This document shows, piece after piece, positions 1 to 64,000 of a DNA stretch of 64,000 nt. This DNA is from Candidatus Tectimicrobiota bacterium. GTDB lineage: Bacteria > JACPUC01. How positions within the stretch are numbered: the stretch's first letter is position 1; each line of letters begins with the position of its first letter. The stretch lies in assembly GCA_016192455.1 (NCBI GenBank), contig JACPUC010000008.1, positions 1-64,000 of the forward strand, in the 5' to 3' direction. A program made the translations under genes and the position numbers. The notes beneath the pieces are model-generated. The model saw only the letters and a program-made list of their open reading frames with translations. It was not told the DNA's origin and did no database searches.

Positions 1-85
1 GACGATCAGCGTGGCCCACCGCCTGGGCCAAATGGTCCAGGTACTCCTGAAAGCGCTGCGGGGAACCTCCGGGCATCCTCCTCAT
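1..85 (-). CDS. IS701-family transposase, N-terminal fragment (cut by window edge)
   Basis: About 28 residues are readable from ATG at 85 to the edge, including FQEYLDHLAQAVGHADR. This matches the start typical of IS701-family DDE transposases, where a helical stretch ends in a conserved GHADR before the catalytic domain. A second in-frame ATG at 76 directly follows AGGAGG, too close to use it as a ribosome site, so 85 is preferred, though its own site is weak. The catalytic residues are off the window, so activity cannot be judged. Confidence 0.6.
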   Translation of the reverse strand, partial: MRRMPGGSPQRFQEYLDHLAQAVGHADR

Positions 86-141
86 ACCCCAAAGGTACCA
101 CACCCGCAAAGCCAAGGCAATAGATTTATGACACAGTAGTA
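1..141 (-). mobile_element. End of an IS701-like insertion sequence (partial)
   Basis: The left 141 bases look like the 5' end of an insertion sequence running off the window. On the minus strand they hold a transposase start (see 1-85) preceded by a 56-nt leader. The presumed element tip reads TACTACTGTGTCATAAATC inward from base 141. The next four bases, 142-145, are CTAG, which fits the YTAR target duplicated by IS701-family elements. These same bases contain the TAG stop of the neighbouring permease. The junction is inferred, since the other end and the second target copy lie outside the window. Confidence 0.6.
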
Positions 142-936
142 CTAGACGAGGTCCGGAAAACGCGGCGCAAAGCGGCGGAAGAACCGCGAGCCGAGTACGA
201 ACACGACAAGCGAGACCACCGTCAGGATCAGCATCGAGCTGAACGCCGGCAGCCGCTGGTTCAGGAAGAGGTCACGGTACGCCTGCACGAGATGGGCGAT
301 GGGGTTGACGGTTAGGAAGAAGCGAAATTCCTCGGGGACGATGGAGGCGGGGTAGAAGATCGGCGTGAGGTACATCCAGAGCATGAACAGCGCGCTCATG
401 ATCTGCAGGGTGTCGCGGAAGAAGACGTTGAGCGCCGCCAGAAACCAGCTCAGCCCCAGGGTGAAGAGGAACTGCAGGAGGACGAGGACGGGAAGGAAGA
501 GGATGACGGGGCTCAGTGAGCGCACGAGGTAGAGGGTCGCCAGGGAGAGGATCGCCAAGCCAACGAGCTGGGCCGTGAAGCTGGAAATCCACAGGTAGAC
601 CGGCACGATCTGCGGCGGGAAGCTCACCCGCTTGATGAGGCTGGCGTTCTCCACCATGGAGTTCGTAGAGCGCAGCGTCGTCTCCTGGAAGGTCATCCAG
701 GGGAGCATGCCGCAGAAGAGGTAGAGCGCGAAGTGGCGGGTGCTGGGATCGCTGCCGAACTTGATCTTCAGGACAGCGGAGAAGACGTAAGTGAAGACGA
801 CGAGCATGATGAGCGGGTTAAGGACCGACCAGAAGAGGCCCATGGCCGAGCCGACGTAGCGCAGGCGCAGGTCGCGCCGCACGAAGTTGATCAGCACGTG
901 CCGCAGCGTATACCATTGACGAAGTTCGGCGAACAT
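142..936 (-). CDS. ABC-2 type polysaccharide/O-antigen export permease
   Basis: A 264-residue integral membrane subunit of the Wzm/KpsM/TagG type, which moves a lipid-linked or finished polysaccharide across the inner membrane using a separate ATPase. The start LRQWYTLRHVLINFVRRDLR followed by about six hydrophobic segments is the ABC2_membrane layout. Typical features include NPLIMLVVFTYVFS, an LPWMTFQE stretch and the terminal RFFRRFAPRF. The start is set at 936 because AAGGAG lies eight bases upstream; the open frame extends further but without membrane-protein character. The partner ATPase (Wzt/TagH) would normally follow directly downstream, but an insertion sequence sits exactly there. 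The metalloprotease gene is divergent. Confidence 0.88.
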   Translation of the reverse strand: MFAELRQWYTLRHVLINFVRRDLRLRYVGSAMGLFWSVLNPLIMLVVFTYVFSAVLKIKFGSDPSTRHFALYLFCGMLPWMTFQETTLRSTNSMVENASLIKRVSFPPQIVPVYLWISSFTAQLVGLAILSLATLYLVRSLSPVILFLPVLVLLQFLFTLGLSWFLAALNVFFRDTLQIMSALFMLWMYLTPIFYPASIVPEEFRFFLTVNPIAHLVQAYRDLFLNQRLPAFSSMLILTVVSLVVFVLGSRFFRRFAPRFPDLV

Positions 937-1072
937 CGGCGAGCTCTCCTTCTTGGAGCTCAGCAGGAACGGAAAAGCTTTTGGAAGCAACGCCGCGGCA
1001 CGTTTGAGGCCGAGCTGAGGCCGCCCAGGCACCACGTACAGGTCATCCACTGAGTCGCAGATAGGGATCCCC

Positions 1073-4000
1073 TTGGCGCATGCTGACCTGCAGACCCGCG
1101 AGCGCGCCACATCCCACTGCTGCGTCCGTCGCGGCACAGGACTCGGCGCCGGCACCCCCTCGCCCGTAAGACCTTCATGCCCTCCCTGCCGTCAACCCAT
1201 CCTCCGGTGCATCTTCGGCATCCTGGCCGTGGCGCTCGTCATCGGCCTGACCTCGCCCGCGCCGGCGTTCCTCCGCATCACGGTGCGCGACCCGATGACC
1301 GACCGCATCCTGCCGGTGGCCTGGCGCGCCTCGGACTTCCCGATTGCCTACAGCGTGCAGCGCGAAGCTCCGCCGCGCCTCGCCGCCGCCGGCTCCTCGA
1401 GCCCGGCCCACTTGGCGGCCGTTCAGGAGGCGTTCCGCACCTGGGCCAACGCCGGCGGCGGCAGCGTGCGCTTTGCCTTCGACGGCCTGACCAGCCTGGC
1501 AACCCCCGGCATGGATGGCAGGAATACCGTTCTCTTTTCCTCCGATGCCCGAGACTTCAGCGGCCCCACCACGCTGGCGACGACGCTCTTCTTCGTCGAG
1601 TTCCCCAGCCTTGACGAGCAGGAAGCGCGGCTGCGCGAGGCCGACATCCTGATCAACGCCAATGAGCCCTTCACCCTCACCTCGCCGACCCCAGCCTTCC
1701 TCCGTGATCTCCAGGCCGTGGTGACGCACGAGGTTGGCCACCTCCTCGGGTTCGATCACAGCCCTGTCGATGGGTCCCCGGACAGCGAACAGCGCGCCAC
1801 GATGTTCCCCTTCAACCGCTCCGGACAAGCAGAAGAGCGCACCCTGGCGGCGGACGACTTGGCGGGGTTGGCGGCGGTCTACCCCCCCAGCGGCGCGGCG
1901 CGGTCCGGAAGCATCGCCGGCAGGGTGACGAACCTCCTGGGGCGCGGCCTCTTCGGCGCCCTGGTGCTGGCGTGGCCGCTGGACGCCCCTGACGAGGGAG
2001 CCGTCGGCACGCTCTCCGGGCTGAGCCTCGAGCAGCCGCCCGGCAGCGGCGCGTATCGCCTCGACGGACTGGCTACCGGGCGCTACCGGATCGAGGTGCG
2101 CGAGGTGCCGCGAGGCATCACCGCGGCGGTCTTCCTGGGCGAGCAGTTCGACATGCAGCTCGCCCGCGTTCCCGCACCGCAGTTCTTCGCCGGGGCGCCC
2201 GAGGCGAACTCGGCGCTCTCGCTCGAGGTGAGCGGCGGCGACATGCTGCGCGGCATCGACGTGACGCTGGGAAGCAGATCGGCTGTCGCGGCGCCCCAGG
2301 TGCAGATCGAGCCAGGCGGCTTCCTCCTCGCCTCGCCGGCAACGGCGGAGCTTGCCATCACCACGCCGCTCGGCAATGAAGTGTCCGACCTCGGCTCCTT
2401 TCGTTTGCTCCTCGACGACCAGACGCTGGCGGAAGGCGTGCAGAGCCTCCTCCAGGACGGCGCCGGGCTGGAGATCGAGCGGCGCTCGGCGAGTTTTCTG
2501 CGCGCCTTCGTCGCCCTCCCCTCCCTCGACCCCGGCCGTCATGACCTAGTCGTCGAGATCAGCGACCGTCGCGGCACCCGGCGCAGCGCCCGCGCCACCT
2601 TCCTCGTCGCCGAGGCCCCACCCTCGCAGCTCGGCGTCGAGACGCGCTACCTCGCCCAAGGAGAGGCGCGCCTTGAGCTGCGCCTGCCGCCGGCCTACCT
2701 CGTTGCAGGGACGCTCAGCGATCGGGAAGATATGCCCCTCCCCGGAGCCACCCTGCGCTTCACGCCGGTGGACGCAGCGCCTGCTGGGCAAGGAGAAACC
2801 TCTCCCCCTGTGGCGAAGACTAACGGTGACGGCGCGTTCGCCCTCCTCCTGCCGCCGGCTCTCTACAACCTCGAACTGGCGGAACCCCACGCGGCTGGCC
2901 GCCTGGAGACCCCACGCCAGCCCCTCGCGGTGGCCGGGCCTACGTCCCTGCACCTGCGGCTCAGCGGCAGCCTGCCACCCGCGCCGCCGCCCGCGCCGGT
3001 TCCCGACACGATCTTGGTAGCCGGGACGGTGCGGGACGTGATCGGCGACGAACTGCCGCAGGCGCTGGTACGGCTCACGCCCAGCAGCGGAGCGGGCGGC
3101 ACTGCCCACGGCGCCACCAACTCGCTCGGGCGCTTCCAGATTGTCGTGCCGCCGGGCCGCTACGATGTAGCCGCCTTCCCTCCTCTGACTCGTCCCCCGG
3201 CAACGCATCCCATGGAGCACCGCCTCTTCGACCAGCGCTTTCAGGAGAACACCGAGCTGCGCATCACACTCCCGAACGGCTTCACCATGAGCGGGCAGGT
3301 GGTCGATTCTCGAGGTCTGCCTCTCCCTTTCGCCAACCTTCGGCTGGCGGAACACTTCTCGGGCGAGGGGCTGCTGGCGCTGTCGGCGGACGAGGCGGGG
3401 CGCTTCTCCCTTCCCCTCCCCGCCGGCGTCTACGACCTCGACATCGAGCCGCTGCTGGACTCGGCCGCCGGCGGCCGCGCGGTCCCGCACCGGATTGAGC
3501 GCGTCATCCATGACGCCGACACGGAGCTGTCGATCACCCTTCCCGATGGCATCCTCCTCTCCGGCCGCATTGTCGATCGGCAGGGAGTTCGGGCGGCCTT
3601 CGCCCAGGTGACAATCCGCCGGCCGCCTGCCGGCAGCTCGGTCGGCTCGCTGCGGGCTGATCGCAACGGCGCGTTCAGCGTGGCGCTGGCGCCAGGAAGC
3701 TACTTCTTCCAGATCGACCCAGCGTCCTCATCCGGTGCATCAGGGGGCGCCGTTCGCACGGTCGTGCCGACCGCGCGCTACACGGAGGATACGCCTCTTG
3801 CGGTGACCCTTCAGGATGGCGTGCTGATCCGCGGCGTGGTGCGGGACATCAGCGCGTTACCCCTGCCCGGCGCGCGCCTCGTCTTCAGCGGCATCATCGA
3901 CGAGACGCCGCTCATCGCCAGCACCACGGCGATCCGCGACGGCAGCTTCCGCCTGCTGGTGCCGCGCGGCGCCTACCTTCTCTCGGTGCTGCCGCCCTGA
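1073..4000 (+). CDS. Secreted matrixin-type zinc metalloprotease with carboxypeptidase-regulatory-like repeats
   Basis: A 975-residue exported protein. A hydrophobic signal segment (LRCIFGILAVALVIGLTSPAPA, near residues 43-65) leads into a protease domain with HEVGHLLGFDHS at about 219-230. This is the HExxHxxGxxH zinc site of matrixins (M10 clan), followed by a Met-turn-like ATMFPF. From about residue 275 to the end come at least five to six beta-sandwich modules of the carboxypeptidase-regulatory type, each opening with patterns such as SGQVVDSRGLPLPFA or AGTLSDREDMPLPGA. The start is doubtful: 1073 is TTG with a poor ribosome site, and no in-frame ATG precedes the signal segment. An ATG at 1177 is one frame off. 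The substrate is unknown; extracellular protein processing or adhesion is inferred. Confidence 0.8.
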   Translation: MAHADLQTRERATSHCCVRRGTGLGAGTPSPVRPSCPPCRQPILRCIFGILAVALVIGLTSPAPAFLRITVRDPMTDRILPVAWRASDFPIAYSVQREAPPRLAAAGSSSPAHLAAVQEAFRTWANAGGGSVRFAFDGLTSLATPGMDGRNTVLFSSDARDFSGPTTLATTLFFVEFPSLDEQEARLREADILINANEPFTLTSPTPAFLRDLQAVVTHEVGHLLGFDHSPVDGSPDSEQRATMFPFNRSGQAEERTLAADDLAGLAAVYPPSGAARSGSIAGRVTNLLGRGLFGALVLAWPLDAPDEGAVGTLSGLSLEQPPGSGAYRLDGLATGRYRIEVREVPRGITAAVFLGEQFDMQLARVPAPQFFAGAPEANSALSLEVSGGDMLRGIDVTLGSRSAVAAPQVQIEPGGFLLASPATAELAITTPLGNEVSDLGSFRLLLDDQTLAEGVQSLLQDGAGLEIERRSASFLRAFVALPSLDPGRHDLVVEISDRRGTRRSARATFLVAEAPPSQLGVETRYLAQGEARLELRLPPAYLVAGTLSDREDMPLPGATLRFTPVDAAPAGQGETSPPVAKTNGDGAFALLLPPALYNLELAEPHAAGRLETPRQPLAVAGPTSLHLRLSGSLPPAPPPAPVPDTILVAGTVRDVIGDELPQALVRLTPSSGAGGTAHGATNSLGRFQIVVPPGRYDVAAFPPLTRPPATHPMEHRLFDQRFQENTELRITLPNGFTMSGQVVDSRGLPLPFANLRLAEHFSGEGLLALSADEAGRFSLPLPAGVYDLDIEPLLDSAAGGRAVPHRIERVIHDADTELSITLPDGILLSGRIVDRQGVRAAFAQVTIRRPPAGSSVGSLRADRNGAFSVALAPGSYFFQIDPASSSGASGGAVRTVVPTARYTEDTPLAVTLQDGVLIRGVVRDISALPLPGARLVFSGIIDETPLIASTTAIRDGSFRLLVPRGAYLLSVLPP

Positions 4001-4027
4001 GCCGTGCGCGCGAACCATGTGCATGCG

Positions 4028-4792
4028 TCACTCCGTGGAAGTGCCCTGGAGGCGCTGCCGTCGGTGGCGAGCCAGCTTGCTTTCCGCCCGCAGCCGAAAC
4101 TCCACCACCTTCACCGCAGTATCGAGGAGCTTCCTCAGGGTGAGCTGCGAACTCCCCTGCCGCCGCTCCTCGAAGAGAATCGGCACCTCGCCGATGCGGA
4201 AGCCGAGCCGGGCGACGAGGTGCAGCACCTCCTCCACCACGGAGGGCCCAACCGAGGTGAGGCAATCCCACGGTATGGCGGCCAGCACCTCGTGGCGAAA
4301 GCACCTGTACCCGGAGGTGCAGTCCCGCACCGGCAGGCTCATGACGCCGCGCACATAGGCGTTGGCAAGTTTTGTGACCATCTGGCGGATGGGGGAGCGG
4401 CCGCGCTCTCCGCCGCCTTCAACCTGACGTGAGCCGATGGCGACGTCAAGCTCTCCGCGCCGCACCGGCGTCACCAGGGCCGGCAGGTGTCGGGGGTGGT
4501 GCGAGAAGTCGGCATCCATCTCCACCACGTAGGGAAAGGCCCGCTCGACGGACCAGCGGAAGCCGGCGATTCCCGCCCGACCTCTGCCGCGATCACTCGT
4601 GCGCAGCAGCAGCCGCACTGCTTCCCCCTGGCAGTGGCGGCGCACCACGTCCGCCGTTCCATCAGGTGAATCATCATCGACGACCAGAACCTGAACACCG
4701 GGGAGGAAGCCCTGAATGGCCTCGATGAGGGGCCGAATATTGGTTGCCTCATTGTAGGTTGGCAGGATGACGAGCGTATCCGCGTATAACAC
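4028..4792 (-). CDS. Polyprenol-phosphate mannosyltransferase-like GT2 (DPM1 family)
   Basis: A 254-residue cytoplasmic glycosyltransferase with a GT-A fold. It opens with TLVILPTYNEATNIRPLI and carries VLVVDDDSPDGTADVVRR, the nucleotide- and metal-binding signatures of dolichol/polyprenol-phosphate mannose (or glucose) synthases. The DADFSHHP segment supplies the second acidic motif. There is no C-terminal membrane domain, so it is the soluble, DPM1-sized type. Such enzymes make polyprenyl-P-sugar donors for GT-C transferases, which is notable because three GT-C-like membrane/TPR proteins lie in this window. The start is GTG at 4792, overlapping a 14-bp palindrome. It converges with the metalloprotease gene, 27 bp apart. 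Confidence 0.85.
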   Translation of the reverse strand: MLYADTLVILPTYNEATNIRPLIEAIQGFLPGVQVLVVDDDSPDGTADVVRRHCQGEAVRLLLRTSDRGRGRAGIAGFRWSVERAFPYVVEMDADFSHHPRHLPALVTPVRRGELDVAIGSRQVEGGGERGRSPIRQMVTKLANAYVRGVMSLPVRDCTSGYRCFRHEVLAAIPWDCLTSVGPSVVEEVLHLVARLGFRIGEVPILFEERRQGSSQLTLRKLLDTAVKVVEFRLRAESKLARHRRQRLQGTSTE

Positions 4793-4889
4793 TCGAGGCC
4801 TCGAGCAACGAAGGAGCGTCCCCGGTCAACCCCCGCGCCAGCGGAGCGCCGCGCCGTCTCGCGGCGCGAAAACGGGTCCCGCCGTGGGC

Positions 4890-6005
4890 TTACCTCGTCA
4901 CTTCCCGCAGGAGCTTCTCAACAATCTCTTCCAAGCTCAGGGTGTTCATGCAGGTGATGGTCTTGTCGCAGGTGCGCCGGTAGCAAGGGGAGCAGGCGAT
5001 GCCGGCGACGATTTTACTCCCCCTGCCATAGAGCTCGATTTCCTGCTCGCAGGTGGGGCCGAAGAGCACCACAACGCGCCGCTGCAAGGCCACGGCAAGG
5101 TGCATGCCGAGGGAATCGGAGGTAAGCACCGTATGACAGCGGCCCAGGAGCGCCGCGAACTCGAGCAGGCTGTTGCCGGTGCCGGCGTCAATGACAGGCG
5201 CCGACACCGCCCGCAGGATATCCCGGTTCTTGTCGCGCTCGAGCGCCCCTCCCAGGAGGAGGATGGCGCTCTTCATGCCGACCAGGCGCCGCGACAGGAT
5301 TTCGATCAACTCCACCAAGGCGGAGGCCGGGAGTGACTTGTTGGCAAAGAGCTCGCCGCCGCCGGTGTTGATGCCGATGCAGCGCGTTTCGGCCTCGAGG
5401 CCCCAGCTCAGCCACTTCTCCTCCGCCCATCGCGCGACCTCCTGCGGCAGCGTGAGCATGAGGGGCTCGCCTGCAAACGTGAGACCCAGGGCCTCGAACG
5501 TGAGCGCTTGGTAGGTGCGCTCATTGCGGCGAAACTTGATGTCATCGGACATGCCAAGGGAAAAGAGCTCGTCGCTTTCCGGGTGCAAGGGGGCGATGTT
5601 GCCGCTGGGATGAAGTCCGAAGCCCGACTTTCGCGCCGCCCGAATCTTTGCCGCCAAGGCCGTGGCGCGCACCTCCTTGTCGAGGCAGATCAACCAATCG
5701 AAGTGCTCGACTTCCAGCCGCAGCACGGTCTCGAGATTCCATCCAAGGAGTCGGTCGATGGCCGGATTGTGGCGCAGGAGATCAAGCGCCGCTTCATCCG
5801 TCACCCAGGTGATCTGCGCCGAGGCGTCGAGCTTGCGCAGCGCCGGCAACAGAGGCGTCGTCCGCAGCACGTCTCCCAACGCCGCCAGCTTGATGATGAG
5901 GATGCGCCTACCAAACGGCTCATAATGCGGGCACCCCCCGCACAGCCGATTGAAGCGGCACGGCTTCTCACCAACGAAGTAGCGGCAATCGAGGTGCAGC
6001 TCCAT
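4890..6005 (-). CDS. Heptosyltransferase-like GT9 with N-terminal four-Cys motif
   Basis: A 371-residue GT-B glycosyltransferase of family GT9, related to ADP-heptose:LPS heptosyltransferases. The hallmark ILIIKLAALGDVLRTTPLLP starts near residue 35. Later come the INTGGG-type substrate loop, LLGGALERDKNR and TSDSLGMHLAVAL, which forms part of the donor pocket. The first 30 residues are unusual: Cys at 7, 16, 22 and 25 (C-x8-C-x5-C-x2-C) precede the catalytic domain and suggest a small metal-binding module. It probably adds a sugar to a lipid- or surface-linked glycan on the cytoplasmic face. It lies upstream of the DPM1-like gene (97 bp gap) and is probably co-transcribed with it. Confidence 0.85.
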   Translation of the reverse strand: MELHLDCRYFVGEKPCRFNRLCGGCPHYEPFGRRILIIKLAALGDVLRTTPLLPALRKLDASAQITWVTDEAALDLLRHNPAIDRLLGWNLETVLRLEVEHFDWLICLDKEVRATALAAKIRAARKSGFGLHPSGNIAPLHPESDELFSLGMSDDIKFRRNERTYQALTFEALGLTFAGEPLMLTLPQEVARWAEEKWLSWGLEAETRCIGINTGGGELFANKSLPASALVELIEILSRRLVGMKSAILLLGGALERDKNRDILRAVSAPVIDAGTGNSLLEFAALLGRCHTVLTSDSLGMHLAVALQRRVVVLFGPTCEQEIELYGRGSKIVAGIACSPCYRRTCDKTITCMNTLSLEEIVEKLLREVTR

Positions 6006-6473
6006 GCGGGCAGCGTATCTCTTCGGGCTGTTCTCAAAAATGGGACTGGGAGATCAGCGCCAGGGCTGAAGAACCCCTCGGAAACGAAACCGACGCCTCC
6101 GTTCCGAAACCTTGAATCTCGTCCATGTCGTGATCGCTGCTGGAAACTTCCCCCGTTCAGCAGTTCGCCACGTCGCCCCCCCTGGCTTCAATGCACACTT
6201 TAAGAACGGAATGATCCCCTGTCGAGGCCCTTCTGGTCCTCGCCCCGCAGGTGGCTCTCCACCTTGCCGCCGAGCTGATCTTCGCCAGTGAGAGCTCGGT
6301 TCTGCTTTACAGCGACTGATCCCCCCTCCGGTCAAGCTCTCTCCTCAACCTTCCATCCTCTCAATCCGCGTCACCTTCACCTCTCTTCCCTGCTTCATGG
6401 TTCTCCTTCGGAACGAAACGAGGCTGAACTGCAAGCAGTCCAGCCTCGTCCCCGTTAGGCCATCTTCGCCCGA
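6006..6473. other. Intergenic gap, 468 bp
   Basis: No convincing gene. The right side holds a hairpin terminator for the gene that ends at 6474. Short open frames here lack family resemblance and ribosome sites. I could not identify a clear promoter for the GT9 gene that starts at 6005. Confidence 0.6.
6410..6447 (-). terminator. Rho-independent-like terminator after the cohesin/dockerin protein
   Basis: A 13-bp inverted repeat (6420-6432 with 6435-6447, one mismatch that would pair as G-U) starts 27 bp past the stop codon. On the minus strand it is followed by GTTTCGTTCC, a moderately T-rich tail. The position and stem length support a terminator for the leftward transcript; the tail is weaker than ideal. 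Confidence 0.65.
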
Positions 6474-9400
6474 CTACTGGGTGCGGGCCTGCGCGGCCGC
6501 GCAGTCACTGAACCCGAAGTCCGCCGAGCCAATGCAATTAGCCCCGGCGATGGGGTTCGTTGAAGAGACGGAGACGTTGGACACCAGGGCGGCGCCCGAG
6601 ATGTTCTCAGCCGGGAAGAGGGCGGCGAAGGACCGACTGATACGTGAGTTGGCCGGGATGCTGATGGCCGTGCCGGTAACCCGGCGCACACTCGCCGCGC
6701 CGCCGCCGGTGCCGGGGGAGGTGATCCACAACGAGGGCGTCACTTCCTCCGCGGCATCGTTCGGGTTGACGATGATGTAACGGTCGTTCAGCCCAACCAC
6801 GTAGGGGAGAGTGAGACGGTTGCCGGTGGCCGCGGCGCCGGAACTGATCAGCACGCGGGCATCCGGCGGGAAGCTCGCGATCGTCGCGGCAACGCCGCCT
6901 GACGACGGTGAACTGACGATCTTCACCCAGCCGTCGCTGCCGGCGGTGCCCTCGCAGAGGTCACTCACCAAGCTCGCGACGGTCTCGCCGCCGGCCAGGC
7001 TGGCGGTGCTGCAAGTCACGGCCGACGCGCCGTCCGGGTAGGCCGTCATGGTCAGCGTCTGCGTGGCGTCCCCCACCGCGCTATCGATCAGGGCGAAGGC
7101 CACCCAGTTGCTGGTGGTCTGGTAATTCGCCACCACCACCGTGGTGGGCGGCGGAATGACGGTGAAGGTGCCGTCCGTCACGGTCGGCGTGGCGACGCCG
7201 GAGAAGGTGGCGAAGTCGCCGATGGCGAGGTCAAGGGCGCTGTCGCCCGTGCTCGCCGCCGCGGCGACGGTGAAGGTGATGGTGAGGATCGTCCCACCGG
7301 AAGCCACGTTGATGCCCTCGGCCGAGGACAAGGCGAAGCGCACCGTGCCCGCGCTGAGCTCCGGCGTGCCCTGCAAGCCCGTGGCCACGGTGACGGAGGT
7401 GGCGTTGAGGACGTTGGCGTCGTAGGTCAGCGAGCCGTCGATGGCCAGCAACTGTTCCAGCGCGCTCGCCGAGGTGATGGCCACGGCTACGCCGGTGGCG
7501 CCCGCGGTGCCTTGGCCATTCCCCGCCACGATGGTCGGCGCGGCAGCCTGATCCTTGGTCGCTTCGCTCGCCGCCGTGGTGGTGGCGCCGGTGCTGCAGA
7601 AGCTCGGCAGCGCCAAGCCGGCGTTGAGACGGAGCATGCAGGCGGCATCGATGGCGCCGGCGCGCCCGTTGCCGTCCAGGTCAATCGCGGCGATCTGCTC
7701 TGCCGTCAGCGTTTCGCCGCGGGCGATTGCTCGAAGAACGTCCAGGGCGTCGTCCGAGCCCACCGAGCCGTCACCATCCAAGTCGCCGGAACGGGCCGCG
7801 CCGGTCACGACGGCCGCGATAACCGTCACCGGGATTGCGGTCGACTGGTTGGTGGTGGTATTCCTCGCCGTCACCGTCGTGGTTCCAACCGCCACGCCGG
7901 TGATGACGCCAGCCGAGGTCACCGAAGCGGTAGCGGCATTCGCGGAGGTGAAGATCGCCGGGCCGCCCCGAACGACCGTGATGGTTTGCGTGGCGCCAAC
8001 CTGGACCGAGACGGTCGTGGGAGAGACCACCACTTGGCCGACGGCCGCAACGCTCGCCGTCCCTTCAACCCGCAGTGCCGTATACGGGAAGGTGGTATCG
8101 CTAAACGGCGTCCGATCCGTATAGCTGACAGTCAACGTGTCGCCAACGCCGGCTTTGATCGAGGTGTTGGCGATGGTGGTGGTGCTGCTCAGCGCCATCG
8201 GGCCGGTGAAGATGCCCGTGGAGAGGCCGGTTTCCCGCACGGTGGCCGTCGTGCCGACCACGTCCGTCGTGGTGCGGACCGAGACGGTGCGCGACTGCGC
8301 CACATCCGACTTCGTGTTCTCGTCGAGATCAGTCACGGTGATGACCACGGTGTCACCGATGCTGAAGGAGGTCGTCGTGGCCTGCTTCTTCGCGCCGGCG
8401 GAGGCCGCGGTGGTGGTGCTGCCGCCGAGGACGGAGAGCGCGATCGTCGCATCCGTGAAGCGCGCCGTGGCGTTCGCCGAGGCGGTGGCGAGGGTGCCGC
8501 TGGCGTTCTTGGTGTCGGAGTAGGTGGCGGTGACGCCATCGCCGTTCTGCACGATCAGGCGATCGTTGGTGTCATCGCTGGTGGTGCCAACCACGGTGGT
8601 GCTGCCGTCGGTATTGACAATGGTCTTGAAGATGCCGGTGAAGATGCCCGTGGTGCCGCCGGTCTCCGTCAAGTTCACGGTGATGCCGGTGGCGTTGTCG
8701 GTGGTGCTCTTCACGCCGACGTTCACGGTATCCGAGCCGGTGGTGACGTTAAGGTCGGCATCCGTCACCGTCACCAGCACACTATCATCGCCCTCGGTTC
8801 CGGAAACGCCTGGAATGATCGTCTGATCGATGCTGATCGTTCCGGTGTTCGTGGGGATGGTGGCGGAGGCGGTGGAGGCCACGGCGGCGCTCGGCGACAG
8901 GTCACGGTACTTGACGGTGATGGTGTCGCCGGGGCTGACGTGCAGGATCGCCGACGCCGCCGACGTCCCATCCGTGCTGACGATGGTGCTGCCGGTCCTG
9001 AACCTCAGGGCGCCGGTGAAGATGCCGGTGGTGCCCCCCGTCTCCACGACGCGGATGTTCGGGTCGCAACCGGCAGGGGTCGTGGTACAGTCGGTGCCGG
9101 CGTCGGTGATCGTACTACCCGACTGCGTCGTGTTCTCCACGTCGGAAGTGCTGAAGGCGTAGAGCCCATTGGTCAGGAACGAGTTGGCCGAGGTGGTGGT
9201 GTCGAGGTCGAGGTCGACCAGGGTCACCTCGGCGGTGCTGGTGACGGTGTACTGCGTGTTGTTGAGGGAGACCACCCCCTGGTTCGAAGCCGCCGAGACG
9301 GTCCTCGTGCGGGTCGCGACGGCCAGCGCCGACGCCGTCGTCGTGCTGCTGGTTAAGTTACAACTCGTGGTGGCGCAGACATCACCGAACTCAACCGTGA

Positions 9401-11054
9401 TGTCCTTGCCGTCCAGGACGTCGATCAGGGTCGCGGTCTTGGAATCGGTGCTCGCCACCAGGACCGCAACGGTGACCAGGGCCGTGAACTCATTCGTGTT
9501 GATGCCGGTCTCGCGCAGCGTCGGGATCAACGTGTCGTTCACGTTATCCGCCGTCCGCAGCGTCACCGCCGTGGTCGTATCGGTGACCGAGCCGCTGAGG
9601 TTGAGGTCCTTATCCACCACGGTGATGGTGAGGACGCTGCCGTTGCGCACGGCGCTCGGCGTCACGGTGAGCGTGCCGGACTCGGTGAGGAACGTCGCGG
9701 TGGCCGTCCGCGTCGCGGCCGTCGTGCTCCCTGACTGCGCATCCCGGTACTGCGCGGTGTAGGTGAAGTTCAGGCCGGCGTCCACCGTGCTGTTGTCCGT
9801 CGTCCCTTCGTCGAAATCGAAGCCGACGCGCAGGGTGAAGACGTTGGTGGCAAGGCCGGTCTCGGTCAAGGTGACGTTCTCGAGCGAGTCGGAGGCGCCG
9901 CTGCCGGCGGTGATGATGCGCACCGAGCCATCCGTCGGCGTGCCGCTCGAACTGATATCGGTGGAGGTGTTGGTCACCGTCGTATCGATGGCGCTGGGGG
10001 TGCCGACATCGGTATCGGTCACGGTGACGAGCATGGTGTCGCCGTTCGAGTACTCCGACTTGTCGAGCGCGATCGTCCCCGCGCTTCCCAGGGTGAACGT
10101 CGCCGTCGTCGAGGTGGTGGCCGTAGTGCCGGCGTCAACGCGGTCACTGGCGCGGCTGATCGTGATCGTGTCGCCGCTGCTGCTCGCCTTCAACGCAAAG
10201 GTCGTCGGAGTACTGAGGCTCGTGTCCCCGCTGCGCTCGGTGCCGCTACCGCTGGTCACGAAGCCTTTGCCGGTGAAGACGCCGGTGTTGCTGGCCGTTT
10301 CATTGAGCACCTGGCTGACGCCGGAGCCGCCGAGAATCTGCGACTTGACCGTCACGGTGACCGTCTGCTGCGAGGTGCTGCTGGTGTTATCGTCCGGATC
10401 GTTGTAGACGATCGTCATGTTCGGCGTATCCGCCGACGAAGAGACGATCGCAGTGCTCGTCGCCGCGATCGTGCTCGTCGAGCCGGTAAAGGTGCCGGTG
10501 CTGGTTTTGACGTTGCGGGTGATCGAGGCGGTGTTGCCGCTCGGGTTCGTGTAGCTGATGGTGACGACTTCGGTTCCCGCCGTCACCTGCAGGGTAGTGG
10601 AAACCGTCAGGGCGCCGCTGCCGCCGCCGCAGCCGAGGCCGGCGCAGAACAATACGCCCCTGGCGGCCCGAAGGCCGGACGGGTCGTCGGTCAAATTCGT
10701 CAAGCTCCCGAACCGTGTGCCGTTCGTGTCGCAGTCAGTCGCTGCCGACGTGGAGTTACAGTTCGAGAGGACCTTCGTTACCGAAGCGGCAGTGCCGCTG
10801 GCGGTCACCGTGACTGTCAACGTCGCGCCGGTGGTCGTCGGTCCGGACCCCCGGGCGTCGCCATCGACGACCGAGATGTACATCGTGTCCGTGGTGACGT
10901 GCGGCGGCAGGTACTGCGACCGGTCCGTACTGATGACCGGCACGGTAGCCGCCAGCGCCGCGTCGCGCGGCACCACGGGCCCCGCCAGCAGCACGGCCAG
11001 CACCGTAAGCGCCGCCACCGCCAGCAACTGCGTTTTGTGTCGTACACTAGTCAT
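6474..11054 (-). CDS. Giant secreted protein: ETG-type beta repeats, Big2, dockerin and cohesin-like modules
   Basis: 1,526 residues with a clear signal peptide (residues 8-36, cleaved near AALAA). Residues about 37-1000 form at least six repeats. Each has VTVTDxDLN-like strands and ends with an ETGxxTGxFTG motif (for example VNLTETGGTTGIFTG), an architecture seen in long surface-layer-like proteins. A Big2-like domain follows (about 1003-1083). Next is a dockerin module (about 1088-1152) with two calcium loops, DLDGDGSVGSDDALDVL and DLDGNGRAGAIDAACML, then a cohesin-like domain (about 1173-1300), and finally an unassigned beta-rich C-terminus with Cys pairs. The start at 11054 has AAGGAG at ideal spacing. 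It is probably cell-surface or matrix-forming, exported via Sec and possibly the nearby type II system; that route is inferred. Confidence 0.85.
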   Translation of the reverse strand: MTSVRHKTQLLAVAALTVLAVLLAGPVVPRDAALAATVPVISTDRSQYLPPHVTTDTMYISVVDGDARGSGPTTTGATLTVTVTASGTAASVTKVLSNCNSTSAATDCDTNGTRFGSLTNLTDDPSGLRAARGVLFCAGLGCGGGSGALTVSTTLQVTAGTEVVTISYTNPSGNTASITRNVKTSTGTFTGSTSTIAATSTAIVSSSADTPNMTIVYNDPDDNTSSTSQQTVTVTVKSQILGGSGVSQVLNETASNTGVFTGKGFVTSGSGTERSGDTSLSTPTTFALKASSSGDTITISRASDRVDAGTTATTSTTATFTLGSAGTIALDKSEYSNGDTMLVTVTDTDVGTPSAIDTTVTNTSTDISSSGTPTDGSVRIITAGSGASDSLENVTLTETGLATNVFTLRVGFDFDEGTTDNSTVDAGLNFTYTAQYRDAQSGSTTAATRTATATFLTESGTLTVTPSAVRNGSVLTITVVDKDLNLSGSVTDTTTAVTLRTADNVNDTLIPTLRETGINTNEFTALVTVAVLVASTDSKTATLIDVLDGKDITVEFGDVCATTSCNLTSSTTTASALAVATRTRTVSAASNQGVVSLNNTQYTVTSTAEVTLVDLDLDTTTSANSFLTNGLYAFSTSDVENTTQSGSTITDAGTDCTTTPAGCDPNIRVVETGGTTGIFTGALRFRTGSTIVSTDGTSAASAILHVSPGDTITVKYRDLSPSAAVASTASATIPTNTGTISIDQTIIPGVSGTEGDDSVLVTVTDADLNVTTGSDTVNVGVKSTTDNATGITVNLTETGGTTGIFTGIFKTIVNTDGSTTVVGTTSDDTNDRLIVQNGDGVTATYSDTKNASGTLATASANATARFTDATIALSVLGGSTTTAASAGAKKQATTTSFSIGDTVVITVTDLDENTKSDVAQSRTVSVRTTTDVVGTTATVRETGLSTGIFTGPMALSSTTTIANTSIKAGVGDTLTVSYTDRTPFSDTTFPYTALRVEGTASVAAVGQVVVSPTTVSVQVGATQTITVVRGGPAIFTSANAATASVTSAGVITGVAVGTTTVTARNTTTNQSTAIPVTVIAAVVTGAARSGDLDGDGSVGSDDALDVLRAIARGETLTAEQIAAIDLDGNGRAGAIDAACMLRLNAGLALPSFCSTGATTTAASEATKDQAAAPTIVAGNGQGTAGATGVAVAITSASALEQLLAIDGSLTYDANVLNATSVTVATGLQGTPELSAGTVRFALSSAEGINVASGGTILTITFTVAAAASTGDSALDLAIGDFATFSGVATPTVTDGTFTVIPPPTTVVVANYQTTSNWVAFALIDSAVGDATQTLTMTAYPDGASAVTCSTASLAGGETVASLVSDLCEGTAGSDGWVKIVSSPSSGGVAATIASFPPDARVLISSGAAATGNRLTLPYVVGLNDRYIIVNPNDAAEEVTPSLWITSPGTGGGAASVRRVTGTAISIPANSRISRSFAALFPAENISGAALVSNVSVSSTNPIAGANCIGSADFGFSDCAAAQARTQ

Positions 11055-11407
11055 GCCTGATCTCTCCTTTTTCACCGAGGTCGAACGTCCTCGCCATGAA
11101 CTCCTGCTTGAAGAGGTTAGGAAGAGTCCCTCCTGATGCGATCCGTTCACCTCCTTGTGTGCGGGTTTCATGCCGTGCGCTTTCCAACTTTTCCCCAATT
11201 CTTCTCGTAGGCTCTTTAGACCTGACGATTGCTGCGTCTCGATGAGAACTCTTCCGCGCGGTTCCGTTGGCCTCCCCCCTTGTTGGACCACTCACCCCAA
11301 CGCGCCGGCTCTCGCATCTTCCAGCGCGGCTCACCGCCTTCCGCCGCCCTCCTCACGACCCCGCCTCGCTCGGCGCGGGAGCTTCCTGCGCGCCACACGG
11401 TCCGGCC
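11055..11407 (-). other. Leader region of the giant secreted protein gene
   Basis: About 350 bp between the start codon at 11054 and the parS/repeat block. A decoy AAGGAGGTGA on the minus strand near 11150 is not followed by a usable start codon; the reading frame of the giant protein stays open here but encodes no signal-peptide-like sequence. I looked for known riboswitch cores, including c-di-GMP types, and saw none. It is probably part of the 5' untranslated leader made from the promoter at 11694-11722. Confidence 0.4.
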
Positions 11408-11445
11408 CTTGGTATGGAGGGCGTCATAGGGGGCGGCAACACCTC
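11408..11445 (+). repeat. 38-bp direct repeat, copy 1 (left of parS)
   Basis: A 38-base segment beginning CTTGGTATGGAGGGCG and ending GGCAACACCTC. It is identical base for base to 11474-11511 and in the same orientation. It ends one base before the parS palindrome. The function is unknown. Perfect identity in non-coding DNA suggests recent duplication or selection. Confidence 0.9.
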
Positions 11446-11446
11446 A

Positions 11447-11464
11447 ATGTTCCACGTGGAACAT
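11447..11464. promoter_or_regulatory. parS chromosome-partition site (ParB binding)
   Basis: A perfect 18-bp palindrome whose 16-bp core at 11448-11463 is TGTTCCACGTGGAACA. This matches the bacterial parS family (consensus close to TGTTNCACGTGNAACA) bound by ParB as the seed of the ParABS partition complex. It lies between genes, as parS sites usually do, and between two perfect direct repeats. No parA/parB genes and no second parS are in the window. parS sites tend to cluster near the replication origin, so this locus may be origin-proximal; that step is inference. Confidence 0.85.
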
Positions 11465-11473
11465 CGCCACCGA

Positions 11474-11511
11474 CTTGGTATGGAGGGCGTCATAGGGGGC
11501 GGCAACACCTC
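11474..11511 (+). repeat. 38-bp direct repeat, copy 2 (right of parS)
   Basis: Identical to 11408-11445 over all 38 bases and in the same direction, 9 bp right of the parS palindrome. The identity stops at both ends, so the unit is sharply bounded. Whether it recurs elsewhere in the genome cannot be seen here. Confidence 0.9.
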
Positions 11512-11693
11512 CCTCGCCGCGCCGGCCCTTCCTCGCTCCCGGCGCGCATCCGCGGCCCGCGGGAATCGCGCCCCAACTCCCCAGCGCGAGGTCACGCCAG
11601 CCCCCCAGTCCGCCGTTGCTGCCCTAAACGTCGCGTGCTGGCCGGTGTCCAGACTCACGGCACACCTCTCACCCACTTCGGGTAGTGAAACGG

Positions 11694-11722
11694 ATTCTAC
11701 CGCCAGTCCAGAGGACTGTCAA
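11694..11722 (-). promoter_or_regulatory. Strong sigma-70-like promoter reading left
   Basis: On the minus strand: TTGACA (11717-11722), a 17-bp spacer, then TAGAAT (11694-11699). Directly upstream is an A/T-rich tract with runs of A that could act as an UP element, conspicuous in this GC-rich DNA. Transcription would start near 11687, cross the parS/repeat block and reach the giant secreted protein gene at 11054. That gives a leader of about 630 nt. Confidence 0.7.
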
Positions 11723-11881
11723 GCAATTTTTTGTATCTTTTTTTGCCAAGAATTTCAAGCCTTTTCCTTCCGAGATCGACCACTTGCCTGCGTTCTTCAA
11801 GAATTCACCTGAGTTCCCGTCTCATTTTTCTCGCCCCGTCCGCGAGGCCGGCCCGCGAGGCGTTCCCTGGCTCCCCGCGCC

Positions 11882-13750
11882 TCAGTCCGCGGGCGCTGCC
11901 GCCGGCAGAGCCACGGGGACATTCAGCGCCGGCCAGGTGGCCGTGGCGCCCTCTGCGTCGCGGGCGACGAAGACGATGCCGCCGAACTCACCCGCCGGCA
12001 GGGTGCGCGGCGGCAGGTCGCTGATGATGAGTTCGTAGGTCTGTTCATCGCGGGGGGAGAACCTGCCCAGGGGGACCTCGCCCGTGGGGTCGGTGATGTC
12101 GGACGGACGATACACCGCTTCGATCTCAATTCCACCCCCACCACCCCCCACCTCCGCGCGCATGGTCACCTCGCCGCCCTCCTCGGCGGAAAAGCTGGTC
12201 GGGCTGTCGGCGAATCCTGCCGAGAGGATGCGCAGGGGGCCGGAAATTTCCGGCGCCAGCTCCACGCTCAGCTCGCGGACCTCGCCGCGACTCGTCGTCA
12301 CCTCCTGCTCGACGGTGCGAAATCCCGTCGCGGAGATTTCCAGGCGCAGGGTCCCGACGGCTAGGTCGCTGAGCTGGAAGGCGCCGAGTTCATCGGTACG
12401 GACCTCGATCGCTCCGTCTGCGCTGCGCACCAATGCCCCGGCAAGAGCTTCGCCGCTGCGCGCCTGCACCACCGTTCCCCGCAAGGTGGCCGGCAGGGGC
12501 TCCAGGGTGGCATCGGCGGTGACCGTGGCATCGGCCCGGATCTCCACCCCCCGCACCGTCGCCTCGCGGTACCCTGGCGCGTTCACCGTCAATTCCACCG
12601 TGCCTGGGGAGAGGCCGGCGATGCTGTAGGCTCCCGCGCTGTCGCTGGCGGCCGAGAAGGAGGCGCCGGGGATGCGCACGCTCGCCCCCGCGACCGCCGC
12701 CCCGTCTCTGGCGCGCACCGTGCCGGAGATGCCGCCGCTGCGCCGCAGCTCGGTGAGCTGGAGATTCCGCGTGGTGGTGGCGTCGGCGCTGATGGTGAGG
12801 CCGCTCGCCTGCCCCACCTCGAAACCGCTCGCCGCCACACTCAGGCTGACGGTCCCGGGTGACAGGTCACTGAAGCGGAAGCTGCCGGCGGCATCCGTGC
12901 GCGTCGCCACGCCCGCCTCCGGCAGAGTCACCACGGCCCCTTGCACCGGCGCATTCGTGGCGCCAGCGGTGATCGTGCCGGCCAGGGCGCCCGTGGGGGC
13001 GGGCGGCGGCGTCTCGCCAGCCGCGCCGGAACCGGCGGCCGTCAGGCCAAAGACGCTCAGCCTGTTCCCCGACAGGACATAGGCGCGCCCGCTGCCCACC
13101 TCGAGGCCGCCGATGGTGGAGGGGTGCGAGACTTCCCGCACTTTCGTCAGGCTTGTGCGGTTCGTGGCATCGTAGAAGGTTGCCACCTGCCCGATCCCGG
13201 CCACGAGGAAGTCATCGACGAACTTCAGGTGCTGGACATTCGCGGACAAGTTCTGCACCACTGTGGTGGTCGTCGGCGCCGCGGGATTGCCGATGCCCAC
13301 GGCCGTGAGCGCCGTGCCGCTGGAGAGGTAGAAGACGCTCCCCGCCGCAACCACCGCGCGGACCTCCGCCGCAAGCTGAATGGTGGCGCTGGGCTGGGTG
13401 ACCCCGGCGGGCGATGCCATGTCGAAGAGGTCCAGGTTATTGCCGCGCGCCGCCGCGAGGACGGCGCCGCTGACCGCCAAGAGAGTGGGGATGCCGGCGA
13501 GGTTCACCCCCTCCAGGAGGGTCTCCACGGTCGGCGCCGCGCCTTGCGCCCGCGCAGGTCCCGCCATCCACCCCAGGACAAGGAGAATCACCAGCAGGGC
13601 GCGCGCGGCGGCTCTGGCTGCCGGATTGCAAGGAATCCTCCCCAGCCTGAGCTTGCAGCCGCGCCCGGGAGCCTGCGCCGCGCGGATTTGCGTCCCCCTC
13701 CGGCCGCCAAGCCACCATCCTCTACTGTGCGGGGGGGGAGTTGGCATCAT
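11882..13750 (-). CDS. Secreted propeller-like protein with three carboxypeptidase-regulatory domains
   Basis: About 622 residues. A long charged N-region precedes a hydrophobic signal segment (ALLVILLVLGWMAGPARAQG). The first half (about 60-240 after the signal) has repeats resembling LVIVD-type beta-propeller blades, e.g. LEVGSGRAYVLSGNRLSVFG and DDFLVAGIGQVATFYDA. Three CarboxypepD_reg-like modules follow (GTITAGATNAPVQGAVVTL, GTVRARDGAAVAGASVRI, GTVVQARSGEALAGALVRS), then a C-terminal beta domain. The start is uncertain: paired ATGs at 13750/13747 are chosen as nearest to the signal peptide, but the ribosome site is weak. It shares module types with the metalloprotease at 1073 and the giant protein at 45190. 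The role is unknown, probably extracellular or envelope. Confidence 0.75.
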   Translation of the reverse strand: MMPTPPPHSRGWWLGGRRGTQIRAAQAPGRGCKLRLGRIPCNPAARAAARALLVILLVLGWMAGPARAQGAAPTVETLLEGVNLAGIPTLLAVSGAVLAAARGNNLDLFDMASPAGVTQPSATIQLAAEVRAVVAAGSVFYLSSGTALTAVGIGNPAAPTTTTVVQNLSANVQHLKFVDDFLVAGIGQVATFYDATNRTSLTKVREVSHPSTIGGLEVGSGRAYVLSGNRLSVFGLTAAGSGAAGETPPPAPTGALAGTITAGATNAPVQGAVVTLPEAGVATRTDAAGSFRFSDLSPGTVSLSVAASGFEVGQASGLTISADATTTRNLQLTELRRSGGISGTVRARDGAAVAGASVRIPGASFSAASDSAGAYSIAGLSPGTVELTVNAPGYREATVRGVEIRADATVTADATLEPLPATLRGTVVQARSGEALAGALVRSADGAIEVRTDELGAFQLSDLAVGTLRLEISATGFRTVEQEVTTSRGEVRELSVELAPEISGPLRILSAGFADSPTSFSAEEGGEVTMRAEVGGGGGGIEIEAVYRPSDITDPTGEVPLGRFSPRDEQTYELIISDLPPRTLPAGEFGGIVFVARDAEGATATWPALNVPVALPAAAPAD

Positions 13751-14190
13751 GCGCTCGCTCAACATCCTCTGCAGGTGCGGCCGCCGCCTCGCGCCAGACC
13801 GAAAAGAGCAGACACAGCCGCTCCGCGCCGCGCCGCGCCATCCGCGGACGCGCTGTAAATTGGAAGCAAGGTCAATGCCAAAACGATTGACATTGCTCCC
13901 CTTTTCTTGCTCCGCTCTGGAGCCACCCAAAATCGCGCAAATGCCCATGCCGCTTCGCCTCCCGCATGTGCGCCCGCGCTCGTCCCAGCACCCTGCGTGC
14001 TGGCGATGCCAAGCGCGGGGCATCAACTGTGTCGTATGGACAGCATGCGCTATGTAAAACTTACATACCATTCAGGCTGGGCATGCGCCAGCCGCTTGCA
14101 CCGTCACACCTCCGGCCGCCGCCGCTGGCGCTTCGCGCCAACGCCAGGACGGCCCCTTGCCCAGCAAGGCGCCGCAGACCGCGCCCTTCT
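13751..14190. other. Intergenic gap, 440 bp
   Basis: It contains a 17-bp dyad at 14051-14067 (listed separately). It also has a 43-codon minus-strand frame at 13762-13893 that begins with a hydrophobic stretch but has too little support to call. A possible TTTACA box overlaps the dyad on the minus strand, with no good -10 partner. Nothing else was recognised. Confidence 0.5.
14051..14067. promoter_or_regulatory. Dyad, possible operator
   Basis: TATGTAA-AAC-TTACATA is a perfect 7-bp inverted repeat with a 3-bp spacer, AT-rich against a GC-rich background. It lies 300 bp upstream of the secreted protein starting at 13750 and 123 bp past the stop of the TPR gene. Its size suits a dimeric regulator. 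No regulator gene is adjacent. Confidence 0.4.
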
Positions 14191-16032
14191 CTACGGCGCC
14201 AGACGCTCGACGACGCGGCGCAATTCCTCCTGCTCCGCGATGCCGGGGTTGAGGGTGAGGCTGCGCACGAACAGTTGCCGGGCGCGTCTGCGCCCCCCCG
14301 CCTCGAGGAGCGCGATGCCAAGGTTCTTGTAGGCCGCCGCCGTGGCCGCGGCCTCGGGCCGCAGGGCGATGCTGCGCAGGTAGGAAACGATGGCGCGGTC
14401 GCGCCGCCACAAACGCTTGTACGTGATGCCGAGATTATTCCAGGCATCGGCATAGCCGGGATTGACCCGCAGCGCCTGGGCGTAGGCGAGGAGCGCCCTG
14501 GCGTAGGCCCGCTCATCGCGGTAGAGGTTCCCAAGGTTGTTGAACGATTCGTACCCCGCGGGGTTGCGCCGGAGCGCTTCCCCATAGAGCAGCGCGGCGC
14601 GGCGGCGAGCCTCCCGCGCCTCGGCGCGGCTGCGGCGCACCTTGTCTTCGGGGCCGGGCGTGGCCGCGCCAAGCTGCTCGGCCTTCGCCGCAAGGCTCTC
14701 GGCACGGCTCAGCCAGGCATCCGCGAGGTTATGGTAGGGCCGGCTGCGGCTGGAGGGCCAGGCGAGCGTCGCCTGCCAGAGGCTGAGGTTATCGTGCCAG
14801 ACCGCGCCGCGCTGCCGGGTCAGCAGGAGGAAACTCGCCAGGATGAGGCACGCCGGCACCACGAGGGTGCAAGAGAACTTCCTCCCGACGGCGCCCCGCT
14901 TCGCGGCCCCAACGTCGGTGGGGCGCTTGGCGCTCAGGGCGCGCTCCAACCCGCCCCCCACGGCCAGGCCGAGGCCGAGGAACGGAAAGTAGAGGTAGCG
15001 CTCCGCACTTGGATTGGCGATCGGCACGAGGTTGAGCACCGGCAGGAGGGCCAGTCCGCACCAGAGGAGCCCCGCCGTCACTGGCGGCTGCCGGCGCCGA
15101 CTGCGCCAGCCCAGCCAGGCCAGTACGACCAGGATAAGGAGGCTGACGAGAAGGCGGGCGCTGTATGGCGCCGCCACGACGTTGAGGTCGTGCTCGGCTC
15201 GCAGCGTCACCGGCAGCAGGAAGAGGCGCACGTCGTGCGCCGCCACGGTGAGCATGGTCAGGGGTCCGCGCCACCAGCCGGGGTCCAGCGGCGGGAGGCG
15301 CGCCTCGGATGGCTCCCGCAGCACCAGGAAACGCAGCACGAGGTAGGCCGCGGAGCAGAGGAGGAGCCCCGCCAGCAGAAGGCCGTGCCGCCGCAGGCGC
15401 TCCACCGCGATGCGCGCCACCCCTGCGGGGCGCCAGCACATGAGGAGCAGGACGATGAGGGGCAGGCTCAGCGCCATCTCCTTGCTGAGGAGCGCCAGGG
15501 CGAAGCAGACCCAAACGCCGACGCAGGCGCCGGACGACAGCGCCCGCCCCTGGCGCAGCCGTGTTGCCAGAAGCAACAGCATTGCCAGACCAAACAGCGT
15601 GAAGAGGAGCTCTTCCCGATAGGCGATGGCGAGCACGGCCTCGCTGGGGGCGGGGTGGACGGCGGCAAGCAGCGCGACCCCGAAGGCTGGGACCGGCGAC
15701 AGCCAGGTGCGCACCAGCAGCCACCAGAGCGTGACGTTCAGCGCGTGCAGGAGGAGGTTCGTGAGGTGGAAGCCGAACGGGCGCACCCCCCAGATCGCCG
15801 CATCCACCATGTAGCTCAGGGTCACGATCGGGCGGTAGCTGAGCTCGCCGCTGCGCGCCAGGTAGCGCGCGCTGAGGAAATCGGAGAGATTCGCCCAGGA
15901 GAGGATGAAAGGGTTCCCGGCGATCACCAAGCCATCGTCGTAGGTGAAGTCGTTTGCCAGGCTGCCCGCGTAGGCAAGGGCTAAGAGCAGCAGCGCTGGC
16001 AGTGCGGAACGTCTGGCGACGCGGCTCACCAT
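14191..16032 (-). CDS. Polytopic membrane protein with C-terminal TPRs (GT-C/TMTC-like), paralogue 1
   Basis: 613 residues. An N-terminal hydrophobic anchor is followed by a luminal/periplasmic loop with FTYDDGLVIAGNPFI and YRPIVTLSYMVD, then FGFHLTNLLLHALNV. This is the arrangement of TMTC-like and DUF1736 proteins, in which an Asp-Asp loop after the first helix is the expected catalytic site of GT-C enzymes. About ten hydrophobic helices fill residues 10-410. Tetratricopeptide repeats (e.g. ESFNNLGNLYRDERAY, DAWNNLGITYKRLWRRD) fill about 430-600. Paralogues are at 38185 and 43245. O-glycosylation of exported proteins from a lipid-linked donor is plausible by family; the substrate is unknown. 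It lies 199 bp downstream of gspD. Confidence 0.8.
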   Translation of the reverse strand: MVSRVARRSALPALLLLALAYAGSLANDFTYDDGLVIAGNPFILSWANLSDFLSARYLARSGELSYRPIVTLSYMVDAAIWGVRPFGFHLTNLLLHALNVTLWWLLVRTWLSPVPAFGVALLAAVHPAPSEAVLAIAYREELLFTLFGLAMLLLLATRLRQGRALSSGACVGVWVCFALALLSKEMALSLPLIVLLLMCWRPAGVARIAVERLRRHGLLLAGLLLCSAAYLVLRFLVLREPSEARLPPLDPGWWRGPLTMLTVAAHDVRLFLLPVTLRAEHDLNVVAAPYSARLLVSLLILVVLAWLGWRSRRRQPPVTAGLLWCGLALLPVLNLVPIANPSAERYLYFPFLGLGLAVGGGLERALSAKRPTDVGAAKRGAVGRKFSCTLVVPACLILASFLLLTRQRGAVWHDNLSLWQATLAWPSSRSRPYHNLADAWLSRAESLAAKAEQLGAATPGPEDKVRRSRAEAREARRRAALLYGEALRRNPAGYESFNNLGNLYRDERAYARALLAYAQALRVNPGYADAWNNLGITYKRLWRRDRAIVSYLRSIALRPEAAATAAAYKNLGIALLEAGGRRRARQLFVRSLTLNPGIAEQEELRRVVERLAP

Positions 16033-16231
16033 GGGGGGTCAACGAAGCTCTCACAGTCGGCGAGCGCCGCACGAGCCGGCACCCGCGCGGCGCCTGCCCC
16101 CTGCCGGTTTGCGGAGGTTTCTCGGGGGCGCCCTGCGGTTGCCCGTGCCGCACCTTTCCAGGTCGGCTGGGTACGCCTCCGCCCCAGGAGCTGCCTGCTG
16201 TCCGGCACGGAGCGCGCGCGGCTTTCCCGCG

Positions 16232-19200
16232 CTACGAGCCCCCCCGGCCCGCTCGCTCGAGCTGTTCCTTGAGGCGGAGTACGCGGTTTTGGAACTCGGT
16301 CGTCAGCGAGGCGGCTTCCTCGCTGCTTTTCACCACCCGCGGGGTGATGGCCACCAAGAGCTCCGTGCGCTGCGACTGCTTCGTCACGCGCGAGAAGAGC
16401 CTGCCCAGCACCGGGATGCTCCCCAGCAGGGGCACCTTCGAGTCGGTGGAGGTCTCGTTCTCGGAGATCAGGCCCGCCAGGAGCACTGTGTTCCCATCCT
16501 GCACCACGATCGTCGACTTCGATTTGCGGGTCTGAATGGTCGGCGCGTCGATCCCCGAGGTCACCGTGCGCCTGGCGTTGCTGAACTCCTGGTCGAGGTC
16601 CAGGGTGACGAGGTTGTTGGTGTTGATCGAGGGGGTGAAGGTGAGGGTCACGCCGGTGGGGCGGAACTGCACGTTGCGATCGACGACGGGTTGCGGCTGG
16701 CCCGCCTGGGCGCCCGCCTGGGCGAGCACGCCGGCCACACCGGTCGTCGTCTCGCCGGTGACGATGGGCACCTCATCGCCGACGTTGATCGAGGCCTGCT
16801 TATTGTTCGTCGCCAGCAGGTGGGGATTGGAGAGGACCTTCACCCGCGACTCGCTGGCCAGGGCATTGAACAGGAGGTTGAGCCGCGGCGCATCCACGAA
16901 GTTGAAGGCCAGACCGCCCGAGGGCGGCAGCGCAATTCCCGGAAACGCCGTCTGTACCTCGCCGCGGAAGTCGACGAACTTCTCCTCCCCCTGGCGGAAT
17001 ATGCCACCCGCAAACCCTTGCAAAGCTTGCACGCCATACTCGAGGTCATCCCCAAGGGTGACCTCCAGGAAGAGCATCTCCAAAAGCACCTGCTTGGGGC
17101 GCAGGTCGAGCTTCTTGATCGTCGCCTCGATGAGCTGGTAGTCGCCCGGGGTCGACTGCACGATGAGGGAGTTCGTCACCTCGTCGGCGATGATGCGGAC
17201 CGGGCCTTCGGTGGCCGAGCGCAGGCCCTCCTGGAGTCCTGGCGCTGCGGCGGGGGTCGGCGGCGGTGGGGCCGCCGGAGGCTGCGCCGGCCGCTGCTCC
17301 TGCCCGCGCCGCGCCGCCCGCTCCAGGGGGGTGGTGGGCCGCGGCGGCTGGGCCGCTGCTTGCCCCTCCGTCGGCGGCGCCCCGGGGCGCTTCGCATCCG
17401 CGCCATACAGGCCGGTGAGCAGCGACGCCAGCTCCGTGGCCTTGCGATGCTCGACGAAGTAGACGAACGTCTGCAGGCCCTTGGCCTCCGCCTCGATGTC
17501 GAGCTTTTCGATGAGGCTCTCCACCGAGTCCATCAGCGCCGGCGTCGAGGCGAGGATCAGGACTGACTTGACGCGGTCGATGGGAAGGAACTCGACTCCG
17601 CCCCCTTTCGAAATCTTGTCGATCCCCAGCATGGTGTAGATCTTGTCGAGATCCTTCACCAGGTCGGTGCCGGTCAGATGCTTGACGGGCAGCAGCTTCA
17701 AACTGATGTTCTCGAAGGTGTCGACATCGAACATCTCGATGAGGTCGAGCAGGCTCTGGATGTTGGAGGCCAGGTCCACCAGGACGAGCAGGTTGCGCGG
17801 CGCGAAGGCCCGCGCCTCGCCGTTCTTTGACACGAACGGCTTCAGCAGCTCGGCCATCTTGCTGGCCGAGATGAAGTACAGCGGCAGCACCCGCGTCACC
17901 ACCTTATCAATCGGACGGAGACGCCCCGGTTCACGCCCGAACTCGGTTTCAACCTGCGTCTGCCGCGACTGGGTGATGGGCAGGATCTTCCAGACGTTCC
18001 CGGAGCGAACCGCAGTCAGGTTGTTGGTCTCCAGGATGGTGTGGAAGAGATCAAAGACCTCGTCGACGGAAATGCGCCCCGCGGTCTCTATCGTCACCTT
18101 GCCGCTGACACCCGGAGCAACGACGTAGTTCAGGCCGGTAATCTCGCTGATGACCTGGATGACCTCGTAGATGTCAGCATTGTCGAAGTTGAACGATACG
18201 AAGCGGGTGGCGGCGTCAATGCGCGGCACACTGCGCCCCGGCAGCCGCAGGCCCTCCCCCCGCCGTGGCGCGGGGCGGCGTGCCTCCGGCGGCGCGGCGG
18301 GCCGGGCCGGCGCCGGCTCCTTCGCCGCCTCGGCCGGGGCTTGCGCCGCCGGGGGCTCCGCAGGGGCCGGCGCGGCGCTGGGCGGCTGCGCCTCAGGCGC
18401 AGGGAGCGGCACCTCGGGCTGCCTCGCCGCCTCCCCTTCCGGCGCTCCCTCCGGCGCTGCGGGCGGCGCTGTTTCCGCAGCAGGCAGCTCCGGGAGGGGC
18501 GGGGCTTCCGGGGCGGGCGGCGCTTCCACCGCGGGGGGCGCCTCGACAACAGGCGGCTGCTCGGCGGCGGGAGCCACAGGGGCGGGCTGCGGCTGCGCCG
18601 CCTCCTCACTAGCTGCCGGGGCTCCCTCTTCTTGGCGCAGTTGCGCAAGGTGGAGGGATCCAACGGCCACCTCGCCCGCCAGACCGACACGCTGCAGGGC
18701 AGGGTCCGCCTCGAAGACGGGGTGCGCAACCGCAACTTCGCGCCCCGGCCTCCCCCTCCCTGTCTGCCGGGTCAGAGCTGCCGCGGCTTGCTCCCGGCGC
18801 CGCAACGCAGGCGACCCCCCCTGCTGAAAGGGACTTACGCCGGGGGATGAGGCTCCGCCTGCGTCTCCAGCCGTCTCACGCCCTGCACCCCCTGTCGGAT
18901 CGTCGCTCCCGGCGACAGCGGCCGCGCGCCCGCGCCCAGCCTCCGCTGCAGGCCGACGCTTGGCCGCCATGGCGGCGCGCTTCTCACCCGGCTGCGCCGC
19001 TTGCTGCCGGGCGACGCTCCCCGCCACCCGCCCACGCTCGGGAGGACTTCCCGGCGAAGCAGCAGATGGTGGCTCGGCAGGGGTTTCCAGCGGCGCTGGC
19101 GGGGTATCGGACTGCGCAACCGCCGGCAATGATCGGCTCTGGGCCACTGGTTTCGCCGAGCGCCAGGGGAGGACCCGGGCCGCTCGGTCCACGACGCAGC

Positions 19201-19261
19201 CGCTGAGCAGCAGGCTCAGGGCGGCCAGCGCGAGGAGCCGTCGCGGCCAGCGCAGACCCAT
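16232..19261 (-). CDS. gspD: Type II secretion secretin GspD, lipoprotein with long Pro/Ala/Glu-rich N-terminal region
   Basis: About 1,009 residues, well above the usual 650-700. It forms the outer-membrane channel of the type II system. From the start at 19261, a signal peptide ends in a lipobox LLLSGC (Cys22). A low-complexity Pro/Ala/Glu/Arg-rich stretch runs to about residue 340. N0 (FNFDNADIYEVIQVISEITG, about 345-430) and further N domains come next, interrupted by a second Pro/Gln/Ala-rich insert near 17210-17400. The secretin core (about 715-960) holds NVGDEVPIVTGETTTG, the V-P-x-x-x-G gate signature. An alternative start at 19372 overlaps the gspC stop as TGATG, which suggests coupling, but leaves the signal peptide far from the N-terminus. 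Confidence 0.92.
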   Translation of the reverse strand: MGLRWPRRLLALAALSLLLSGCVVDRAARVLPWRSAKPVAQSRSLPAVAQSDTPPAPLETPAEPPSAASPGSPPERGRVAGSVARQQAAQPGEKRAAMAAKRRPAAEAGRGRAAAVAGSDDPTGGAGRETAGDAGGASSPGVSPFQQGGSPALRRREQAAAALTRQTGRGRPGREVAVAHPVFEADPALQRVGLAGEVAVGSLHLAQLRQEEGAPAASEEAAQPQPAPVAPAAEQPPVVEAPPAVEAPPAPEAPPLPELPAAETAPPAAPEGAPEGEAARQPEVPLPAPEAQPPSAAPAPAEPPAAQAPAEAAKEPAPARPAAPPEARRPAPRRGEGLRLPGRSVPRIDAATRFVSFNFDNADIYEVIQVISEITGLNYVVAPGVSGKVTIETAGRISVDEVFDLFHTILETNNLTAVRSGNVWKILPITQSRQTQVETEFGREPGRLRPIDKVVTRVLPLYFISASKMAELLKPFVSKNGEARAFAPRNLLVLVDLASNIQSLLDLIEMFDVDTFENISLKLLPVKHLTGTDLVKDLDKIYTMLGIDKISKGGGVEFLPIDRVKSVLILASTPALMDSVESLIEKLDIEAEAKGLQTFVYFVEHRKATELASLLTGLYGADAKRPGAPPTEGQAAAQPPRPTTPLERAARRGQEQRPAQPPAAPPPPTPAAAPGLQEGLRSATEGPVRIIADEVTNSLIVQSTPGDYQLIEATIKKLDLRPKQVLLEMLFLEVTLGDDLEYGVQALQGFAGGIFRQGEEKFVDFRGEVQTAFPGIALPPSGGLAFNFVDAPRLNLLFNALASESRVKVLSNPHLLATNNKQASINVGDEVPIVTGETTTGVAGVLAQAGAQAGQPQPVVDRNVQFRPTGVTLTFTPSINTNNLVTLDLDQEFSNARRTVTSGIDAPTIQTRKSKSTIVVQDGNTVLLAGLISENETSTDSKVPLLGSIPVLGRLFSRVTKQSQRTELLVAITPRVVKSSEEAASLTTEFQNRVLRLKEQLERAGRGGS

Positions 19262-19371
19262 CCTCCGCCCCACCCTCTCGGCCCGCGGCAGACCCCGGCT
19301 GCAGACCGCAGCGGCTCTGCGGGCGGCGGGAACCGTGCTGCAAGGGTGGCTCGCCGGGAGGCTTTCTGCCA

Positions 19372-20133
19372 TCACTTCTTCTCGGCCGGTTTCTCGGCTG
19401 CTTTGGCGGCCGGCGCCGGCTGTGCCGCGGGCGCCGCGGCCGCCGCGGCCGGTCTGGCTGGTTGCGGCGGCGCCGCAGCCTTAGCCGCCGGCGGGGGTGA
19501 CGCAGGCGCCTTCGGACGGTCTTTCAGCATGGTCGGATCGCGCACCAGGAGAGTCTCCTTCTGGCCGTTGCTCTCGAGGACCACGCGATCGCGCTCGATC
19601 TCGACGATGCGGAAGTCGCCGACCTTCTGACCGACGCGATAGTGGCGCGTGGTGCGTTGGGCCGGCGGCGGCACCACGCGCTGGAGGTTTCCCGGTCGGC
19701 GGGGCGTTGCACTGCCGACTTTCAGGATGGCGAAGCGCGCCTTCGGGCCGTAGATGAGCGTGCCAAAAAGTTGCACGTCCTCGAGGCGCACTGGCTTCTC
19801 GTCTTTCGGGGCGACGATGGTGGGTTCCGGCGCCGCGACTGGAGCTGGAGTGCGTTTCTCGTCTTCGGCGGCGCCGGGTTTCACCGGGGTGGGCGGCGGC
19901 AGGGGCTCGCGCCGCGTCGGATAGAAGAGGCTCTCGTCCACGATAATGCCGTAGTCGTTCTGCGGCCGAATGGCGCGTTGGAAGGTAAACCGCGGCGGCG
20001 TCGGAGTATCACGCCGGCTGAGCGTCGGCAGGGGGAGATGCTGGGGCGGCGTGGTCGTCCAGACGTTAAGCGCCGAATACCCAAGGCCGAGCGCCAGGGC
20101 CAGGAGCGCCAGGTTGAAGAGAACTACCCGCAT
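19372..20133 (-). CDS. gspC: Type II secretion inner-membrane protein GspC-like (no PDZ domain)
   Basis: 253 residues. One N-terminal membrane helix (VVLFNLALLALALGLGYSAL) is followed by a Pro-rich linker and then a homology-region-like beta domain (VQLFGTLIYGPKARFAILKV ... GQKVGDFRIVEIERDRVVLE). This is the part of GspC/PilP that contacts the secretin N0 domain. The protein ends in an Ala/Pro/Lys tail rather than the PDZ or coiled coil of classical GspC, so a PilP-like identity is an alternative. ATG at 20133 is preceded by GAGGTGGGC. It overlaps gspD as TGATG and has its own candidate promoter at 20208-20236. Confidence 0.82.
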   Translation of the reverse strand: MRVVLFNLALLALALGLGYSALNVWTTTPPQHLPLPTLSRRDTPTPPRFTFQRAIRPQNDYGIIVDESLFYPTRREPLPPPTPVKPGAAEDEKRTPAPVAAPEPTIVAPKDEKPVRLEDVQLFGTLIYGPKARFAILKVGSATPRRPGNLQRVVPPPAQRTTRHYRVGQKVGDFRIVEIERDRVVLESNGQKETLLVRDPTMLKDRPKAPASPPPAAKAAAPPQPARPAAAAAAPAAQPAPAAKAAEKPAEKK

Positions 20134-20207
20134 GCCCACCTCATCAATCCCTGCCGCCTCACTGCTCGAGACGGAGCAGCGATGGGATTCGCTCTCTGCA
20201 AGGGGCT

Positions 20208-20236
20208 ATTCTATATGCTGAGCAACTTTCAAGCAA
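20208..20236 (-). promoter_or_regulatory. Candidate promoter for gspCD
   Basis: On the minus strand: TTGCTT (20231-20236), a 17-bp spacer and TAGAAT (20208-20213), with the same -10 as the promoter at 11694. The gspC start is 75 bp downstream of the -10. A 6-bp stem hairpin (20238-20243 with 20252-20257) sits just upstream of the -35 and could weakly end the gspM transcript. The -35 matches only the TTG part of the consensus. Confidence 0.5.
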
Positions 20237-20354
20237 CCACCCCAATCCCTAGGGGTGACCCTTGACGTCGGCTCCTGTGACGTCTACCCAGGCTGGGGCC
20301 GAGCCAGTTCGCCGGGCTGCTCCGCCTGCCGCCTGCTCCCTCCGGGCAGCGCGA

Positions 20355-20939
20355 TCAGGACCCCTTTGGAGCCGCTCCGGTCGGCTTTTTCGGTTCCCGC
20401 AACAGGGCGGTAACGACGAAGCGGGCGCGAATGGTGCTGGGGTTCTGGCGGTTCGCCACCTCGATCGACAGCTCCGGAATCGCCAGGAACTTGGCGTACG
20501 CCTCGATCAGGTAGATCAACTGGCTGAGATTCCTGATCGAGGTTCGCGCATTGATCTCGACGGGGATGCGCAGGAAGCTGCCGGCCTCGACCGGGTCGAG
20601 GATCTTTTCGCGCTCGATCTTTACCCCTGCGCGCCGCGCCAGCTCCTTCAGGACCTGCTGCACCTCCGCCGCCGTAAGGGGCGCCTTGTCGCCCGTGTAG
20701 ATGATCGCGTCGAGCTGCTGCAACGCCGCCGTGAGGCTCTGGCGATAGAGCGTCAGACCCTTGCGCCGGGCGACGATGCGCTGGTAGGTGCGAAGCTGCT
20801 CCTGCTGCCGGGCGATCTCCTCCCGCACGTGGCGCTGCCGGCGGATGAGCGGCTCGATCCCGTAGGCATAGGCGAGAAAGCCGACCACGACCACCCCCAA
20901 GAGAAGAAGAGCGCGGCGATCACGTTGCTTCAGGGCCAT
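20355..20939 (-). CDS. gspM: Type II secretion protein GspM/PilO-like
   Basis: 194 residues: one N-terminal membrane helix (RRALLLLGVVVVGFLAYAYG), a basic coiled-coil stretch (about 30-75) and a ferredoxin-like periplasmic domain ending in RARFVVTALLREPKK. In type II systems GspM pairs with GspL to form the inner-membrane assembly platform; PilO plays the same part for type IV pili. The gene follows gspL after 75 bp. The sequence resembles PilO as much as GspM, but the surrounding pseudopilin genes support GspM. Confidence 0.8.
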   Translation of the reverse strand: MALKQRDRRALLLLGVVVVGFLAYAYGIEPLIRRQRHVREEIARQQEQLRTYQRIVARRKGLTLYRQSLTAALQQLDAIIYTGDKAPLTAAEVQQVLKELARRAGVKIEREKILDPVEAGSFLRIPVEINARTSIRNLSQLIYLIEAYAKFLAIPELSIEVANRQNPSTIRARFVVTALLREPKKPTGAAPKGS

Positions 20940-21014
20940 GGATGCGAGGTCCCTCTGCTGAGTGCCGCGTTGCTCCGGCCCGCCCGCGGCGGTATGGCAG
21001 CGCGGGGCACGTCG

Positions 21015-22493
21015 TTACCGTTCGAGATCGAGCCGAATCTGGAAGTTCTCCCGACCGCCGCTGCTCGTGATCGGGGCCGTGAAGACGACGTTCTCGAAGA
21101 GCGGCGAGGCCTCCAGGGTGGGGATGAGGTTGGAGGCGGCTTCGGCCAGGCCGTTGATCTCCACTCGGCCACTCTTGTACCGCAGGCGTTCGATGTAGGC
21201 CGTCTTGGGAATCGTCACGGTGAGTTCGCGCAGGATCTCGAGCTTGACGATCGCCTCTTCCTTCATCCCTTCGAACTGGCGCAGCAGTTTCTCCTGCTCC
21301 TGCAGCTTGCTCTCCAGGTCGCGCACCTCGAAGACCTCGCGCCGCAGCTCTTTCACCTGGCGCTCAAGCTCGGCCAGGGTGCGGCGCTGCTGCACGGCCC
21401 CTCCGGCGACGTACGCCCCGCCAAGCAACAGGACAAGGCAAAGGAGGGCCACCGTGCTCACCATGCTGACCCGGCTCTGTTTCTTGCGCTGCTCCAGCGG
21501 CACGAGGTTGCAACTGGGATCCTGCGGATCGTACGCCAGCGCCGCGAGCCCCGCCACGGTATGCACCATGCCGGGGTCGTAGTCCGGCCGCCGCCGCACG
21601 GCATCCGGCAACCGCGCCGGCCCCATGCCGGTGAGCACACTGCCGGGGTAGCGTTGCTCGAGGTGCGGCAGCACCGCCTCGCGCAGCCCCCGCGGCCCGT
21701 GCAGCACCGCCTGCCGCACCAGGGGGACGCCGAGGGTGGAGCGGGCGACGAGGAGCACCCGTTCCAGCTCGCGCTCGAGGGGAGACCAGGGGTCCCCGGC
21801 GTCAAGGCGCACCGCGTGGCAGGCGAGCAGGCGGCGCCGATGCGCGATGGAGATATCGGCCCGCGGCACGCCGCCGGCGCCCTCCTGGACTTCACCGTGC
21901 GCCACCCCCGGCGCTTCCAGATTGATCAGCAGCACCGGCTCCTCGTTGGCGGCGGTGGCCAGCCAGAAGCGCAGCAATCCCGAGGCTGCGAGGTCAATGT
22001 GGGTCGGCTCGACGCCGGCCTGTTTAAGGACGCCCGTCATCTCATCGAGATCGCGCTTGCGAACCGCCAAGGTGAGGGTGAGGAGATTACCATTGCGCTG
22101 CAGGACTGGGCAGTAGTCGGTATAGGCCTCGGCGGGCGCGAAGGGGAGGTGGCGTTCGAGCTCGAAGCGCATGAGCTGCGGCAGGTTCTCGGCGGCGCTG
22201 GCGGGCACCTCGACGTATTGCACGATGGCGACATGGCGTGGGATGCCCAGAACGACGTGCTGCGGCCCGCCGCCGTGCTGGCGTTCGATGAAACTGCGCA
22301 GGTGGTCGGCGAGGCTGCGCTCGCCGGCGGTGGCGGAGGTCCCCGGCGCGGCGGCGGGACTTGAGCCGGCTGCCGCGCCCGGGCGGGGCAGGACCTCATA
22401 GTCATGCAGGGCGACGCGCGAGCGACCACGCACCCAGCCGCACACCAGGGCATCGCTCCGCCACTCCAGGGTAAGGCACGTTCCGGCGCTCAT
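21015..22493 (-). CDS. gspL: Type II secretion platform protein GspL (PilM-PilN-like fusion)
   Basis: 492 residues. Residues 1-330 form an actin-like cytoplasmic domain (CLTLEWRSDALVCGWVRG, VVLGIPRHVAIVQYVEVP, MRFELERHLPFAPAEAYTDY) as in PilM or the GspL cytoplasmic part, which binds the ATPase GspE. One membrane helix follows (VSTVALLCLVLLLGGAYVAG), then a coiled coil rich in Glu/Arg/Gln and a PilN/GspL periplasmic ferredoxin-like domain. The start is ATG 22493, with GAGGAG overlapping the end of gspK. The hydrophobic and coiled-coil arrangement matches the GspL/GspM heterodimer platform. Confidence 0.85.
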   Translation of the reverse strand: MSAGTCLTLEWRSDALVCGWVRGRSRVALHDYEVLPRPGAAAGSSPAAAPGTSATAGERSLADHLRSFIERQHGGGPQHVVLGIPRHVAIVQYVEVPASAAENLPQLMRFELERHLPFAPAEAYTDYCPVLQRNGNLLTLTLAVRKRDLDEMTGVLKQAGVEPTHIDLAASGLLRFWLATAANEEPVLLINLEAPGVAHGEVQEGAGGVPRADISIAHRRRLLACHAVRLDAGDPWSPLERELERVLLVARSTLGVPLVRQAVLHGPRGLREAVLPHLEQRYPGSVLTGMGPARLPDAVRRRPDYDPGMVHTVAGLAALAYDPQDPSCNLVPLEQRKKQSRVSMVSTVALLCLVLLLGGAYVAGGAVQQRRTLAELERQVKELRREVFEVRDLESKLQEQEKLLRQFEGMKEEAIVKLEILRELTVTIPKTAYIERLRYKSGRVEINGLAEAASNLIPTLEASPLFENVVFTAPITSSGGRENFQIRLDLER

Positions 22494-22500
22494 GCGGGCG

Positions 22501-23688
22501 TTACTCCTCTTCCCGTTCTGCGAGGCCATCGGTGAAGCCGGCGAAGCTCGGCGGCTGCGGCGCCCGCAGGACGTTGTCATCCCAGGCGCTCACGACGATC
22601 GGGCCGCTGCGCGAGCCGGCCCCTCCCTGCTCGATGCGGGCGGCGACGCGGCGCACGTTGGGGCTGCCGGGGAAGAAGCCTTCCGCCACGACGTAGAAAC
22701 TCGTCGACGTCGTCGTCAGCCCACGGTAGCGCCGCGCCTGACGCGGCAGCAAGCGGTGCGGGCGCCCCGCGACGATGTGGTCGGCGACCGTCTGCGACAC
22801 CCCGAGGGCCTGCAAGACGAGGAGCGGCGCCGTATTAAGGTTCACCGGCCCGCGCCCCCCGACGGTGAGGAAATGGACCAGCCCAAGGTACTCATCGGAG
22901 TCGCTCGGCGCCGGGCAGTCGGGCGGCGGCTCATAGGGGGGGAGCTGGCCGCCGGTGCCGTGGAAGAGTGCCGGCGAGACGCAGCGCACGAGGAGGAGTT
23001 CCTCGACGCTGTCGAAGTTCCCATTCTTCGCCTCGTAGGGCTGCGGCAAGCTCTTGTAGTAGTCGCTCTCGGCGCCGTTCAGACGGCGGGCGTTCCCGTG
23101 GTCGCGCCAGTCCAGGATCGAATCGACGATGATGCTGCGGAGTTGATCGTCGACCACGCCGGTGAAGCGCAGCAAGCGCTCAAGCTGGTAACTCGACAGG
23201 GAGTTCAGGTTCAGCTTGCTCTCGTCATCTTCGAGGATCACCCGCACGGCGCCGCGGCCGATGGCCACCCCCTGGGGGAGCTGCAGCCGGCCCAAGAGCG
23301 AGAGGGGTGCGCTGGCCGAGGTCTCCTCGGCTTTCTTGTCCGGCTCACTGCTCTCTCCCTCCGGGGTGTAAACGAGCGAGCCACTGCAACCCTGCAGGAT
23401 GTTGAGGTCGGGATCGCGATAGACGCAACGCGGCAGGCGCAGGATTTCGGTCGCGGCAAGGTTGAGGCCGGCTCTCGCAGCGTAGTAGGCCTGCGTCTCA
23501 TCCATGAAATTCCGCGTCGCCAGGGAATCGATGCGCCGGCTCTCAATGTACTCGCTGGCAATGATGGAGAGCATGGTAATGACGAAGAGGACCATGAGGA
23601 GGGCGATGCCGCGCTCACCGCCCGCCCGCCGCGCCCAGCCGGCGCCTAGCGCCTTCGGCAGCCTGTCCATGGGCGGCACACGCCTCAT
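22501..23688 (-). CDS. gspK: Type II secretion minor pseudopilin GspK
   Basis: 395 residues. The prepilin-like segment GERGIALLMVLFVITMLSII (near 24-43) is followed by a large globular part, as expected for GspK, the tip pseudopilin that caps the I-J-K complex. Conserved traits include LNLNSLSSYQLERLLRFTG and VNLNTAPLLVLQALG, helix-hairpin-helix-like stretches typical of GspK. The residue after Gly is Ile, followed by Ala-Leu-Leu, without Glu at +5; lack of Glu5 is a known GspK trait. The start ATG 23688 overlaps the gspJ stop as ATGA and has GGGGAG five bases upstream. Confidence 0.9.
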   Translation of the reverse strand: MRRVPPMDRLPKALGAGWARRAGGERGIALLMVLFVITMLSIIASEYIESRRIDSLATRNFMDETQAYYAARAGLNLAATEILRLPRCVYRDPDLNILQGCSGSLVYTPEGESSEPDKKAEETSASAPLSLLGRLQLPQGVAIGRGAVRVILEDDESKLNLNSLSSYQLERLLRFTGVVDDQLRSIIVDSILDWRDHGNARRLNGAESDYYKSLPQPYEAKNGNFDSVEELLLVRCVSPALFHGTGGQLPPYEPPPDCPAPSDSDEYLGLVHFLTVGGRGPVNLNTAPLLVLQALGVSQTVADHIVAGRPHRLLPRQARRYRGLTTTSTSFYVVAEGFFPGSPNVRRVAARIEQGGAGSRSGPIVVSAWDDNVLRAPQPPSFAGFTDGLAEREEE

Positions 23689-24449
23689 TCTTTCTCCCCG
23701 GCTTGCTCCCGGAAGGTGGATTGAGCGACCCGGCTGAGCTGCACGTTCACCGGCAGACTCACGGCGACCGGTGGCATCGGCTCTTTCTCGTCTTCATAGC
23801 GGATCGCCAGGCGGACCGCCGCCGGCAAGCGGCGCTTCACTTTCGAGTCCCAGGCGTTGAGCCACACCCCCTGGCTTGATTCCGGATCGAGGTACTCGAA
23901 GCGCAGCTCGCGCACGTCAGGGGACAGCACTGTATCGGTTCCCTTGCTGAAGGAATCGTCACTCGGCGGCAAGCCCAGCGGCCCCTCGTGGAGCACCAGC
24001 CCGTCTTTCTGCCTGGCACGGTAGCTGACAGCCCGCATGAGGTGCGCGCCGCGCTTGTCCTGCAGGCTCCCCGTGGCGGTGAAGAACTTCAGCTCCTCGC
24101 GCGTCCCCTGGAAAACGATCTTCTCGTTGCGGGCATTCAGGACGCTCGAGCGCAGCTCCTGGGCAAGCTGATCGACGAGCACGCGATGACGCTGGAAAGT
24201 ATCCGCCAGGCTCGTATCCCGCTCCCAGGTGCGCACCCCGAGGTGCATGGCGCCGAAGAGCACGCCGAGCGTGAGTGCCAGGATGGTGATCGAGATGACC
24301 ACCTCCATGAGAGTGAAGCCCGCCTGCCTCGGCGCGCTTTGCTGCGGAGCCAGGCTCGCGCCGCGGCGCGGCTCGAGGCGCCCTGCCGGCTGGGCGGCGC
24401 GGCGCGCCGTGAGGCGGCCTCTGGGGGAACACAGCGTCCTACGAGCCAA
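23685..24449 (-). CDS. gspJ: Type II secretion minor pseudopilin GspJ
   Basis: 254 residues. A long basic leader ends at the prepilin site QAGFTLMEVVISITILALTL, with Glu at +5 after cleavage between Gly and Phe. The hydrophobic helix is followed by a GspJ-type globular domain (FQRHRVLVDQLAQELRSSV, LRFEYLDPESSQGVWLNAW). No ATG precedes the pilin motif in a likely place. The best start is TTG 24449, with GGGAGG five bases upstream, overlapping the gspI end by 11 bp. The leader of about 47 residues is longer than usual. Confidence 0.88.
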   Translation of the reverse strand: MARRTLCSPRGRLTARRAAQPAGRLEPRRGASLAPQQSAPRQAGFTLMEVVISITILALTLGVLFGAMHLGVRTWERDTSLADTFQRHRVLVDQLAQELRSSVLNARNEKIVFQGTREELKFFTATGSLQDKRGAHLMRAVSYRARQKDGLVLHEGPLGLPPSDDSFSKGTDTVLSPDVRELRFEYLDPESSQGVWLNAWDSKVKRRLPAAVRLAIRYEDEKEPMPPVAVSLPVNVQLSRVAQSTFREQAGEKE

Positions 24450-24969
24450 GGAGACCTCCCGTCTGCCTCTCCTGCGCCGACCCGCCCGCGACGAGCCGCA
24501 CCGTGCGCAGCTCAAAGCTCTTGCCCCGGGGCGGCTGGCCGCCCCACGTCACCGTCACGACGACGTCGTAAAACTTCGGCTCGATGAGCTGCCGCAGCTC
24601 GCTGCTGGAGCGCCCGGCGGCCGCGGCTTGATTCTGCTCCCCCGTTCCTTCTTGGTTCTCCGCTTGGCGCTCCGCGATGCGGACCTGCCACCCATACGGC
24701 GTGCCCTCGAAACGCCCGCTCAAGCTGCCTTCTTGAATCTCCGGCGTAGCCAGCGTCTCCTCCATCTTCGTGCTGGCGAGGAAGACCGCCTTCGTGTACT
24801 CCTGGGCGGTGCGAGCGCTCTTCAGCCCGCCGGCGAAGAGCTCGATAAGGAGGACGAGGCTCCCCCCCATGATTGCCAGGGCAACCATCACCTCCAAGAG
24901 CGAGAAGCCGCGCGCCGCGGCACTGGATGGGCCTCCGCCCGCACCAAGCCACGCCAGCCGGCGGCTCAT
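24439..24969 (-). CDS. gspI: Type II secretion minor pseudopilin GspI
   Basis: 176 residues. A short leader and prepilin motif (ARGFSLLEVMVALAIMGGSL, Glu at +5) are followed by the N-terminal helix and a small globular domain with KMEETLATPEIQEGSLSG and YGWQVRIAE, typical of GspI, which nucleates the pseudopilus tip. A Gln/Glu/Ala-rich insert near residues 105-125 is probably a surface loop. Its start overlaps the gspH stop as ATGA, so translation is probably coupled. Confidence 0.9.
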   Translation of the reverse strand: MSRRLAWLGAGGGPSSAAARGFSLLEVMVALAIMGGSLVLLIELFAGGLKSARTAQEYTKAVFLASTKMEETLATPEIQEGSLSGRFEGTPYGWQVRIAERQAENQEGTGEQNQAAAAGRSSSELRQLIEPKFYDVVVTVTWGGQPPRGKSFELRTVRLVAGGSAQERQTGGLLGS

Positions 24970-25835
24970 GAGAGGCCCTCCACGCTCTGCCGCAGGCGCA
25001 CCCGCCCGGTCAGCGTGTCGATGGTGATGAAGAGGAGGCGGCCGCGAGGGGACTCCAGCCGCAATACCCGCCCGGTGGCATTCCCCTTCGGGAAGAAGAT
25101 GATCGGGGTGAGCGGCTCGCCGGTGGCGGTTTTGAGCTTCAGCCCTTCGGGCAGCGCGGTCCTGACCTGGGGCAGCAGCCGCAGCGGCTGCTGGGAGGAT
25201 TCCGGGAGGTCACCTCCACCCCCACCCGCCGCCGGCTCGAGGCCGCGGCTGGAGCGAGCCGCAGCCGGTTCCTTGCCCGGCTTGCCCGGCGCCTCGTTGG
25301 CTCGGGAGAGCCGCGCCGCAGGAGCCGCCGGTCGCGCCACCGCCTGGCTGGGGGCCGGCGGGCGGCGTGACGGCTTTCCCGCAGCGGCCGCCTCCCCGAA
25401 ACTGCCGTCATCCTCAACCGTCCAGCCCTCTTCGGCGGAGGACTGCTGGCCTAGGGGACGGAACCCGTAACGTCCCGCCGCCATATCGACGTAGACCTCG
25501 TAGGGAACCTTGGTGGCCACGGCGGTGCTGCGCGCCTCGCGCATCGCCCCCATCAGCCGGCGCGCCGCGGTGCGAAAGCGCAGGTTCTCGAGGGTGGCGC
25601 CGATGGAGGGCGCCACCAGCCCGCTTGCAGCCGCCAGGATCACCAGCACCACAAGGAGCTCGATGAGCGTCACGCCGGCCTGACCGACGCCCCCTCCCCC
25701 CGGCACGCGGAGGAGGCGGGCATGCAGCCGCCCCAGCGCACGCCGGCTGAGGGAGAAGGGCAGGTCCCAGCGCGCCTTCTCCTCGCGCCAGCGCCTGACG
25801 CGCTCAGCTCCCGCACTCCTTGATGGCATTCCCAT
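24966..25835 (-). CDS. gspH: Type II secretion pseudopilin GspH, with Pro/Ala-rich insert
   Basis: About 289 residues, longer than the usual 150-200. A basic leader leads to the prepilin site QAGVTLIELLVVLVILAAAS (Glu at +5), then the GspH domain (FRTAARRLMGAMREARSTAV). A disordered Pro/Ala/Arg-rich insert of about 80 residues (roughly 150-230) interrupts the beta part, which resumes at LKLKTATGEPLTPIIFFPKG and ends VRLRQSVEGL. The start at 25835 is chosen because AAGGG lies five bases upstream; it overlaps the end of gspG. Confidence 0.85.
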   Translation of the reverse strand: MGMPSRSAGAERVRRWREEKARWDLPFSLSRRALGRLHARLLRVPGGGGVGQAGVTLIELLVVLVILAAASGLVAPSIGATLENLRFRTAARRLMGAMREARSTAVATKVPYEVYVDMAAGRYGFRPLGQQSSAEEGWTVEDDGSFGEAAAAGKPSRRPPAPSQAVARPAAPAARLSRANEAPGKPGKEPAAARSSRGLEPAAGGGGGDLPESSQQPLRLLPQVRTALPEGLKLKTATGEPLTPIIFFPKGNATGRVLRLESPRGRLLFITIDTLTGRVRLRQSVEGLS

Positions 25836-26214
25836 CCGGGCCCTTCGATTCCAGGCAGTAACTTCGCTTATCCTCACCTGCCGAATAGGTGTACTCGTGG
25901 TTCCAGGGATCCCGTGGGAGGACCCCCTTCTTCAGATAGGAACCTTCCCAGCGATCGCTGTTCTCGCCGCCCGGCCGTTTGACGAGGTCCTCCAGACTGT
26001 CAGGGTAGGTCCCCATGTCCAGACGGTAGCGGTCGAGCGCTTCCTCAAGGAGGCTCATCTGGGTCTTGTTGATCTGCAACTTCGACTGCTCGACCTTGCC
26101 GAACAACCGTGGCCCCACCAGCGCGGCGAGCAGGCCCAGGATCACCATCACCACGAGGAGCTCGATCAGCGTGATGCCGCGCTGAGAGCGTGAGAACAGG
26201 CTTGAGGCTGGCAT
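25804..26214 (-). CDS. gspG: Type II secretion major pseudopilin GspG
   Basis: 136 residues, normal for the family. Leader MPASSLFSRSQRG, cleavage before ITLIELLVVMVILGLLAALV (Glu at +5), then the GspG core KTQMSLLEEALDRYRLDMGTYPDSLEDLV. The C-terminal loop has the Asp/Gly/Asn-rich calcium-binding character of the family (GPDGNAIKECGS) and RDPWNHEYTY, close to the conserved DPWG-Y motif. It polymerises into the pseudopilus that pushes substrates through GspD. GAGGA stands before the start at suitable spacing. Confidence 0.95.
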   Translation of the reverse strand: MPASSLFSRSQRGITLIELLVVMVILGLLAALVGPRLFGKVEQSKLQINKTQMSLLEEALDRYRLDMGTYPDSLEDLVKRPGGENSDRWEGSYLKKGVLPRDPWNHEYTYSAGEDKRSYCLESKGPDGNAIKECGS

Positions 26215-26612
26215 GGTTCATCCTCATCCGAAGCGCGAGTGGGTGCCTCGCCACAGCACCCCCCGCAGCTCCCGGAGGCACGGTGGCCACTCACGATCAC
26301 CGATTTAGAAAGGCTCCCGCGTGGGAAAGTTCCCAGGCCGCCCCGCGGCGGCGTGCGGCAGGGGACCACAAGGCGCCGCCTGTGTCAAGGGGCCCGCCTC
26401 GCCCCGGCGGGTCGTTCCCCCGGCCGCGGCGACGGCCAGGCGGCCGCTCGCCCCCTTCACCTGTTCCGGCGTCGACGCCAGGGTGCCTTGGATCAATCAG
26501 GTGCGTCCGCCCTCGTGCTCGCCGCCCCCGCCGCGCGGCCTCTTTCCGTCGCCGGGCGGCGCGCCGCGACGAGCGCGAGGCGAGCGCCAGGGGTCAGGCG
26601 CACGTGCAGCAA
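26215..26612. other. Gap inside the gsp cluster, 398 bp
   Basis: No gene recognised between gspF and gspG. There is a GC stem (26393-26398 with 26406-26411) but no T-tract on either strand. A TTGACA-like box reads left at 26383-26388 without a matching -10. It could hold a processing site or a weak promoter for gspG onward; nothing firm. Confidence 0.4.
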
Positions 26613-27833
26613 CTAGAGAGGCAGTTCATTGAGGCTGAAGATCGCCATGAGCATGGACAGGACAATGAAGCCAACGATCCCACCCATCACCAGGATCATC
26701 ATCGGTTCGATCAGGGCGATCAAACTCTTCAGGGAGCTCTTCACCTGGCGGTCATAGGTTTCGGCCACCTTGATGAGCATGGATTCCATGCTTCCCGTCT
26801 CCTCTCCCACCGCCAGCATGTGGAGGAAGAGTGACGGAAAGGCGCCGGTCTGGCGCAGGGGTGTCGAGAGGGTCGCCCCCTTCTCCACCCCCGTGCGGGC
26901 CTCGCCGATGGCCGCCCGCAAGACGCTGTTCGTGGACGCTTCCTGGACGATCGTGAGGGCCTGGAGGAGCGGCACGCCATTGCGGATGAGCGTGCCGAGC
27001 GTGCGGGCAAAACGCGCCACCTGAATTTTCCCGATCAGCGTCCCCAGGACCGGCAGACGCAGCAGCAGACGATCAACGGCGAAGCGCCCCGCCGCGGTGC
27101 GGACGTAGCCGCGGAACGCCAGCGCCCCGACCACGAGCGCTCCCAGGATGGCCCACCAGTAACCCGACACCGCGCCGCTGATCGCCAGCATGATGAGGGT
27201 CGGCAGCGGCAGCGCCTGACCTTGATCGGCGAAGATCTGAGCGAACTTGGGAATCACCAGGGTGAGGAGGAGGGTCACCGCCCCGCCGCCCACGGCGGTC
27301 AAGAGGACGGGGTAGAGGAGGGAGGAGGCGACGTACTCCTTCAGCTCCTGGGTATCCTCGAGGAAGCCGGCGAGGCGTTCCAGGACAAGGTCGAGGATGC
27401 CCCCCACCTCGCCGGCCCGCACCATGTTCACGTAGAGCCGCGAGAAGACCCGGGGATGCCGCGCTAGACAGTCAGAGAACGAGGTGCCGCTGCGCAGCTC
27501 CTCGAGGAGATCCTGCACGATCTTGCGGAACGGAGCCTTCTCGCTGAGATCGGTAAGGGTGGTGAGGCCGCGCTCGAGGGGAAAGCCGGCATTCAGGAGC
27601 ACCGACAGCTCGTGGGTGAAGGTGGCGATATCCTTCTGGCTGGTCCGCCTCAGCAGGGCGTTGAGGCTGATCTCCCTCGACAGCCCGTTGGTGCTCTGCG
27701 GCAGGTCAACGCTGAGCGGCAGGTAGCCGAGCTCCTGCAGGCGGTCGATGACGGCACGCTCGTCGCGGCCCTCCATGGCGCCCTCGACGATGTTGCCGGA
27801 ACGATCCGTGGCTCGGTAGAGAAACTCGCTCAT
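26613..27833 (-). CDS. gspF: Type II secretion inner-membrane protein GspF
   Basis: 406 residues, standard length. It begins SEFLYRATDRSGNIVEGAME, the usual T2SSF start. Two copies of the cytoplasmic helical domain follow (about 70-190, with LLNAGFPLERGLTTL; and about 270-390, with LIRNGVPLLQALTIV), each before membrane helices. It ends in IVGFIVLSMLMAIFSLNELP. It connects the ATPase GspE to the pseudopilus platform. AGGAG stands three bases from ATG. It follows gspE after 77 bp. Confidence 0.95.
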   Translation of the reverse strand: MSEFLYRATDRSGNIVEGAMEGRDERAVIDRLQELGYLPLSVDLPQSTNGLSREISLNALLRRTSQKDIATFTHELSVLLNAGFPLERGLTTLTDLSEKAPFRKIVQDLLEELRSGTSFSDCLARHPRVFSRLYVNMVRAGEVGGILDLVLERLAGFLEDTQELKEYVASSLLYPVLLTAVGGGAVTLLLTLVIPKFAQIFADQGQALPLPTLIMLAISGAVSGYWWAILGALVVGALAFRGYVRTAAGRFAVDRLLLRLPVLGTLIGKIQVARFARTLGTLIRNGVPLLQALTIVQEASTNSVLRAAIGEARTGVEKGATLSTPLRQTGAFPSLFLHMLAVGEETGSMESMLIKVAETYDRQVKSSLKSLIALIEPMMILVMGGIVGFIVLSMLMAIFSLNELPL

Positions 27834-27910
27834 CGACTCCTACGCCCTCGGCCGCAGCCTCGCCTCGGAGGAGCGCCCTCGACCCGGCGGCGCCGCGCCC
27901 CGCCGGCGCC

Positions 27911-29590
27911 TTACTCCTCCTGGGTGACGCGCAGCACCTCCGCGATACTGGTCAGCCCCGCCTTCACCTTCAGCCAGCCGTCCTGCCGCAGCAAGCGCAT
28001 CCCGTGACGCATGGCGCACTGCTTAATAATCTGGCTGCTCGTCTTCTGGAGAATGAGGTCACGAATCTCGTCGGTCATCAGGAGCATCTCAAAAATTCCG
28101 ATCCGCCCGCGATAGCCGGTGTGACTGCAGGCCTCGCAGCCATTCGGCTGGTACATCTGCGCCCCCGCCAGCTCCTCCATCGGCATCCCAAGGGCACTGA
28201 GCGAGGCGCTCTCGGGGGGATCGGCGCGGCGGCAGTCACGGCACAGGAGGCGCACCAGACGCTGCGCCATGATGCCGACCACCGAGGAGGCGACGAGGAA
28301 GTGCTCGACGCCCATGTCCAGCAGGCGAGTGATGGCCCCCGCCGAGTCATTCGTGTGCAGCGTGCTGAGGACGAGGTGGCCGGTGAGCGCCGACTCGATG
28401 GCGATGGAGGCGGTCTCCGCGTCGCGGATCTCCCCCACCATGATGACGTCCGGGTCCTGGCGCACGATCGAGCGCAGGCCGTTGGCGAAGGTGAGGCCGA
28501 TCTGCGGCTTGACGTGGATCTGGTTCACGCCGTTGAGCTGGTACTCAACCGGGTCCTCGATGGTGATGATCTTCTTCTCCGGCGTGTTGATCTTCTCCAG
28601 GGCGCCGTAGAGCGTCGTCGTCTTGCCGCTGCCGGTCGGCCCCGTGACGAGGATGATCCCGTGCGGCCGGCGGATGAGCCCCTCGAGCTGCTTCAGGGTG
28701 TCGGGGAGGAACCCCAGGTGGTTGAGATCGACCACGATGCTGCTGCGGTCGAGGATGCGCATCACCAGGCTTTCGCCATAGAGCGTCGGCACGGTGGAGA
28801 CGCGCAGGTCGATCTCGCGGCCGGCGACCCGCACCCTGATGCGCCCATCCTGCGGCAGCCGCCGCTCGGCGATGTTGAGGCGCGCCATGATCTTGACGCG
28901 GGAGATGATCGCCGCCTGCAGGCGCGCCGGCGGCGCCTCCGTATCCTGCAGGATGCCGTCGATGCGGTAGCGCACGAAGAGGCCGTTCTCGAACGGCTCG
29001 ATGTGGATGTCGCTCGCTCCCACCTCCACGGCCCGGGTGATGAGGTGGTTCACGAGGCGAATGACGGGGGCCTCCGAGGCCATGTCGCGCAGGTGCGCCT
29101 CGTCGCCGTCGACGAGATCGTCGTACTCCCCCTCCTCGGCTTTCAGGTCTTGAATGATGGAGCCGATGGTGGTCGCTCCCGAGCCGTAGGAACGCTCCAG
29201 GGCTTCCTCGATCTCCGCCCGCGTGCAGACCCAGACCTCCAGCTCGCAGCCGAGCGCCGTGGCGAGGGCGTCGAAAGTATGGAGGTCCGCGGGGTCCGCC
29301 ACCGCGATGGTGAGGCGGTTCCCCTGCCGGAGAAGGGGCAGAAGCGCGTGCTGCTTGAGGAACTTCAGCGGCAGCTCGTTGACGATGATCGGGGAGGAGG
29401 GGAACTCAGCAGCCGTGCAGCGGCGGTAGCCGAGCTTCTCCGCCAGCTCCAAGGGCTGCAGCACCGCGTCGCCCGCTGGGTCCGCCTGCGGAATCCCCAC
29501 CAAAACGGCGGCGCCTCCCGGCAACCTCCGCCTGCCAAGACGCCCCAGGGCCTTGGACACCTCATGTGCGGTCGGGAGTCTCAATGGCAT
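27911..29590 (-). CDS. gspE: Type II secretion ATPase GspE
   Basis: 559 residues, cytoplasmic hexameric ATPase that powers pseudopilus growth. An N-terminal GspE_N domain (about 60-150) precedes the catalytic part: SDIHIEP (Asp box), Walker A GPTGSGKTTT at about 317-326, the Asp-rich DPVEYQLNGVNQI, Walker B region DPDVIMVGEIRDAETA and the His box LSTLHTNDSAGAI. A four-Cys zinc site follows (CRDC ... CEACSHTGYRGR, about 443-493), as in true GspE. It is the first gsp gene in the transcription order, 105 bp after the fused glycan gene. Confidence 0.96.
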   Translation of the reverse strand: MPLRLPTAHEVSKALGRLGRRRLPGGAAVLVGIPQADPAGDAVLQPLELAEKLGYRRCTAAEFPSSPIIVNELPLKFLKQHALLPLLRQGNRLTIAVADPADLHTFDALATALGCELEVWVCTRAEIEEALERSYGSGATTIGSIIQDLKAEEGEYDDLVDGDEAHLRDMASEAPVIRLVNHLITRAVEVGASDIHIEPFENGLFVRYRIDGILQDTEAPPARLQAAIISRVKIMARLNIAERRLPQDGRIRVRVAGREIDLRVSTVPTLYGESLVMRILDRSSIVVDLNHLGFLPDTLKQLEGLIRRPHGIILVTGPTGSGKTTTLYGALEKINTPEKKIITIEDPVEYQLNGVNQIHVKPQIGLTFANGLRSIVRQDPDVIMVGEIRDAETASIAIESALTGHLVLSTLHTNDSAGAITRLLDMGVEHFLVASSVVGIMAQRLVRLLCRDCRRADPPESASLSALGMPMEELAGAQMYQPNGCEACSHTGYRGRIGIFEMLLMTDEIRDLILQKTSSQIIKQCAMRHGMRLLRQDGWLKVKAGLTSIAEVLRVTQEE

Positions 29591-29695
29591 GCGGCGGTGT
29601 ATCCTCAGAGGCTCGAGCTGGTGCGCGGGGCCGGCGCATGCGGCGCGAGGCTGCGTCCGCCAGCCAGGCCGCGGCGTCCGGGAGCCGCCAGCAGG

Positions 29696-31519
29696 CTACT
29701 GGAGCAGCTTCGCCATGCGTTTGTACGGCACTCCGGCCTCGGCGCACATCCGGTAGACCTCCGCGAGGTCCTCATCGCGCGCCGAGGGAATGGCGATGAG
29801 CACCTCGGCAATACCCATCTCTTCAATAAGATGCGAAACGCTCGCGCGAGTTCCGAGAATCGGCAGCCCATGGATGCTGCGGCCGAGCTTCTCGCGGTCG
29901 TCATCGATGAACCCCACCGGGTGGTAGTTCAGGCTGCGGTTGTTGCGCAGCTCCCGCAGCAGCATCTCCCCGGCATCGCCAGCACCCATGATGATGACCC
30001 GTTTGCCTCTCTTCGGCGGCACCCGGCTGAACGATTCCCGCAACATGCGGAGTAGTATACGAATCCCTGCCATCAGCAGCAAGCTCATCATCCAGTCGGT
30101 GACGAAAACGGCGCGGGAGTAATCGATGAATCGAAACAGAAGCGTAATGATAATGACGCTGAGAATGGAGCCCAGGGTGACCGCCTTGACGATGTTCTTC
30201 AGGTCGGTCAGCCCATAGTAGCGCCAGACGCCGCCGTAGACGTCGAAGGAGAAGCAGCAGACCATCTTCAGCGCCACAATCCATGGCAAGGAGCGCAGGA
30301 TGAGGAGGTAGTTCCACTCACTGATCACGCCCTCAAAGCGGATGAGCCAGGCGCCATAATAAGAGACGCAGATGAGGATGAGATCTACGAGCACCTCGAG
30401 GATGCGCCGTTTGTAAAGGAAAGCCGTGGTGATGGCGACCGCGTTGGGGGACGGCGGCGGGGCACTCCTGCCGCTGATCTCCTCCACCTTCACCTGGCTG
30501 AGGAAAAAGCCGAAGAAGATGATGCCGATGAGCGCCAGGAGCACGATCACCGAGACAACCCCGGCGGCGTATCTGGAGTAGAAGAGGGCGCACATCCCCA
30601 GGAAGGCGCTGATGCCATAGAGGACGAACACCGCGCGGCGCTCGGAGAGGCCGAGGTAGACGAGGCGGTGCGAGGAGTGGTCCTTGCCGCCCTGCGACGC
30701 CGGTTGCCGCCGCAGCATGCGCAGCAGCGTCACCAGCGTCGTATCGAAGATCGGCACCGCCAGCACGAGGATCGGGATGATGAGGGTGATGACGACGTTC
30801 GACGCATGGATGCCGGTGCCGAGCACCCCCATCACGGCGATGAGGTAGCCGAGCAGCAGGCTGCCGCTGTCCCCCATGAAGATGCGCGCCGGATGGAAGT
30901 TGTAGCGCAGGAAGCCGAGCGTGGCGCCGCCGAGGATCGCCGCCACGGCGGCGACGCCCAGCAGCCCATTGAGGAGCGCGTGCACGAAGAGCACCGCGCA
31001 GGCGATCGTGGCAACCCCGGCCGACAGGCCGTCCATGTTGTCGAGGAGATTGAAGGCGTTCGTGATGCCGACGATCCAGAAGATGGTCAACGGGATGGTG
31101 ATGAAGCGCTGCGTCTCGGGTGCGAACACCACCCCGAAGAGCACCGCCATGCACGCCGCGATGATCTGGCCGATGAGCTTGGTCTGCGGGCGCAGCCGGC
31201 GCAGGTCATCGATGAGGCCGAGCGCGAAGACCGTCGTGCCTCCGGCCAGCAGCGTCAGGAACCAGGACCGCCGCAGCGCACTTCCGCCGAGGACGAGGGC
31301 GACGAGGAAGCCCGTATAGATGCCCACCCCGCCGAGCGTCGGGGTGCTGCGCTGGTGCCAGCGCCCCTCATGCGGCGCCGAGAGGAGGCCGATACGGTGG
31401 CCAAGGTGCTCCATGTAGCGGGTCATGAGGAGGGAAACCCCCAAGGAGCCGGCAAACAGCCCCACGATTCCCCCGAGGGATGATGCGTTGAAATAGCTCA
31501 GGCTCATGGACGTGCTCAC
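29696..31519 (-). CDS. WecA-like polyprenyl-phosphate sugar-1-P transferase fused to a FlaA1/CapD-type N-terminal half
   Basis: 607 residues in two parts. Residues 1-345 are a MraY/WecA/TagO-family membrane enzyme (start HEGRWHQRSTPTLGGVGIYT; LLDNMDGLSAG near 155-165; FMGDSGS near 210) that would load a sugar-1-phosphate onto undecaprenyl phosphate. Residues about 365-607 match the N-terminal part of FlaA1/CapD/PglF-type enzymes: four membrane helices (YYGAWLIRFEG, FDVYGGVWRYYG) and a Rossmann domain with VIIMGAGDAGEMLLREL near 503. The catalytic short-chain dehydrogenase half is absent; the gene stops after VPYKRMAKLLQ. GTG at 31519 is directly after the preceding stop; ATG at 31507 is also possible. 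Confidence 0.85.
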   Translation of the reverse strand: MSTSMSLSYFNASSLGGIVGLFAGSLGVSLLMTRYMEHLGHRIGLLSAPHEGRWHQRSTPTLGGVGIYTGFLVALVLGGSALRRSWFLTLLAGGTTVFALGLIDDLRRLRPQTKLIGQIIAACMAVLFGVVFAPETQRFITIPLTIFWIVGITNAFNLLDNMDGLSAGVATIACAVLFVHALLNGLLGVAAVAAILGGATLGFLRYNFHPARIFMGDSGSLLLGYLIAVMGVLGTGIHASNVVITLIIPILVLAVPIFDTTLVTLLRMLRRQPASQGGKDHSSHRLVYLGLSERRAVFVLYGISAFLGMCALFYSRYAAGVVSVIVLLALIGIIFFGFFLSQVKVEEISGRSAPPPSPNAVAITTAFLYKRRILEVLVDLILICVSYYGAWLIRFEGVISEWNYLLILRSLPWIVALKMVCCFSFDVYGGVWRYYGLTDLKNIVKAVTLGSILSVIIITLLFRFIDYSRAVFVTDWMMSLLLMAGIRILLRMLRESFSRVPPKRGKRVIIMGAGDAGEMLLRELRNNRSLNYHPVGFIDDDREKLGRSIHGLPILGTRASVSHLIEEMGIAEVLIAIPSARDEDLAEVYRMCAEAGVPYKRMAKLLQ

Positions 31520-32941
31520 TCACCTCACGGGCGGCAGACGCCTTTCACCTGGGAGTGCGGCGCCCTCATGCCCACGGCTGCCGGGCGCGGCCGCGGGCGC
31601 TCCGACGCCGGGCGCAGCCCACGGCAGTAAACCCTTCTGCTCCAACAGCTCAAGGTAGAGCGTCTCGATCTCGGCGACAAGACGCTTGGCGCTGAACTGC
31701 TCGAGGACGCGGCGCTGGGCGCGCTCGCACCGCCGCCGAGTGGCCTGCCGCTGCGTCAGGAGCGTGACGAGCGCGGCGCGCCACACCTGTGGATCGCGGC
31801 TGCGCGCGAGGAGGCCAGAGGGCGCCTCGCACCATCCGGCCGCGCTCTCCGCCGCGCCGCCCGCCGGCAGCTCCAGCAGGTCGGCGACGCCGCCGACGTC
31901 GGCGGCGAGCACCGGCACCCCAGCCGCCATGGCCTCCAGCAGGGCCACCGGCAGCCCCTCGTTGCGGGAGGTGAGCACGACGGCATCGAGGTCGGCGTAG
32001 ATCGCCTCGAGGTCGCGCCGCCAGCCGCAGAAGCGCACCCTCCCCGCGAGGCCCAGGGCGCGGCAGCGCCGCTCGAGAGCCGGCCCCAGCTCGCCCCCGC
32101 CGATGATCGCAAAACACGGGGGCGGCAGGGAAGGCGCCGTGGCGGGAGCGTCCCTCCAAGCGGCGGCGATCTCCAGGAACAGGTCCGGGTCCTTCACCGC
32201 CACGAGGCGGCCGACGAAACCGATGAGGGGCGTGCCGCGATCAATGCCAAGCTCGGCGCGCAATCGCCCGGCCTGCCCCGAGGGCGCCGCAAACCGCGCT
32301 AGGTCGAGCCCCAGCGGCACAATGCGGGTGTGGCTGCGGGCGGCGACGTGGAAGCGATCGCAGATCTCCTCCTGTTGGCGCGCACTCAAGACGATGAGGC
32401 AGTCGCTCAGCGCTCCGAGGAGACGCTCGATGAGGGCGACGAGGCGGCTCTTCCAGCCACTGAAATAGCTGTGGAAGACGTGCCCATGGAAGGTGTGGAG
32501 GCGAATCGGCACGCGGCACAGCCAGGCGGCCAAGCGACCGAGCGTCCCGGCCTTCGCCATGTGGGTATGGACGATGGCGGGGCGCACCTGTCGCAGCAGA
32601 CGGATGATCGCCACGAAGGTGCGCAGGTCATCGAAGCACCTCACGTGCCGCCGCAGCGTCGGCAGGACGATCGGCGACAGCCCTGCGGCGCGCACCTCGG
32701 GGGTCAGGTCGGCCTCCCACGCGTGCGGCGCCCCGCTCACGAGCGTCGTGGCGAAACGCGAGCTGTCCAGGTCCCGGCAGAGGATCATGGCGTGCTGCGC
32801 CGGGCCGCCCACATTCAGCCGGGTGATGAGGCGCAGCACGCGCACCGGCTCCGGGCGCGCATCCGCAGGCGTCCCACGGGCAGGTATCGCCCGCTCATGG
32901 CCCCGGCAGGCGGACGGAGGCGAATGCACCTCGTTCCTCAT
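31520..32941 (-). CDS. Glycosyltransferase family 4
   Basis: 473 residues with a GT-B fold. The N-domain has VLRLITRLNVGGPAQHAMIL and IVHTHMAKAGTLGRLAA; the C-domain has LIGFVGRLVAVKDPDLFLEI and the E-x7-E donor motif (SRNEGLPVALLEAMAAGVPV). It probably adds a hexose or N-acetylhexosamine to a lipid-linked glycan at the cytoplasmic membrane face. ATG at 32941 overlaps the preceding stop as TGATG and has GGGGAGGG upstream. A Gly/Ala/Pro-rich tail past residue 440 is probably disordered. Confidence 0.88.
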   Translation of the reverse strand: MRNEVHSPPSACRGHERAIPARGTPADARPEPVRVLRLITRLNVGGPAQHAMILCRDLDSSRFATTLVSGAPHAWEADLTPEVRAAGLSPIVLPTLRRHVRCFDDLRTFVAIIRLLRQVRPAIVHTHMAKAGTLGRLAAWLCRVPIRLHTFHGHVFHSYFSGWKSRLVALIERLLGALSDCLIVLSARQQEEICDRFHVAARSHTRIVPLGLDLARFAAPSGQAGRLRAELGIDRGTPLIGFVGRLVAVKDPDLFLEIAAAWRDAPATAPSLPPPCFAIIGGGELGPALERRCRALGLAGRVRFCGWRRDLEAIYADLDAVVLTSRNEGLPVALLEAMAAGVPVLAADVGGVADLLELPAGGAAESAAGWCEAPSGLLARSRDPQVWRAALVTLLTQRQATRRRCERAQRRVLEQFSAKRLVAEIETLYLELLEQKGLLPWAAPGVGAPAAAPGSRGHEGAALPGERRLPPVR

Positions 32942-33663
32942 CAGCACTGCCCTCCCCTTTCCCGACCCGGCTCTTCCGCTTGCGGCGCGCGCTTCCTCAC
33001 TTCCAGGGTGTGACGGAGGAGAAGGCGCCGCGTCAGGCTGCGAGCGAAGAGATCACGCGCGTCCCCTTGCCAACCCAGGCAGAGGAGACCGAGGAGGAGG
33101 AGCTGGGCGCGGCCGAAGACGCCCCAGAGGGCGATCTCCCGCCCCGCCAGGAGCACCAGGGCCAGGTTCACCGCCAGGGCGATGATCAAGGCCCAGCCGA
33201 GGGAGGGGAGCCGCCAGAGGTCGCCGGGCCCGCCCTGCTCGCGCGTCGCACGCGCTCCCCGCGGCGCTTCCTTGCCGCCCCCGTCGCCCCTGGCTTCCGG
33301 CCGCCCGAAGACCAGACTGTCCGGACGCCAGGCGTGCCAGCCTCGCAGAAGGGGACGGGCGGCGCTCCTGCACCATCGCACCATGACGCTGCCATGGGCA
33401 AGCTGCTCGACGGCGCGCTCAGGCTCCTCGGGCCAGGTGACCAGACGCACCACCCGGCTGCCGGCAACCGCCCGTTTCAGAGCCTCGCCGAGGCCGGCGA
33501 GCGGCCGCCGCCACGCCGCCCATCCCTGGCGCGCGCCGCCTCCCACGCGCAGCAGGAGGCGAGCGGTCACACTGGCCCGCGCCACGCCTCCCAGCCGGCA
33601 GAGCACGCCCCACGTGAGGCTACGCGGCAGGATGGTGTCGCGCCAGAAACCCATGCGCTCCAT
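32941..33663 (-). CDS. Unknown membrane protein in the glycan cluster
   Basis: 240 residues, very Arg/Leu/Trp-rich, family not recognised. It has two adjacent hydrophobic segments near the C-terminus (LGWALIIALAVNLALVLLAG and VFGRAQLLLLGLLCLGW) and a basic N-terminal half without clear motifs. It is coupled to the GT4 gene by a TGATG overlap and starts 9 bp after the upstream GT4 gene, so co-expression with glycan synthesis is likely. It could be an accessory or scaffold for the transferases; this is inference from position only. Confidence 0.6.
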   Translation of the reverse strand: MERMGFWRDTILPRSLTWGVLCRLGGVARASVTARLLLRVGGGARQGWAAWRRPLAGLGEALKRAVAGSRVVRLVTWPEEPERAVEQLAHGSVMVRWCRSAARPLLRGWHAWRPDSLVFGRPEARGDGGGKEAPRGARATREQGGPGDLWRLPSLGWALIIALAVNLALVLLAGREIALWGVFGRAQLLLLGLLCLGWQGDARDLFARSLTRRLLLRHTLEVRKRAPQAEEPGRERGGQC

Positions 33664-33672
33664 CGACCACCC

Positions 33673-34761
33673 TCAGGCGCCCTCGAGGACCGACGCGAAG
33701 AGCGCGTGCAGACGCGGGGCGACGACCCGCGCCGAGTAACGCGCCACCACCATGGCGCGCCCCGCCTCGCCCATGCTGCGCCGCAGCGCCCCGTTCCCGA
33801 GCAGCATGGCGAGGGCTTCCACCCACTCGTCGGGCCTCTCCGCCAAGTAGCCGTTGACCCCCGGCTCGACCATGCCGCGGAGCACGCCCACCGGCGAGCA
33901 GACCACCGGGATGCCCACGGCCCAGTACTGCAGCGCCTTGTAGCCGCACTTCCCCTCCGCCCAGAGGGTGCGGGGCAACGGGTAGAGGCCGATGTCGAGG
34001 CTCTGGAAGTGATGCACCTCCGTCGCCAGCCGCCAGCAATGATGCTCGATCTCCACCCCGGGCACGCGCCAGGCCTCCAGGGATCCCACCACGCGCACGC
34101 GGAAGGTGTAGCGGCGGGCCAGCTCCCGCAGGGCGCCGGCGATGATGCTCAGGTACGGGCTTGTCGTCGGCGAGCCGACCCACCCCAGTGTCACCGGCTC
34201 TCCCCGGCGCCCCACCGAGCCTCTCTCCGCGGGTCGAAACACCTCGGTATCGACGCTTGAGGGGAGCACTTCGACCCGCTCCTGGTAGCGACCCGCGTAG
34301 CGCGCCAGGAAGGCGTTCCCCACCGTCGCCGCCCGGCTCATGCGCAGCAGCCAGGGCACCTTGCCGCGTGGCTTTAGGATATTGAGCCACTGGTTCGCCG
34401 GGCTGCTGGGAGCAAGGAAGATGGCGTCATCGAAATCGAGGATCAGGGGAACGCCCAGCCAGGCCAAAAGCTGCTCCGCCAGCGGCGGCCCGATCGGCAG
34501 GAACTCGCGGTAGAGGAAGATGAGGTCGAAACGCCGCGCCCGCAGCCAGTCAGCGAGACGCCGCGTCCCGTCAACGAGCCCGTAGCGCAGCTTGCCGGCG
34601 GTGTAACCAGGCCGGTAGACAATGCGGAAGAGGCGCGACGACATGAAGGAGAGCAGCACCACCCGCGCCCCGCGCGCCTCGAGGTACGGGATGTGCTGTG
34701 CGCAGCGCACCCGCGTGGCCGCCGCTTCGTAAGGATAGGGACTGAGCATGAGGACCTTCAT
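33673..34761 (-). CDS. Glycosyltransferase family 4 (second)
   Basis: 362 residues. It starts MKVLMLSPYPYEAAATRVRC, the glycine-poor loop found in many GT4 enzymes acting late in polysaccharide assembly. LILDFDDAIFLAPSSPANQW is a typical acceptor-domain segment. The C-domain holds LGWVGSPTTSPYLSIIAGAL and KCGYKALQYWAVGIPVVCSP, which stands for the donor-binding E/K region. Predicted cytoplasmic or membrane-associated. It lies between the unknown 240-residue protein and the aminotransferase. Confidence 0.87.
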   Translation of the reverse strand: MKVLMLSPYPYEAAATRVRCAQHIPYLEARGARVVLLSFMSSRLFRIVYRPGYTAGKLRYGLVDGTRRLADWLRARRFDLIFLYREFLPIGPPLAEQLLAWLGVPLILDFDDAIFLAPSSPANQWLNILKPRGKVPWLLRMSRAATVGNAFLARYAGRYQERVEVLPSSVDTEVFRPAERGSVGRRGEPVTLGWVGSPTTSPYLSIIAGALRELARRYTFRVRVVGSLEAWRVPGVEIEHHCWRLATEVHHFQSLDIGLYPLPRTLWAEGKCGYKALQYWAVGIPVVCSPVGVLRGMVEPGVNGYLAERPDEWVEALAMLLGNGALRRSMGEAGRAMVVARYSARVVAPRLHALFASVLEGA

Positions 34762-34908
34762 CGCGGCTTTCCAACGCGGCCCGCGCCACGGGCGCGCCGC
34801 CCCCTCTTGCCGGCGCCTGCCCCACCCCGCCCGCGGGGGCGGGCGCCTCTCCGGCGGCGGTTACCTCAGGGGGTCCCTGCGCAGGCGCCGAGACGATGGG
34901 GCGCGCAC

Positions 34909-35967
34909 CTAACCCTGCCGCTGGAGCAGCGGTCGCATGACGCGGATGACCCGCTCCACCTCTGCATCGCTCAGCGCCGGATAGCACGGGATCGAGAGCG
35001 CCATGGCCTGCAACGCCGCGGCCTCGGGGAACGCCTCGTCCGGCTGCCCGAGGTAGCGATGGAGCGGGCGGAAGACAGGCCGGGCGCAGCCGACCCCCGC
35101 GGCGCGCGCCGCCTCCAGGAGGCCATCGAGCGGCGGCCGGCAGCGCACGACGTAGCGGAACCAGCAGCTCGTGCTCTCGGCGGAGGCGACAGGAAGCTGC
35201 GCCGCGAGGTCGGCGAACGCCTCCGCGTAGCGCGCGGCGATCTCCCGGCGGCGCGCCAGGAAGAGGGGGTAGCGGCGCAACTGGCTGCGCCCGAGGGCCG
35301 CCTGCAGATCGGTAAGCTTGTAGTTGAAGCAGACCTCCAGCTCCTGCCGCTCGTCGTAGGCGCGGGCGCGGCGCAGCCGCGCTGCGAGGTGGTCGCTGCT
35401 CGTCGCCACCATGCCTCCCTCCCCCGTGGCAAGGAGCTTCGTGGCGTAGAACGAGAAGACCGCAAGGCGCCCGAAGCTGCCCACGGGCCGACCCTCCCGG
35501 GTCGCCCCCAGGGCCATGGCGCAGTCCTCGATGAGCGGCACGCCAAGGGCCGCCACCTCCGCCGCCGCCGCTGGGAAACCGAAGAGGTGGGGCAGGATGA
35601 CCGCGCGCGTCGCCGGCCCCAGGTGGGGTTGCAGCGTCGCCGCGCTGACGGCGTAGCTCCCCGGGGCGCAGTCGGCCAGAACCGGCGTGGCCCGGACGCT
35701 GCGCACGGCGTGGTAGAGGGCGCTGCAGACGTAGGAGGGGATCACCACCTCATCCCCCGGGCCGACCCCCAGCGCGCCGAGCGCCAGGGAGAGGGCCGCC
35801 GTCCCCGAACTCGCCGCCACGGCCTCGCGCTGGCCGCTCCACGCCGCGATCTCGGCCTCGAAAGCGGCCACCTCGGCACCGCCGGCAACCTGGCCGCGGC
35901 GCACCACGGCGGCAACCGCCTCGGCATCCTCTTCGGTGAACCAGGGACGTGAATGCGGGATCACCAC
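34909..35967 (-). CDS. DegT/DnrJ/EryC1/StrS-family sugar aminotransferase (first)
   Basis: 352 residues, a PLP enzyme of the sugar-aminotransferase family, which converts a keto nucleotide-sugar into an amino-sugar. Seen: SSGTAALSLALGALGVGPGDEVVIPSY (cofactor and substrate loop), LIEDCAMALGA with the Asp that pairs with the pyridine nitrogen, and FYATKLLATGEGGM, whose Lys177 is the Schiff-base lysine. The start is GTG with GGAGG close by. Together with the second member at 52764 it suggests at least two amino-sugars in the surface glycan. The exact substrate cannot be told from sequence. Confidence 0.9.
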   Translation of the reverse strand: MVIPHSRPWFTEEDAEAVAAVVRRGQVAGGAEVAAFEAEIAAWSGQREAVAASSGTAALSLALGALGVGPGDEVVIPSYVCSALYHAVRSVRATPVLADCAPGSYAVSAATLQPHLGPATRAVILPHLFGFPAAAAEVAALGVPLIEDCAMALGATREGRPVGSFGRLAVFSFYATKLLATGEGGMVATSSDHLAARLRRARAYDERQELEVCFNYKLTDLQAALGRSQLRRYPLFLARRREIAARYAEAFADLAAQLPVASAESTSCWFRYVVRCRPPLDGLLEAARAAGVGCARPVFRPLHRYLGQPDEAFPEAAALQAMALSIPCYPALSDAEVERVIRVMRPLLQRQG

Positions 35968-36003
35968 CCCTCCGCGACGAGCTTCGAGCCGCGGTCGTCG
36001 GTC

Positions 36004-36723
36004 TCAGGTGAAGACCTTGCCGAGGCGCGGGGTGGCCGTGCTCGTCAAGAGATCAAGGCTCTGCGGACCATAGTTGAAGAGGAGATCAATCGCCGACATG
36101 GCAGGCTCGAAGGGCTCGAAACACTGGCGGTAAATGGGATGGTGGAACTCCTGGTAGCGCACCTCAATGCCCGCCTGCTGGAAGGAGGACTCGTCCAGGT
36201 AGCCCCGGCCGCCTACGCCCGACAGGTAGGTGGTGGCGCCGAAGCGACGGCAGATGTCGAGGAGTAAGGTCTCCTTCCGGCCCGCCAGTCCCTCTGCCGA
36301 CGCCAGGGCGAGGCGCGTTCGCAGGCCGAAGGCGGCGAACAGGACGCGGATGAGGCAGAAGTTCAGCGCCGCAAGACGTTCCCACGAGGCGGCGTAGATG
36401 TCGGCCAGCGCCGCGGCCGAAGCGGGGAAGTAAGGCGCGCGCGCATAGGCCTGCTCGATGCTGCGCCAGGTCTTCTCCCGCCAGCGGGGCGAGGCGCGGT
36501 TGTCGATCGGCACCTCGCGGATGAGCTGGCCAAAGCCCCCCCGCGTCAGCACCGGCACGGTCAGCCACGACCAGCCCTGGGCGGTGCGGATGCGGTTGCG
36601 ATTCTGGAACCCCCCCTTGCTGAAGGGCACCGTATCGAGGAGCACGAGCAGGTCCGCCTGCCACGCCTTCTCGAGGAAGCCCAACCAGGGGAGGTACTCA
36701 GGTTGATGAATGGCAACGATCAT
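36004..36723 (-). CDS. WbqC-family protein
   Basis: 239 residues. It begins MIVAIHQPEYLPWLGFLEKA, the diagnostic HQPxYxPWLGFF-like opening of the WbqC family, followed by DTVPFSKGGFQNRNRIRTAQG and the C-terminal half with TYLSGVGGRGYLDESSF. Family members occur in O-antigen and other glycan clusters, often beside DegT aminotransferases as here, and are proposed to act on amino-sugars; the reaction is not established for most. The start at 36723 matches the family N-terminus. A good promoter lies 168 bp upstream. Confidence 0.88.
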   Translation of the reverse strand: MIVAIHQPEYLPWLGFLEKAWQADLLVLLDTVPFSKGGFQNRNRIRTAQGWSWLTVPVLTRGGFGQLIREVPIDNRASPRWREKTWRSIEQAYARAPYFPASAAALADIYAASWERLAALNFCLIRVLFAAFGLRTRLALASAEGLAGRKETLLLDICRRFGATTYLSGVGGRGYLDESSFQQAGIEVRYQEFHHPIYRQCFEPFEPAMSAIDLLFNYGPQSLDLLTSTATPRLGKVFT

Positions 36724-37065
36724 GCCGCGCTGCCGCGATACAGCCCTGCCGCCGCGAGCCCCCTGGCGGCCCCCGCCGGACCGCCCGCACCCACAGCCCC
36801 GCGCCCGCCGGCGGGCTCCGCGCCGGACGCTGACAGCTCCGCTTCCTGGGTTACGAGGCCCACCCTCACCCTGCCGCCAGCCGTCCCGATACTCTACCGC
36901 ACTGGCGGGGCATGTCAAGCAAAGCCCGCTGACGGCGGGGGCGAAGCGGCGCCGGTCGCAGGGGCAGCGCGCCTCCCCACGGCAGGGCAGGGCGGCTCGG
37001 CCCTCCGCCCGGGGCGCCGCCGAGAGCCTCGGGGAAGTGCTCGAAATGCTCACTGGAGGAGGCCT
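36724..37065. other. Intergenic gap, 342 bp
   Basis: Holds the leftward promoter at 36891-36918 and about 160 nt of leader. No gene or hairpin terminator was recognised in the rest. Confidence 0.5.
36891..36918 (-). promoter_or_regulatory. Sigma-70-like promoter before wbqC
   Basis: On the minus strand: TTGACA (36913-36918), a 16-bp spacer and TAGAGT (36891-36896). It points at the WbqC gene (start 36723) and the closely spaced same-strand genes beyond it, down to the WecA-like fusion and possibly gspE. The -10 context CGGTAGA recurs in the promoter at 11694. Confidence 0.65.
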
Positions 37066-38088
37066 TCAGAACCGCCGACGCCGGGCCTGGCGCGCCTTGG
37101 ACCGATGCTCCACCCAGCAGGCCAGGTGGCCGGCGCTCATCCCCACGCCGCGGCAGAGGCTGCGCAGGAGGGCGACCGGGACGAACCAGAGAGCCTCCCG
37201 CGGCTTGCGGCGTTCGGCCAGCACCATGGCCGCCGGGAGCAGCAGGCCGATGGTAACGACGGCCGCCGGCAGGAGCCAGGGCTGCAGCGCGGAGAACCTC
37301 AGGCTTGCTATGCCGAGGCCGAGAAAGACAAGCGTGAGGTGGGGGTGGAGCAGGTCGAGCCAGCCGCTGTCATCGGCGCTGTGGAGGAGGCCCAGCCGGC
37401 CTTCCTTCTCCCACATGCGCCAGTAGGCGCGGCTACGGAAGTAGCCGTGCCGCACCTGACTCTGGAGGTAGGCGCCAAGATTTTCCTCCCAGCGGTGTCC
37501 GACCCGCAGGAGGGGATCAAGGCGGAGCTGGTACCCGCGCTGCACGATCGCCGCCGCCAGCATCGCGTCCGCGGCCGGGCCGCAGTCCTCGGGAAAGCCG
37601 CCGAGCGCCTCCAGGAGGGTGCGACGATAGGCGACGTTGCCGCTGTTGAGCACCTGTACCCGGGCTGGCAGGAGCCCCCGGCGCACCTCGAGCTCTCCCT
37701 GCAGGCAGCGCGCCAGCCCCGAGGCGGGATTCGCCAGCCGGTAGGAGCCTCCGACCGCCCCCACCTTCGGGGCGTCGAAGAGGTCAACCAGCCTCGCCAC
37801 CCAGTCCGGCCCCGGAAGGCAGCGGTCGGTCGTGAAGCCGATGATCTCCGCCCGGGCGGCGCGCCAGCCAGTGTTGCGGGCGCAGGCCGGCCCCCCGTTG
37901 GGGCGCGACAGGAGGGTGACGGGGTAGGAGCTGAGGAGCTTCCCCGTGCCGTCGATGGAGCCGTCGTCGACGAAGATGAGCTCCAAGCATGCCGCGGGGT
38001 AGTCCTGCGCCAGGCAGGCCTCGACGAGCTGCCGGACGCTCTCCGCTGCATTGTAGACCGGCACCACCACCGCGACACGCCGGTTCAT
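37066..38088 (-). CDS. Glycosyltransferase family 2 with C-terminal membrane helices
   Basis: 340 residues. The GT-A domain starts VAVVVPVYNAAESVRQLVEA, then LELIFVDDGSIDGTGKLL (donor and metal binding), RNTGWRAARAEIIGFTTDRC, where the usual DxD position carries Thr-Asp-Arg, and the late SGNVAYRRTLLEALGGFPED. Two hydrophobic segments near 255-300 anchor it (LVFLGLGIASLRF, LLPAAVVTIGLLLPAAMVLA). It is a typical polysaccharide or O-antigen chain enzyme. It is separated from wbqC by 342 bp with its own promoter, so it may be transcribed with the TPR gene upstream. Confidence 0.88.
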   Translation of the reverse strand: MNRRVAVVVPVYNAAESVRQLVEACLAQDYPAACLELIFVDDGSIDGTGKLLSSYPVTLLSRPNGGPACARNTGWRAARAEIIGFTTDRCLPGPDWVARLVDLFDAPKVGAVGGSYRLANPASGLARCLQGELEVRRGLLPARVQVLNSGNVAYRRTLLEALGGFPEDCGPAADAMLAAAIVQRGYQLRLDPLLRVGHRWEENLGAYLQSQVRHGYFRSRAYWRMWEKEGRLGLLHSADDSGWLDLLHPHLTLVFLGLGIASLRFSALQPWLLPAAVVTIGLLLPAAMVLAERRKPREALWFVPVALLRSLCRGVGMSAGHLACWVEHRSKARQARRRRF

Positions 38089-38184
38089 CTGGATGCTCTC
38101 TCAGCCGAGATCACAACCCTGCCTTCCTCCCCGCCTGACGCAGGGAGAATCCTGGGGACCGCGCAATCCTGGGCCTTCCCCGCC

Positions 38185-40548
38185 TCATTCCCGCCGCCGC
38201 GGCGCCGCCAGGGCGCGGCGCAGGCGCCGGATCTCCTCCCCGGCAAGCTGCGCCAGCGAGGGGGCGCCCCGCCAATGACGCTGAAACTGCTCGTACCAGG
38301 CGAGGGCCTGGGCGTGACGTCCCCGCGCCGCGAGCATGCTGGCAAGGTTGAAGATGCTCTCCAGCCGAGTCGCATCGAGCTGCAGCGCCAGATGAAATTG
38401 GAGGATCGCCGCATCGTAGCGTTGCTCCTGGCTCAGGAGTGATCCCAGGTTGATATGCGCCGATTCGGAGGCGGGATCAAGGCGCAGCGCCGCCTGCAAG
38501 GCGCGGCGCGCCGCCGCCAGGCGACGGCGCTGCGCATAGAGGTTGCCAAGGTTGCTCCAGGCCTTGGCGTAGTCCGGCTTGAGGGCCAGTGCCTGCAGGA
38601 AGGCGGAGGCGGCGCGCTCCATCTTCCGCTCGCTGAACCACGCCGAGCCGAGGCTGTTCCAGGTGAGCGCATTCGCAGCGTTGCGACGGAGCGCCGCGCG
38701 ATAGGCCCAGACCGAGATGCCCCCGGCCCGGCCACGGCCATCCCGACCGAGCACACCAAGGAGGTCCCCCAGGTGGCTCCAGGCGTTTTCCTGCTGGGGG
38801 GCAAGGGTCAGCGCCTCGAACAGCGCGCGCGCCGCGCGGCTGTGGAAGCGATGCTGCAGGTACGCCATGCCCAGGTTGTCGCGCGCCGCCGCCGAGCGGC
38901 GATCGGCGTGCACCGCCGCAAGCGCCGCCGCCAGGGCTTTCGTGGGACGACCGAGCTGCAGGTACGCCGCGGCGAGCGTGGTCTTCGCCGCCTCATACGA
39001 GGACCAATAGCGCAGCGCCGTCCGCGCCGAGGCGGCCGCGTCCGCGTACCGGCCGCGGCGGTGATAGACCACGGCGAGATTGTTGTGCGCCTCGGCAAAG
39101 GTGGGGAACCGCGCCAGGGCGGTCTTGTACTCGGCCATGGCTCGATCGAAGGCCGCCACGGCCTCATAGGCGTTGCCGAGGTTGTTGTGGGGGCGCGGCT
39201 TGCGCGGGGATTTGCGCACCGTATCCTCCCAGAGCCGCGGCGCACTCGCCCAGGTGTAGTTCCGCCGCGCCGTGAGGCCGGCAAGGAGAGCCGCCACGAG
39301 GACGCCACACGCCAGCACCGGCCAGACGGGGAGGCCGCGCCGCGCCACCAGCCGCACCGCCCCGACGTACGTTGCGGCGAGCGCCACGGCCGCCCCCGCC
39401 AGCGGCAGGTAGAGGCGGTGCTCGAAGAGCGCATCGCGGAAGGGGAGGAGGCTCGACCTCGGGCTCAGGACGAGGAGCATCCAGAACAGCCCGGTGGCTT
39501 GCAGGGGCCAGCGGCGCAGCCGGCGCAGGGCGCCGCCGAACAGCGCCAGGAGCAGCGCGAGGGAGCCGAGAGTGCGCCACTCCCAGAGCGTCGTCGAGGC
39601 GCCCACATCGGCGTCGACGTTCTGCCAGGTCGGCAGCAGGGTGAGGCGCAGGTAGGCGACGAGAACGCGCGCCTGCGTCAGGAGGTACTCGCTGCGTGTG
39701 TACGGCGACACCCCGCCGGCGAGGCTCGGCTCCCCGCCGGCCATCCTGCTGACTCCACTGCCGATGGACTCGGCCGGCTGCGTGTAGCTGAAAAACACCG
39801 AGATGGGGACGATCAGGCCGACAAGGATGAATGGGCTGGCAAAGAGGAAGCGACCCTTGAAGTCGCGTCGCACCCCGGGGAAGAGGCAGAGCTCGAGCAG
39901 CGCAATGGCGCCTGGGAGGGTGAGGGCGGTCTCCTTCGAGAGCATGGCGGCCACGCCCGCGGCGAGCGCCGCGCCGTACCAGCAGCCCCACGACCGGCGC
40001 CCGCCGCCTTCCGGCGCGCCGCGCCGCAGCCGCGCCTGCAGGTAGCACCCCACGCTGAGCAGGTAGAAGCCCGCCGCCAGCGACTCCAGGCGCTGCACGA
40101 GGTACGTTACCGACTGCACCTGCAGGGGGTGGGCCACGAAGAACAGCCCCGCGGCGAGGGCGATCCAGCGTCCGTCGGCGGCAGCCTGCCGGACGCGGAG
40201 CGCCTGCGTGCGGCAGAGGAGGAGCGTCAGCCAAACAACGAGGAGGGCGTTGCCGAGATGGATGAGGATGTTGCCGAGATGGTAGCCGGGCAGAGCAAGG
40301 CCGTGCAGCGAATAGTTGACGGCGAAGGAAAACCAGACCACCGAGCGCATTTCGCCGCGGGCGATGCGCTGCACCGTCCCCCAGAGGTCGCGAATCCACT
40401 CATTGCGGACGATGCCGTGGGCATCATCGAGGTGGAAGGGGGCGTGGAAGGTGCCGGCATAGATGAGGAAGCCCAGCGCCGCGATCAGCAGCGGCGCCAG
40501 CCACCGCAGCCAGTCGCGCGGCAGGTCACCCTTGAACGAAGCAGCCAT
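38185..40548 (-). CDS. Polytopic membrane protein with C-terminal TPRs (GT-C/TMTC-like), paralogue 2
   Basis: About 787 residues, the largest of three paralogues. After the first helix (LLIAALGFLIYAGTF) comes the loop FHLDDAHGIVRNEWI, with the Asp-Asp pair expected at a GT-C active site, then VVWFSFAVNYSLHGLALPGY and about ten helices up to residue 440. The remainder is a long TPR array of eight or more units (for example PHNNLGNAYEAVAAFDRAMA, KAWSNLGNLYAQRRRLAAAR). The start at 40548 is set before the first helix. Related eukaryotic TMTC proteins O-mannosylate; here protein glycosylation or glycan ligation is an inference. Confidence 0.82.
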   Translation of the reverse strand: MAASFKGDLPRDWLRWLAPLLIAALGFLIYAGTFHAPFHLDDAHGIVRNEWIRDLWGTVQRIARGEMRSVVWFSFAVNYSLHGLALPGYHLGNILIHLGNALLVVWLTLLLCRTQALRVRQAAADGRWIALAAGLFFVAHPLQVQSVTYLVQRLESLAAGFYLLSVGCYLQARLRRGAPEGGGRRSWGCWYGAALAAGVAAMLSKETALTLPGAIALLELCLFPGVRRDFKGRFLFASPFILVGLIVPISVFFSYTQPAESIGSGVSRMAGGEPSLAGGVSPYTRSEYLLTQARVLVAYLRLTLLPTWQNVDADVGASTTLWEWRTLGSLALLLALFGGALRRLRRWPLQATGLFWMLLVLSPRSSLLPFRDALFEHRLYLPLAGAAVALAATYVGAVRLVARRGLPVWPVLACGVLVAALLAGLTARRNYTWASAPRLWEDTVRKSPRKPRPHNNLGNAYEAVAAFDRAMAEYKTALARFPTFAEAHNNLAVVYHRRGRYADAAASARTALRYWSSYEAAKTTLAAAYLQLGRPTKALAAALAAVHADRRSAAARDNLGMAYLQHRFHSRAARALFEALTLAPQQENAWSHLGDLLGVLGRDGRGRAGGISVWAYRAALRRNAANALTWNSLGSAWFSERKMERAASAFLQALALKPDYAKAWSNLGNLYAQRRRLAAARRALQAALRLDPASESAHINLGSLLSQEQRYDAAILQFHLALQLDATRLESIFNLASMLAARGRHAQALAWYEQFQRHWRGAPSLAQLAGEEIRRLRRALAAPRRRE

Positions 40549-40808
40549 GGGCCTGGCGGGGCTGAAGGGTGAGGGGGCGGGTGGGCGCGCGGCTCGTGGG
40601 CGCGGCACAGCACACCGCGACGCGCGCTCACCAGGCTCCGATCCGTCGCGGAGCCGCGCTTATCTTCGCCGACTTCGCCAGGCACTGCAACCGCCGCCGC
40701 TCCTCCCCCGGCCCGGGCACGGGGCGCGGGCCGCCTCCCAGCGCAGCCCCGCGGGCAATCCCGCCTCGCCGCTTCCTGAACGATCGCGCGCCTGCCGGGC
40801 GCGGCTGC

Positions 40809-41417
40809 TCAGCGGTATTTCGACCAGTCGATGGTGTAGACGCTCGGCTCGCCGTCGTCGCGGATGACCTCAAAGGTGGCCGCCTGCGAGAAATCGACGT
40901 CGGCGAGGCGGTAGTAAACGAGGAACACCCCACGGTAGAGAGGAGCATCGGCACCCAGGTTGGAGCGCCGGGTGGGGACGCGCAGCGCGCGCTTGGCCGG
41001 CACAACCTTGCCCTTCTGCCGCAGCACCAGCTTGTAGTTGGCGTGGAAGTCCAGGACCGGCCCGAAGGTCTCCACCTGCAGGAAGATGTCCTCGTTGTTC
41101 TTGGCGTCGCGAAGCAGCGACGCGCTGGCGGTCCCATCCGGCTTCTTCGTGCGCAGGTAGACCCCCAGCATATCCAGGAATGGAGTGAAGACAATGAGTT
41201 GCTCATGAGGCCGCTTCGGACTGGGAATCGCGTACTGCTTCAGGTACTCCAGGTAGTAGCTTCGGTCCTTGTCCTTGCCGATCACCTTGACGGCGTGGAC
41301 GTCCTCGTCGGTCAGCTTCACCTTCACCGCCATGGCGGAACCCGCCGAGAGGATGGCCATCAGCCAGGCAGTGAGCGCCGCGGCAAGCAGGCGTTGAACG
41401 GGCAGCCGGTACGACAT
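40809..41417 (-). CDS. Secreted protein of unknown function
   Basis: 202 residues with a clean signal peptide (LLAAALTAWLMAILSAGSAMA, cleaved near residue 30). The mature part is beta-rich and basic (VKVKLTDEDVHAVKVIGKDK, DIFLQVETFGPVLDFHANYK, YRGVFLVYYRLADVDFSQAA) and has no Cys. I do not recognise the family. GAGGAG stands nine bases before ATG. It lies between the sulfatase-like gene and TPR paralogue 2 on the same strand, so it may act with them in the periplasm. Confidence 0.7.
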   Translation of the reverse strand: MSYRLPVQRLLAAALTAWLMAILSAGSAMAVKVKLTDEDVHAVKVIGKDKDRSYYLEYLKQYAIPSPKRPHEQLIVFTPFLDMLGVYLRTKKPDGTASASLLRDAKNNEDIFLQVETFGPVLDFHANYKLVLRQKGKVVPAKRALRVPTRRSNLGADAPLYRGVFLVYYRLADVDFSQAATFEVIRDDGEPSVYTIDWSKYR

Positions 41418-41456
41418 GCTCAGACGCTCCTCAACCGTCGAGACCCCTCCGCCGCC

Positions 41457-43115
41457 TCACGAAGCCAGGCGGAAGGAAATCCACGCAGACCAGTGCGAGC
41501 TCCCCTCGCGCGCCACGCGGAAGCGCCACGGATTGTAGAGCAGGAAGCGCAGCCAGAGGGCGGGGGAGAACGGCCCATAGATGTGCTCTCCACCTTCGAG
41601 GTGCAACTCTCCCCGGACACGATAGGTCTCCTCGCCGATATCGTATTGGATGCGATAGCGGCTGCCGGGTTCCCCTCCCAGACGCACGACGATCCTGCCG
41701 CCGGTGGCCGCGAAGGTGAGCACCTCGCCCGGCTTGGGCGCCAGGACAACGACGCCGCCGCCGTCCTCCGCGGGCGGCACGGCGCCTGGCGGCGGGAGCA
41801 GGCCGTGGCGCTGCTCCTCGTTCGCCGCCCGGATGACCTGCAGGCGCGCGGCGAACTGGGCGCGCACCTGCGGCTGCCGCGCCGCCAGGTCCCGCGTCTC
41901 CTGGGCGTCGGCCTCGAGGTCGTAGAGCTCCTCGCGCTCGATCACCTGGCCGCGCGCGGTCTGGATGTACTTCCAGCGCGGGGACTGCAGCATGCGCAGG
42001 CGCGGCTGGTCGCCCTCGGGACATTGGAAGCCGCACGGGGTTGTCTCCGCGAAGGCGAGGTGCTCCCAGGCGGGGCGCCGATCGAAGAGGAGCGGCAGCA
42101 GCGAACGGCCGGCTCTCCAGGGGAGTGGGGGCAGACGCAGGAGGTCGAAGAGCGTCGGCATCAGGTCGACCCCCTCGACGAGGTGGGGCACGCGCGCCCC
42201 GCGCGGCAGCACCCCCGGCAGGCGCATGATGAGGGGCACCTGAATCACCTCCTGGTAGAGCGTGCCCGCCAGCGAGGTGGAGGCGTGCCCGACGTGCCCA
42301 TGGTCACCCAGCTCCTCGCCATGGTCAGCCCCCACGATGACGAGCGTGGAATCCTCCAGGCCGCGCGCTCGCAACCCCTCCAGGTAGCGGCCGATCTCGG
42401 CATCCTCCTCCAGCACCTCGGCATCGTAGAGCGCCGCGATGGCGCGGCGTTCCGCTTCTCCGAGCCGCAGCGTGCCGCGCTTGATGATGACCTCCTGGCG
42501 CAGGGTCTTCAAGACCGCCGGATTGGCGCCCCCCACGATCCGCCCGTCGGGGTCGAAGCGCGCCAGGGAGGCGGGTTTGGGGTCATAGGGGAGGTGCGGC
42601 CCGGTCAAGTGCAGCCAGAGGAAGAAGGGCCGTTGGGGGTGCGCGTCAAGCCATGCCAGCGGATCGCGCTCGCGCGTCGGCTGGAAGCCGAGGTTGGCGT
42701 AGTTCGGGGTTTGCGTCAGGTAGGAGATGCCCGGCGTGGCGTAGCCGGCGTTCCGCAAGAGGTGGAGCGGCGACAGCGCCCCGGCGGGGAAGCTGTCGCT
42801 GCGCCCCTCCACGCCGTGCACCGAGGGGTAGCGGGAGGTCCACATCGAGATGAGCGCGGCGTTCGTCCAGCTCGCCTGGTTGATGACGCGATCGAAGCGC
42901 ACCCCCTCCCGGGCGAGGCGCTCCAGGTTCGGCGAGGTGGGCCGTCCATAGCCATAGGCGCTGAGGTGCCCGGGGCGCAGGCTGTCGATGGTGATGATGA
43001 AGATATTCAGCTTCGCGGGCGCCAGCGGCCAGGGCGCGATGAGATGGCGGAACCCCAACCAAGCCATCAGGGCGACGAGGAGCAGGAGGACGGCGGCAGC
43101 GCGATGCAGCTTCAT
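41457..43115 (-). CDS. Sulfatase-like alkaline-phosphatase-superfamily enzyme with Thr at the nucleophile position
   Basis: 552 residues. An N-terminal membrane anchor or signal (AAVLLLLVALMAWLGF) precedes a domain with NIFIITIDSLRPGHLSAYGY (metal Asp44), the segment SWTNAALISMWTSRYPSVHG, LWLHLTGPHLPY and VGADHGEELGDHGHVGH (second metal site). In sulfatases the nucleophile reads C/S-x-P-x-R; here Thr84 aligns with that Cys, Ala86 with Pro and Leu88 with Arg, so formylglycine formation is not expected. Thr is the nucleophile in phosphoethanolamine and LTA-synthase-type transferases and some phosphatases. The C-terminal 100 residues form a separate beta domain. Confidence 0.85.
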   Translation of the reverse strand: MKLHRAAAVLLLLVALMAWLGFRHLIAPWPLAPAKLNIFIITIDSLRPGHLSAYGYGRPTSPNLERLAREGVRFDRVINQASWTNAALISMWTSRYPSVHGVEGRSDSFPAGALSPLHLLRNAGYATPGISYLTQTPNYANLGFQPTRERDPLAWLDAHPQRPFFLWLHLTGPHLPYDPKPASLARFDPDGRIVGGANPAVLKTLRQEVIIKRGTLRLGEAERRAIAALYDAEVLEEDAEIGRYLEGLRARGLEDSTLVIVGADHGEELGDHGHVGHASTSLAGTLYQEVIQVPLIMRLPGVLPRGARVPHLVEGVDLMPTLFDLLRLPPLPWRAGRSLLPLLFDRRPAWEHLAFAETTPCGFQCPEGDQPRLRMLQSPRWKYIQTARGQVIEREELYDLEADAQETRDLAARQPQVRAQFAARLQVIRAANEEQRHGLLPPPGAVPPAEDGGGVVVLAPKPGEVLTFAATGGRIVVRLGGEPGSRYRIQYDIGEETYRVRGELHLEGGEHIYGPFSPALWLRFLLYNPWRFRVAREGSSHWSAWISFRLAS

Positions 43116-43244
43116 CTCGATCTCACGTGGCTGATGATGAGAGGGGTGGCCCTGCGCCGCTGCATGGGGCGGCGAGGCGCTCTCCGCCGGCCGCCGGGCC
43201 CGCGCCGCTGCGTCGGGGTGGAGACGGGCCGGCGCCGGGCCTGC

Positions 43245-45002
43245 CTACGGCCTGCCAGCGGCCGGCATTCGGCTCAGCCGCTCCACCATGGCCCGCAGCG
43301 CCGCGGCCTGTTCCTGCTTCGGGTCGAGGGCGAGGGAGCGGCGGAACTGCCGCAACGCGGCCGACGACGCGCCACGCTGCAGCAGGGCGATGCCGAGGTT
43401 CGCGGACGCCGCGGCCTGCTCGGGGACCGAGCGCAACGCCTGCTGGTAAGTGAGGATGGCGCGATCAACCAGACCCCGCTGCCGCAGCGCGATCCCCAGG
43501 TTGTTGAGGGTCTCGGCAGTCCGCGGCTCATAGCGCAGCCAGCGCAGGTAGAGGAGAACCGCCTTGTCGAGGTTTCCCGCCTGCCGCTGCAGGTTGCCGA
43601 TGTTATTGTACGGGTCGCGCTGGCGTGGATCAATGGACAAGGCGGTGAGCCAGGCGTGCCGGGCGGCGTCGGTGCGCCGGCGCTTTTGCAGCTCTTGGGC
43701 GAAGTTCAGGTGGCCGCGCACCCTCCCCGGCTCGCGCGCCGCCCCGAAGCGCCAGAGGGTGTAGTTCGACTCCCAGACGCGGGTCTGCCACACCGTCAGG
43801 ATCACGAAGCAGAGCAGTGCGGCGCCCACCAGCATGCGGACGGCCAGCCGGCGCCGGCGCCCCTCGCCCGCCGGCGCCCGGCTCCTCCCGACGCCGCGCG
43901 CCCGCGCCCCCCGCGCCGCACTCGTGAAGGCCGCCGCCAGGGCCAGGCTCCAGCCGGAGCTGGGGAGGTAGAGGTAGCGTGCGGCGACGGGACTATGGAG
44001 TGGCGCGAGGTTGCTGACCGGCAGGAGAGCAAGGAAGAACCAGAGGAGCCCCAGGCGCAGCGGCCCGGCTCCTGGCGCCCGCCACAGGCCCACCCCGATG
44101 AGCGCTGCCAGCGAGAGCGCCGCGAGGGCGCGCGGATCACGGAGACCCACGTGCAGCGACGTGCTATAATCAATGCTGGCGCCGACGGGCACGAGGCTGT
44201 GGAGGACGTAGAAGACCGCGATGCGCACGGCATTGAGCGCCATCGTCACGGCGCCATCCGCCGCGTCCGGCAGGGGCGGGGGCGTGGGGTTTTGCCGCCA
44301 GTCGAAGCGCACCAGCAGGTAGAGCCCCAGCTCCAGCGCGAGCGCCACCGCAAGCCGGCGCGGCGGTCGGCGCGCCGGGGGCTGGCGCCGCAGCACCAGG
44401 AGGGCGAGGACGAGCGGCGTCGCCAGCGCCATCTCCTTCGCCAGCAGCGCCAGGGCAAGGAAGACGAGCGCCGCGGGACCGCGCCCGCCCCAGCGGGGCC
44501 GCGCGGCGGGACCCCGGCGCGCCGCCGGCGGGGCCAGGATGCAGAGCATGGCGAGGAGACTGAACAAGGCAGCGAGGAGGTCTTCGCGGAAGGCCACGGC
44601 CGCAACGGCTTCCGACGCTGCCGGCAGCACCGCGAAGAAGGCCCCCGTCAGCAAGGCCAGCCCCAGGTCTCCAAACAGCGCGGCTGTCACCAGGACAAGG
44701 GTTGCCGAGGCGAGGGCGTGGAGGAGGACGTTCGTCAGGTGGAAGCCCGCTGGTCGGTCGCCCCAGAGCGCCCAGTCGAACATATAGCTGAGGGTGACGA
44801 GCGGCCGGTAGCTGACCTCGCCCGCCCGCGGGAAGTACCCCTGGCTGAGCAGCTCCGGCAAATGGGCAAGGCTGCGAATAAACGTGTTCTCGGTAACGAC
44901 CCCGCCATCGTCGCCGGTGAAGGCAAAGGAGAGGGTGACGGCATAGGTGAACCCCGCCAGCAGCAGGACGAGCGCGCTTCGCCACAGCCAGGCACGCCAC
45001 AT
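43245..45002 (-). CDS. Polytopic membrane protein with C-terminal TPRs (GT-C/TMTC-like), paralogue 3
   Basis: About 585 residues. First helix LWRSALVLLLAGFTYAVTL, then the loop FAFTGDDGGVVTENTFI with the Asp pair, YRPLVTLSYMFDWALWG and FHLTNVLLHALASATL, closely matching paralogue 1 at 14191 (YRPIVTLSYM..., FHLTNLLLHALN). There are about ten helices to residue 390 and then four or five TPR units (e.g. DPYNNIGNLQRQAGNLDKAV). The start at 45002 is chosen just before the first helix, next to GAGAGG. It is divergent from the giant secreted protein gene, with a 187-bp shared upstream region. Confidence 0.82.
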   Translation of the reverse strand: MWRAWLWRSALVLLLAGFTYAVTLSFAFTGDDGGVVTENTFIRSLAHLPELLSQGYFPRAGEVSYRPLVTLSYMFDWALWGDRPAGFHLTNVLLHALASATLVLVTAALFGDLGLALLTGAFFAVLPAASEAVAAVAFREDLLAALFSLLAMLCILAPPAARRGPAARPRWGGRGPAALVFLALALLAKEMALATPLVLALLVLRRQPPARRPPRRLAVALALELGLYLLVRFDWRQNPTPPPLPDAADGAVTMALNAVRIAVFYVLHSLVPVGASIDYSTSLHVGLRDPRALAALSLAALIGVGLWRAPGAGPLRLGLLWFFLALLPVSNLAPLHSPVAARYLYLPSSGWSLALAAAFTSAARGARARGVGRSRAPAGEGRRRRLAVRMLVGAALLCFVILTVWQTRVWESNYTLWRFGAAREPGRVRGHLNFAQELQKRRRTDAARHAWLTALSIDPRQRDPYNNIGNLQRQAGNLDKAVLLYLRWLRYEPRTAETLNNLGIALRQRGLVDRAILTYQQALRSVPEQAAASANLGIALLQRGASSAALRQFRRSLALDPKQEQAAALRAMVERLSRMPAAGRP

Positions 45003-45189
45003 GCCTCTCACCCGAACCGAGGTGTCGCCACCAAGCGCCAACGATCTCAACGAGCGGAGGCCGACTCGCGCCGCCACCACCGCAGGGCTGGGCTCTGACG
45101 CCGCTCCGGTGCGCGTCGGATCCCCCGGCGTGAACATCGGCGCGCCCGACCACCGGTCGGGTCGCCGGCTTCCCGTTCAACTCAACAGC

Positions 45190-48100
45190 ATGTCGTTTCG
45201 CACCTCAGCCGATCACCTGCACAGAAACCGTGCCGCTTGGAGAGGCGGGGCCCTCCTCGGCTGCCGGCTCGTGGCGGCCTCGCTCCTTTGGTGCATGTCG
45301 TGGAGCGCCACGGCCGCGGCGCAGGGCGGCATCGCCTCTATTTCACCCAAGGGCGCGCTGCAGGGGCAAACCCTCACCGTTACGATTAACGCAACCGGCA
45401 CGAACTTCAACAGCACGACGAGCGTGCGCTTCAGCGGCGAGGGCGTCGGCGTCCTTTCCCTCACCGTTCAGAGCGCCACCCGGCTCAGCCTCCGGGTGCA
45501 GGTCGAGGCGACGGCGCCGCGCCAAAACCGCACCGTCACCGTCACCACCAACAGCATCTCCATCCCCCCCGGCAGCTTCATCATCGACGCCGCTTTCGAC
45601 GTGCTGACGGCGCTGAACGAGTACCGCGTCGACAACAGCGGCGTCGGCTCCTTTCTCCTCGAAGTGGTGCCGCTGGCGCGATTCCAACCCGAGCCTGCAA
45701 TCGAGTCGGTCACCGTCGATCTCCGGCAGTTCGGCGTCACCGATCTCCTCACCTTGCTCGACAACGGTCAGGGGGGCGACCGCGTCGCCGGCGACAAGAC
45801 CTACACCACCCGCGTGACGATCCCCGCCGCCACGACGGAGCAGATCTTTCAAGCGCCGATCCGCGTGCTCGAGTCTGTCCAGGATTCCACCTCCACCGGT
45901 TTTGCCCGGATTATCGTCGAAGAGGCGTCGGACCCCTTCATCCTGGGAATCACGCCGCAGGGGGCCATCCCCGGCGGCAGCATCACGATTCGCGGCAGCG
46001 GCTTCGATCGCACGCCCGCCAACAACGTCGTACGCCTCGGCGCCGAGACGCTGCAGGTCTCCGCGGTGACGGTGGAGGAGAGCTTCGTCCTCCTCACGGC
46101 TCTCCTGCCAGCCACCGCCGCCACCGGCAGCGTCACGGTCTCGCGCGGCAGGAAGACGAGCAATGCCGTGAGCTACGGCGTCGGCACGGCGTCGATCCTG
46201 GGCACGGTCCTGGCCACCGACACGGGCCAGCCCCTGCGGGGAGCCACCGTGAGCCTCACGCCGCTCGGTCGCAGCGCCGTGTCGGGAACAAGCGGCGACT
46301 ACCAGCTCCTCAACCTGCCGCGCGGCACCTACACGCTCACCGCCTCGCTCAGCAGCTTCCTGTCGGCGCAGGTGGAGAACGTGGCGGTCACCAGCGCCGG
46401 TGTGCAGACGATCGATTTCTCCCTGCCAAGGGTGACGACGGCCGCGGGAGGGATCAGCGGCCGGGTCCTGAACGCCGTCAGCGGCGCCGCCCTCCCCGCC
46501 ATCACGGTGCGCGCCGGGACCGCCTCGACCAGCACGGATGCCCAAGGCGCCTTTACGTTGACGTCGATCCCAGCCGGAGGGGCCACCGTCTCCGTCCAGG
46601 CAGCGGGCTTCGAGCCGTTCAGCACCACGGTCACGGTGCAGGCAGGCGGGGAGACGGCGCTCACCATCCGCCTGACGCCGACACCCACGGACGGCGGCGC
46701 GGGTGAGCGACGCGGGCGCATCGTCGGCATCGTCCTGAACGATCTCACCGGCGCCGCGGTGCCAGGAGCAAACGTGCAGGCCGGCGCCGCCGCCACCCAG
46801 GCTGACGCGGCGGGAGCGTTCACCCTGGAGAACCTCCCCGCCGGCGAGCTGGCCGTCGCGGCGCAGGCCGACGGCTTCACCCCCTTGACCACCGGCGTCA
46901 CCGTCCAGGCCGATCAGGAGACGGCGCTCACCATCCGCCTGACGCCCACGCCCACGGACGGCGGCGCGGGCGAGCAACGCGGCCGCATCGTCGGCGTGGT
47001 GCTGAATGACCGTAACGGCGCGGCGGTGCCAGGAGCCCGCGTGCAGGCCGGCGCCGCCACCCAGACCAACAGCGCCGGGGAATTCACCCTGGGGAACCTC
47101 CCCGCCGGCGAGCTGACCATCGCCGCGCAGGCCGACGGCTTCACCCCCTTGACCACCAGCGTCACCGTCCAGGCCGATCAGGAGACGGCGCTCACTATCC
47201 GCCTGACGCCGACCGGGCCGGCGCCGGGAACGCCGGAGGTGACGATCCAGCCCCAGGCGGTGCGGCGGCAGCCCTTCACCTTCCAGTTCACCCTCGCCGA
47301 TGCGGATGGCGTTGCCTCGCTCGACCTCGGCACGCTCCGCGTCACCTTCAACGGCGCGGAGGTTTCCGAGGCCGTGCGGGCGGGGATTGCGGCGCAGACC
47401 ATCAGCCAGCAGGCCATCTCCGCCGCGGCCACGACCTTCTCCGTGGCCGGGCTCACCCTGCCCCCCGGACGCGCGGCGATCAGCATCAGCGTCGCCGACA
47501 TGGAGGGAAGGGTCGGCGGCGCCGAGGTCCGCTACGCCATCACCGCGTTCCCCAGCCTGGCGCCCCAGGTTCCCGAAGTTGCGGCAACGCCGCTCGCGGA
47601 TGGCATCCAGATGCGCTGGGGCACGGTCGGCGATGCTCCCACCACCTTCCGGGTCTATGTCGGCCAGCCGACAGCCTTTGACAGCCCGGCCTTCACGCGC
47701 TCGCTGGAGCTGGAGGATGCCACCGAGGCGCGGCTCGGGGGCCTGGCGCAGGATCAGCTCAGCTTCTTCGCCGTCACGGCGCAGACCGCGGACGCCGCCG
47801 AAGGCTTGCGGATTCCCCAGGCGAAGCTCGTCCCCGTCCCTGCCGCGCAGCGCTCGAGCGTGAGCGCCCAGCAGGCTCGGCAGACGGCGCTGCAGGGCCT
47901 GGGCGGCCTTACCGTCACCATTCCCGCCAACGGGCTGCCTGCATCCGGAACCCTGACACTCAGCGCCATGCAGGAGCAGTCCCTGCCGCGCCCGCTGGCT
48001 GACTCCTTCGTGCGCCTCGTGGGCGGATTCGTCTACGACCTCAACCTGGAGGGGCAGTTCCTCACCCGCCTTGCCTCGCCGGCGATCCTCAGCCGCTTGG

Positions 48101-51093
48101 CGGCGGCGGGAGACCTGCGCAGTGGTGAAACCGTTGACAACCTCCTCTTCCTCCACTCGCTCGATGGGGCTGCCTGGCAAGGCCTCGCCACCACTCCGCC
48201 GGCGGCGATCGGCGGCGAGGTGCAGGCGGAGCTGCCGACGCTGGGGTTTATCGCCCTCGTCCATCCGCTGGCAACGCGGCAGACCCTCAGCAACGACGGG
48301 CACATCCTTGCCCTGTCGCCCACGAATGTCACCGGCACGGCGGTGAGTCGCCTGATCGAGGCATTCGGCAACGCCTTCGCGCGCCTGCGAGCCCTCCCCT
48401 TCTTCGGCGCCTTCCTCCCCACCATCGCGGAACCACCCGTGACGGTGCGGCTCGTTGCCGGCGCGCCGCCCGGCGGGGTGGTCCGGCCCCTCGTCTCTCT
48501 CAACTCCGGCGCGCCCGCCGCAGCCTACCTACTCGGCGCCTCGATCATCGAGATGCCACCGGACGCCGAGGCCGCCTCCCTCAGCTCCCTCGCCACGCGC
48601 ACCCTCTTTCAGCTCCTTCTCAACCGGCTCTTCGCCGCGCGGGGAGAGGATGAGGTCGTCCTGGCGGAGAACTACGTCTGGCTGCGCCAGGCCAGCGCCC
48701 TCCTCATCGAGAACCTGCTCGAGGACGCGAGCAATCGCTATCGGAGCCTGCTGACCTACCGCTTCCTGAACCACCCGCCCGCGGAGTGGGCGTACTCCGC
48801 CGAGGGGGCGGACGGGGCGCTCGTGCCGGAGCGCGGCCCCGCCCTCTTCCTCATGATGCTCGACGACCTCGCCCGTCTTGCGAACCACGGCACGGCTGCG
48901 GCGACGCCCGCGCGGGGCGTGGCGAAGCGCCAGCAGCTCGACGATTCAGGCACTGCAGCCGGCGAGGCGCCAGGCGACACGGCGATGCAGGCCGGCAGCG
49001 AAGAACCGCCGACACCGGCAGCGCCGGCCGTCGTGCGCGATGACGGGCTGCTCCTTCTCGATGCCGAGAGCTTCTCACTGCTCGCGCCCCTCCTCGCCCG
49101 CGCCGCGCAGAACGCCGATGGCGGCGTCCACACCTTGCGCGGCAGCTTCCTGTCGCGCAGCGCTCTGCCGGCGAGCATTGCGGCGGCCCTGCCGGCGGAG
49201 GCCGAGGGGATCATGGGCGACGCGGAGGGTCTGCTGCGCATCGCCCCGGCGCGACTCCCCGGCGCCGCCTCTCCGCTCCTGGAGACACTCTACCAGAACT
49301 TCAGCCCTCAGCTCGCAGCCTTCGATAACGTGCAGCAGGCCCTCATCCTGCTGGGGATCACCGGCTCGCCCCACCCCCTGCTCAACGACTTCGCCGAGCA
49401 GCTCTGGGCCGCCGGCGAAACGCGGGAGCTGCGCCAGGTGCGCGAGGCGAACGATGCCCCCCTGGGGCGCACGCTGGAGAGCCTGGGGCTTTTCGAACAG
49501 CCACCCTTGTCGATCTGGGCCGGCGTGGCCGAGCCGAATCGGCTGCTCCTGACCCCCGCCACGCTGCGTACGGGACTCCTGCTGACCACCGAGCCCCGCC
49601 CGGCTCGCACCTCCCGCGCCTGGCTCATGGCGCCCGACGCGCAGACCGCGGCGGGGGCCACGCTGGTGCTCGTCGATGAGGCGAACGCCGGGCTGCGAGG
49701 CTCGCTCTTCGGCCTGCGGGAAGCCTCGGACGGCACGCTGTCGGCGAAGTTCCTCGCCGCACTCTCGGCGACGGAGCCCGCGGTCGCGCCGGGGATCGGC
49801 CAGGCCGGGCCGCTCAATGCGGCGCCGGAGACCTACGCCGGGGCCATCCTCGTGCTGACGAATCCGGACGAGGCGCCTCGGACGCCTCCCCGCATCCCCC
49901 AGGTGCGCCTCCTGGCGCTCAGCCTCAGCGCTTTGCAGCCGAGCGAGCCCGCCGGCGATCAGCCGTTGACGATCACCGGCAGCGGCTTCATCAGCGAAAC
50001 CCCCGCCGCCTACCGCGTCGTCTTTCCGAACGGCCGCGTCGTCACGCCGGACAGTGTCAATCCCGCGCGGTCCAGCCTCATCGTGACGCCGCCTGTGGAG
50101 GTGGAGAGCGGCACCCTGCACCTCGAGCTCTTCGGGGTGCCGAGCAACCACCTAGCTTTCCTGGCCGCGACGACCCCTCTCACCGGCGTCGTGCGCGGCG
50201 CCGCGGGTGAGGTGCTGGCGGGGGCCACGGTGCGCCTCCCGGCCCTGGAGCGCGAGGCGACCACCGACGCGGAGGGGCGCTATCGCCTCGCCCTGCCGCG
50301 GGCCCTCGGAGCGGCCAACATCCGCTTGAGCGTGGAGGCGACCGCCGCGGGCTTCCTGATGGGAGAGCAGACGGTGCGCTTCACCGGCGCGCCGTTGGCG
50401 GTGGACTTTGAACTCTTCGCGGAGGGCATTGAGCCGGGCACCATCCCCTTGCGCGGCACGGTCCTCGACGCGGCCTTCCGGCCGATCCCCGGCGCCACCG
50501 TGGAAGTCCCGGTGCTGCAGCGCGTGGTGGCCACCGACGCCAACGGCGCCTACGAGTTCGGCATCCCCCAGGAGCTCGGCAGCGTCAACCTGCGCATCCA
50601 GATCATCGCCCGGGCGCCGTTCTTCGAGACCGTCACGCAGACCCTCACCATCATCCTCGAGCCCCTCACCGTCGACTTCATCCTCCCCATCTCCCCCTTC
50701 AGCAGGGTCCTCGACGCCGCGCGTCACCACCTTGGCGATGACGACTTCTCGACGTCGGTCAACACTGGGCTTACCCTGCCGTCGGAGGGGGCGACCTACA
50801 CGCTCAGCTTCGATTTGCGCGAGGTCATTTCCTTCACCGGGATCTTCCGGCAGGGAACAATCCTCCTCAATGTCGTTGGGGTGCAGCTCAACAACCCCAT
50901 CACCCTGAACGGCACGCTCCTCGGCGCGGTGGCGCAGAACGGCGACGGCATCGCCTTCTCGTTCCCCCCAACGCTCCTGCGCCGGGAAGGCAACATCCTG
51001 CAGATCACCTCCGTCTCCAGCAGCAGCATCGACTTCGTGCCCAACAACCTGGACGACTTCGAGTTCTCCAACCTGCGCCTCGATCTGCGCTGA
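45190..51093 (+). CDS. Giant secreted modular protein with IPT/TIG-like and carboxypeptidase-regulatory repeats
   Basis: 1,967 residues. Signal peptide LVAASLLWCMSWSATAAAQG, then an IPT/TIG-like domain (SISPKGALQGQTLTVTI), a second one near 250-340 (GITPQGAIPGGSITIRGSGF), and four CarboxypepD_reg-like units around 335-680. Two units are near-copies of an 89-residue repeat. A long unassigned middle (about 700-1570) includes FNIII-like and alpha/beta stretches. A third IPT-like unit lies near 1580, two further regulatory-type units follow, and a C-terminal beta-sandwich could bind carbohydrate. The start is at 45190, because that ATG directly precedes the signal peptide, but the ribosome site is weak. 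Probably a surface or matrix component. Confidence 0.8.
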   Translation: MSFRTSADHLHRNRAAWRGGALLGCRLVAASLLWCMSWSATAAAQGGIASISPKGALQGQTLTVTINATGTNFNSTTSVRFSGEGVGVLSLTVQSATRLSLRVQVEATAPRQNRTVTVTTNSISIPPGSFIIDAAFDVLTALNEYRVDNSGVGSFLLEVVPLARFQPEPAIESVTVDLRQFGVTDLLTLLDNGQGGDRVAGDKTYTTRVTIPAATTEQIFQAPIRVLESVQDSTSTGFARIIVEEASDPFILGITPQGAIPGGSITIRGSGFDRTPANNVVRLGAETLQVSAVTVEESFVLLTALLPATAATGSVTVSRGRKTSNAVSYGVGTASILGTVLATDTGQPLRGATVSLTPLGRSAVSGTSGDYQLLNLPRGTYTLTASLSSFLSAQVENVAVTSAGVQTIDFSLPRVTTAAGGISGRVLNAVSGAALPAITVRAGTASTSTDAQGAFTLTSIPAGGATVSVQAAGFEPFSTTVTVQAGGETALTIRLTPTPTDGGAGERRGRIVGIVLNDLTGAAVPGANVQAGAAATQADAAGAFTLENLPAGELAVAAQADGFTPLTTGVTVQADQETALTIRLTPTPTDGGAGEQRGRIVGVVLNDRNGAAVPGARVQAGAATQTNSAGEFTLGNLPAGELTIAAQADGFTPLTTSVTVQADQETALTIRLTPTGPAPGTPEVTIQPQAVRRQPFTFQFTLADADGVASLDLGTLRVTFNGAEVSEAVRAGIAAQTISQQAISAAATTFSVAGLTLPPGRAAISISVADMEGRVGGAEVRYAITAFPSLAPQVPEVAATPLADGIQMRWGTVGDAPTTFRVYVGQPTAFDSPAFTRSLELEDATEARLGGLAQDQLSFFAVTAQTADAAEGLRIPQAKLVPVPAAQRSSVSAQQARQTALQGLGGLTVTIPANGLPASGTLTLSAMQEQSLPRPLADSFVRLVGGFVYDLNLEGQFLTRLASPAILSRLAAAGDLRSGETVDNLLFLHSLDGAAWQGLATTPPAAIGGEVQAELPTLGFIALVHPLATRQTLSNDGHILALSPTNVTGTAVSRLIEAFGNAFARLRALPFFGAFLPTIAEPPVTVRLVAGAPPGGVVRPLVSLNSGAPAAAYLLGASIIEMPPDAEAASLSSLATRTLFQLLLNRLFAARGEDEVVLAENYVWLRQASALLIENLLEDASNRYRSLLTYRFLNHPPAEWAYSAEGADGALVPERGPALFLMMLDDLARLANHGTAAATPARGVAKRQQLDDSGTAAGEAPGDTAMQAGSEEPPTPAAPAVVRDDGLLLLDAESFSLLAPLLARAAQNADGGVHTLRGSFLSRSALPASIAAALPAEAEGIMGDAEGLLRIAPARLPGAASPLLETLYQNFSPQLAAFDNVQQALILLGITGSPHPLLNDFAEQLWAAGETRELRQVREANDAPLGRTLESLGLFEQPPLSIWAGVAEPNRLLLTPATLRTGLLLTTEPRPARTSRAWLMAPDAQTAAGATLVLVDEANAGLRGSLFGLREASDGTLSAKFLAALSATEPAVAPGIGQAGPLNAAPETYAGAILVLTNPDEAPRTPPRIPQVRLLALSLSALQPSEPAGDQPLTITGSGFISETPAAYRVVFPNGRVVTPDSVNPARSSLIVTPPVEVESGTLHLELFGVPSNHLAFLAATTPLTGVVRGAAGEVLAGATVRLPALEREATTDAEGRYRLALPRALGAANIRLSVEATAAGFLMGEQTVRFTGAPLAVDFELFAEGIEPGTIPLRGTVLDAAFRPIPGATVEVPVLQRVVATDANGAYEFGIPQELGSVNLRIQIIARAPFFETVTQTLTIILEPLTVDFILPISPFSRVLDAARHHLGDDDFSTSVNTGLTLPSEGATYTLSFDLREVISFTGIFRQGTILLNVVGVQLNNPITLNGTLLGAVAQNGDGIAFSFPPTLLRREGNILQITSVSSSSIDFVPNNLDDFEFSNLRLDLR
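46684..47217 (+). repeat. Tandem 267-bp in-frame repeat (two near-identical 89-residue units)
   Basis: Within the giant protein, the segment beginning CCCACGGACGGCGGCGCGGG at 46684 recurs at 46951, 267 bp later. Both copies run through a regulatory-type module ending TIRLTPT. Long stretches such as GFTPLTTGVTVQADQETALT and its twin differ by only one or two residues. Low DNA divergence indicates recent duplication or gene conversion. Confidence 0.85.
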
Positions 51094-51364
51094 GCTGAGG
51101 TTTGACGCGGCACGGGCGGGAGAAATGTCGTACATTGTAAGGAGTAAGGAGCTTCACGACGCGCGGAGCCGGCGCGGCAGGCGGCGTCGCCCCGCATGGT
51201 TTGGCGGGGACGTGCCCATCACCGTGCCCCGGGGCGCGCGGGAGCTCGCCTCGTCGCGGCCCGCTCCGCGGCGGCGCCGCGCCGGCGCAGGCCGCCGGCC
51301 CGGCGCGGGAGAGCGGGGGAAGCGGGTCCCGCACGCCCCGTGCGCCAGCGTGAGGAGACTCAGC

Positions 51365-52624
51365 ATGCTCCAGACGAGAGTGGCCGTCGCCCTTGGAGCG
51401 CTCGTCCTGTTCTGCTTCGCGGCAGTGCTCCCTCCCCTGGTTCCGGCCGCCGAGGGCCAAGCGGCGGCGAGCCTCAGCATCGTCCCCTCCGAGGTGCGCA
51501 GCACCGACCCGGTTGACATCCGCATCACCGCCACCTTCCCCCTCGGTCTGCAGTTCGTCACCGAACCACGCATCTCGTTCAACGGCCGCGACGTCTCGAG
51601 GGAGGTCATCCCTCTCCTGGGGGAGAATCTGGTGAACCTCAACCCCGCGCCGCCGGCGGTCCCCACGTCGCTTACCATCGCGCTCGATGACGTGCGCTTT
51701 CCCCCCGGCCTGCAGGGCGCCTTCGAGTTGAGCTTCAAGGAAGGAACCAGGACCGTCCGCACCACTTTCACGGCGGCGATCCCGCTGCCCGTCGGCATGG
51801 CGCGCCTGACGCCCACGGCGGCGCCCGGGGCGTCGGGCGAAGCGTTCGTCTCCATCCTGACGAACGGCGATGAGCTGGAGGTGACGCTCTCCGTGGCCGG
51901 GCTGCCGCCTGGGACAACGCACGCGAACGCGTTCCACCGCGGCTTCTGCCCCTCCAGCGACCCCGGCGCCGTCGATCGCCAGGGGCCGCCAGTCGTGACG
52001 CTCAACGACCTCAGCGTCGGGGCGGACGGAGCGGGGAGTGCAACGACGCGGGTGGCGAGGACGGACGCCAGCCGCGTGGATCAATCGCTGGCCTCGTTCG
52101 TCGAGCTGCTCTCCGGCTCGTACTACCTCAACGTGCGCAGCGACCCGCGACTCAGCAGCGCCAGCCAGCTCTGCGGCCCGCTGCGCTCCCCGGTCGTCGA
52201 GGTCGAGGCCGACGCCATCCTCGAACCGGCCGCCGCCGAGGCGCGATTCGGCACCGCCACCTTCATCATCGCGCGGGACGGCGAGGAGCCTGGGCCGATT
52301 GGACTCACCCTCATCGGCAACGTCGCCGTGGGGGGGATGGGTGCGGCGGGAGTCCTGGCGAGCCACCTCCATAGCGGCGCCTGTCCCTCGCCCGAGGCGC
52401 CCCAAAGCCTGGGGCCTGCGATCGCGGGGCTGAACGACGTGCACCTCGATGACGCCGGCGCGGGACGGCAGCTCACGATCCTAGCCCTGGGCCAGTTCGC
52501 CTCCCTGGTGGAGGCCGGCGGGGTCGTTGCAGCGCTGCGGGCCGGTCCGTTCGCCGCGGCGGTGCACGCCGGCCCGGCGGCGAGCGATCCCGTGGCGCTC
52601 TGCGGCTCCCTCGTGACGCGCTAG
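51365..52624 (+). CDS. Secreted protein with two CHRD-like modules
   Basis: 419 residues. A signal peptide (VALGALVLFCFAAVLPPLVP) is followed by a short beta domain (about 35-135). Two related modules follow, each with a H-x-G-x-C element: ANAFHRGFCPSSDPGAVDRQ and SHLHSGACPSPEAPQSLGPA. Each then has a V-x-LNDL/LNDV turn and ends in ...QLCGPL or ALCGSL. The pattern resembles CHRD domains, which have His-x-Gly strands and a Cys pair. The function is unknown; metal or ligand binding is possible. ATG at 51365 follows GGAG by eight bases. It lies 271 bp after the giant protein and may share its transcript. Confidence 0.7.
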   Translation: MLQTRVAVALGALVLFCFAAVLPPLVPAAEGQAAASLSIVPSEVRSTDPVDIRITATFPLGLQFVTEPRISFNGRDVSREVIPLLGENLVNLNPAPPAVPTSLTIALDDVRFPPGLQGAFELSFKEGTRTVRTTFTAAIPLPVGMARLTPTAAPGASGEAFVSILTNGDELEVTLSVAGLPPGTTHANAFHRGFCPSSDPGAVDRQGPPVVTLNDLSVGADGAGSATTRVARTDASRVDQSLASFVELLSGSYYLNVRSDPRLSSASQLCGPLRSPVVEVEADAILEPAAAEARFGTATFIIARDGEEPGPIGLTLIGNVAVGGMGAAGVLASHLHSGACPSPEAPQSLGPAIAGLNDVHLDDAGAGRQLTILALGQFASLVEAGGVVAALRAGPFAAAVHAGPAASDPVALCGSLVTR

Positions 52625-52763
52625 CGGGGCGGCGCCGAACCGGTGGCCGCCACGGCGCAGGCGCGGGCCCGCGCGTGCCGTCGGGTTCTCACTTCCGCCT
52701 CAGATCCTGGGACGCCAGCGCCGCCTCCCAACCTTCGCCACGTCTCCTGCCGCACCAGGGCTG

Positions 52764-53879
52764 TCACCCACTCCCACCAGCATAGAAGGCTGCAATCGCC
52801 GCGCAGACTTCTCGCACCGCCTCCTCAGGAAGCTCCGGGAAGAGCGGCAGCGACAGGACCCGTCGCGCCAGCCCCTCAGCGACCGGGAAGGAGCCGCGCG
52901 GCCAGCGGGGACTGCGGTAGGCCGGCTGCTCGTGCAGCGCCAGGGGGTAGTAGACCGCGGTGGCGATACCCCGCTCGGCCAGGAAGGCGCGCAGGCGCTC
53001 GCGCTCCTCGACCTGCACGACGTACTGGTGGTACACCGGCTCAGCTCCCTCCGCGACGCCCGGCCGCGTCACCTGCGGCAGTGGCGCCAGGAGGGCATCG
53101 TAGAGCGCCGCCAGGCGGCGCCGCGCCTCGTTCCATGCCGTCAGGTAGCGCAGCTTCACCCGCAACACCGCCGCCTGGAGCGCGTCGAGGCGGCTGTTCA
53201 CCCCCGGCGTGAGGTGTTCGACCTGGGTGCGCCGCCCGTGATTGCGCAGCAACCGCAGGCGCTCGGCCACCTCCGGCTCCCGGGTGACGACGATCCCCCC
53301 GTCGCCGAGGGCGCCGAGGTTCTTCGTGGGGTAGAAGCTGAAGCAGCCGGCGCGCCCGAAGCCGCCGACGCGCGTCCCGTGCAGCCGTGCTCCATGGGCC
53401 TGCGCCGCGTCTTCAAGGAGGACTACGCCGCGCGGCTCGAGCAGGCGCCGGAGATCGAGGAGCGGCGCGGGATAGCCATAGAGGTGCACGGCGATCACCG
53501 CCTTCGTCGCCGGGCCGAGGACCGGCGCCACCGTGGCCGCGGTCAGCCCCGCATGGGCGGCATCAACATCCGCGAAGACCAGCCGCGCCCCGAGGCGGCT
53601 GACCACCCCGGCCGTCGCAATGAAGGTGAAGGCCGGCACGATGACCTCATCCCCCGGTCCGATGCCGCACGCCTCCAGGGCGAGGATGAGCGCATCCGTC
53701 CCGTTCGCCACGCCAACCCCGTGCGCCACCCCGCAGAAGGCGGCGAACTCGGCCTCGAAGGCGCTCACCTCGTGGCCGAGCACGAAGGCCCCGCTATCGA
53801 GCACGGCCGCGATGGCGGCATCGAGCTCGGCCCGCAAGGGCGCATGCATGGCCTGGAGATCGAGGAGGGGGATGCGCAT
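52764..53879 (-). CDS. DegT/DnrJ/EryC1/StrS-family sugar aminotransferase (second)
   Basis: 371 residues, PLP enzyme. Seen: MRIPLLDLQAMHAPLRAELD (family opening), ANGTDALILALEACGIGPGD, DEVIVPAFTFIATAGVVSR, LLEDAAQAHGA and FYPTKNLGALGDGG, where Lys186 forms the Schiff base. The end has FPVAEGLARRVLSLPLFPEL. It belongs to the branch that aminates 3-keto or 4-keto dTDP/UDP sugars (such as FdtB- or WbpE-like enzymes); the sugar is not certain. AAGGAG precedes ATG at ideal spacing. It stands alone, convergent with the CHRD-like gene. Confidence 0.92.
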   Translation of the reverse strand: MRIPLLDLQAMHAPLRAELDAAIAAVLDSGAFVLGHEVSAFEAEFAAFCGVAHGVGVANGTDALILALEACGIGPGDEVIVPAFTFIATAGVVSRLGARLVFADVDAAHAGLTAATVAPVLGPATKAVIAVHLYGYPAPLLDLRRLLEPRGVVLLEDAAQAHGARLHGTRVGGFGRAGCFSFYPTKNLGALGDGGIVVTREPEVAERLRLLRNHGRRTQVEHLTPGVNSRLDALQAAVLRVKLRYLTAWNEARRRLAALYDALLAPLPQVTRPGVAEGAEPVYHQYVVQVEERERLRAFLAERGIATAVYYPLALHEQPAYRSPRWPRGSFPVAEGLARRVLSLPLFPELPEEAVREVCAAIAAFYAGGSG

Positions 53880-54233
53880 GGTGCTCCTTCGCAGCGTCGA
53901 GGCTTGGCCGCGCCCGTCATACCCCGCAGCGACCCTCGGCGGCACGGCCGGCCGGGCTCGCGCCTTGGACCTCTAGCGCCGCAGTGACGGAGCCGCAAGG
54001 CTGGGAGCGCCGCGCCTTTCGTGGCCCCGCAGCCGCAGCGCGTGCAGGCAGGCTGCATTTCGCTTGCCTCATGTGGTACCCTAGGAGGGTGGCGCCTTTC
54101 CCGCCACGGCGGGCCGGTGGGCCGCTTGCCGGGCAAGGAGATCGCCAGCCGCCCACGAGCCCCTCGCGCCGGGCTGAGGCGCTGGTTGCGCTGCCGCCCC
54201 AGGGGCTGTTTTCTTCCAGGAGTGGTGATCATC
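53880..54233. other. Intergenic gap between divergent genes, 354 bp
   Basis: Upstream region for both the aminotransferase (left) and the YcnI-like gene (right). A short dyad, ACCCT-AGG-AGGGT (about 54079-54091), is the only structured element. A -10-like TACCCT with poor -35 precedes the YcnI-like gene. No gene was recognised. Confidence 0.4.
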
Positions 54234-54818
54234 GTGAATGTTCAGCGCCGGCCTTCTCGCAGCCTCCTTCCCTGCCTGCTGCTCTGCCTCGCCACGCTGG
54301 CGTGGGGGAGCGGCGGCGCCCAGGCCCACGTGGACATCCGACCCCTCGAGGGCGAGCCCGAGGTGTGGCAAATCTACGCCCTCGTCGTCCCCACGGAAAC
54401 GGAATCGCCGACCACGCAGGTTGAGCTGCGGGTGCCGCAGGAGTTCGAAATCGAGGCGGTGCACCACGAGCCGGCCTGGCAGCTTGTCACCGAGCGCAAC
54501 GCCGCAGGCCATGTGACGAGCGTGCGCTGGAGCGGCGGCACCATTCCCCCCTCGACCTTCAAGGAGCTCAAGTTCTTCGCCAAGAACCCGGCGAAACCGG
54601 GGGTGTACAAGTGGATCGCCACGCAGGCCTACGCCGACGGCCGGAGCAGCACCTGGAATGCCCAGTCCCGCGTCCTCCCCGCGGGCCGCGCCGATGCCGA
54701 GGCGGCGGCGCACACCGTCGCCCGCCAGGGTACCACGCTCAGCTACCTGTCGCTGGGCCTGTCGCTCGTGACGCTCCTCATCCTGCTCGTCATCGCCACG
54801 CGCCGTCCGCGGTACTGA
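54234..54818 (+). CDS. YcnI-like (DUF1775) exported copper-binding protein with C-terminal anchor
   Basis: 194 residues. The signal peptide is cut at AQA|H, giving a mature N-terminal His32 (HVDIRPLEGE), as in YcnI proteins, where this His with a Glu and a Trp binds copper(II). Later family traits: VPTETESPTTQVELRVPQEF, HHEPAWQLVTERN, FKELKFFAKNPAKPGVYKWI and a Trp in SSTWNAQ. A single C-terminal helix (LSLGLSLVTLLILLVIATRR) anchors it. The start is GTG 54234, 11 bases after AGGAG; GTGs at 54222 and 54225 are alternatives. A CopD-like gene follows, which fits copper handling. Confidence 0.85.
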   Translation: MNVQRRPSRSLLPCLLLCLATLAWGSGGAQAHVDIRPLEGEPEVWQIYALVVPTETESPTTQVELRVPQEFEIEAVHHEPAWQLVTERNAAGHVTSVRWSGGTIPPSTFKELKFFAKNPAKPGVYKWIATQAYADGRSSTWNAQSRVLPAGRADAEAAAHTVARQGTTLSYLSLGLSLVTLLILLVIATRRPRY

Positions 54819-55064
54819 GAAAGGCTGATCGCAAGGCGCCTTCGCGGCGGCGCCGTCGAGAGGGCGCCTGGTCTAAGCGCCGCGCGCGCCGCGCGCGAGC
54901 CGGGACGGCGGGCACCCATTCGTACCTCGCGGCGGCGGGAGCTTCGGCCCGGCAAGGAGCCGGCGCACCCTGCGCGTGGGGGAGCGGCTGACGGCGCCCC
55001 GTGAGCGGCGCCCTCCTTCCCCTCCCCTCGCCCGCAACCCTTCAGCCGTTGAAGCTCGAGTCCC

Positions 55065-55658
55065 ATGCCTGGAGAGCACTGGCAGGTCATCTTCTCGCTG
55101 CTCCATATCCTCGGCCTCATCCTCTTCGCCGGGGGGCAGCTCTGGTTCGCCATCATCACCAGCGCCGCCGAGGCTGACGAGATTCTCGACTCTCCAGGTC
55201 CCCTCGCCGCCGCCCTGGCCAGCAGCGGCGCGTCAGCCGGCCACGGAGACATGCCGGGGCTGGTGCCGCGGGTGATCGTGGGGCTGCTGCCGCGCATCGC
55301 CAACTTCAACGGCCTCGGCATCCTCCTCCTGCTGGTGAGCGGCGTGGGCAGGCTGCTCGTCTGGCGCCAACCCGGACTCCTCCTCCTGCCGTCGCTGTAC
55401 GGCTGGCTCCTCTTCGCCAAACTCCTCCTCTACCTCACGCTCGTCGTCAACGGCATCGTTATCGAGCACCGCCACATCGCCACCCTGGTGCGCGTGCACG
55501 ACAGCAGCGCGCCGGACGACCTCGCCCTCTTCCGCCGGCATTGGCTGGCGCTGCGCCGGCGCTCACGCGTCAACTTCGTGCTGACGATGGTCATGGTGGT
55601 CCTCGGTGAGACGCTGGCCCTGAGCCCCGCCTTGGATGGGAACGTTCCGTCACGCTGA
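55065..55658 (+). CDS. CopD-like small membrane protein
   Basis: 197 residues with four predicted helices (VIFSLLHILGLILFAGGQLW, FNGLGILLLLVSGVGRLLV, LYGWLLFAKLLLYLTLVVNG, FVLTMVMVVLGETLALSP). The HxxG-type first helix and the conserved K-x-x-L-Y third helix (LLFAKLLLYLTLV) resemble CopD/YebZ-type domains for copper transport, though His content is low and a DUF4149-like protein is possible. It lies 246 bp after the YcnI-like gene, the pairing usually seen in copper uptake loci. Confidence 0.65.
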   Translation: MPGEHWQVIFSLLHILGLILFAGGQLWFAIITSAAEADEILDSPGPLAAALASSGASAGHGDMPGLVPRVIVGLLPRIANFNGLGILLLLVSGVGRLLVWRQPGLLLLPSLYGWLLFAKLLLYLTLVVNGIVIEHRHIATLVRVHDSSAPDDLALFRRHWLALRRRSRVNFVLTMVMVVLGETLALSPALDGNVPSR

Positions 55659-56047
55659 CGGCCCCTCCCCCGCTCACGCCGGAGGACGGCTTTGACTCGC
55701 CATGCCGGCCAGTGGTGGGGTGTGTGGCACGACTCTTGCTGTTTTCCAGGCCCAGTTACCTCCTCCTCCAGGGCAGGCTGCGGTCCATCGCCGCGTGGCG
55801 CCGCAGGGTCGCAGCCTGCCACCCCTCTTCCCGCAAGTGTCCTCCCGAGCTCCCGCGCCGCCGCCGCCGCCCCCCCGACGCGCCCCTTTTGACATTCCCT
55901 CCCAGGACACCCAGAATGCGCTGAGGACCCCTCGCGCGCCTCCTTCCGCCACGGGCGGGGGAGTTTCACCCCAGGCGTGAGGGAGAATGACACGCCGCGT
56001 GGCAAGTTTGACACACCTCCCCACCCCCGGATGCCGCGGAGGATACC
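55659..56047. other. Intergenic gap, 389 bp
   Basis: Holds the promoter at 55889-55917 for the downstream enoyl-CoA hydratase-family gene. No coding region was recognised. A second TTGACA near 56010 lacks a -10 partner. Confidence 0.5.
55889..55917 (+). promoter_or_regulatory. Candidate promoter for the enoyl-CoA hydratase-family gene
   Basis: TTGACA (55889-55894), a 17-bp spacer and CAGAAT (55912-55917) read rightward. Transcription would start near 55924, leaving a leader of about 125 nt before ATG 56048. The -35 is perfect, the -10 matches four of six. Confidence 0.55.
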
Positions 56048-56836
56048 ATGGGTGACGCCTCGCTCCTCGTCGATTGCCGGCAGCATCTTGGCTTGATCAC
56101 GTTCAATCGCCCGGAGGTGCGCAACGCGCTGAGCTACGCGATGTGGCAGGCGCTGCCGGGCATCCTGGACGATCTCGCCGCCAGCCGCGACGTGCGCGTG
56201 GTGATCCTGCGCGGCGCCGGGCGCGACGCCTTTGCCGCCGGCGCCGACATCTCCGAGTTCAAGGAGCTGCGCAGCAACCCGCAGCAGGCCGACGCGTACC
56301 AGCAGACGACGACGCGCGCCTTCGAGGCCCTCTGGAATTTCCCCAAGCCCCTCATCGCCATGGTGCACGGCTACTGTGTGGGCGGCGGCAGCGGCATCGC
56401 CGTCTGCTGCGACCTGCGCATCGCCGACGAGCGCGCCAAGTTCGGCATCCCGGCCGCGAAGCTGGGCCTGGCCTACGAGTTCGGCGGGGTGCGCCGCCTC
56501 GTGCAGGTGGTGGGTCCGATCGCCGCCAAGTATCTGCTGTTCACGGCGCGCCTGCTCAGCGCCGCCGAGGCCCAGGCGCTCGGCTTCGTCAATGCGGTCC
56601 ACCCCGTTGAAGAGCTCGAGCACCACACCCAGGAGCTGGCGGCCACGATCGCCGAGAACGCCCCGCTGGCGGTGCAGTGCGCCAAGTTCTACATCGGCCA
56701 GATTCTGAAGGAGCCGCGCGAACGCGACCGCCAGAGGATCGAGGATCTCTTCACCGCCTGCTACGCCAGCAGGGACTACGCGGCCGGCGTGCAGGCCTTC
56801 CTGGAGAAAAAGAAGCCCATCTTCAGCGGCGAATAG
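56048..56836 (+). CDS. Enoyl-CoA hydratase/isomerase-family protein
   Basis: 262 residues, crotonase fold. Oxyanion-hole segment AFAAGADISEFKEL (about 60-75) and HGYCVGGGSGIAVCCDLRIA (about 107-126) are clear. Of the two catalytic glutamates of classic hydratases, the first is kept (ADERAKFGIP). The second position reads Ala in IPAAKLGLAYEFGG, so hydration as in crotonase is doubtful. Other members with this IPAAKLGL pattern exist without firm function. GGAGG stands before ATG. It stands alone with its own promoter. Confidence 0.85.
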   Translation: MGDASLLVDCRQHLGLITFNRPEVRNALSYAMWQALPGILDDLAASRDVRVVILRGAGRDAFAAGADISEFKELRSNPQQADAYQQTTTRAFEALWNFPKPLIAMVHGYCVGGGSGIAVCCDLRIADERAKFGIPAAKLGLAYEFGGVRRLVQVVGPIAAKYLLFTARLLSAAEAQALGFVNAVHPVEELEHHTQELAATIAENAPLAVQCAKFYIGQILKEPRERDRQRIEDLFTACYASRDYAAGVQAFLEKKKPIFSGE

Positions 56837-56995
56837 CCCCACCTCGCGGCGTGCCGGCAGGCGGCGCGCCAAGCTCACAGCGCCTGCCGCCGAGGCGGCT
56901 GCGCCATGCCCTCCTGCCGCCGACCCACGGTGTGCCGACCGCCGCTCCCCCGCCAGCCGAGACCGGCCCCCCAGGTGGGTCGCGCAGCCCAGCTC

Positions 56996-57829
56996 TCAGG
57001 CGCGCGCAAACGCCTTGCAGCACCATTCAAGGGTGAGATCGAGCAGCGCCGGCAGCACTTCGTGCAGGCCGTGGCTGCCCTCCTCGAAGAGGACGAGCCG
57101 CTTCAGCCCGCGCGCCCAGGCGTGGAGCTGCTCGCTCTGCGCGTAGGGGACCACGTCGTCGCGCTTGCCGTGCGCGAAGAGGGTCGCCACACCCCCGAGG
57201 GCGGCAAGGCAGTCGGCGAAGCGATAGGTCGCGAAGTCGTCCAGGAAGGCCGGGGTGATGACGTAGGTCCGTCCCTCCTCCGCGCGCCTGACGGTCTCGC
57301 CGCGGCGCAGGGCGGCGAGGTGCCGCGGCTCGCTGCCGGCGAGGACAGCGGCGAAGTCGCAGGTGGCGGCCCAGGTGACGACGGCGGCGACGCGCGGCGC
57401 CGTCCGCTGGCATTCACGAGCGGCGCAGAGGAGCGCCACGGGAGCGCCGAAGCTGCTGCCGGCAAAGGCCACCGCGGGCGTCGCCGGCAGGCGCCGCAGC
57501 GCCGCGTGGAGCAGCGCGCCGGCGTCCTCGACGCGCTGCGTCATGACGGAGGCGGCAAACTCCCCCTCGCTCTCGCCGATGCCGCTGTAGTCAAGGCGCA
57601 GGAGCGCCAGGCCCCTGGCTTCCGCGGCGGCTCCCAGGGCGACGTGCTTGGTGCCGTCCTTGCTGCTCATGAGGCCGGGGCAACTGACGATGAGCGGCCG
57701 CCGCCCGTCGCCCGCCGGCAGGTGGAGGATCCCCGCCAAGCGCTCGCCCCTGCTGTTCCTGGCTGTCAGCCGTTCCGTCGCCACGCCGGCACTTCCTGCT
57801 TCGGGGGGAAAGCCGCGCTTGCGGCGCAT
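56996..57829 (-). CDS. Alpha/beta hydrolase (dienelactone-hydrolase/acyl-peptidase-like)
   Basis: About 277 residues. Nucleophile elbow FAGSSFGAPVAL (G-x-S-x-G), acid loop FAHGKRDDVVPYAQSEQL and catalytic His in EEGSHGLHEVLP; the N-terminal strand RRPLIVSCPGLMSSKDGTKH carries the oxyanion region. It resembles cytoplasmic hydrolases of the BAAT/Peptidase_S9-like group. The start at 57829 leaves 40 bp to the trkH stop; an upstream extension would overlap trkH. The substrate is unknown. Confidence 0.82.
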   Translation of the reverse strand: MRRKRGFPPEAGSAGVATERLTARNSRGERLAGILHLPAGDGRRPLIVSCPGLMSSKDGTKHVALGAAAEARGLALLRLDYSGIGESEGEFAASVMTQRVEDAGALLHAALRRLPATPAVAFAGSSFGAPVALLCAARECQRTAPRVAAVVTWAATCDFAAVLAGSEPRHLAALRRGETVRRAEEGRTYVITPAFLDDFATYRFADCLAALGGVATLFAHGKRDDVVPYAQSEQLHAWARGLKRLVLFEEGSHGLHEVLPALLDLTLEWCCKAFARA

Positions 57830-57869
57830 CCGCCAGCCCTTCCCCGCGTTCCGCCCCTCGCCTCCCCTT

Positions 57870-59312
57870 CTATTTCCTCCAGGTAGCGGGGTAGAGGAGG
57901 ACGAGGACGGTGAAAAACTCAAGCCGCCCCAGGAACATGTCGGCGATGAGCACGTACTTGCTCATCACGGGGAGCGCGGCAAAGTTGCTCATGGGGCCAA
58001 CGACGTTCAACCCCGGACCCGCGTTGGCAAGCGTCGTGGCCGTGGCGCTCACGGACGAGAGGAGATCAAGCCCATTCGCCGCCAAGAGGAAGGAGCTGAG
58101 GGCGAGCGCCCCGAGGTACAGGAAGAAATACCCAAGTATTTCCATCCCATCCTGCTCAGTCACGAACCTGTCATCCAAGTAAACCGGAATCACCGCCTCA
58201 GGGTAGAGCTGTCGCTTGACGCTGCGCAGGAGCAGGCGCACCAACACGACGACGCGAAACATCTTCAAACCTCCGCCCGTGGAGCCGGCGCAGGCCCCCA
58301 TGATCATCAGGATGACAAGGAGGAACTGGGCCGCCGAGGGCCAGAGCGCGAAATCGGCGGTGGCGAAGCCCGTCGTCGTCCCTATCGAGGCGACGTTGAA
58401 GAAGCTCTCCCGCAGCGCCGCGCCGACGGGCCGGGCGCTCTGCAGGACGAGGCTGAACGTAATGAAGAGGGTGAAGCTCAACAGCACGCCGAGGTAGACG
58501 AGCATCTCCGTGCTGCGCCAATAGGCTTTCAGGTCCCCTTTGCAGAGACGGTAGTGAAGGACGAAGTTCGCCCCTGACAACACCATGAAGATGACCACGA
58601 CCACCTCGATGTAGAGGCTGTGGTAGAAGCCGATGCTCAGGTTGCGGGTGGAGAAGCCGCCGGTGGCGACGGTCGCGAAGGCATGGTTGATGGCGTCGAA
58701 GAGCGACATTCCCCCCAACAACAGGAGGACCACTTCGAGCGCCGTGATGACGACGTAGACGACCCAGAGAATTTTCGCGGTGGAGGCGATGCGCGGGGTG
58801 AGGCGGTCGGTCACCGGCCCCGGCACCTCGGCGCGGAAGAGCTCCATGCCCCCCACCCCCAGGAAGGGGATGATCGCCACCGCCAGCATGATGATGCCCA
58901 TGCCGCCCAGCCAGTGGGTAAGCATGCGCCAAAAGAGGATGCCGTGCGGCAGCACTTCCACATCGGTGATCACCGAAGCGCCGGTGGTCGTGAAGCCGGA
59001 GATCGACTCGAAGAGTGCGTCCGTGAAGTTGGTGAGCGCGCCGCTCCGCAGGTAAGGAAGGGCCCCGGTCACCCCCATGACAATCCAGCCGAGGGTGACG
59101 GCGGCGAAGCTCTCCTTGAAGCGTAGCTCCTCGTCGGTCTTCGTCAGCCGGCGCAGGAGCCAGCCTCCGAGCAACACCGCGAGCGGCTCCAGGGTCCAGG
59201 TGAGGATTTCCCCATCGCCGTAGTACCAAGTCCAGACGATCGGCGTCAGCATGAAGCCGCCGAGCACCATGCAGAGCGTTCCGATGATGTGGAGGACGAG
59301 CTTGAGGTTCAT
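57870..59312 (-). CDS. trkH: Trk potassium uptake channel TrkH
   Basis: 480 residues, close to 483 in E. coli. It forms the membrane ion path of the Trk system. Four selectivity loops can be read: SGFTTTGASVITD, FATVATGGFSTRN, ASIGTTTGFATAD and TTLANAGPGLNVVG, each with the Gly that lines the filter, between hydrophobic pairs. The intramembrane loop GACAGSTGGGLKMFRVVVL is conserved too. The start at 59312 is the ATG just before LVLHIIGTLCMVLGG. trkA lies 233 bp upstream on the same strand. Confidence 0.95.
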   Translation of the reverse strand: MNLKLVLHIIGTLCMVLGGFMLTPIVWTWYYGDGEILTWTLEPLAVLLGGWLLRRLTKTDEELRFKESFAAVTLGWIVMGVTGALPYLRSGALTNFTDALFESISGFTTTGASVITDVEVLPHGILFWRMLTHWLGGMGIIMLAVAIIPFLGVGGMELFRAEVPGPVTDRLTPRIASTAKILWVVYVVITALEVVLLLLGGMSLFDAINHAFATVATGGFSTRNLSIGFYHSLYIEVVVVIFMVLSGANFVLHYRLCKGDLKAYWRSTEMLVYLGVLLSFTLFITFSLVLQSARPVGAALRESFFNVASIGTTTGFATADFALWPSAAQFLLVILMIMGACAGSTGGGLKMFRVVVLVRLLLRSVKRQLYPEAVIPVYLDDRFVTEQDGMEILGYFFLYLGALALSSFLLAANGLDLLSSVSATATTLANAGPGLNVVGPMSNFAALPVMSKYVLIADMFLGRLEFFTVLVLLYPATWRK

Positions 59313-59545
59313 GGGGTCACCCTGCTCCATCACCCGCCGAGGGTCCGCTGGCCCCCCCTCCGGCGACGCCCGCGCATTGAACCCTGAAACGAGGCGCGAG
59401 TGCAAGGTTGAAGACGGGCGGCGGGGTCTGCGGGCTTCATGGGCGCGGCGCGCGCGCCGAACGCGGCGAGGCGCCGGATCGCACAGCGCGGCGAGAGGCC
59501 ACAGGCCAGGGGATGGCAGGAAGAGAGGAAAACACCAACCTTGGG

Positions 59546-60895
59546 TCAGGTGGAGAAGAACTTCTCGATCTTGGAGATAGCCTCCGGCAGCGTGAAGACG
59601 ATGACGTGATCGCCGGGTTCGATCTGCTGATCGCCGTTGGCGACGAGGGGCTGGCCATTGCGGACGATGGCGCCGATGATCGCCTTGTCGGGGAAATTGA
59701 GTTCGGAGAGCGGTTTCTTGAGGATCTTCGAGCCTGCCGTGGCCACCAGCTCGATCGCCTCCGCCTTGATCTCATGGAGGGCCGCTACCGACTCGATGTG
59801 GCCGCGGCGGATGAGCTTCAGGATGACGCCGGCGGCGATGAGCTGGGTGCTCACGGTGGCGTCGATGAGATTCAGCGAGGTGACCAGCGCCTGGTACTCC
59901 GGGTGCTGGATGAGGGCCGTCACCTTGGCGGCGCCGCACTGCTTCGCCAGGATCGAGGCGAGGATGTTGTCCTCGTCCTCGTTCGTCAAGGCGACGAAGG
60001 CGTCGCAGGCCTCGATGCCGGCGTTGCGCAGGGTCTGAATGTTGCGCGCCTTCCCCTGGATGACGAGGGTGTGGTGGAGGTCGCGGGAGAGTTCCTCGGA
60101 GCGCTCGCGGTTCTCCTCGATGAGCCGCACGTCCACCGACTCCGCCTCCAAGCGAAGGGCGAGGTAGCGCGCGGTCTTGCCGCCGCCGGCGATGACCACG
60201 CGCCGGGCGCGCGTTTGGCTGATGCCCGCCATCTGCAGCGCCTGGGGAATCTGCTCCACCGCGCCCATGACGTAGAGGTGGTCGCCGGCAAGGATCAGCT
60301 CATCGCCGTGCGGGATGATGGACTGCTGGTTGCGCTCGATCACCACGAGGCGGACGCGCTGCACGCCCGGGTGTCCGGCGAGTTCCGCCAAGGTGTGGTC
60401 GATGAGCGGGTTCCCCTCCTCCACCTCGAAGCCGACAAGCTGCACCAGACCGTCGGCGAAGGTCTGCGACTCGATGAGCTCGCGGGCCATGAGGAGGCGC
60501 ATGAGCTCGTCGGCGCAAAGCTTCTCCGGATTGACCACGAGATCGATGCCGAGGGCCTCCTGGTGCAGGCCGTGGTGCGGCGCGAAGTACTCCTCGTTGC
60601 TCACCCGCGTGATGATGCGCGGCACGCCGTAGCGCGACGCCACCATCGAGGCGACGATGTTCACCTCGTCGTGGTTTGTCACGGCGATGAACATGTCGGC
60701 CGCGTTGATGCTGGCCTTCTCGAGGACCTGCGGGCTGGAACCGTTGCCCACGAGGGCCAAGAGATCGTACTTGCCGCCGGCGCTGGCGATGCGCTCCGGA
60801 TCGCTGTCGATGAGCACGATGTTGTGGTTTTCGCTGACCAGCTTGGCGGCCAGGAACGACCCCACCTCACCCGCACCGCTGATGACGATATGCAC
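59546..60895 (-). CDS. trkA: Trk potassium uptake regulator TrkA
   Basis: 449 residues, peripheral ring that gates TrkH by binding NAD(H) or nucleotides. Two RCK units are visible: HIVISGAGEVGSFLAAKLVS with VLIDSDPERI (first Rossmann fold, about 1-120) and RRVVIAGGGKTARYLALRLE (second, from about 232). Each is followed by a TrkA_C domain, the last with PGDHVIVFTLPEAISKIEKF. It starts with GTG, AAGGAG seven bases before. It is downstream of pepA (84 bp) and upstream of trkH. Confidence 0.95.
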   Translation of the reverse strand: MHIVISGAGEVGSFLAAKLVSENHNIVLIDSDPERIASAGGKYDLLALVGNGSSPQVLEKASINAADMFIAVTNHDEVNIVASMVASRYGVPRIITRVSNEEYFAPHHGLHQEALGIDLVVNPEKLCADELMRLLMARELIESQTFADGLVQLVGFEVEEGNPLIDHTLAELAGHPGVQRVRLVVIERNQQSIIPHGDELILAGDHLYVMGAVEQIPQALQMAGISQTRARRVVIAGGGKTARYLALRLEAESVDVRLIEENRERSEELSRDLHHTLVIQGKARNIQTLRNAGIEACDAFVALTNEDEDNILASILAKQCGAAKVTALIQHPEYQALVTSLNLIDATVSTQLIAAGVILKLIRRGHIESVAALHEIKAEAIELVATAGSKILKKPLSELNFPDKAIIGAIVRNGQPLVANGDQQIEPGDHVIVFTLPEAISKIEKFFST

Positions 60896-60979
60896 GCCCC
60901 GGCTCCTTCTCTTCGCCTCACCCCACGTGACGCCACGGTCCGCGGCCGCGTTCCCTGGCCGGCGAGGGGCGGCCCCGCC

Positions 60980-62521
60980 TCAGACACCCGCCCGCAGGGC
61001 CTGCACGGCTGCCGCCGGGTGCGCGGCCCAGGTGCGTAGGAGCTGGGCAACCAGCCGCACCCCCGCTCCCGAGGGACCCTTCGGCACGTAGGGGCGGGCC
61101 TCGTCCACCCAGGCGGTGCTGGCGATGTCGAGGTGCAGCCACGGCACCTCGCCCACGAACTGCCGCAGAAAGAGCCCCGCCGTAATCGTGCCGGCCGGCG
61201 CCCCGCCGGAATTCTTCACATCGGCCACGTCGCTCTTGATGAGCTCGAAGTACTCGTCCCATAGCGGCAGGTGCCAGACGCGCTCGCCGCTCAGCGCCGC
61301 CGCGGCTTCACAACGTTCGCGCAGGGCGCGGTGGTTCCCCATCATGGCGATCGCTAAGGGCCCCACGGCGATGCGGCACGCCCCGGTAAGGGTGGCGAGA
61401 TCGATCATCGCCGCGGGCGAGAAGCGCTGCGCGTAGGCGAGGGCATCCGCCAGGATCAGGCGCCCCTCGGCATCGGTGTTCACCACCTCGATGGTCTTGC
61501 CGGAGAGCGACCGGAGGATGTCGCCCGGCTTGTAGGCCGTGGCGCCCGGCAGGTTCTCGGTGGCCGGCAGCAGCCCCACGATGTTGAGCCGCAGGCCCAG
61601 GCTGGCCACCGCCTTGAGGATGGCAAGCGTGGCCGCGGCGCCGGCCATGTCGTACTTCATGCGCTCCATGTTCTCGGCGGTCTTCAGGGAGATGCCGCCG
61701 CTGTCGAAGGTGATCCCCTTGCCGATGACGACGATCGGCGCAGCCTCAGGCTCCCCGCCCCGGTATTCGAGGATGCTCAGGGTGGGCGGCTCGGCGCTTC
61801 CCCGGGCGACGCCGAGGAGGGCGCCGAACCCCAGCTCCTGAAGCTGCGGCTTCTCCAGCACCGTGCAGCGCAGCCCGTGGGCCGCCGCCACCTGCCGCGC
61901 GCACTCCGCCAGCGTCGTGGGGGTGAGCAGATTGCTCGGCCTGGCGACGAGGTCGCGGGCAAAGCAGACGGCCGCCGCGATCTTCCGCCCCGCCTCGAGC
62001 CCGCGCTCGAACGTCGGCAGGGTATCCCCATCCTGCCAGAGGAGGCGGGCGGTGAGGTGCGCCGCGCCGTTCTCCTCCGCCTTCGTCTTCAGCTCCCGGA
62101 AGCCGTAGGTGCCGAGGAGCATCCCCTCCACCGCGGCCTGCGCGGCCTCCCCGATGCCGGCGATGAGCCGTTGCCGGCCGGGGATGCTGAGCGCAAGTTG
62201 CGGCACCTTCAACCTCGCGGCAGCCGCGGCGAGGCGCGCGCTGGCCTCGCGCACCTTTTCCAGGGTGAAGCCCTCCGCCTTCCCCAAACCGATGAGGATC
62301 GCACGCCCGGCGCGGGCCGCCGGGGGCAGGTAGAGGACCAGCTCTTCGCCCTCCTTGCCGCTGAAGTCACCTCGCTCCAGGACCCCCCGGATCAGCCCGC
62401 CGCTCCGCGCGTCGAGCTCGGCAGCCTCCCCCGACACCACGCCGCCATCGGCGAAGAGGCCGAGCCCTATCGCCGCCGCGCGTTGCGTTGCAAGGCTACC
62501 CACGACAGCATGGATCTCCAT
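60980..62521 (-). CDS. pepA: Leucyl aminopeptidase (M17) PepA
   Basis: 513 residues, cytoplasmic hexameric two-metal peptidase. Metal and catalytic segments: GKGITFDSGGISLKTAENME (about 262-281, with the catalytic Lys and metal Asp) and NTDAEGRLILADAL (about 345-358, metal Asp and Glu, catalytic Arg). The N-terminal macro-like domain is present (about 1-170). It heads the leftward run pepA-trkA-trkH-hydrolase and is divergent from the acyl-CoA ligase gene. Confidence 0.95.
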   Translation of the reverse strand: MEIHAVVGSLATQRAAAIGLGLFADGGVVSGEAAELDARSGGLIRGVLERGDFSGKEGEELVLYLPPAARAGRAILIGLGKAEGFTLEKVREASARLAAAAARLKVPQLALSIPGRQRLIAGIGEAAQAAVEGMLLGTYGFRELKTKAEENGAAHLTARLLWQDGDTLPTFERGLEAGRKIAAAVCFARDLVARPSNLLTPTTLAECARQVAAAHGLRCTVLEKPQLQELGFGALLGVARGSAEPPTLSILEYRGGEPEAAPIVVIGKGITFDSGGISLKTAENMERMKYDMAGAAATLAILKAVASLGLRLNIVGLLPATENLPGATAYKPGDILRSLSGKTIEVVNTDAEGRLILADALAYAQRFSPAAMIDLATLTGACRIAVGPLAIAMMGNHRALRERCEAAAALSGERVWHLPLWDEYFELIKSDVADVKNSGGAPAGTITAGLFLRQFVGEVPWLHLDIASTAWVDEARPYVPKGPSGAGVRLVAQLLRTWAAHPAAAVQALRAGV

Positions 62522-62957
62522 GCGCCATTCCCTTGCCGATCGCTAGTTGCAATGGGGTCGCCAGAGATATTCGTTCAGGAGGAGTTTGGAAGCGAACGAC
62601 CTGGCGCTCAACATGAGGTCAGCTCCAGCCAGGAGGTCCAGGCGCGGTCGGTGGCGTGCACCATGGCCGGGCAGAGCGGCAAACCGCGACCCTCTCGCCC
62701 ACCTGGCCACGATGCTGGCCAGCGCACGAGCACGACTGCGGGATCAGCTCTCCTGCGCTCTGCTGGGGAGTGTAGGACCGCTTCCTCCCCCCTGTCCAGT
62801 GCGAAAATCCCCTTCCATCCCCCCGGGAAACTCCGTCGCCGCGCCAGGACATTGCGGGCAGGACGCCGCTATGGTAGAGGAATGAACCTGGAGCGGAGGA
62901 GCGCGGGCAGCCATCGCGCCGAGCTGCGACGCCTCCCCGACCCTGACGAGGTTCCCC
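62522..62957. other. Intergenic gap between divergent genes, 436 bp
   Basis: Upstream region for pepA (left) and the acyl-CoA ligase (right). I saw no convincing promoter pair, hairpin or small gene; several short open frames have neither ribosome sites nor family features. Confidence 0.4.
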
Positions 62958-64000
62958 ATGGACGAGAGCACCAGCGCGAACATTGCAGCCGCCCGCACGC
63001 TCCCCGGCGCGCGGCGGGACGAAACCCCGGATACGGGCGGCTTCGCCTCGCTCCTCGAAGTCTGGCGACGGCGTGCCGGCGAGTCACCCCAGCAGCCCTA
63101 TCTGACGTTCTATGACGAGGGCGGCGCCGCCGAGCGCCTGAGCTACGGCGCGTGCTGGGAGCGCATCGCACGGCTCGCCACCTACCTCACCGGCGAGCTG
63201 CGCCTGCGCCCCGGCGATCGCCTGGCCACGCTGATGGTGAACCACAGCGATACGGTGCTCCTCTACTTCGCGGCCTGGTGCGCCGGGCTCACCGTTGTAC
63301 CGATCAACGTCGAGGAGTCGCCCGAGCGCATCCGCTTCACGCTGGAGAACTCAGAGGCGCGGGCGCTCTTCGTCTACGGTCCCCTGCGGGAGAAGGCGGA
63401 GCACCTCGTTCTGGGTTTGGCGTCGCTCCAGCACATCGTCAGCATCGAGGCGGACGGCTGGGAGGGCGACTCCCGCTTCCGCCGCCGCGTGGCCGCTTGC
63501 TCGCCCGTCTTCGCGCCGAAGCAGGCGCCGGACGTCGATACCGAGGCGTTCATCGTCTACACCTCCGGCACCACCGGCACCCCCAAGGGAGTGATCCTGA
63601 CGCAGGGGAACCTCCTCGTCGATGCCGCCGCCATCGCCGCCTGGCACCGCATCGGCGCCGGCGCGCGGATGATGTGCGTGCTGCCGATCCACCACGTCAA
63701 CGGCACGGTGGTGACACTGCTGACGCCGCTGGTGGCGGGCGGCAGCGTGGTTCTGAACCGGCGCTTCCGCTCCGCCGGCTTCTGGCGCCGCGTTGCGGAG
63801 GAGGGCGTCGAGATCATCAGCGTCGTGCCGACGCTGCTGCAGTTCCTCCTCGAGGCGAAGGAGCGCCGCGACGGGCTGGACCTCCGTCGCCTGCGCCACT
63901 TCATCTGCGGCGCCGGCCCACTCACGGTCGATCTGGCGCGGCGCTTCGAGGAGCGCTTCGGCGTGCCGATCATGCACGGCTACGGCCTCTCCGAGACCAC
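62958..64000 (+). CDS. AMP-dependent acyl-CoA synthetase/ligase, N-terminal part (runs off right edge)
   Basis: 347 residues are readable from ATG 62958 to the edge with no stop. The P-loop YTSGTTGTPKGV at about 201-212 is the ANL-superfamily motif that binds ATP; VLPIHHVNGTVVTLLTPLVAGG, VEIISVVPTLLQFLLEAKE and FICGAGPLTVDLARRFEERF follow in the usual order, ending at HGYGLSETT, the adenine-binding motif. The C-terminal lid is outside. It probably activates a fatty or other carboxylic acid to its CoA ester; CaiC/FadD-like forms are possible. GACGAGG precedes the start at 7 bp. Confidence 0.88.
   Translation, partial: MDESTSANIAAARTLPGARRDETPDTGGFASLLEVWRRRAGESPQQPYLTFYDEGGAAERLSYGACWERIARLATYLTGELRLRPGDRLATLMVNHSDTVLLYFAAWCAGLTVVPINVEESPERIRFTLENSEARALFVYGPLREKAEHLVLGLASLQHIVSIEADGWEGDSRFRRRVAACSPVFAPKQAPDVDTEAFIVYTSGTTGTPKGVILTQGNLLVDAAAIAAWHRIGAGARMMCVLPIHHVNGTVVTLLTPLVAGGSVVLNRRFRSAGFWRRVAEEGVEIISVVPTLLQFLLEAKERRDGLDLRRLRHFICGAGPLTVDLARRFEERFGVPIMHGYGLSET

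Follow-up and report, generated by a model that had tools for sequence, protein, structure and literature searches.

A dockerin and a cohesin on one ETG-repeat protein of a Candidatus Tectimicrobiota bacterium: a candidate surface-layer linker

The role that cohesin and dockerin modules play outside cellulosomes is an open question, and their function there has been stated as unknown (PMC5244752). The genome of a Candidatus Tectimicrobiota bacterium bears on that role: in the window analysed here (the whole stretch of 64,000 nucleotides), an open reading frame (ORF), W, encodes a putative surface protein in which a dockerin and a cohesin follow each other on the same polypeptide. A preliminary description of this locus had read the protein as a non-cellulosomal scaffold, which might chain head to tail or gather other dockerin proteins. 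The question is whether both modules are genuine, and which partners they would bind. The features of W are as follows.

6474..11054, minus strand: ORF W, 1526 aa, putative secreted ETG-repeat surface protein with a dockerin and a cohesin
10947..11054, minus strand: predicted Sec signal peptide, residues 1-36, cleavage near ALAA, from composition
8055..10946, minus strand: ETG-repeat beta region, residues 37-1000, six motifs
7836..8045, minus strand: Big_2-like Ig domain, residues ~1004-1073, 22.0 bits
7635..7787, minus strand: type I dockerin, residues 1090-1140, PF00404, two intact calcium loops
7542..7634, minus strand: dockerin-cohesin linker, ~31 aa, low confidence (model residues 72-85 with pLDDT <50)
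7149..7541, minus strand: cohesin, residues ~1172-1302 by structure, Pfam match at residues 1189-1298
6477..7148, minus strand: C-terminal region, residues 1303-1526, without a Pfam match

The reading frame around W is open over 6474..11291 on the minus strand, and translation is taken to start at the ATG at 11054, which is preceded by a GGAG Shine-Dalgarno sequence ~9 nt 5' of it. Threonine and serine together make up 30% of the protein. Its body contains six ET(A/G)xx(T/S)xxF motifs, at residues 252, 398, 515, 671, 797 and 941, where shuffled sequences are expected to contain 0.01; the first of them reads ETA and the other five exactly ETG, in agreement with the at least six repeats claimed before. 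The Big_2-like domain (PF02368) that follows scores just below the Pfam cut-off of 22.8 (E 1.6e-4), and the fold model of the C-terminal region is of low confidence (pLDDT 35.5). A search for loci related to the whole W protein returned no relatives. With a profile built on the ETG region, relatives came to light in 11 other genomes, all at sites distinct from those of the dockerins and cohesins among the matches listed; the sampled relatives share no rank closer than domain with the W genome.

Part of the NCBIfam model NF052345, which describes the Kustd1514-family S-layer glycoprotein of anammox bacteria (PMC5088730), is matched by the ETG region of W at 66.9 bits and by that of a paralogue on contig C22 of the same genome (here called C22) at 211.8 bits. 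As both scores lie far under the curated cut-off of 1400, an S-layer-like body is weakly suggested for W as a resemblance in sequence, not as membership in that family; cohesins and dockerins are not mentioned in PMC5088730.

The dockerin of W scores 29.4 bits against PF00404 in the full-length protein and 35.6 bits as a segment alone, over a cut-off of 22.9. Both F-hand calcium loops (DxDxDG/DxDxNG...D) are intact in the translation, at D1091-D1102 and D1125-D1136, and the two-loop dockerin of the preliminary description is thereby confirmed. The recognition positions 10/11 of the two loops are unlike each other (S-D vs A-I). This assignment is based on the sequence, since the structure matching covered the cohesin part alone.

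The cohesin proved harder to find. A full-length Pfam scan of W reported no cohesin, and an NCBIfam scan gave no cohesin or dockerin name. When residues 1160-1305 were scanned alone, the cohesin family PF00963 was matched at 28.9 bits (E 1.5e-6, cut-off 24.1), and in the genome translated in six frames it scored 28.5 bits. Because the segment alone recovers the domain, its absence from the full-length result is artefactual, probably a consequence of the composition correction; in a threonine-rich protein, such a scan can thus overlook a genuine cohesin. Furthermore, AlphaFold2, run with a three-row alignment on the dockerin-cohesin segment (mean pLDDT 73.8), predicted a beta-sandwich for the cohesin, with blocks mostly at 69-94. 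The top Foldseek matches of this model are all cohesins, and in VIA-align the cohesin part superimposes on solved cohesins with Z 17.5 and 1.5 A over 126 residues, a match to the nine-strand jelly-roll cohesin fold; the archaeal, non-cellulosomal cohesin of A. fulgidus (2xdh) is matched at Z 17.3. Judged from profile and predicted fold together, the W cohesin is real. The preliminary description had named two outcomes that would tell against its cohesin-like domain, the lack of a profile match at residues 1173-1300 and the lack of a jelly-roll, and the domain survived both, although the full-length scan by itself would have counted as the first.

As to possible partners, searches of the contigs with the Pfam profiles found three cohesins in the W genome, those of W and of two further proteins, encoded on contigs C3 (L013:2368-7122) and C4 (L014:5236-9207), and one dockerin, that of W. 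In the C3 and C4 proteins the cohesin is followed by CarboxypepD_reg repeats, and each of the two cohesins is 34% identical to that of W; the C4 cohesin, at 22.1 bits, is below the Pfam cut-off. A permissive search of the 4.46 Mb assembly with the W dockerin (E up to 10) returned weak matches only, whose ORFs contain no dockerin loops. The assembly is 88.19% complete, and further dockerins may be missing from it.

These counts uphold the label non-cellulosomal, as the W dockerin is the only one found in the genome and no enzyme bears one; a cellulosome was rejected for this organism, the 88% complete assembly having yielded no second dockerin and hence no dockerin-bearing enzymes. The suggestion that the W cohesin gathers other dockerin proteins did not hold up in the same assembly, where no other dockerin was found. 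A related alternative is that this cohesin gathers dockerin proteins encoded in the 12% of the genome that the assembly lacks, bearing divergent dockerins, or made by neighbouring organisms. The incomplete assembly leaves room for such partners and sampled genomes often contain many dockerin proteins, but the permissive search revealed no second dockerin in 4.46 Mb, and we regard this alternative as distinctly unlikely.

The paralogue C22 shows what W has in addition. The two proteins are collinear from their signal peptides up to and including Big_2 (39-41% identical), the Big_2 domain of C22 scoring 30.7 bits and hence over the 22.8 cut-off. Past this domain C22 runs straight to its C-terminal region, which is weakly similar to that of W (Z 5.1 against shuffles), with no dockerin-cohesin cassette. 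The cassette is therefore a discrete difference between the two putative surface-protein paralogues. The W genome is thus a minimal test case, with one dockerin, three cohesins and a paralogue without the cassette, in which all pairs are testable together.

Our preferred reading, which we hold tentatively and at somewhat less than an even chance, is that W is an S-layer-like surface protein whose dockerin joins the cohesins of other W copies, those of the C3 and C4 proteins, or both, so that W would act as a surface-layer linker. The dockerin would be a calcium-dependent plug into a cohesin on another molecule. Its partner may be the cohesin of the next W copy, which would produce a head-to-tail link, or the cohesins of the CarboxypepD_reg proteins encoded on C3 and C4, presumably also at the surface; in either case W would link the organism's own surface layer, not a cellulosome. 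Should the modules bind within the organism, one dockerin would have to suffice for the three cohesins, in the pairs W-W, W-C3, W-C4 or in cis. Head-to-tail chaining of W is possible and agrees with the counts of modules; just as well, the dockerin could bind the C3 or C4 cohesins or close on the cohesin of its own chain. Quite unlikely, in our estimate, is the more elaborate arrangement of an S-layer-like lattice whose subunits or attached proteins are held together by a cohesin-dockerin pairing that is self-complementary and calcium-dependent, a single dockerin serving the three cohesins of the genome.

The preliminary description had assumed that cohesins and dockerins normally sit on different proteins, which is wrong outside enzyme/scaffoldin pairs. 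Among 290 sampled genomes, 59 contain a cohesin and 78 a dockerin (E up to 0.001), and at least 11 of the 290, including the W genome, encode the two within a single open frame; either module may come first, and the linkers are mostly of 9-57 residues. For L074 (Nitrospinae), L032 and L033, Pfam scans bear out the presence of both modules on one chain. Published cases comprise the planctosome adaptor (PMC6461901), scaffoldin-like proteins of ANME archaea (PMC9012536) and adaptor scaffoldins (PMC5934362). In view of these genomes and published cases, the pairing itself is already known and recurrent, and what is new in W is the protein context.

These pairs bear on the possibility of a closure in cis, in which the dockerin binds the cohesin next to it on its own chain; the pair would then be a structural unit that caps or stiffens the C-terminal end and links nothing. 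The two modules of W are adjacent, the low-confidence linker of ~31 residues is probably long enough to loop back, and the recurrence of adjacent, closely spaced pairs in many genomes and both orders gives them the look of a conserved local unit. However, L074 has a cohesin-dockerin-cohesin triplet, as does L075 by reading, and in genome G039 three cohesins precede one dockerin; one dockerin cannot fill all of these, and closure in cis seems to us rather unlikely. In the L075 protein (L075:2228-4753, from Schekmanbacteria), the apparent order is cohesin, dockerin, cohesin and then a hydrophobic segment at the C-terminus. Of these, Pfam picks up the dockerin alone, just below the cut-off, a further sign that divergent cohesins are under-called.

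It may also be that the two modules do not bind at all, the cohesin being a generic beta-sandwich spacer or a sugar-binding module and the dockerin a calcium-stabilised spacer. The lack of a stated function outside cellulosomes (PMC5244752) and the excess of cohesins over dockerins in the W genome, 3 to 1, would suit such a reading; nevertheless, both calcium loops are intact, for which a module acting purely as a spacer has no obvious use, and the two modules co-occur in distant lineages, and we consider it unlikely.

The proposed linker can be set beside several named systems. The planctosome adaptor of Nemodlikiaceae planctomycetes (PMC6461901) is, like W, a non-cellulosomal protein with a signal peptide, a dockerin and a cohesin, for which an adaptor role has been proposed; it differs in its HYR domain and in the dockerin-bearing peptidases proposed as its partners, whereas the body of W is of the ETG/Big_2 type and its genome yielded no second dockerin protein. 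The scaffoldin-like and S-layer/dockerin proteins of ANME (PMC9012536) likewise combine a dockerin and cohesins on one polypeptide, and in ANME-2c a dockerin is joined to S-layer domains; unlike W, they are archaeal, with up to five cohesins and many dockerin partners. In Ruminococcus flavefaciens, adaptor scaffoldins such as ScaC (PMC5934362) carry a cohesin and a dockerin on one chain and link other molecules, but they do so in a cellulosome with many dockerin-bearing enzymes, and descriptions of them mention no ETG repeats. A further similar arrangement is that of L074, from Nitrospinae bacterium RIFCSPLOWO2_12_FULL_45_22, which has the same dockerin-cohesin order, a similar spacing and ~35% identity over the tandem; in contrast to W, its tandem lies on a right-handed beta-helix protein with a second cohesin ahead of it.

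Two features upstream of W touch on its export and surroundings.

11882..14071, minus strand: W2, upstream neighbour of W, with three CarboxypepD_reg domains
16232..24515, minus strand: type II secretion operon gspJ-K-L-M-C-D, upstream of W, GspD and GspM over cut-offs

The CarboxypepD_reg domain type is common to W2 and the two other cohesin proteins, C3 and C4. From its position, the type II secretion operon is a possible export route of W. Between this operon and the putative threonine/serine-rich surface proteins lies a gene (14191-16032, minus strand) for a membrane protein that bears TPRs at its C-terminus and a FTYDDGLVIAGNP stretch at its N-terminus, and that we take to resemble TMTC-type O-mannosyltransferases.

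The gap between W2 and W holds two identical 35-bp direct repeats (11408-11442 and 11474-11508), of which a search at up to 3 mismatches found no further copy in the genome. They are placed nearly symmetrically around a perfect parS-type palindrome, TGTTCCACGTGGAACA, at 11448-11463. This palindrome occurs in 13 exact copies on 10 contigs of the genome, against 0 for a reversed-pattern control, and its sequence is present in the literature on parS.
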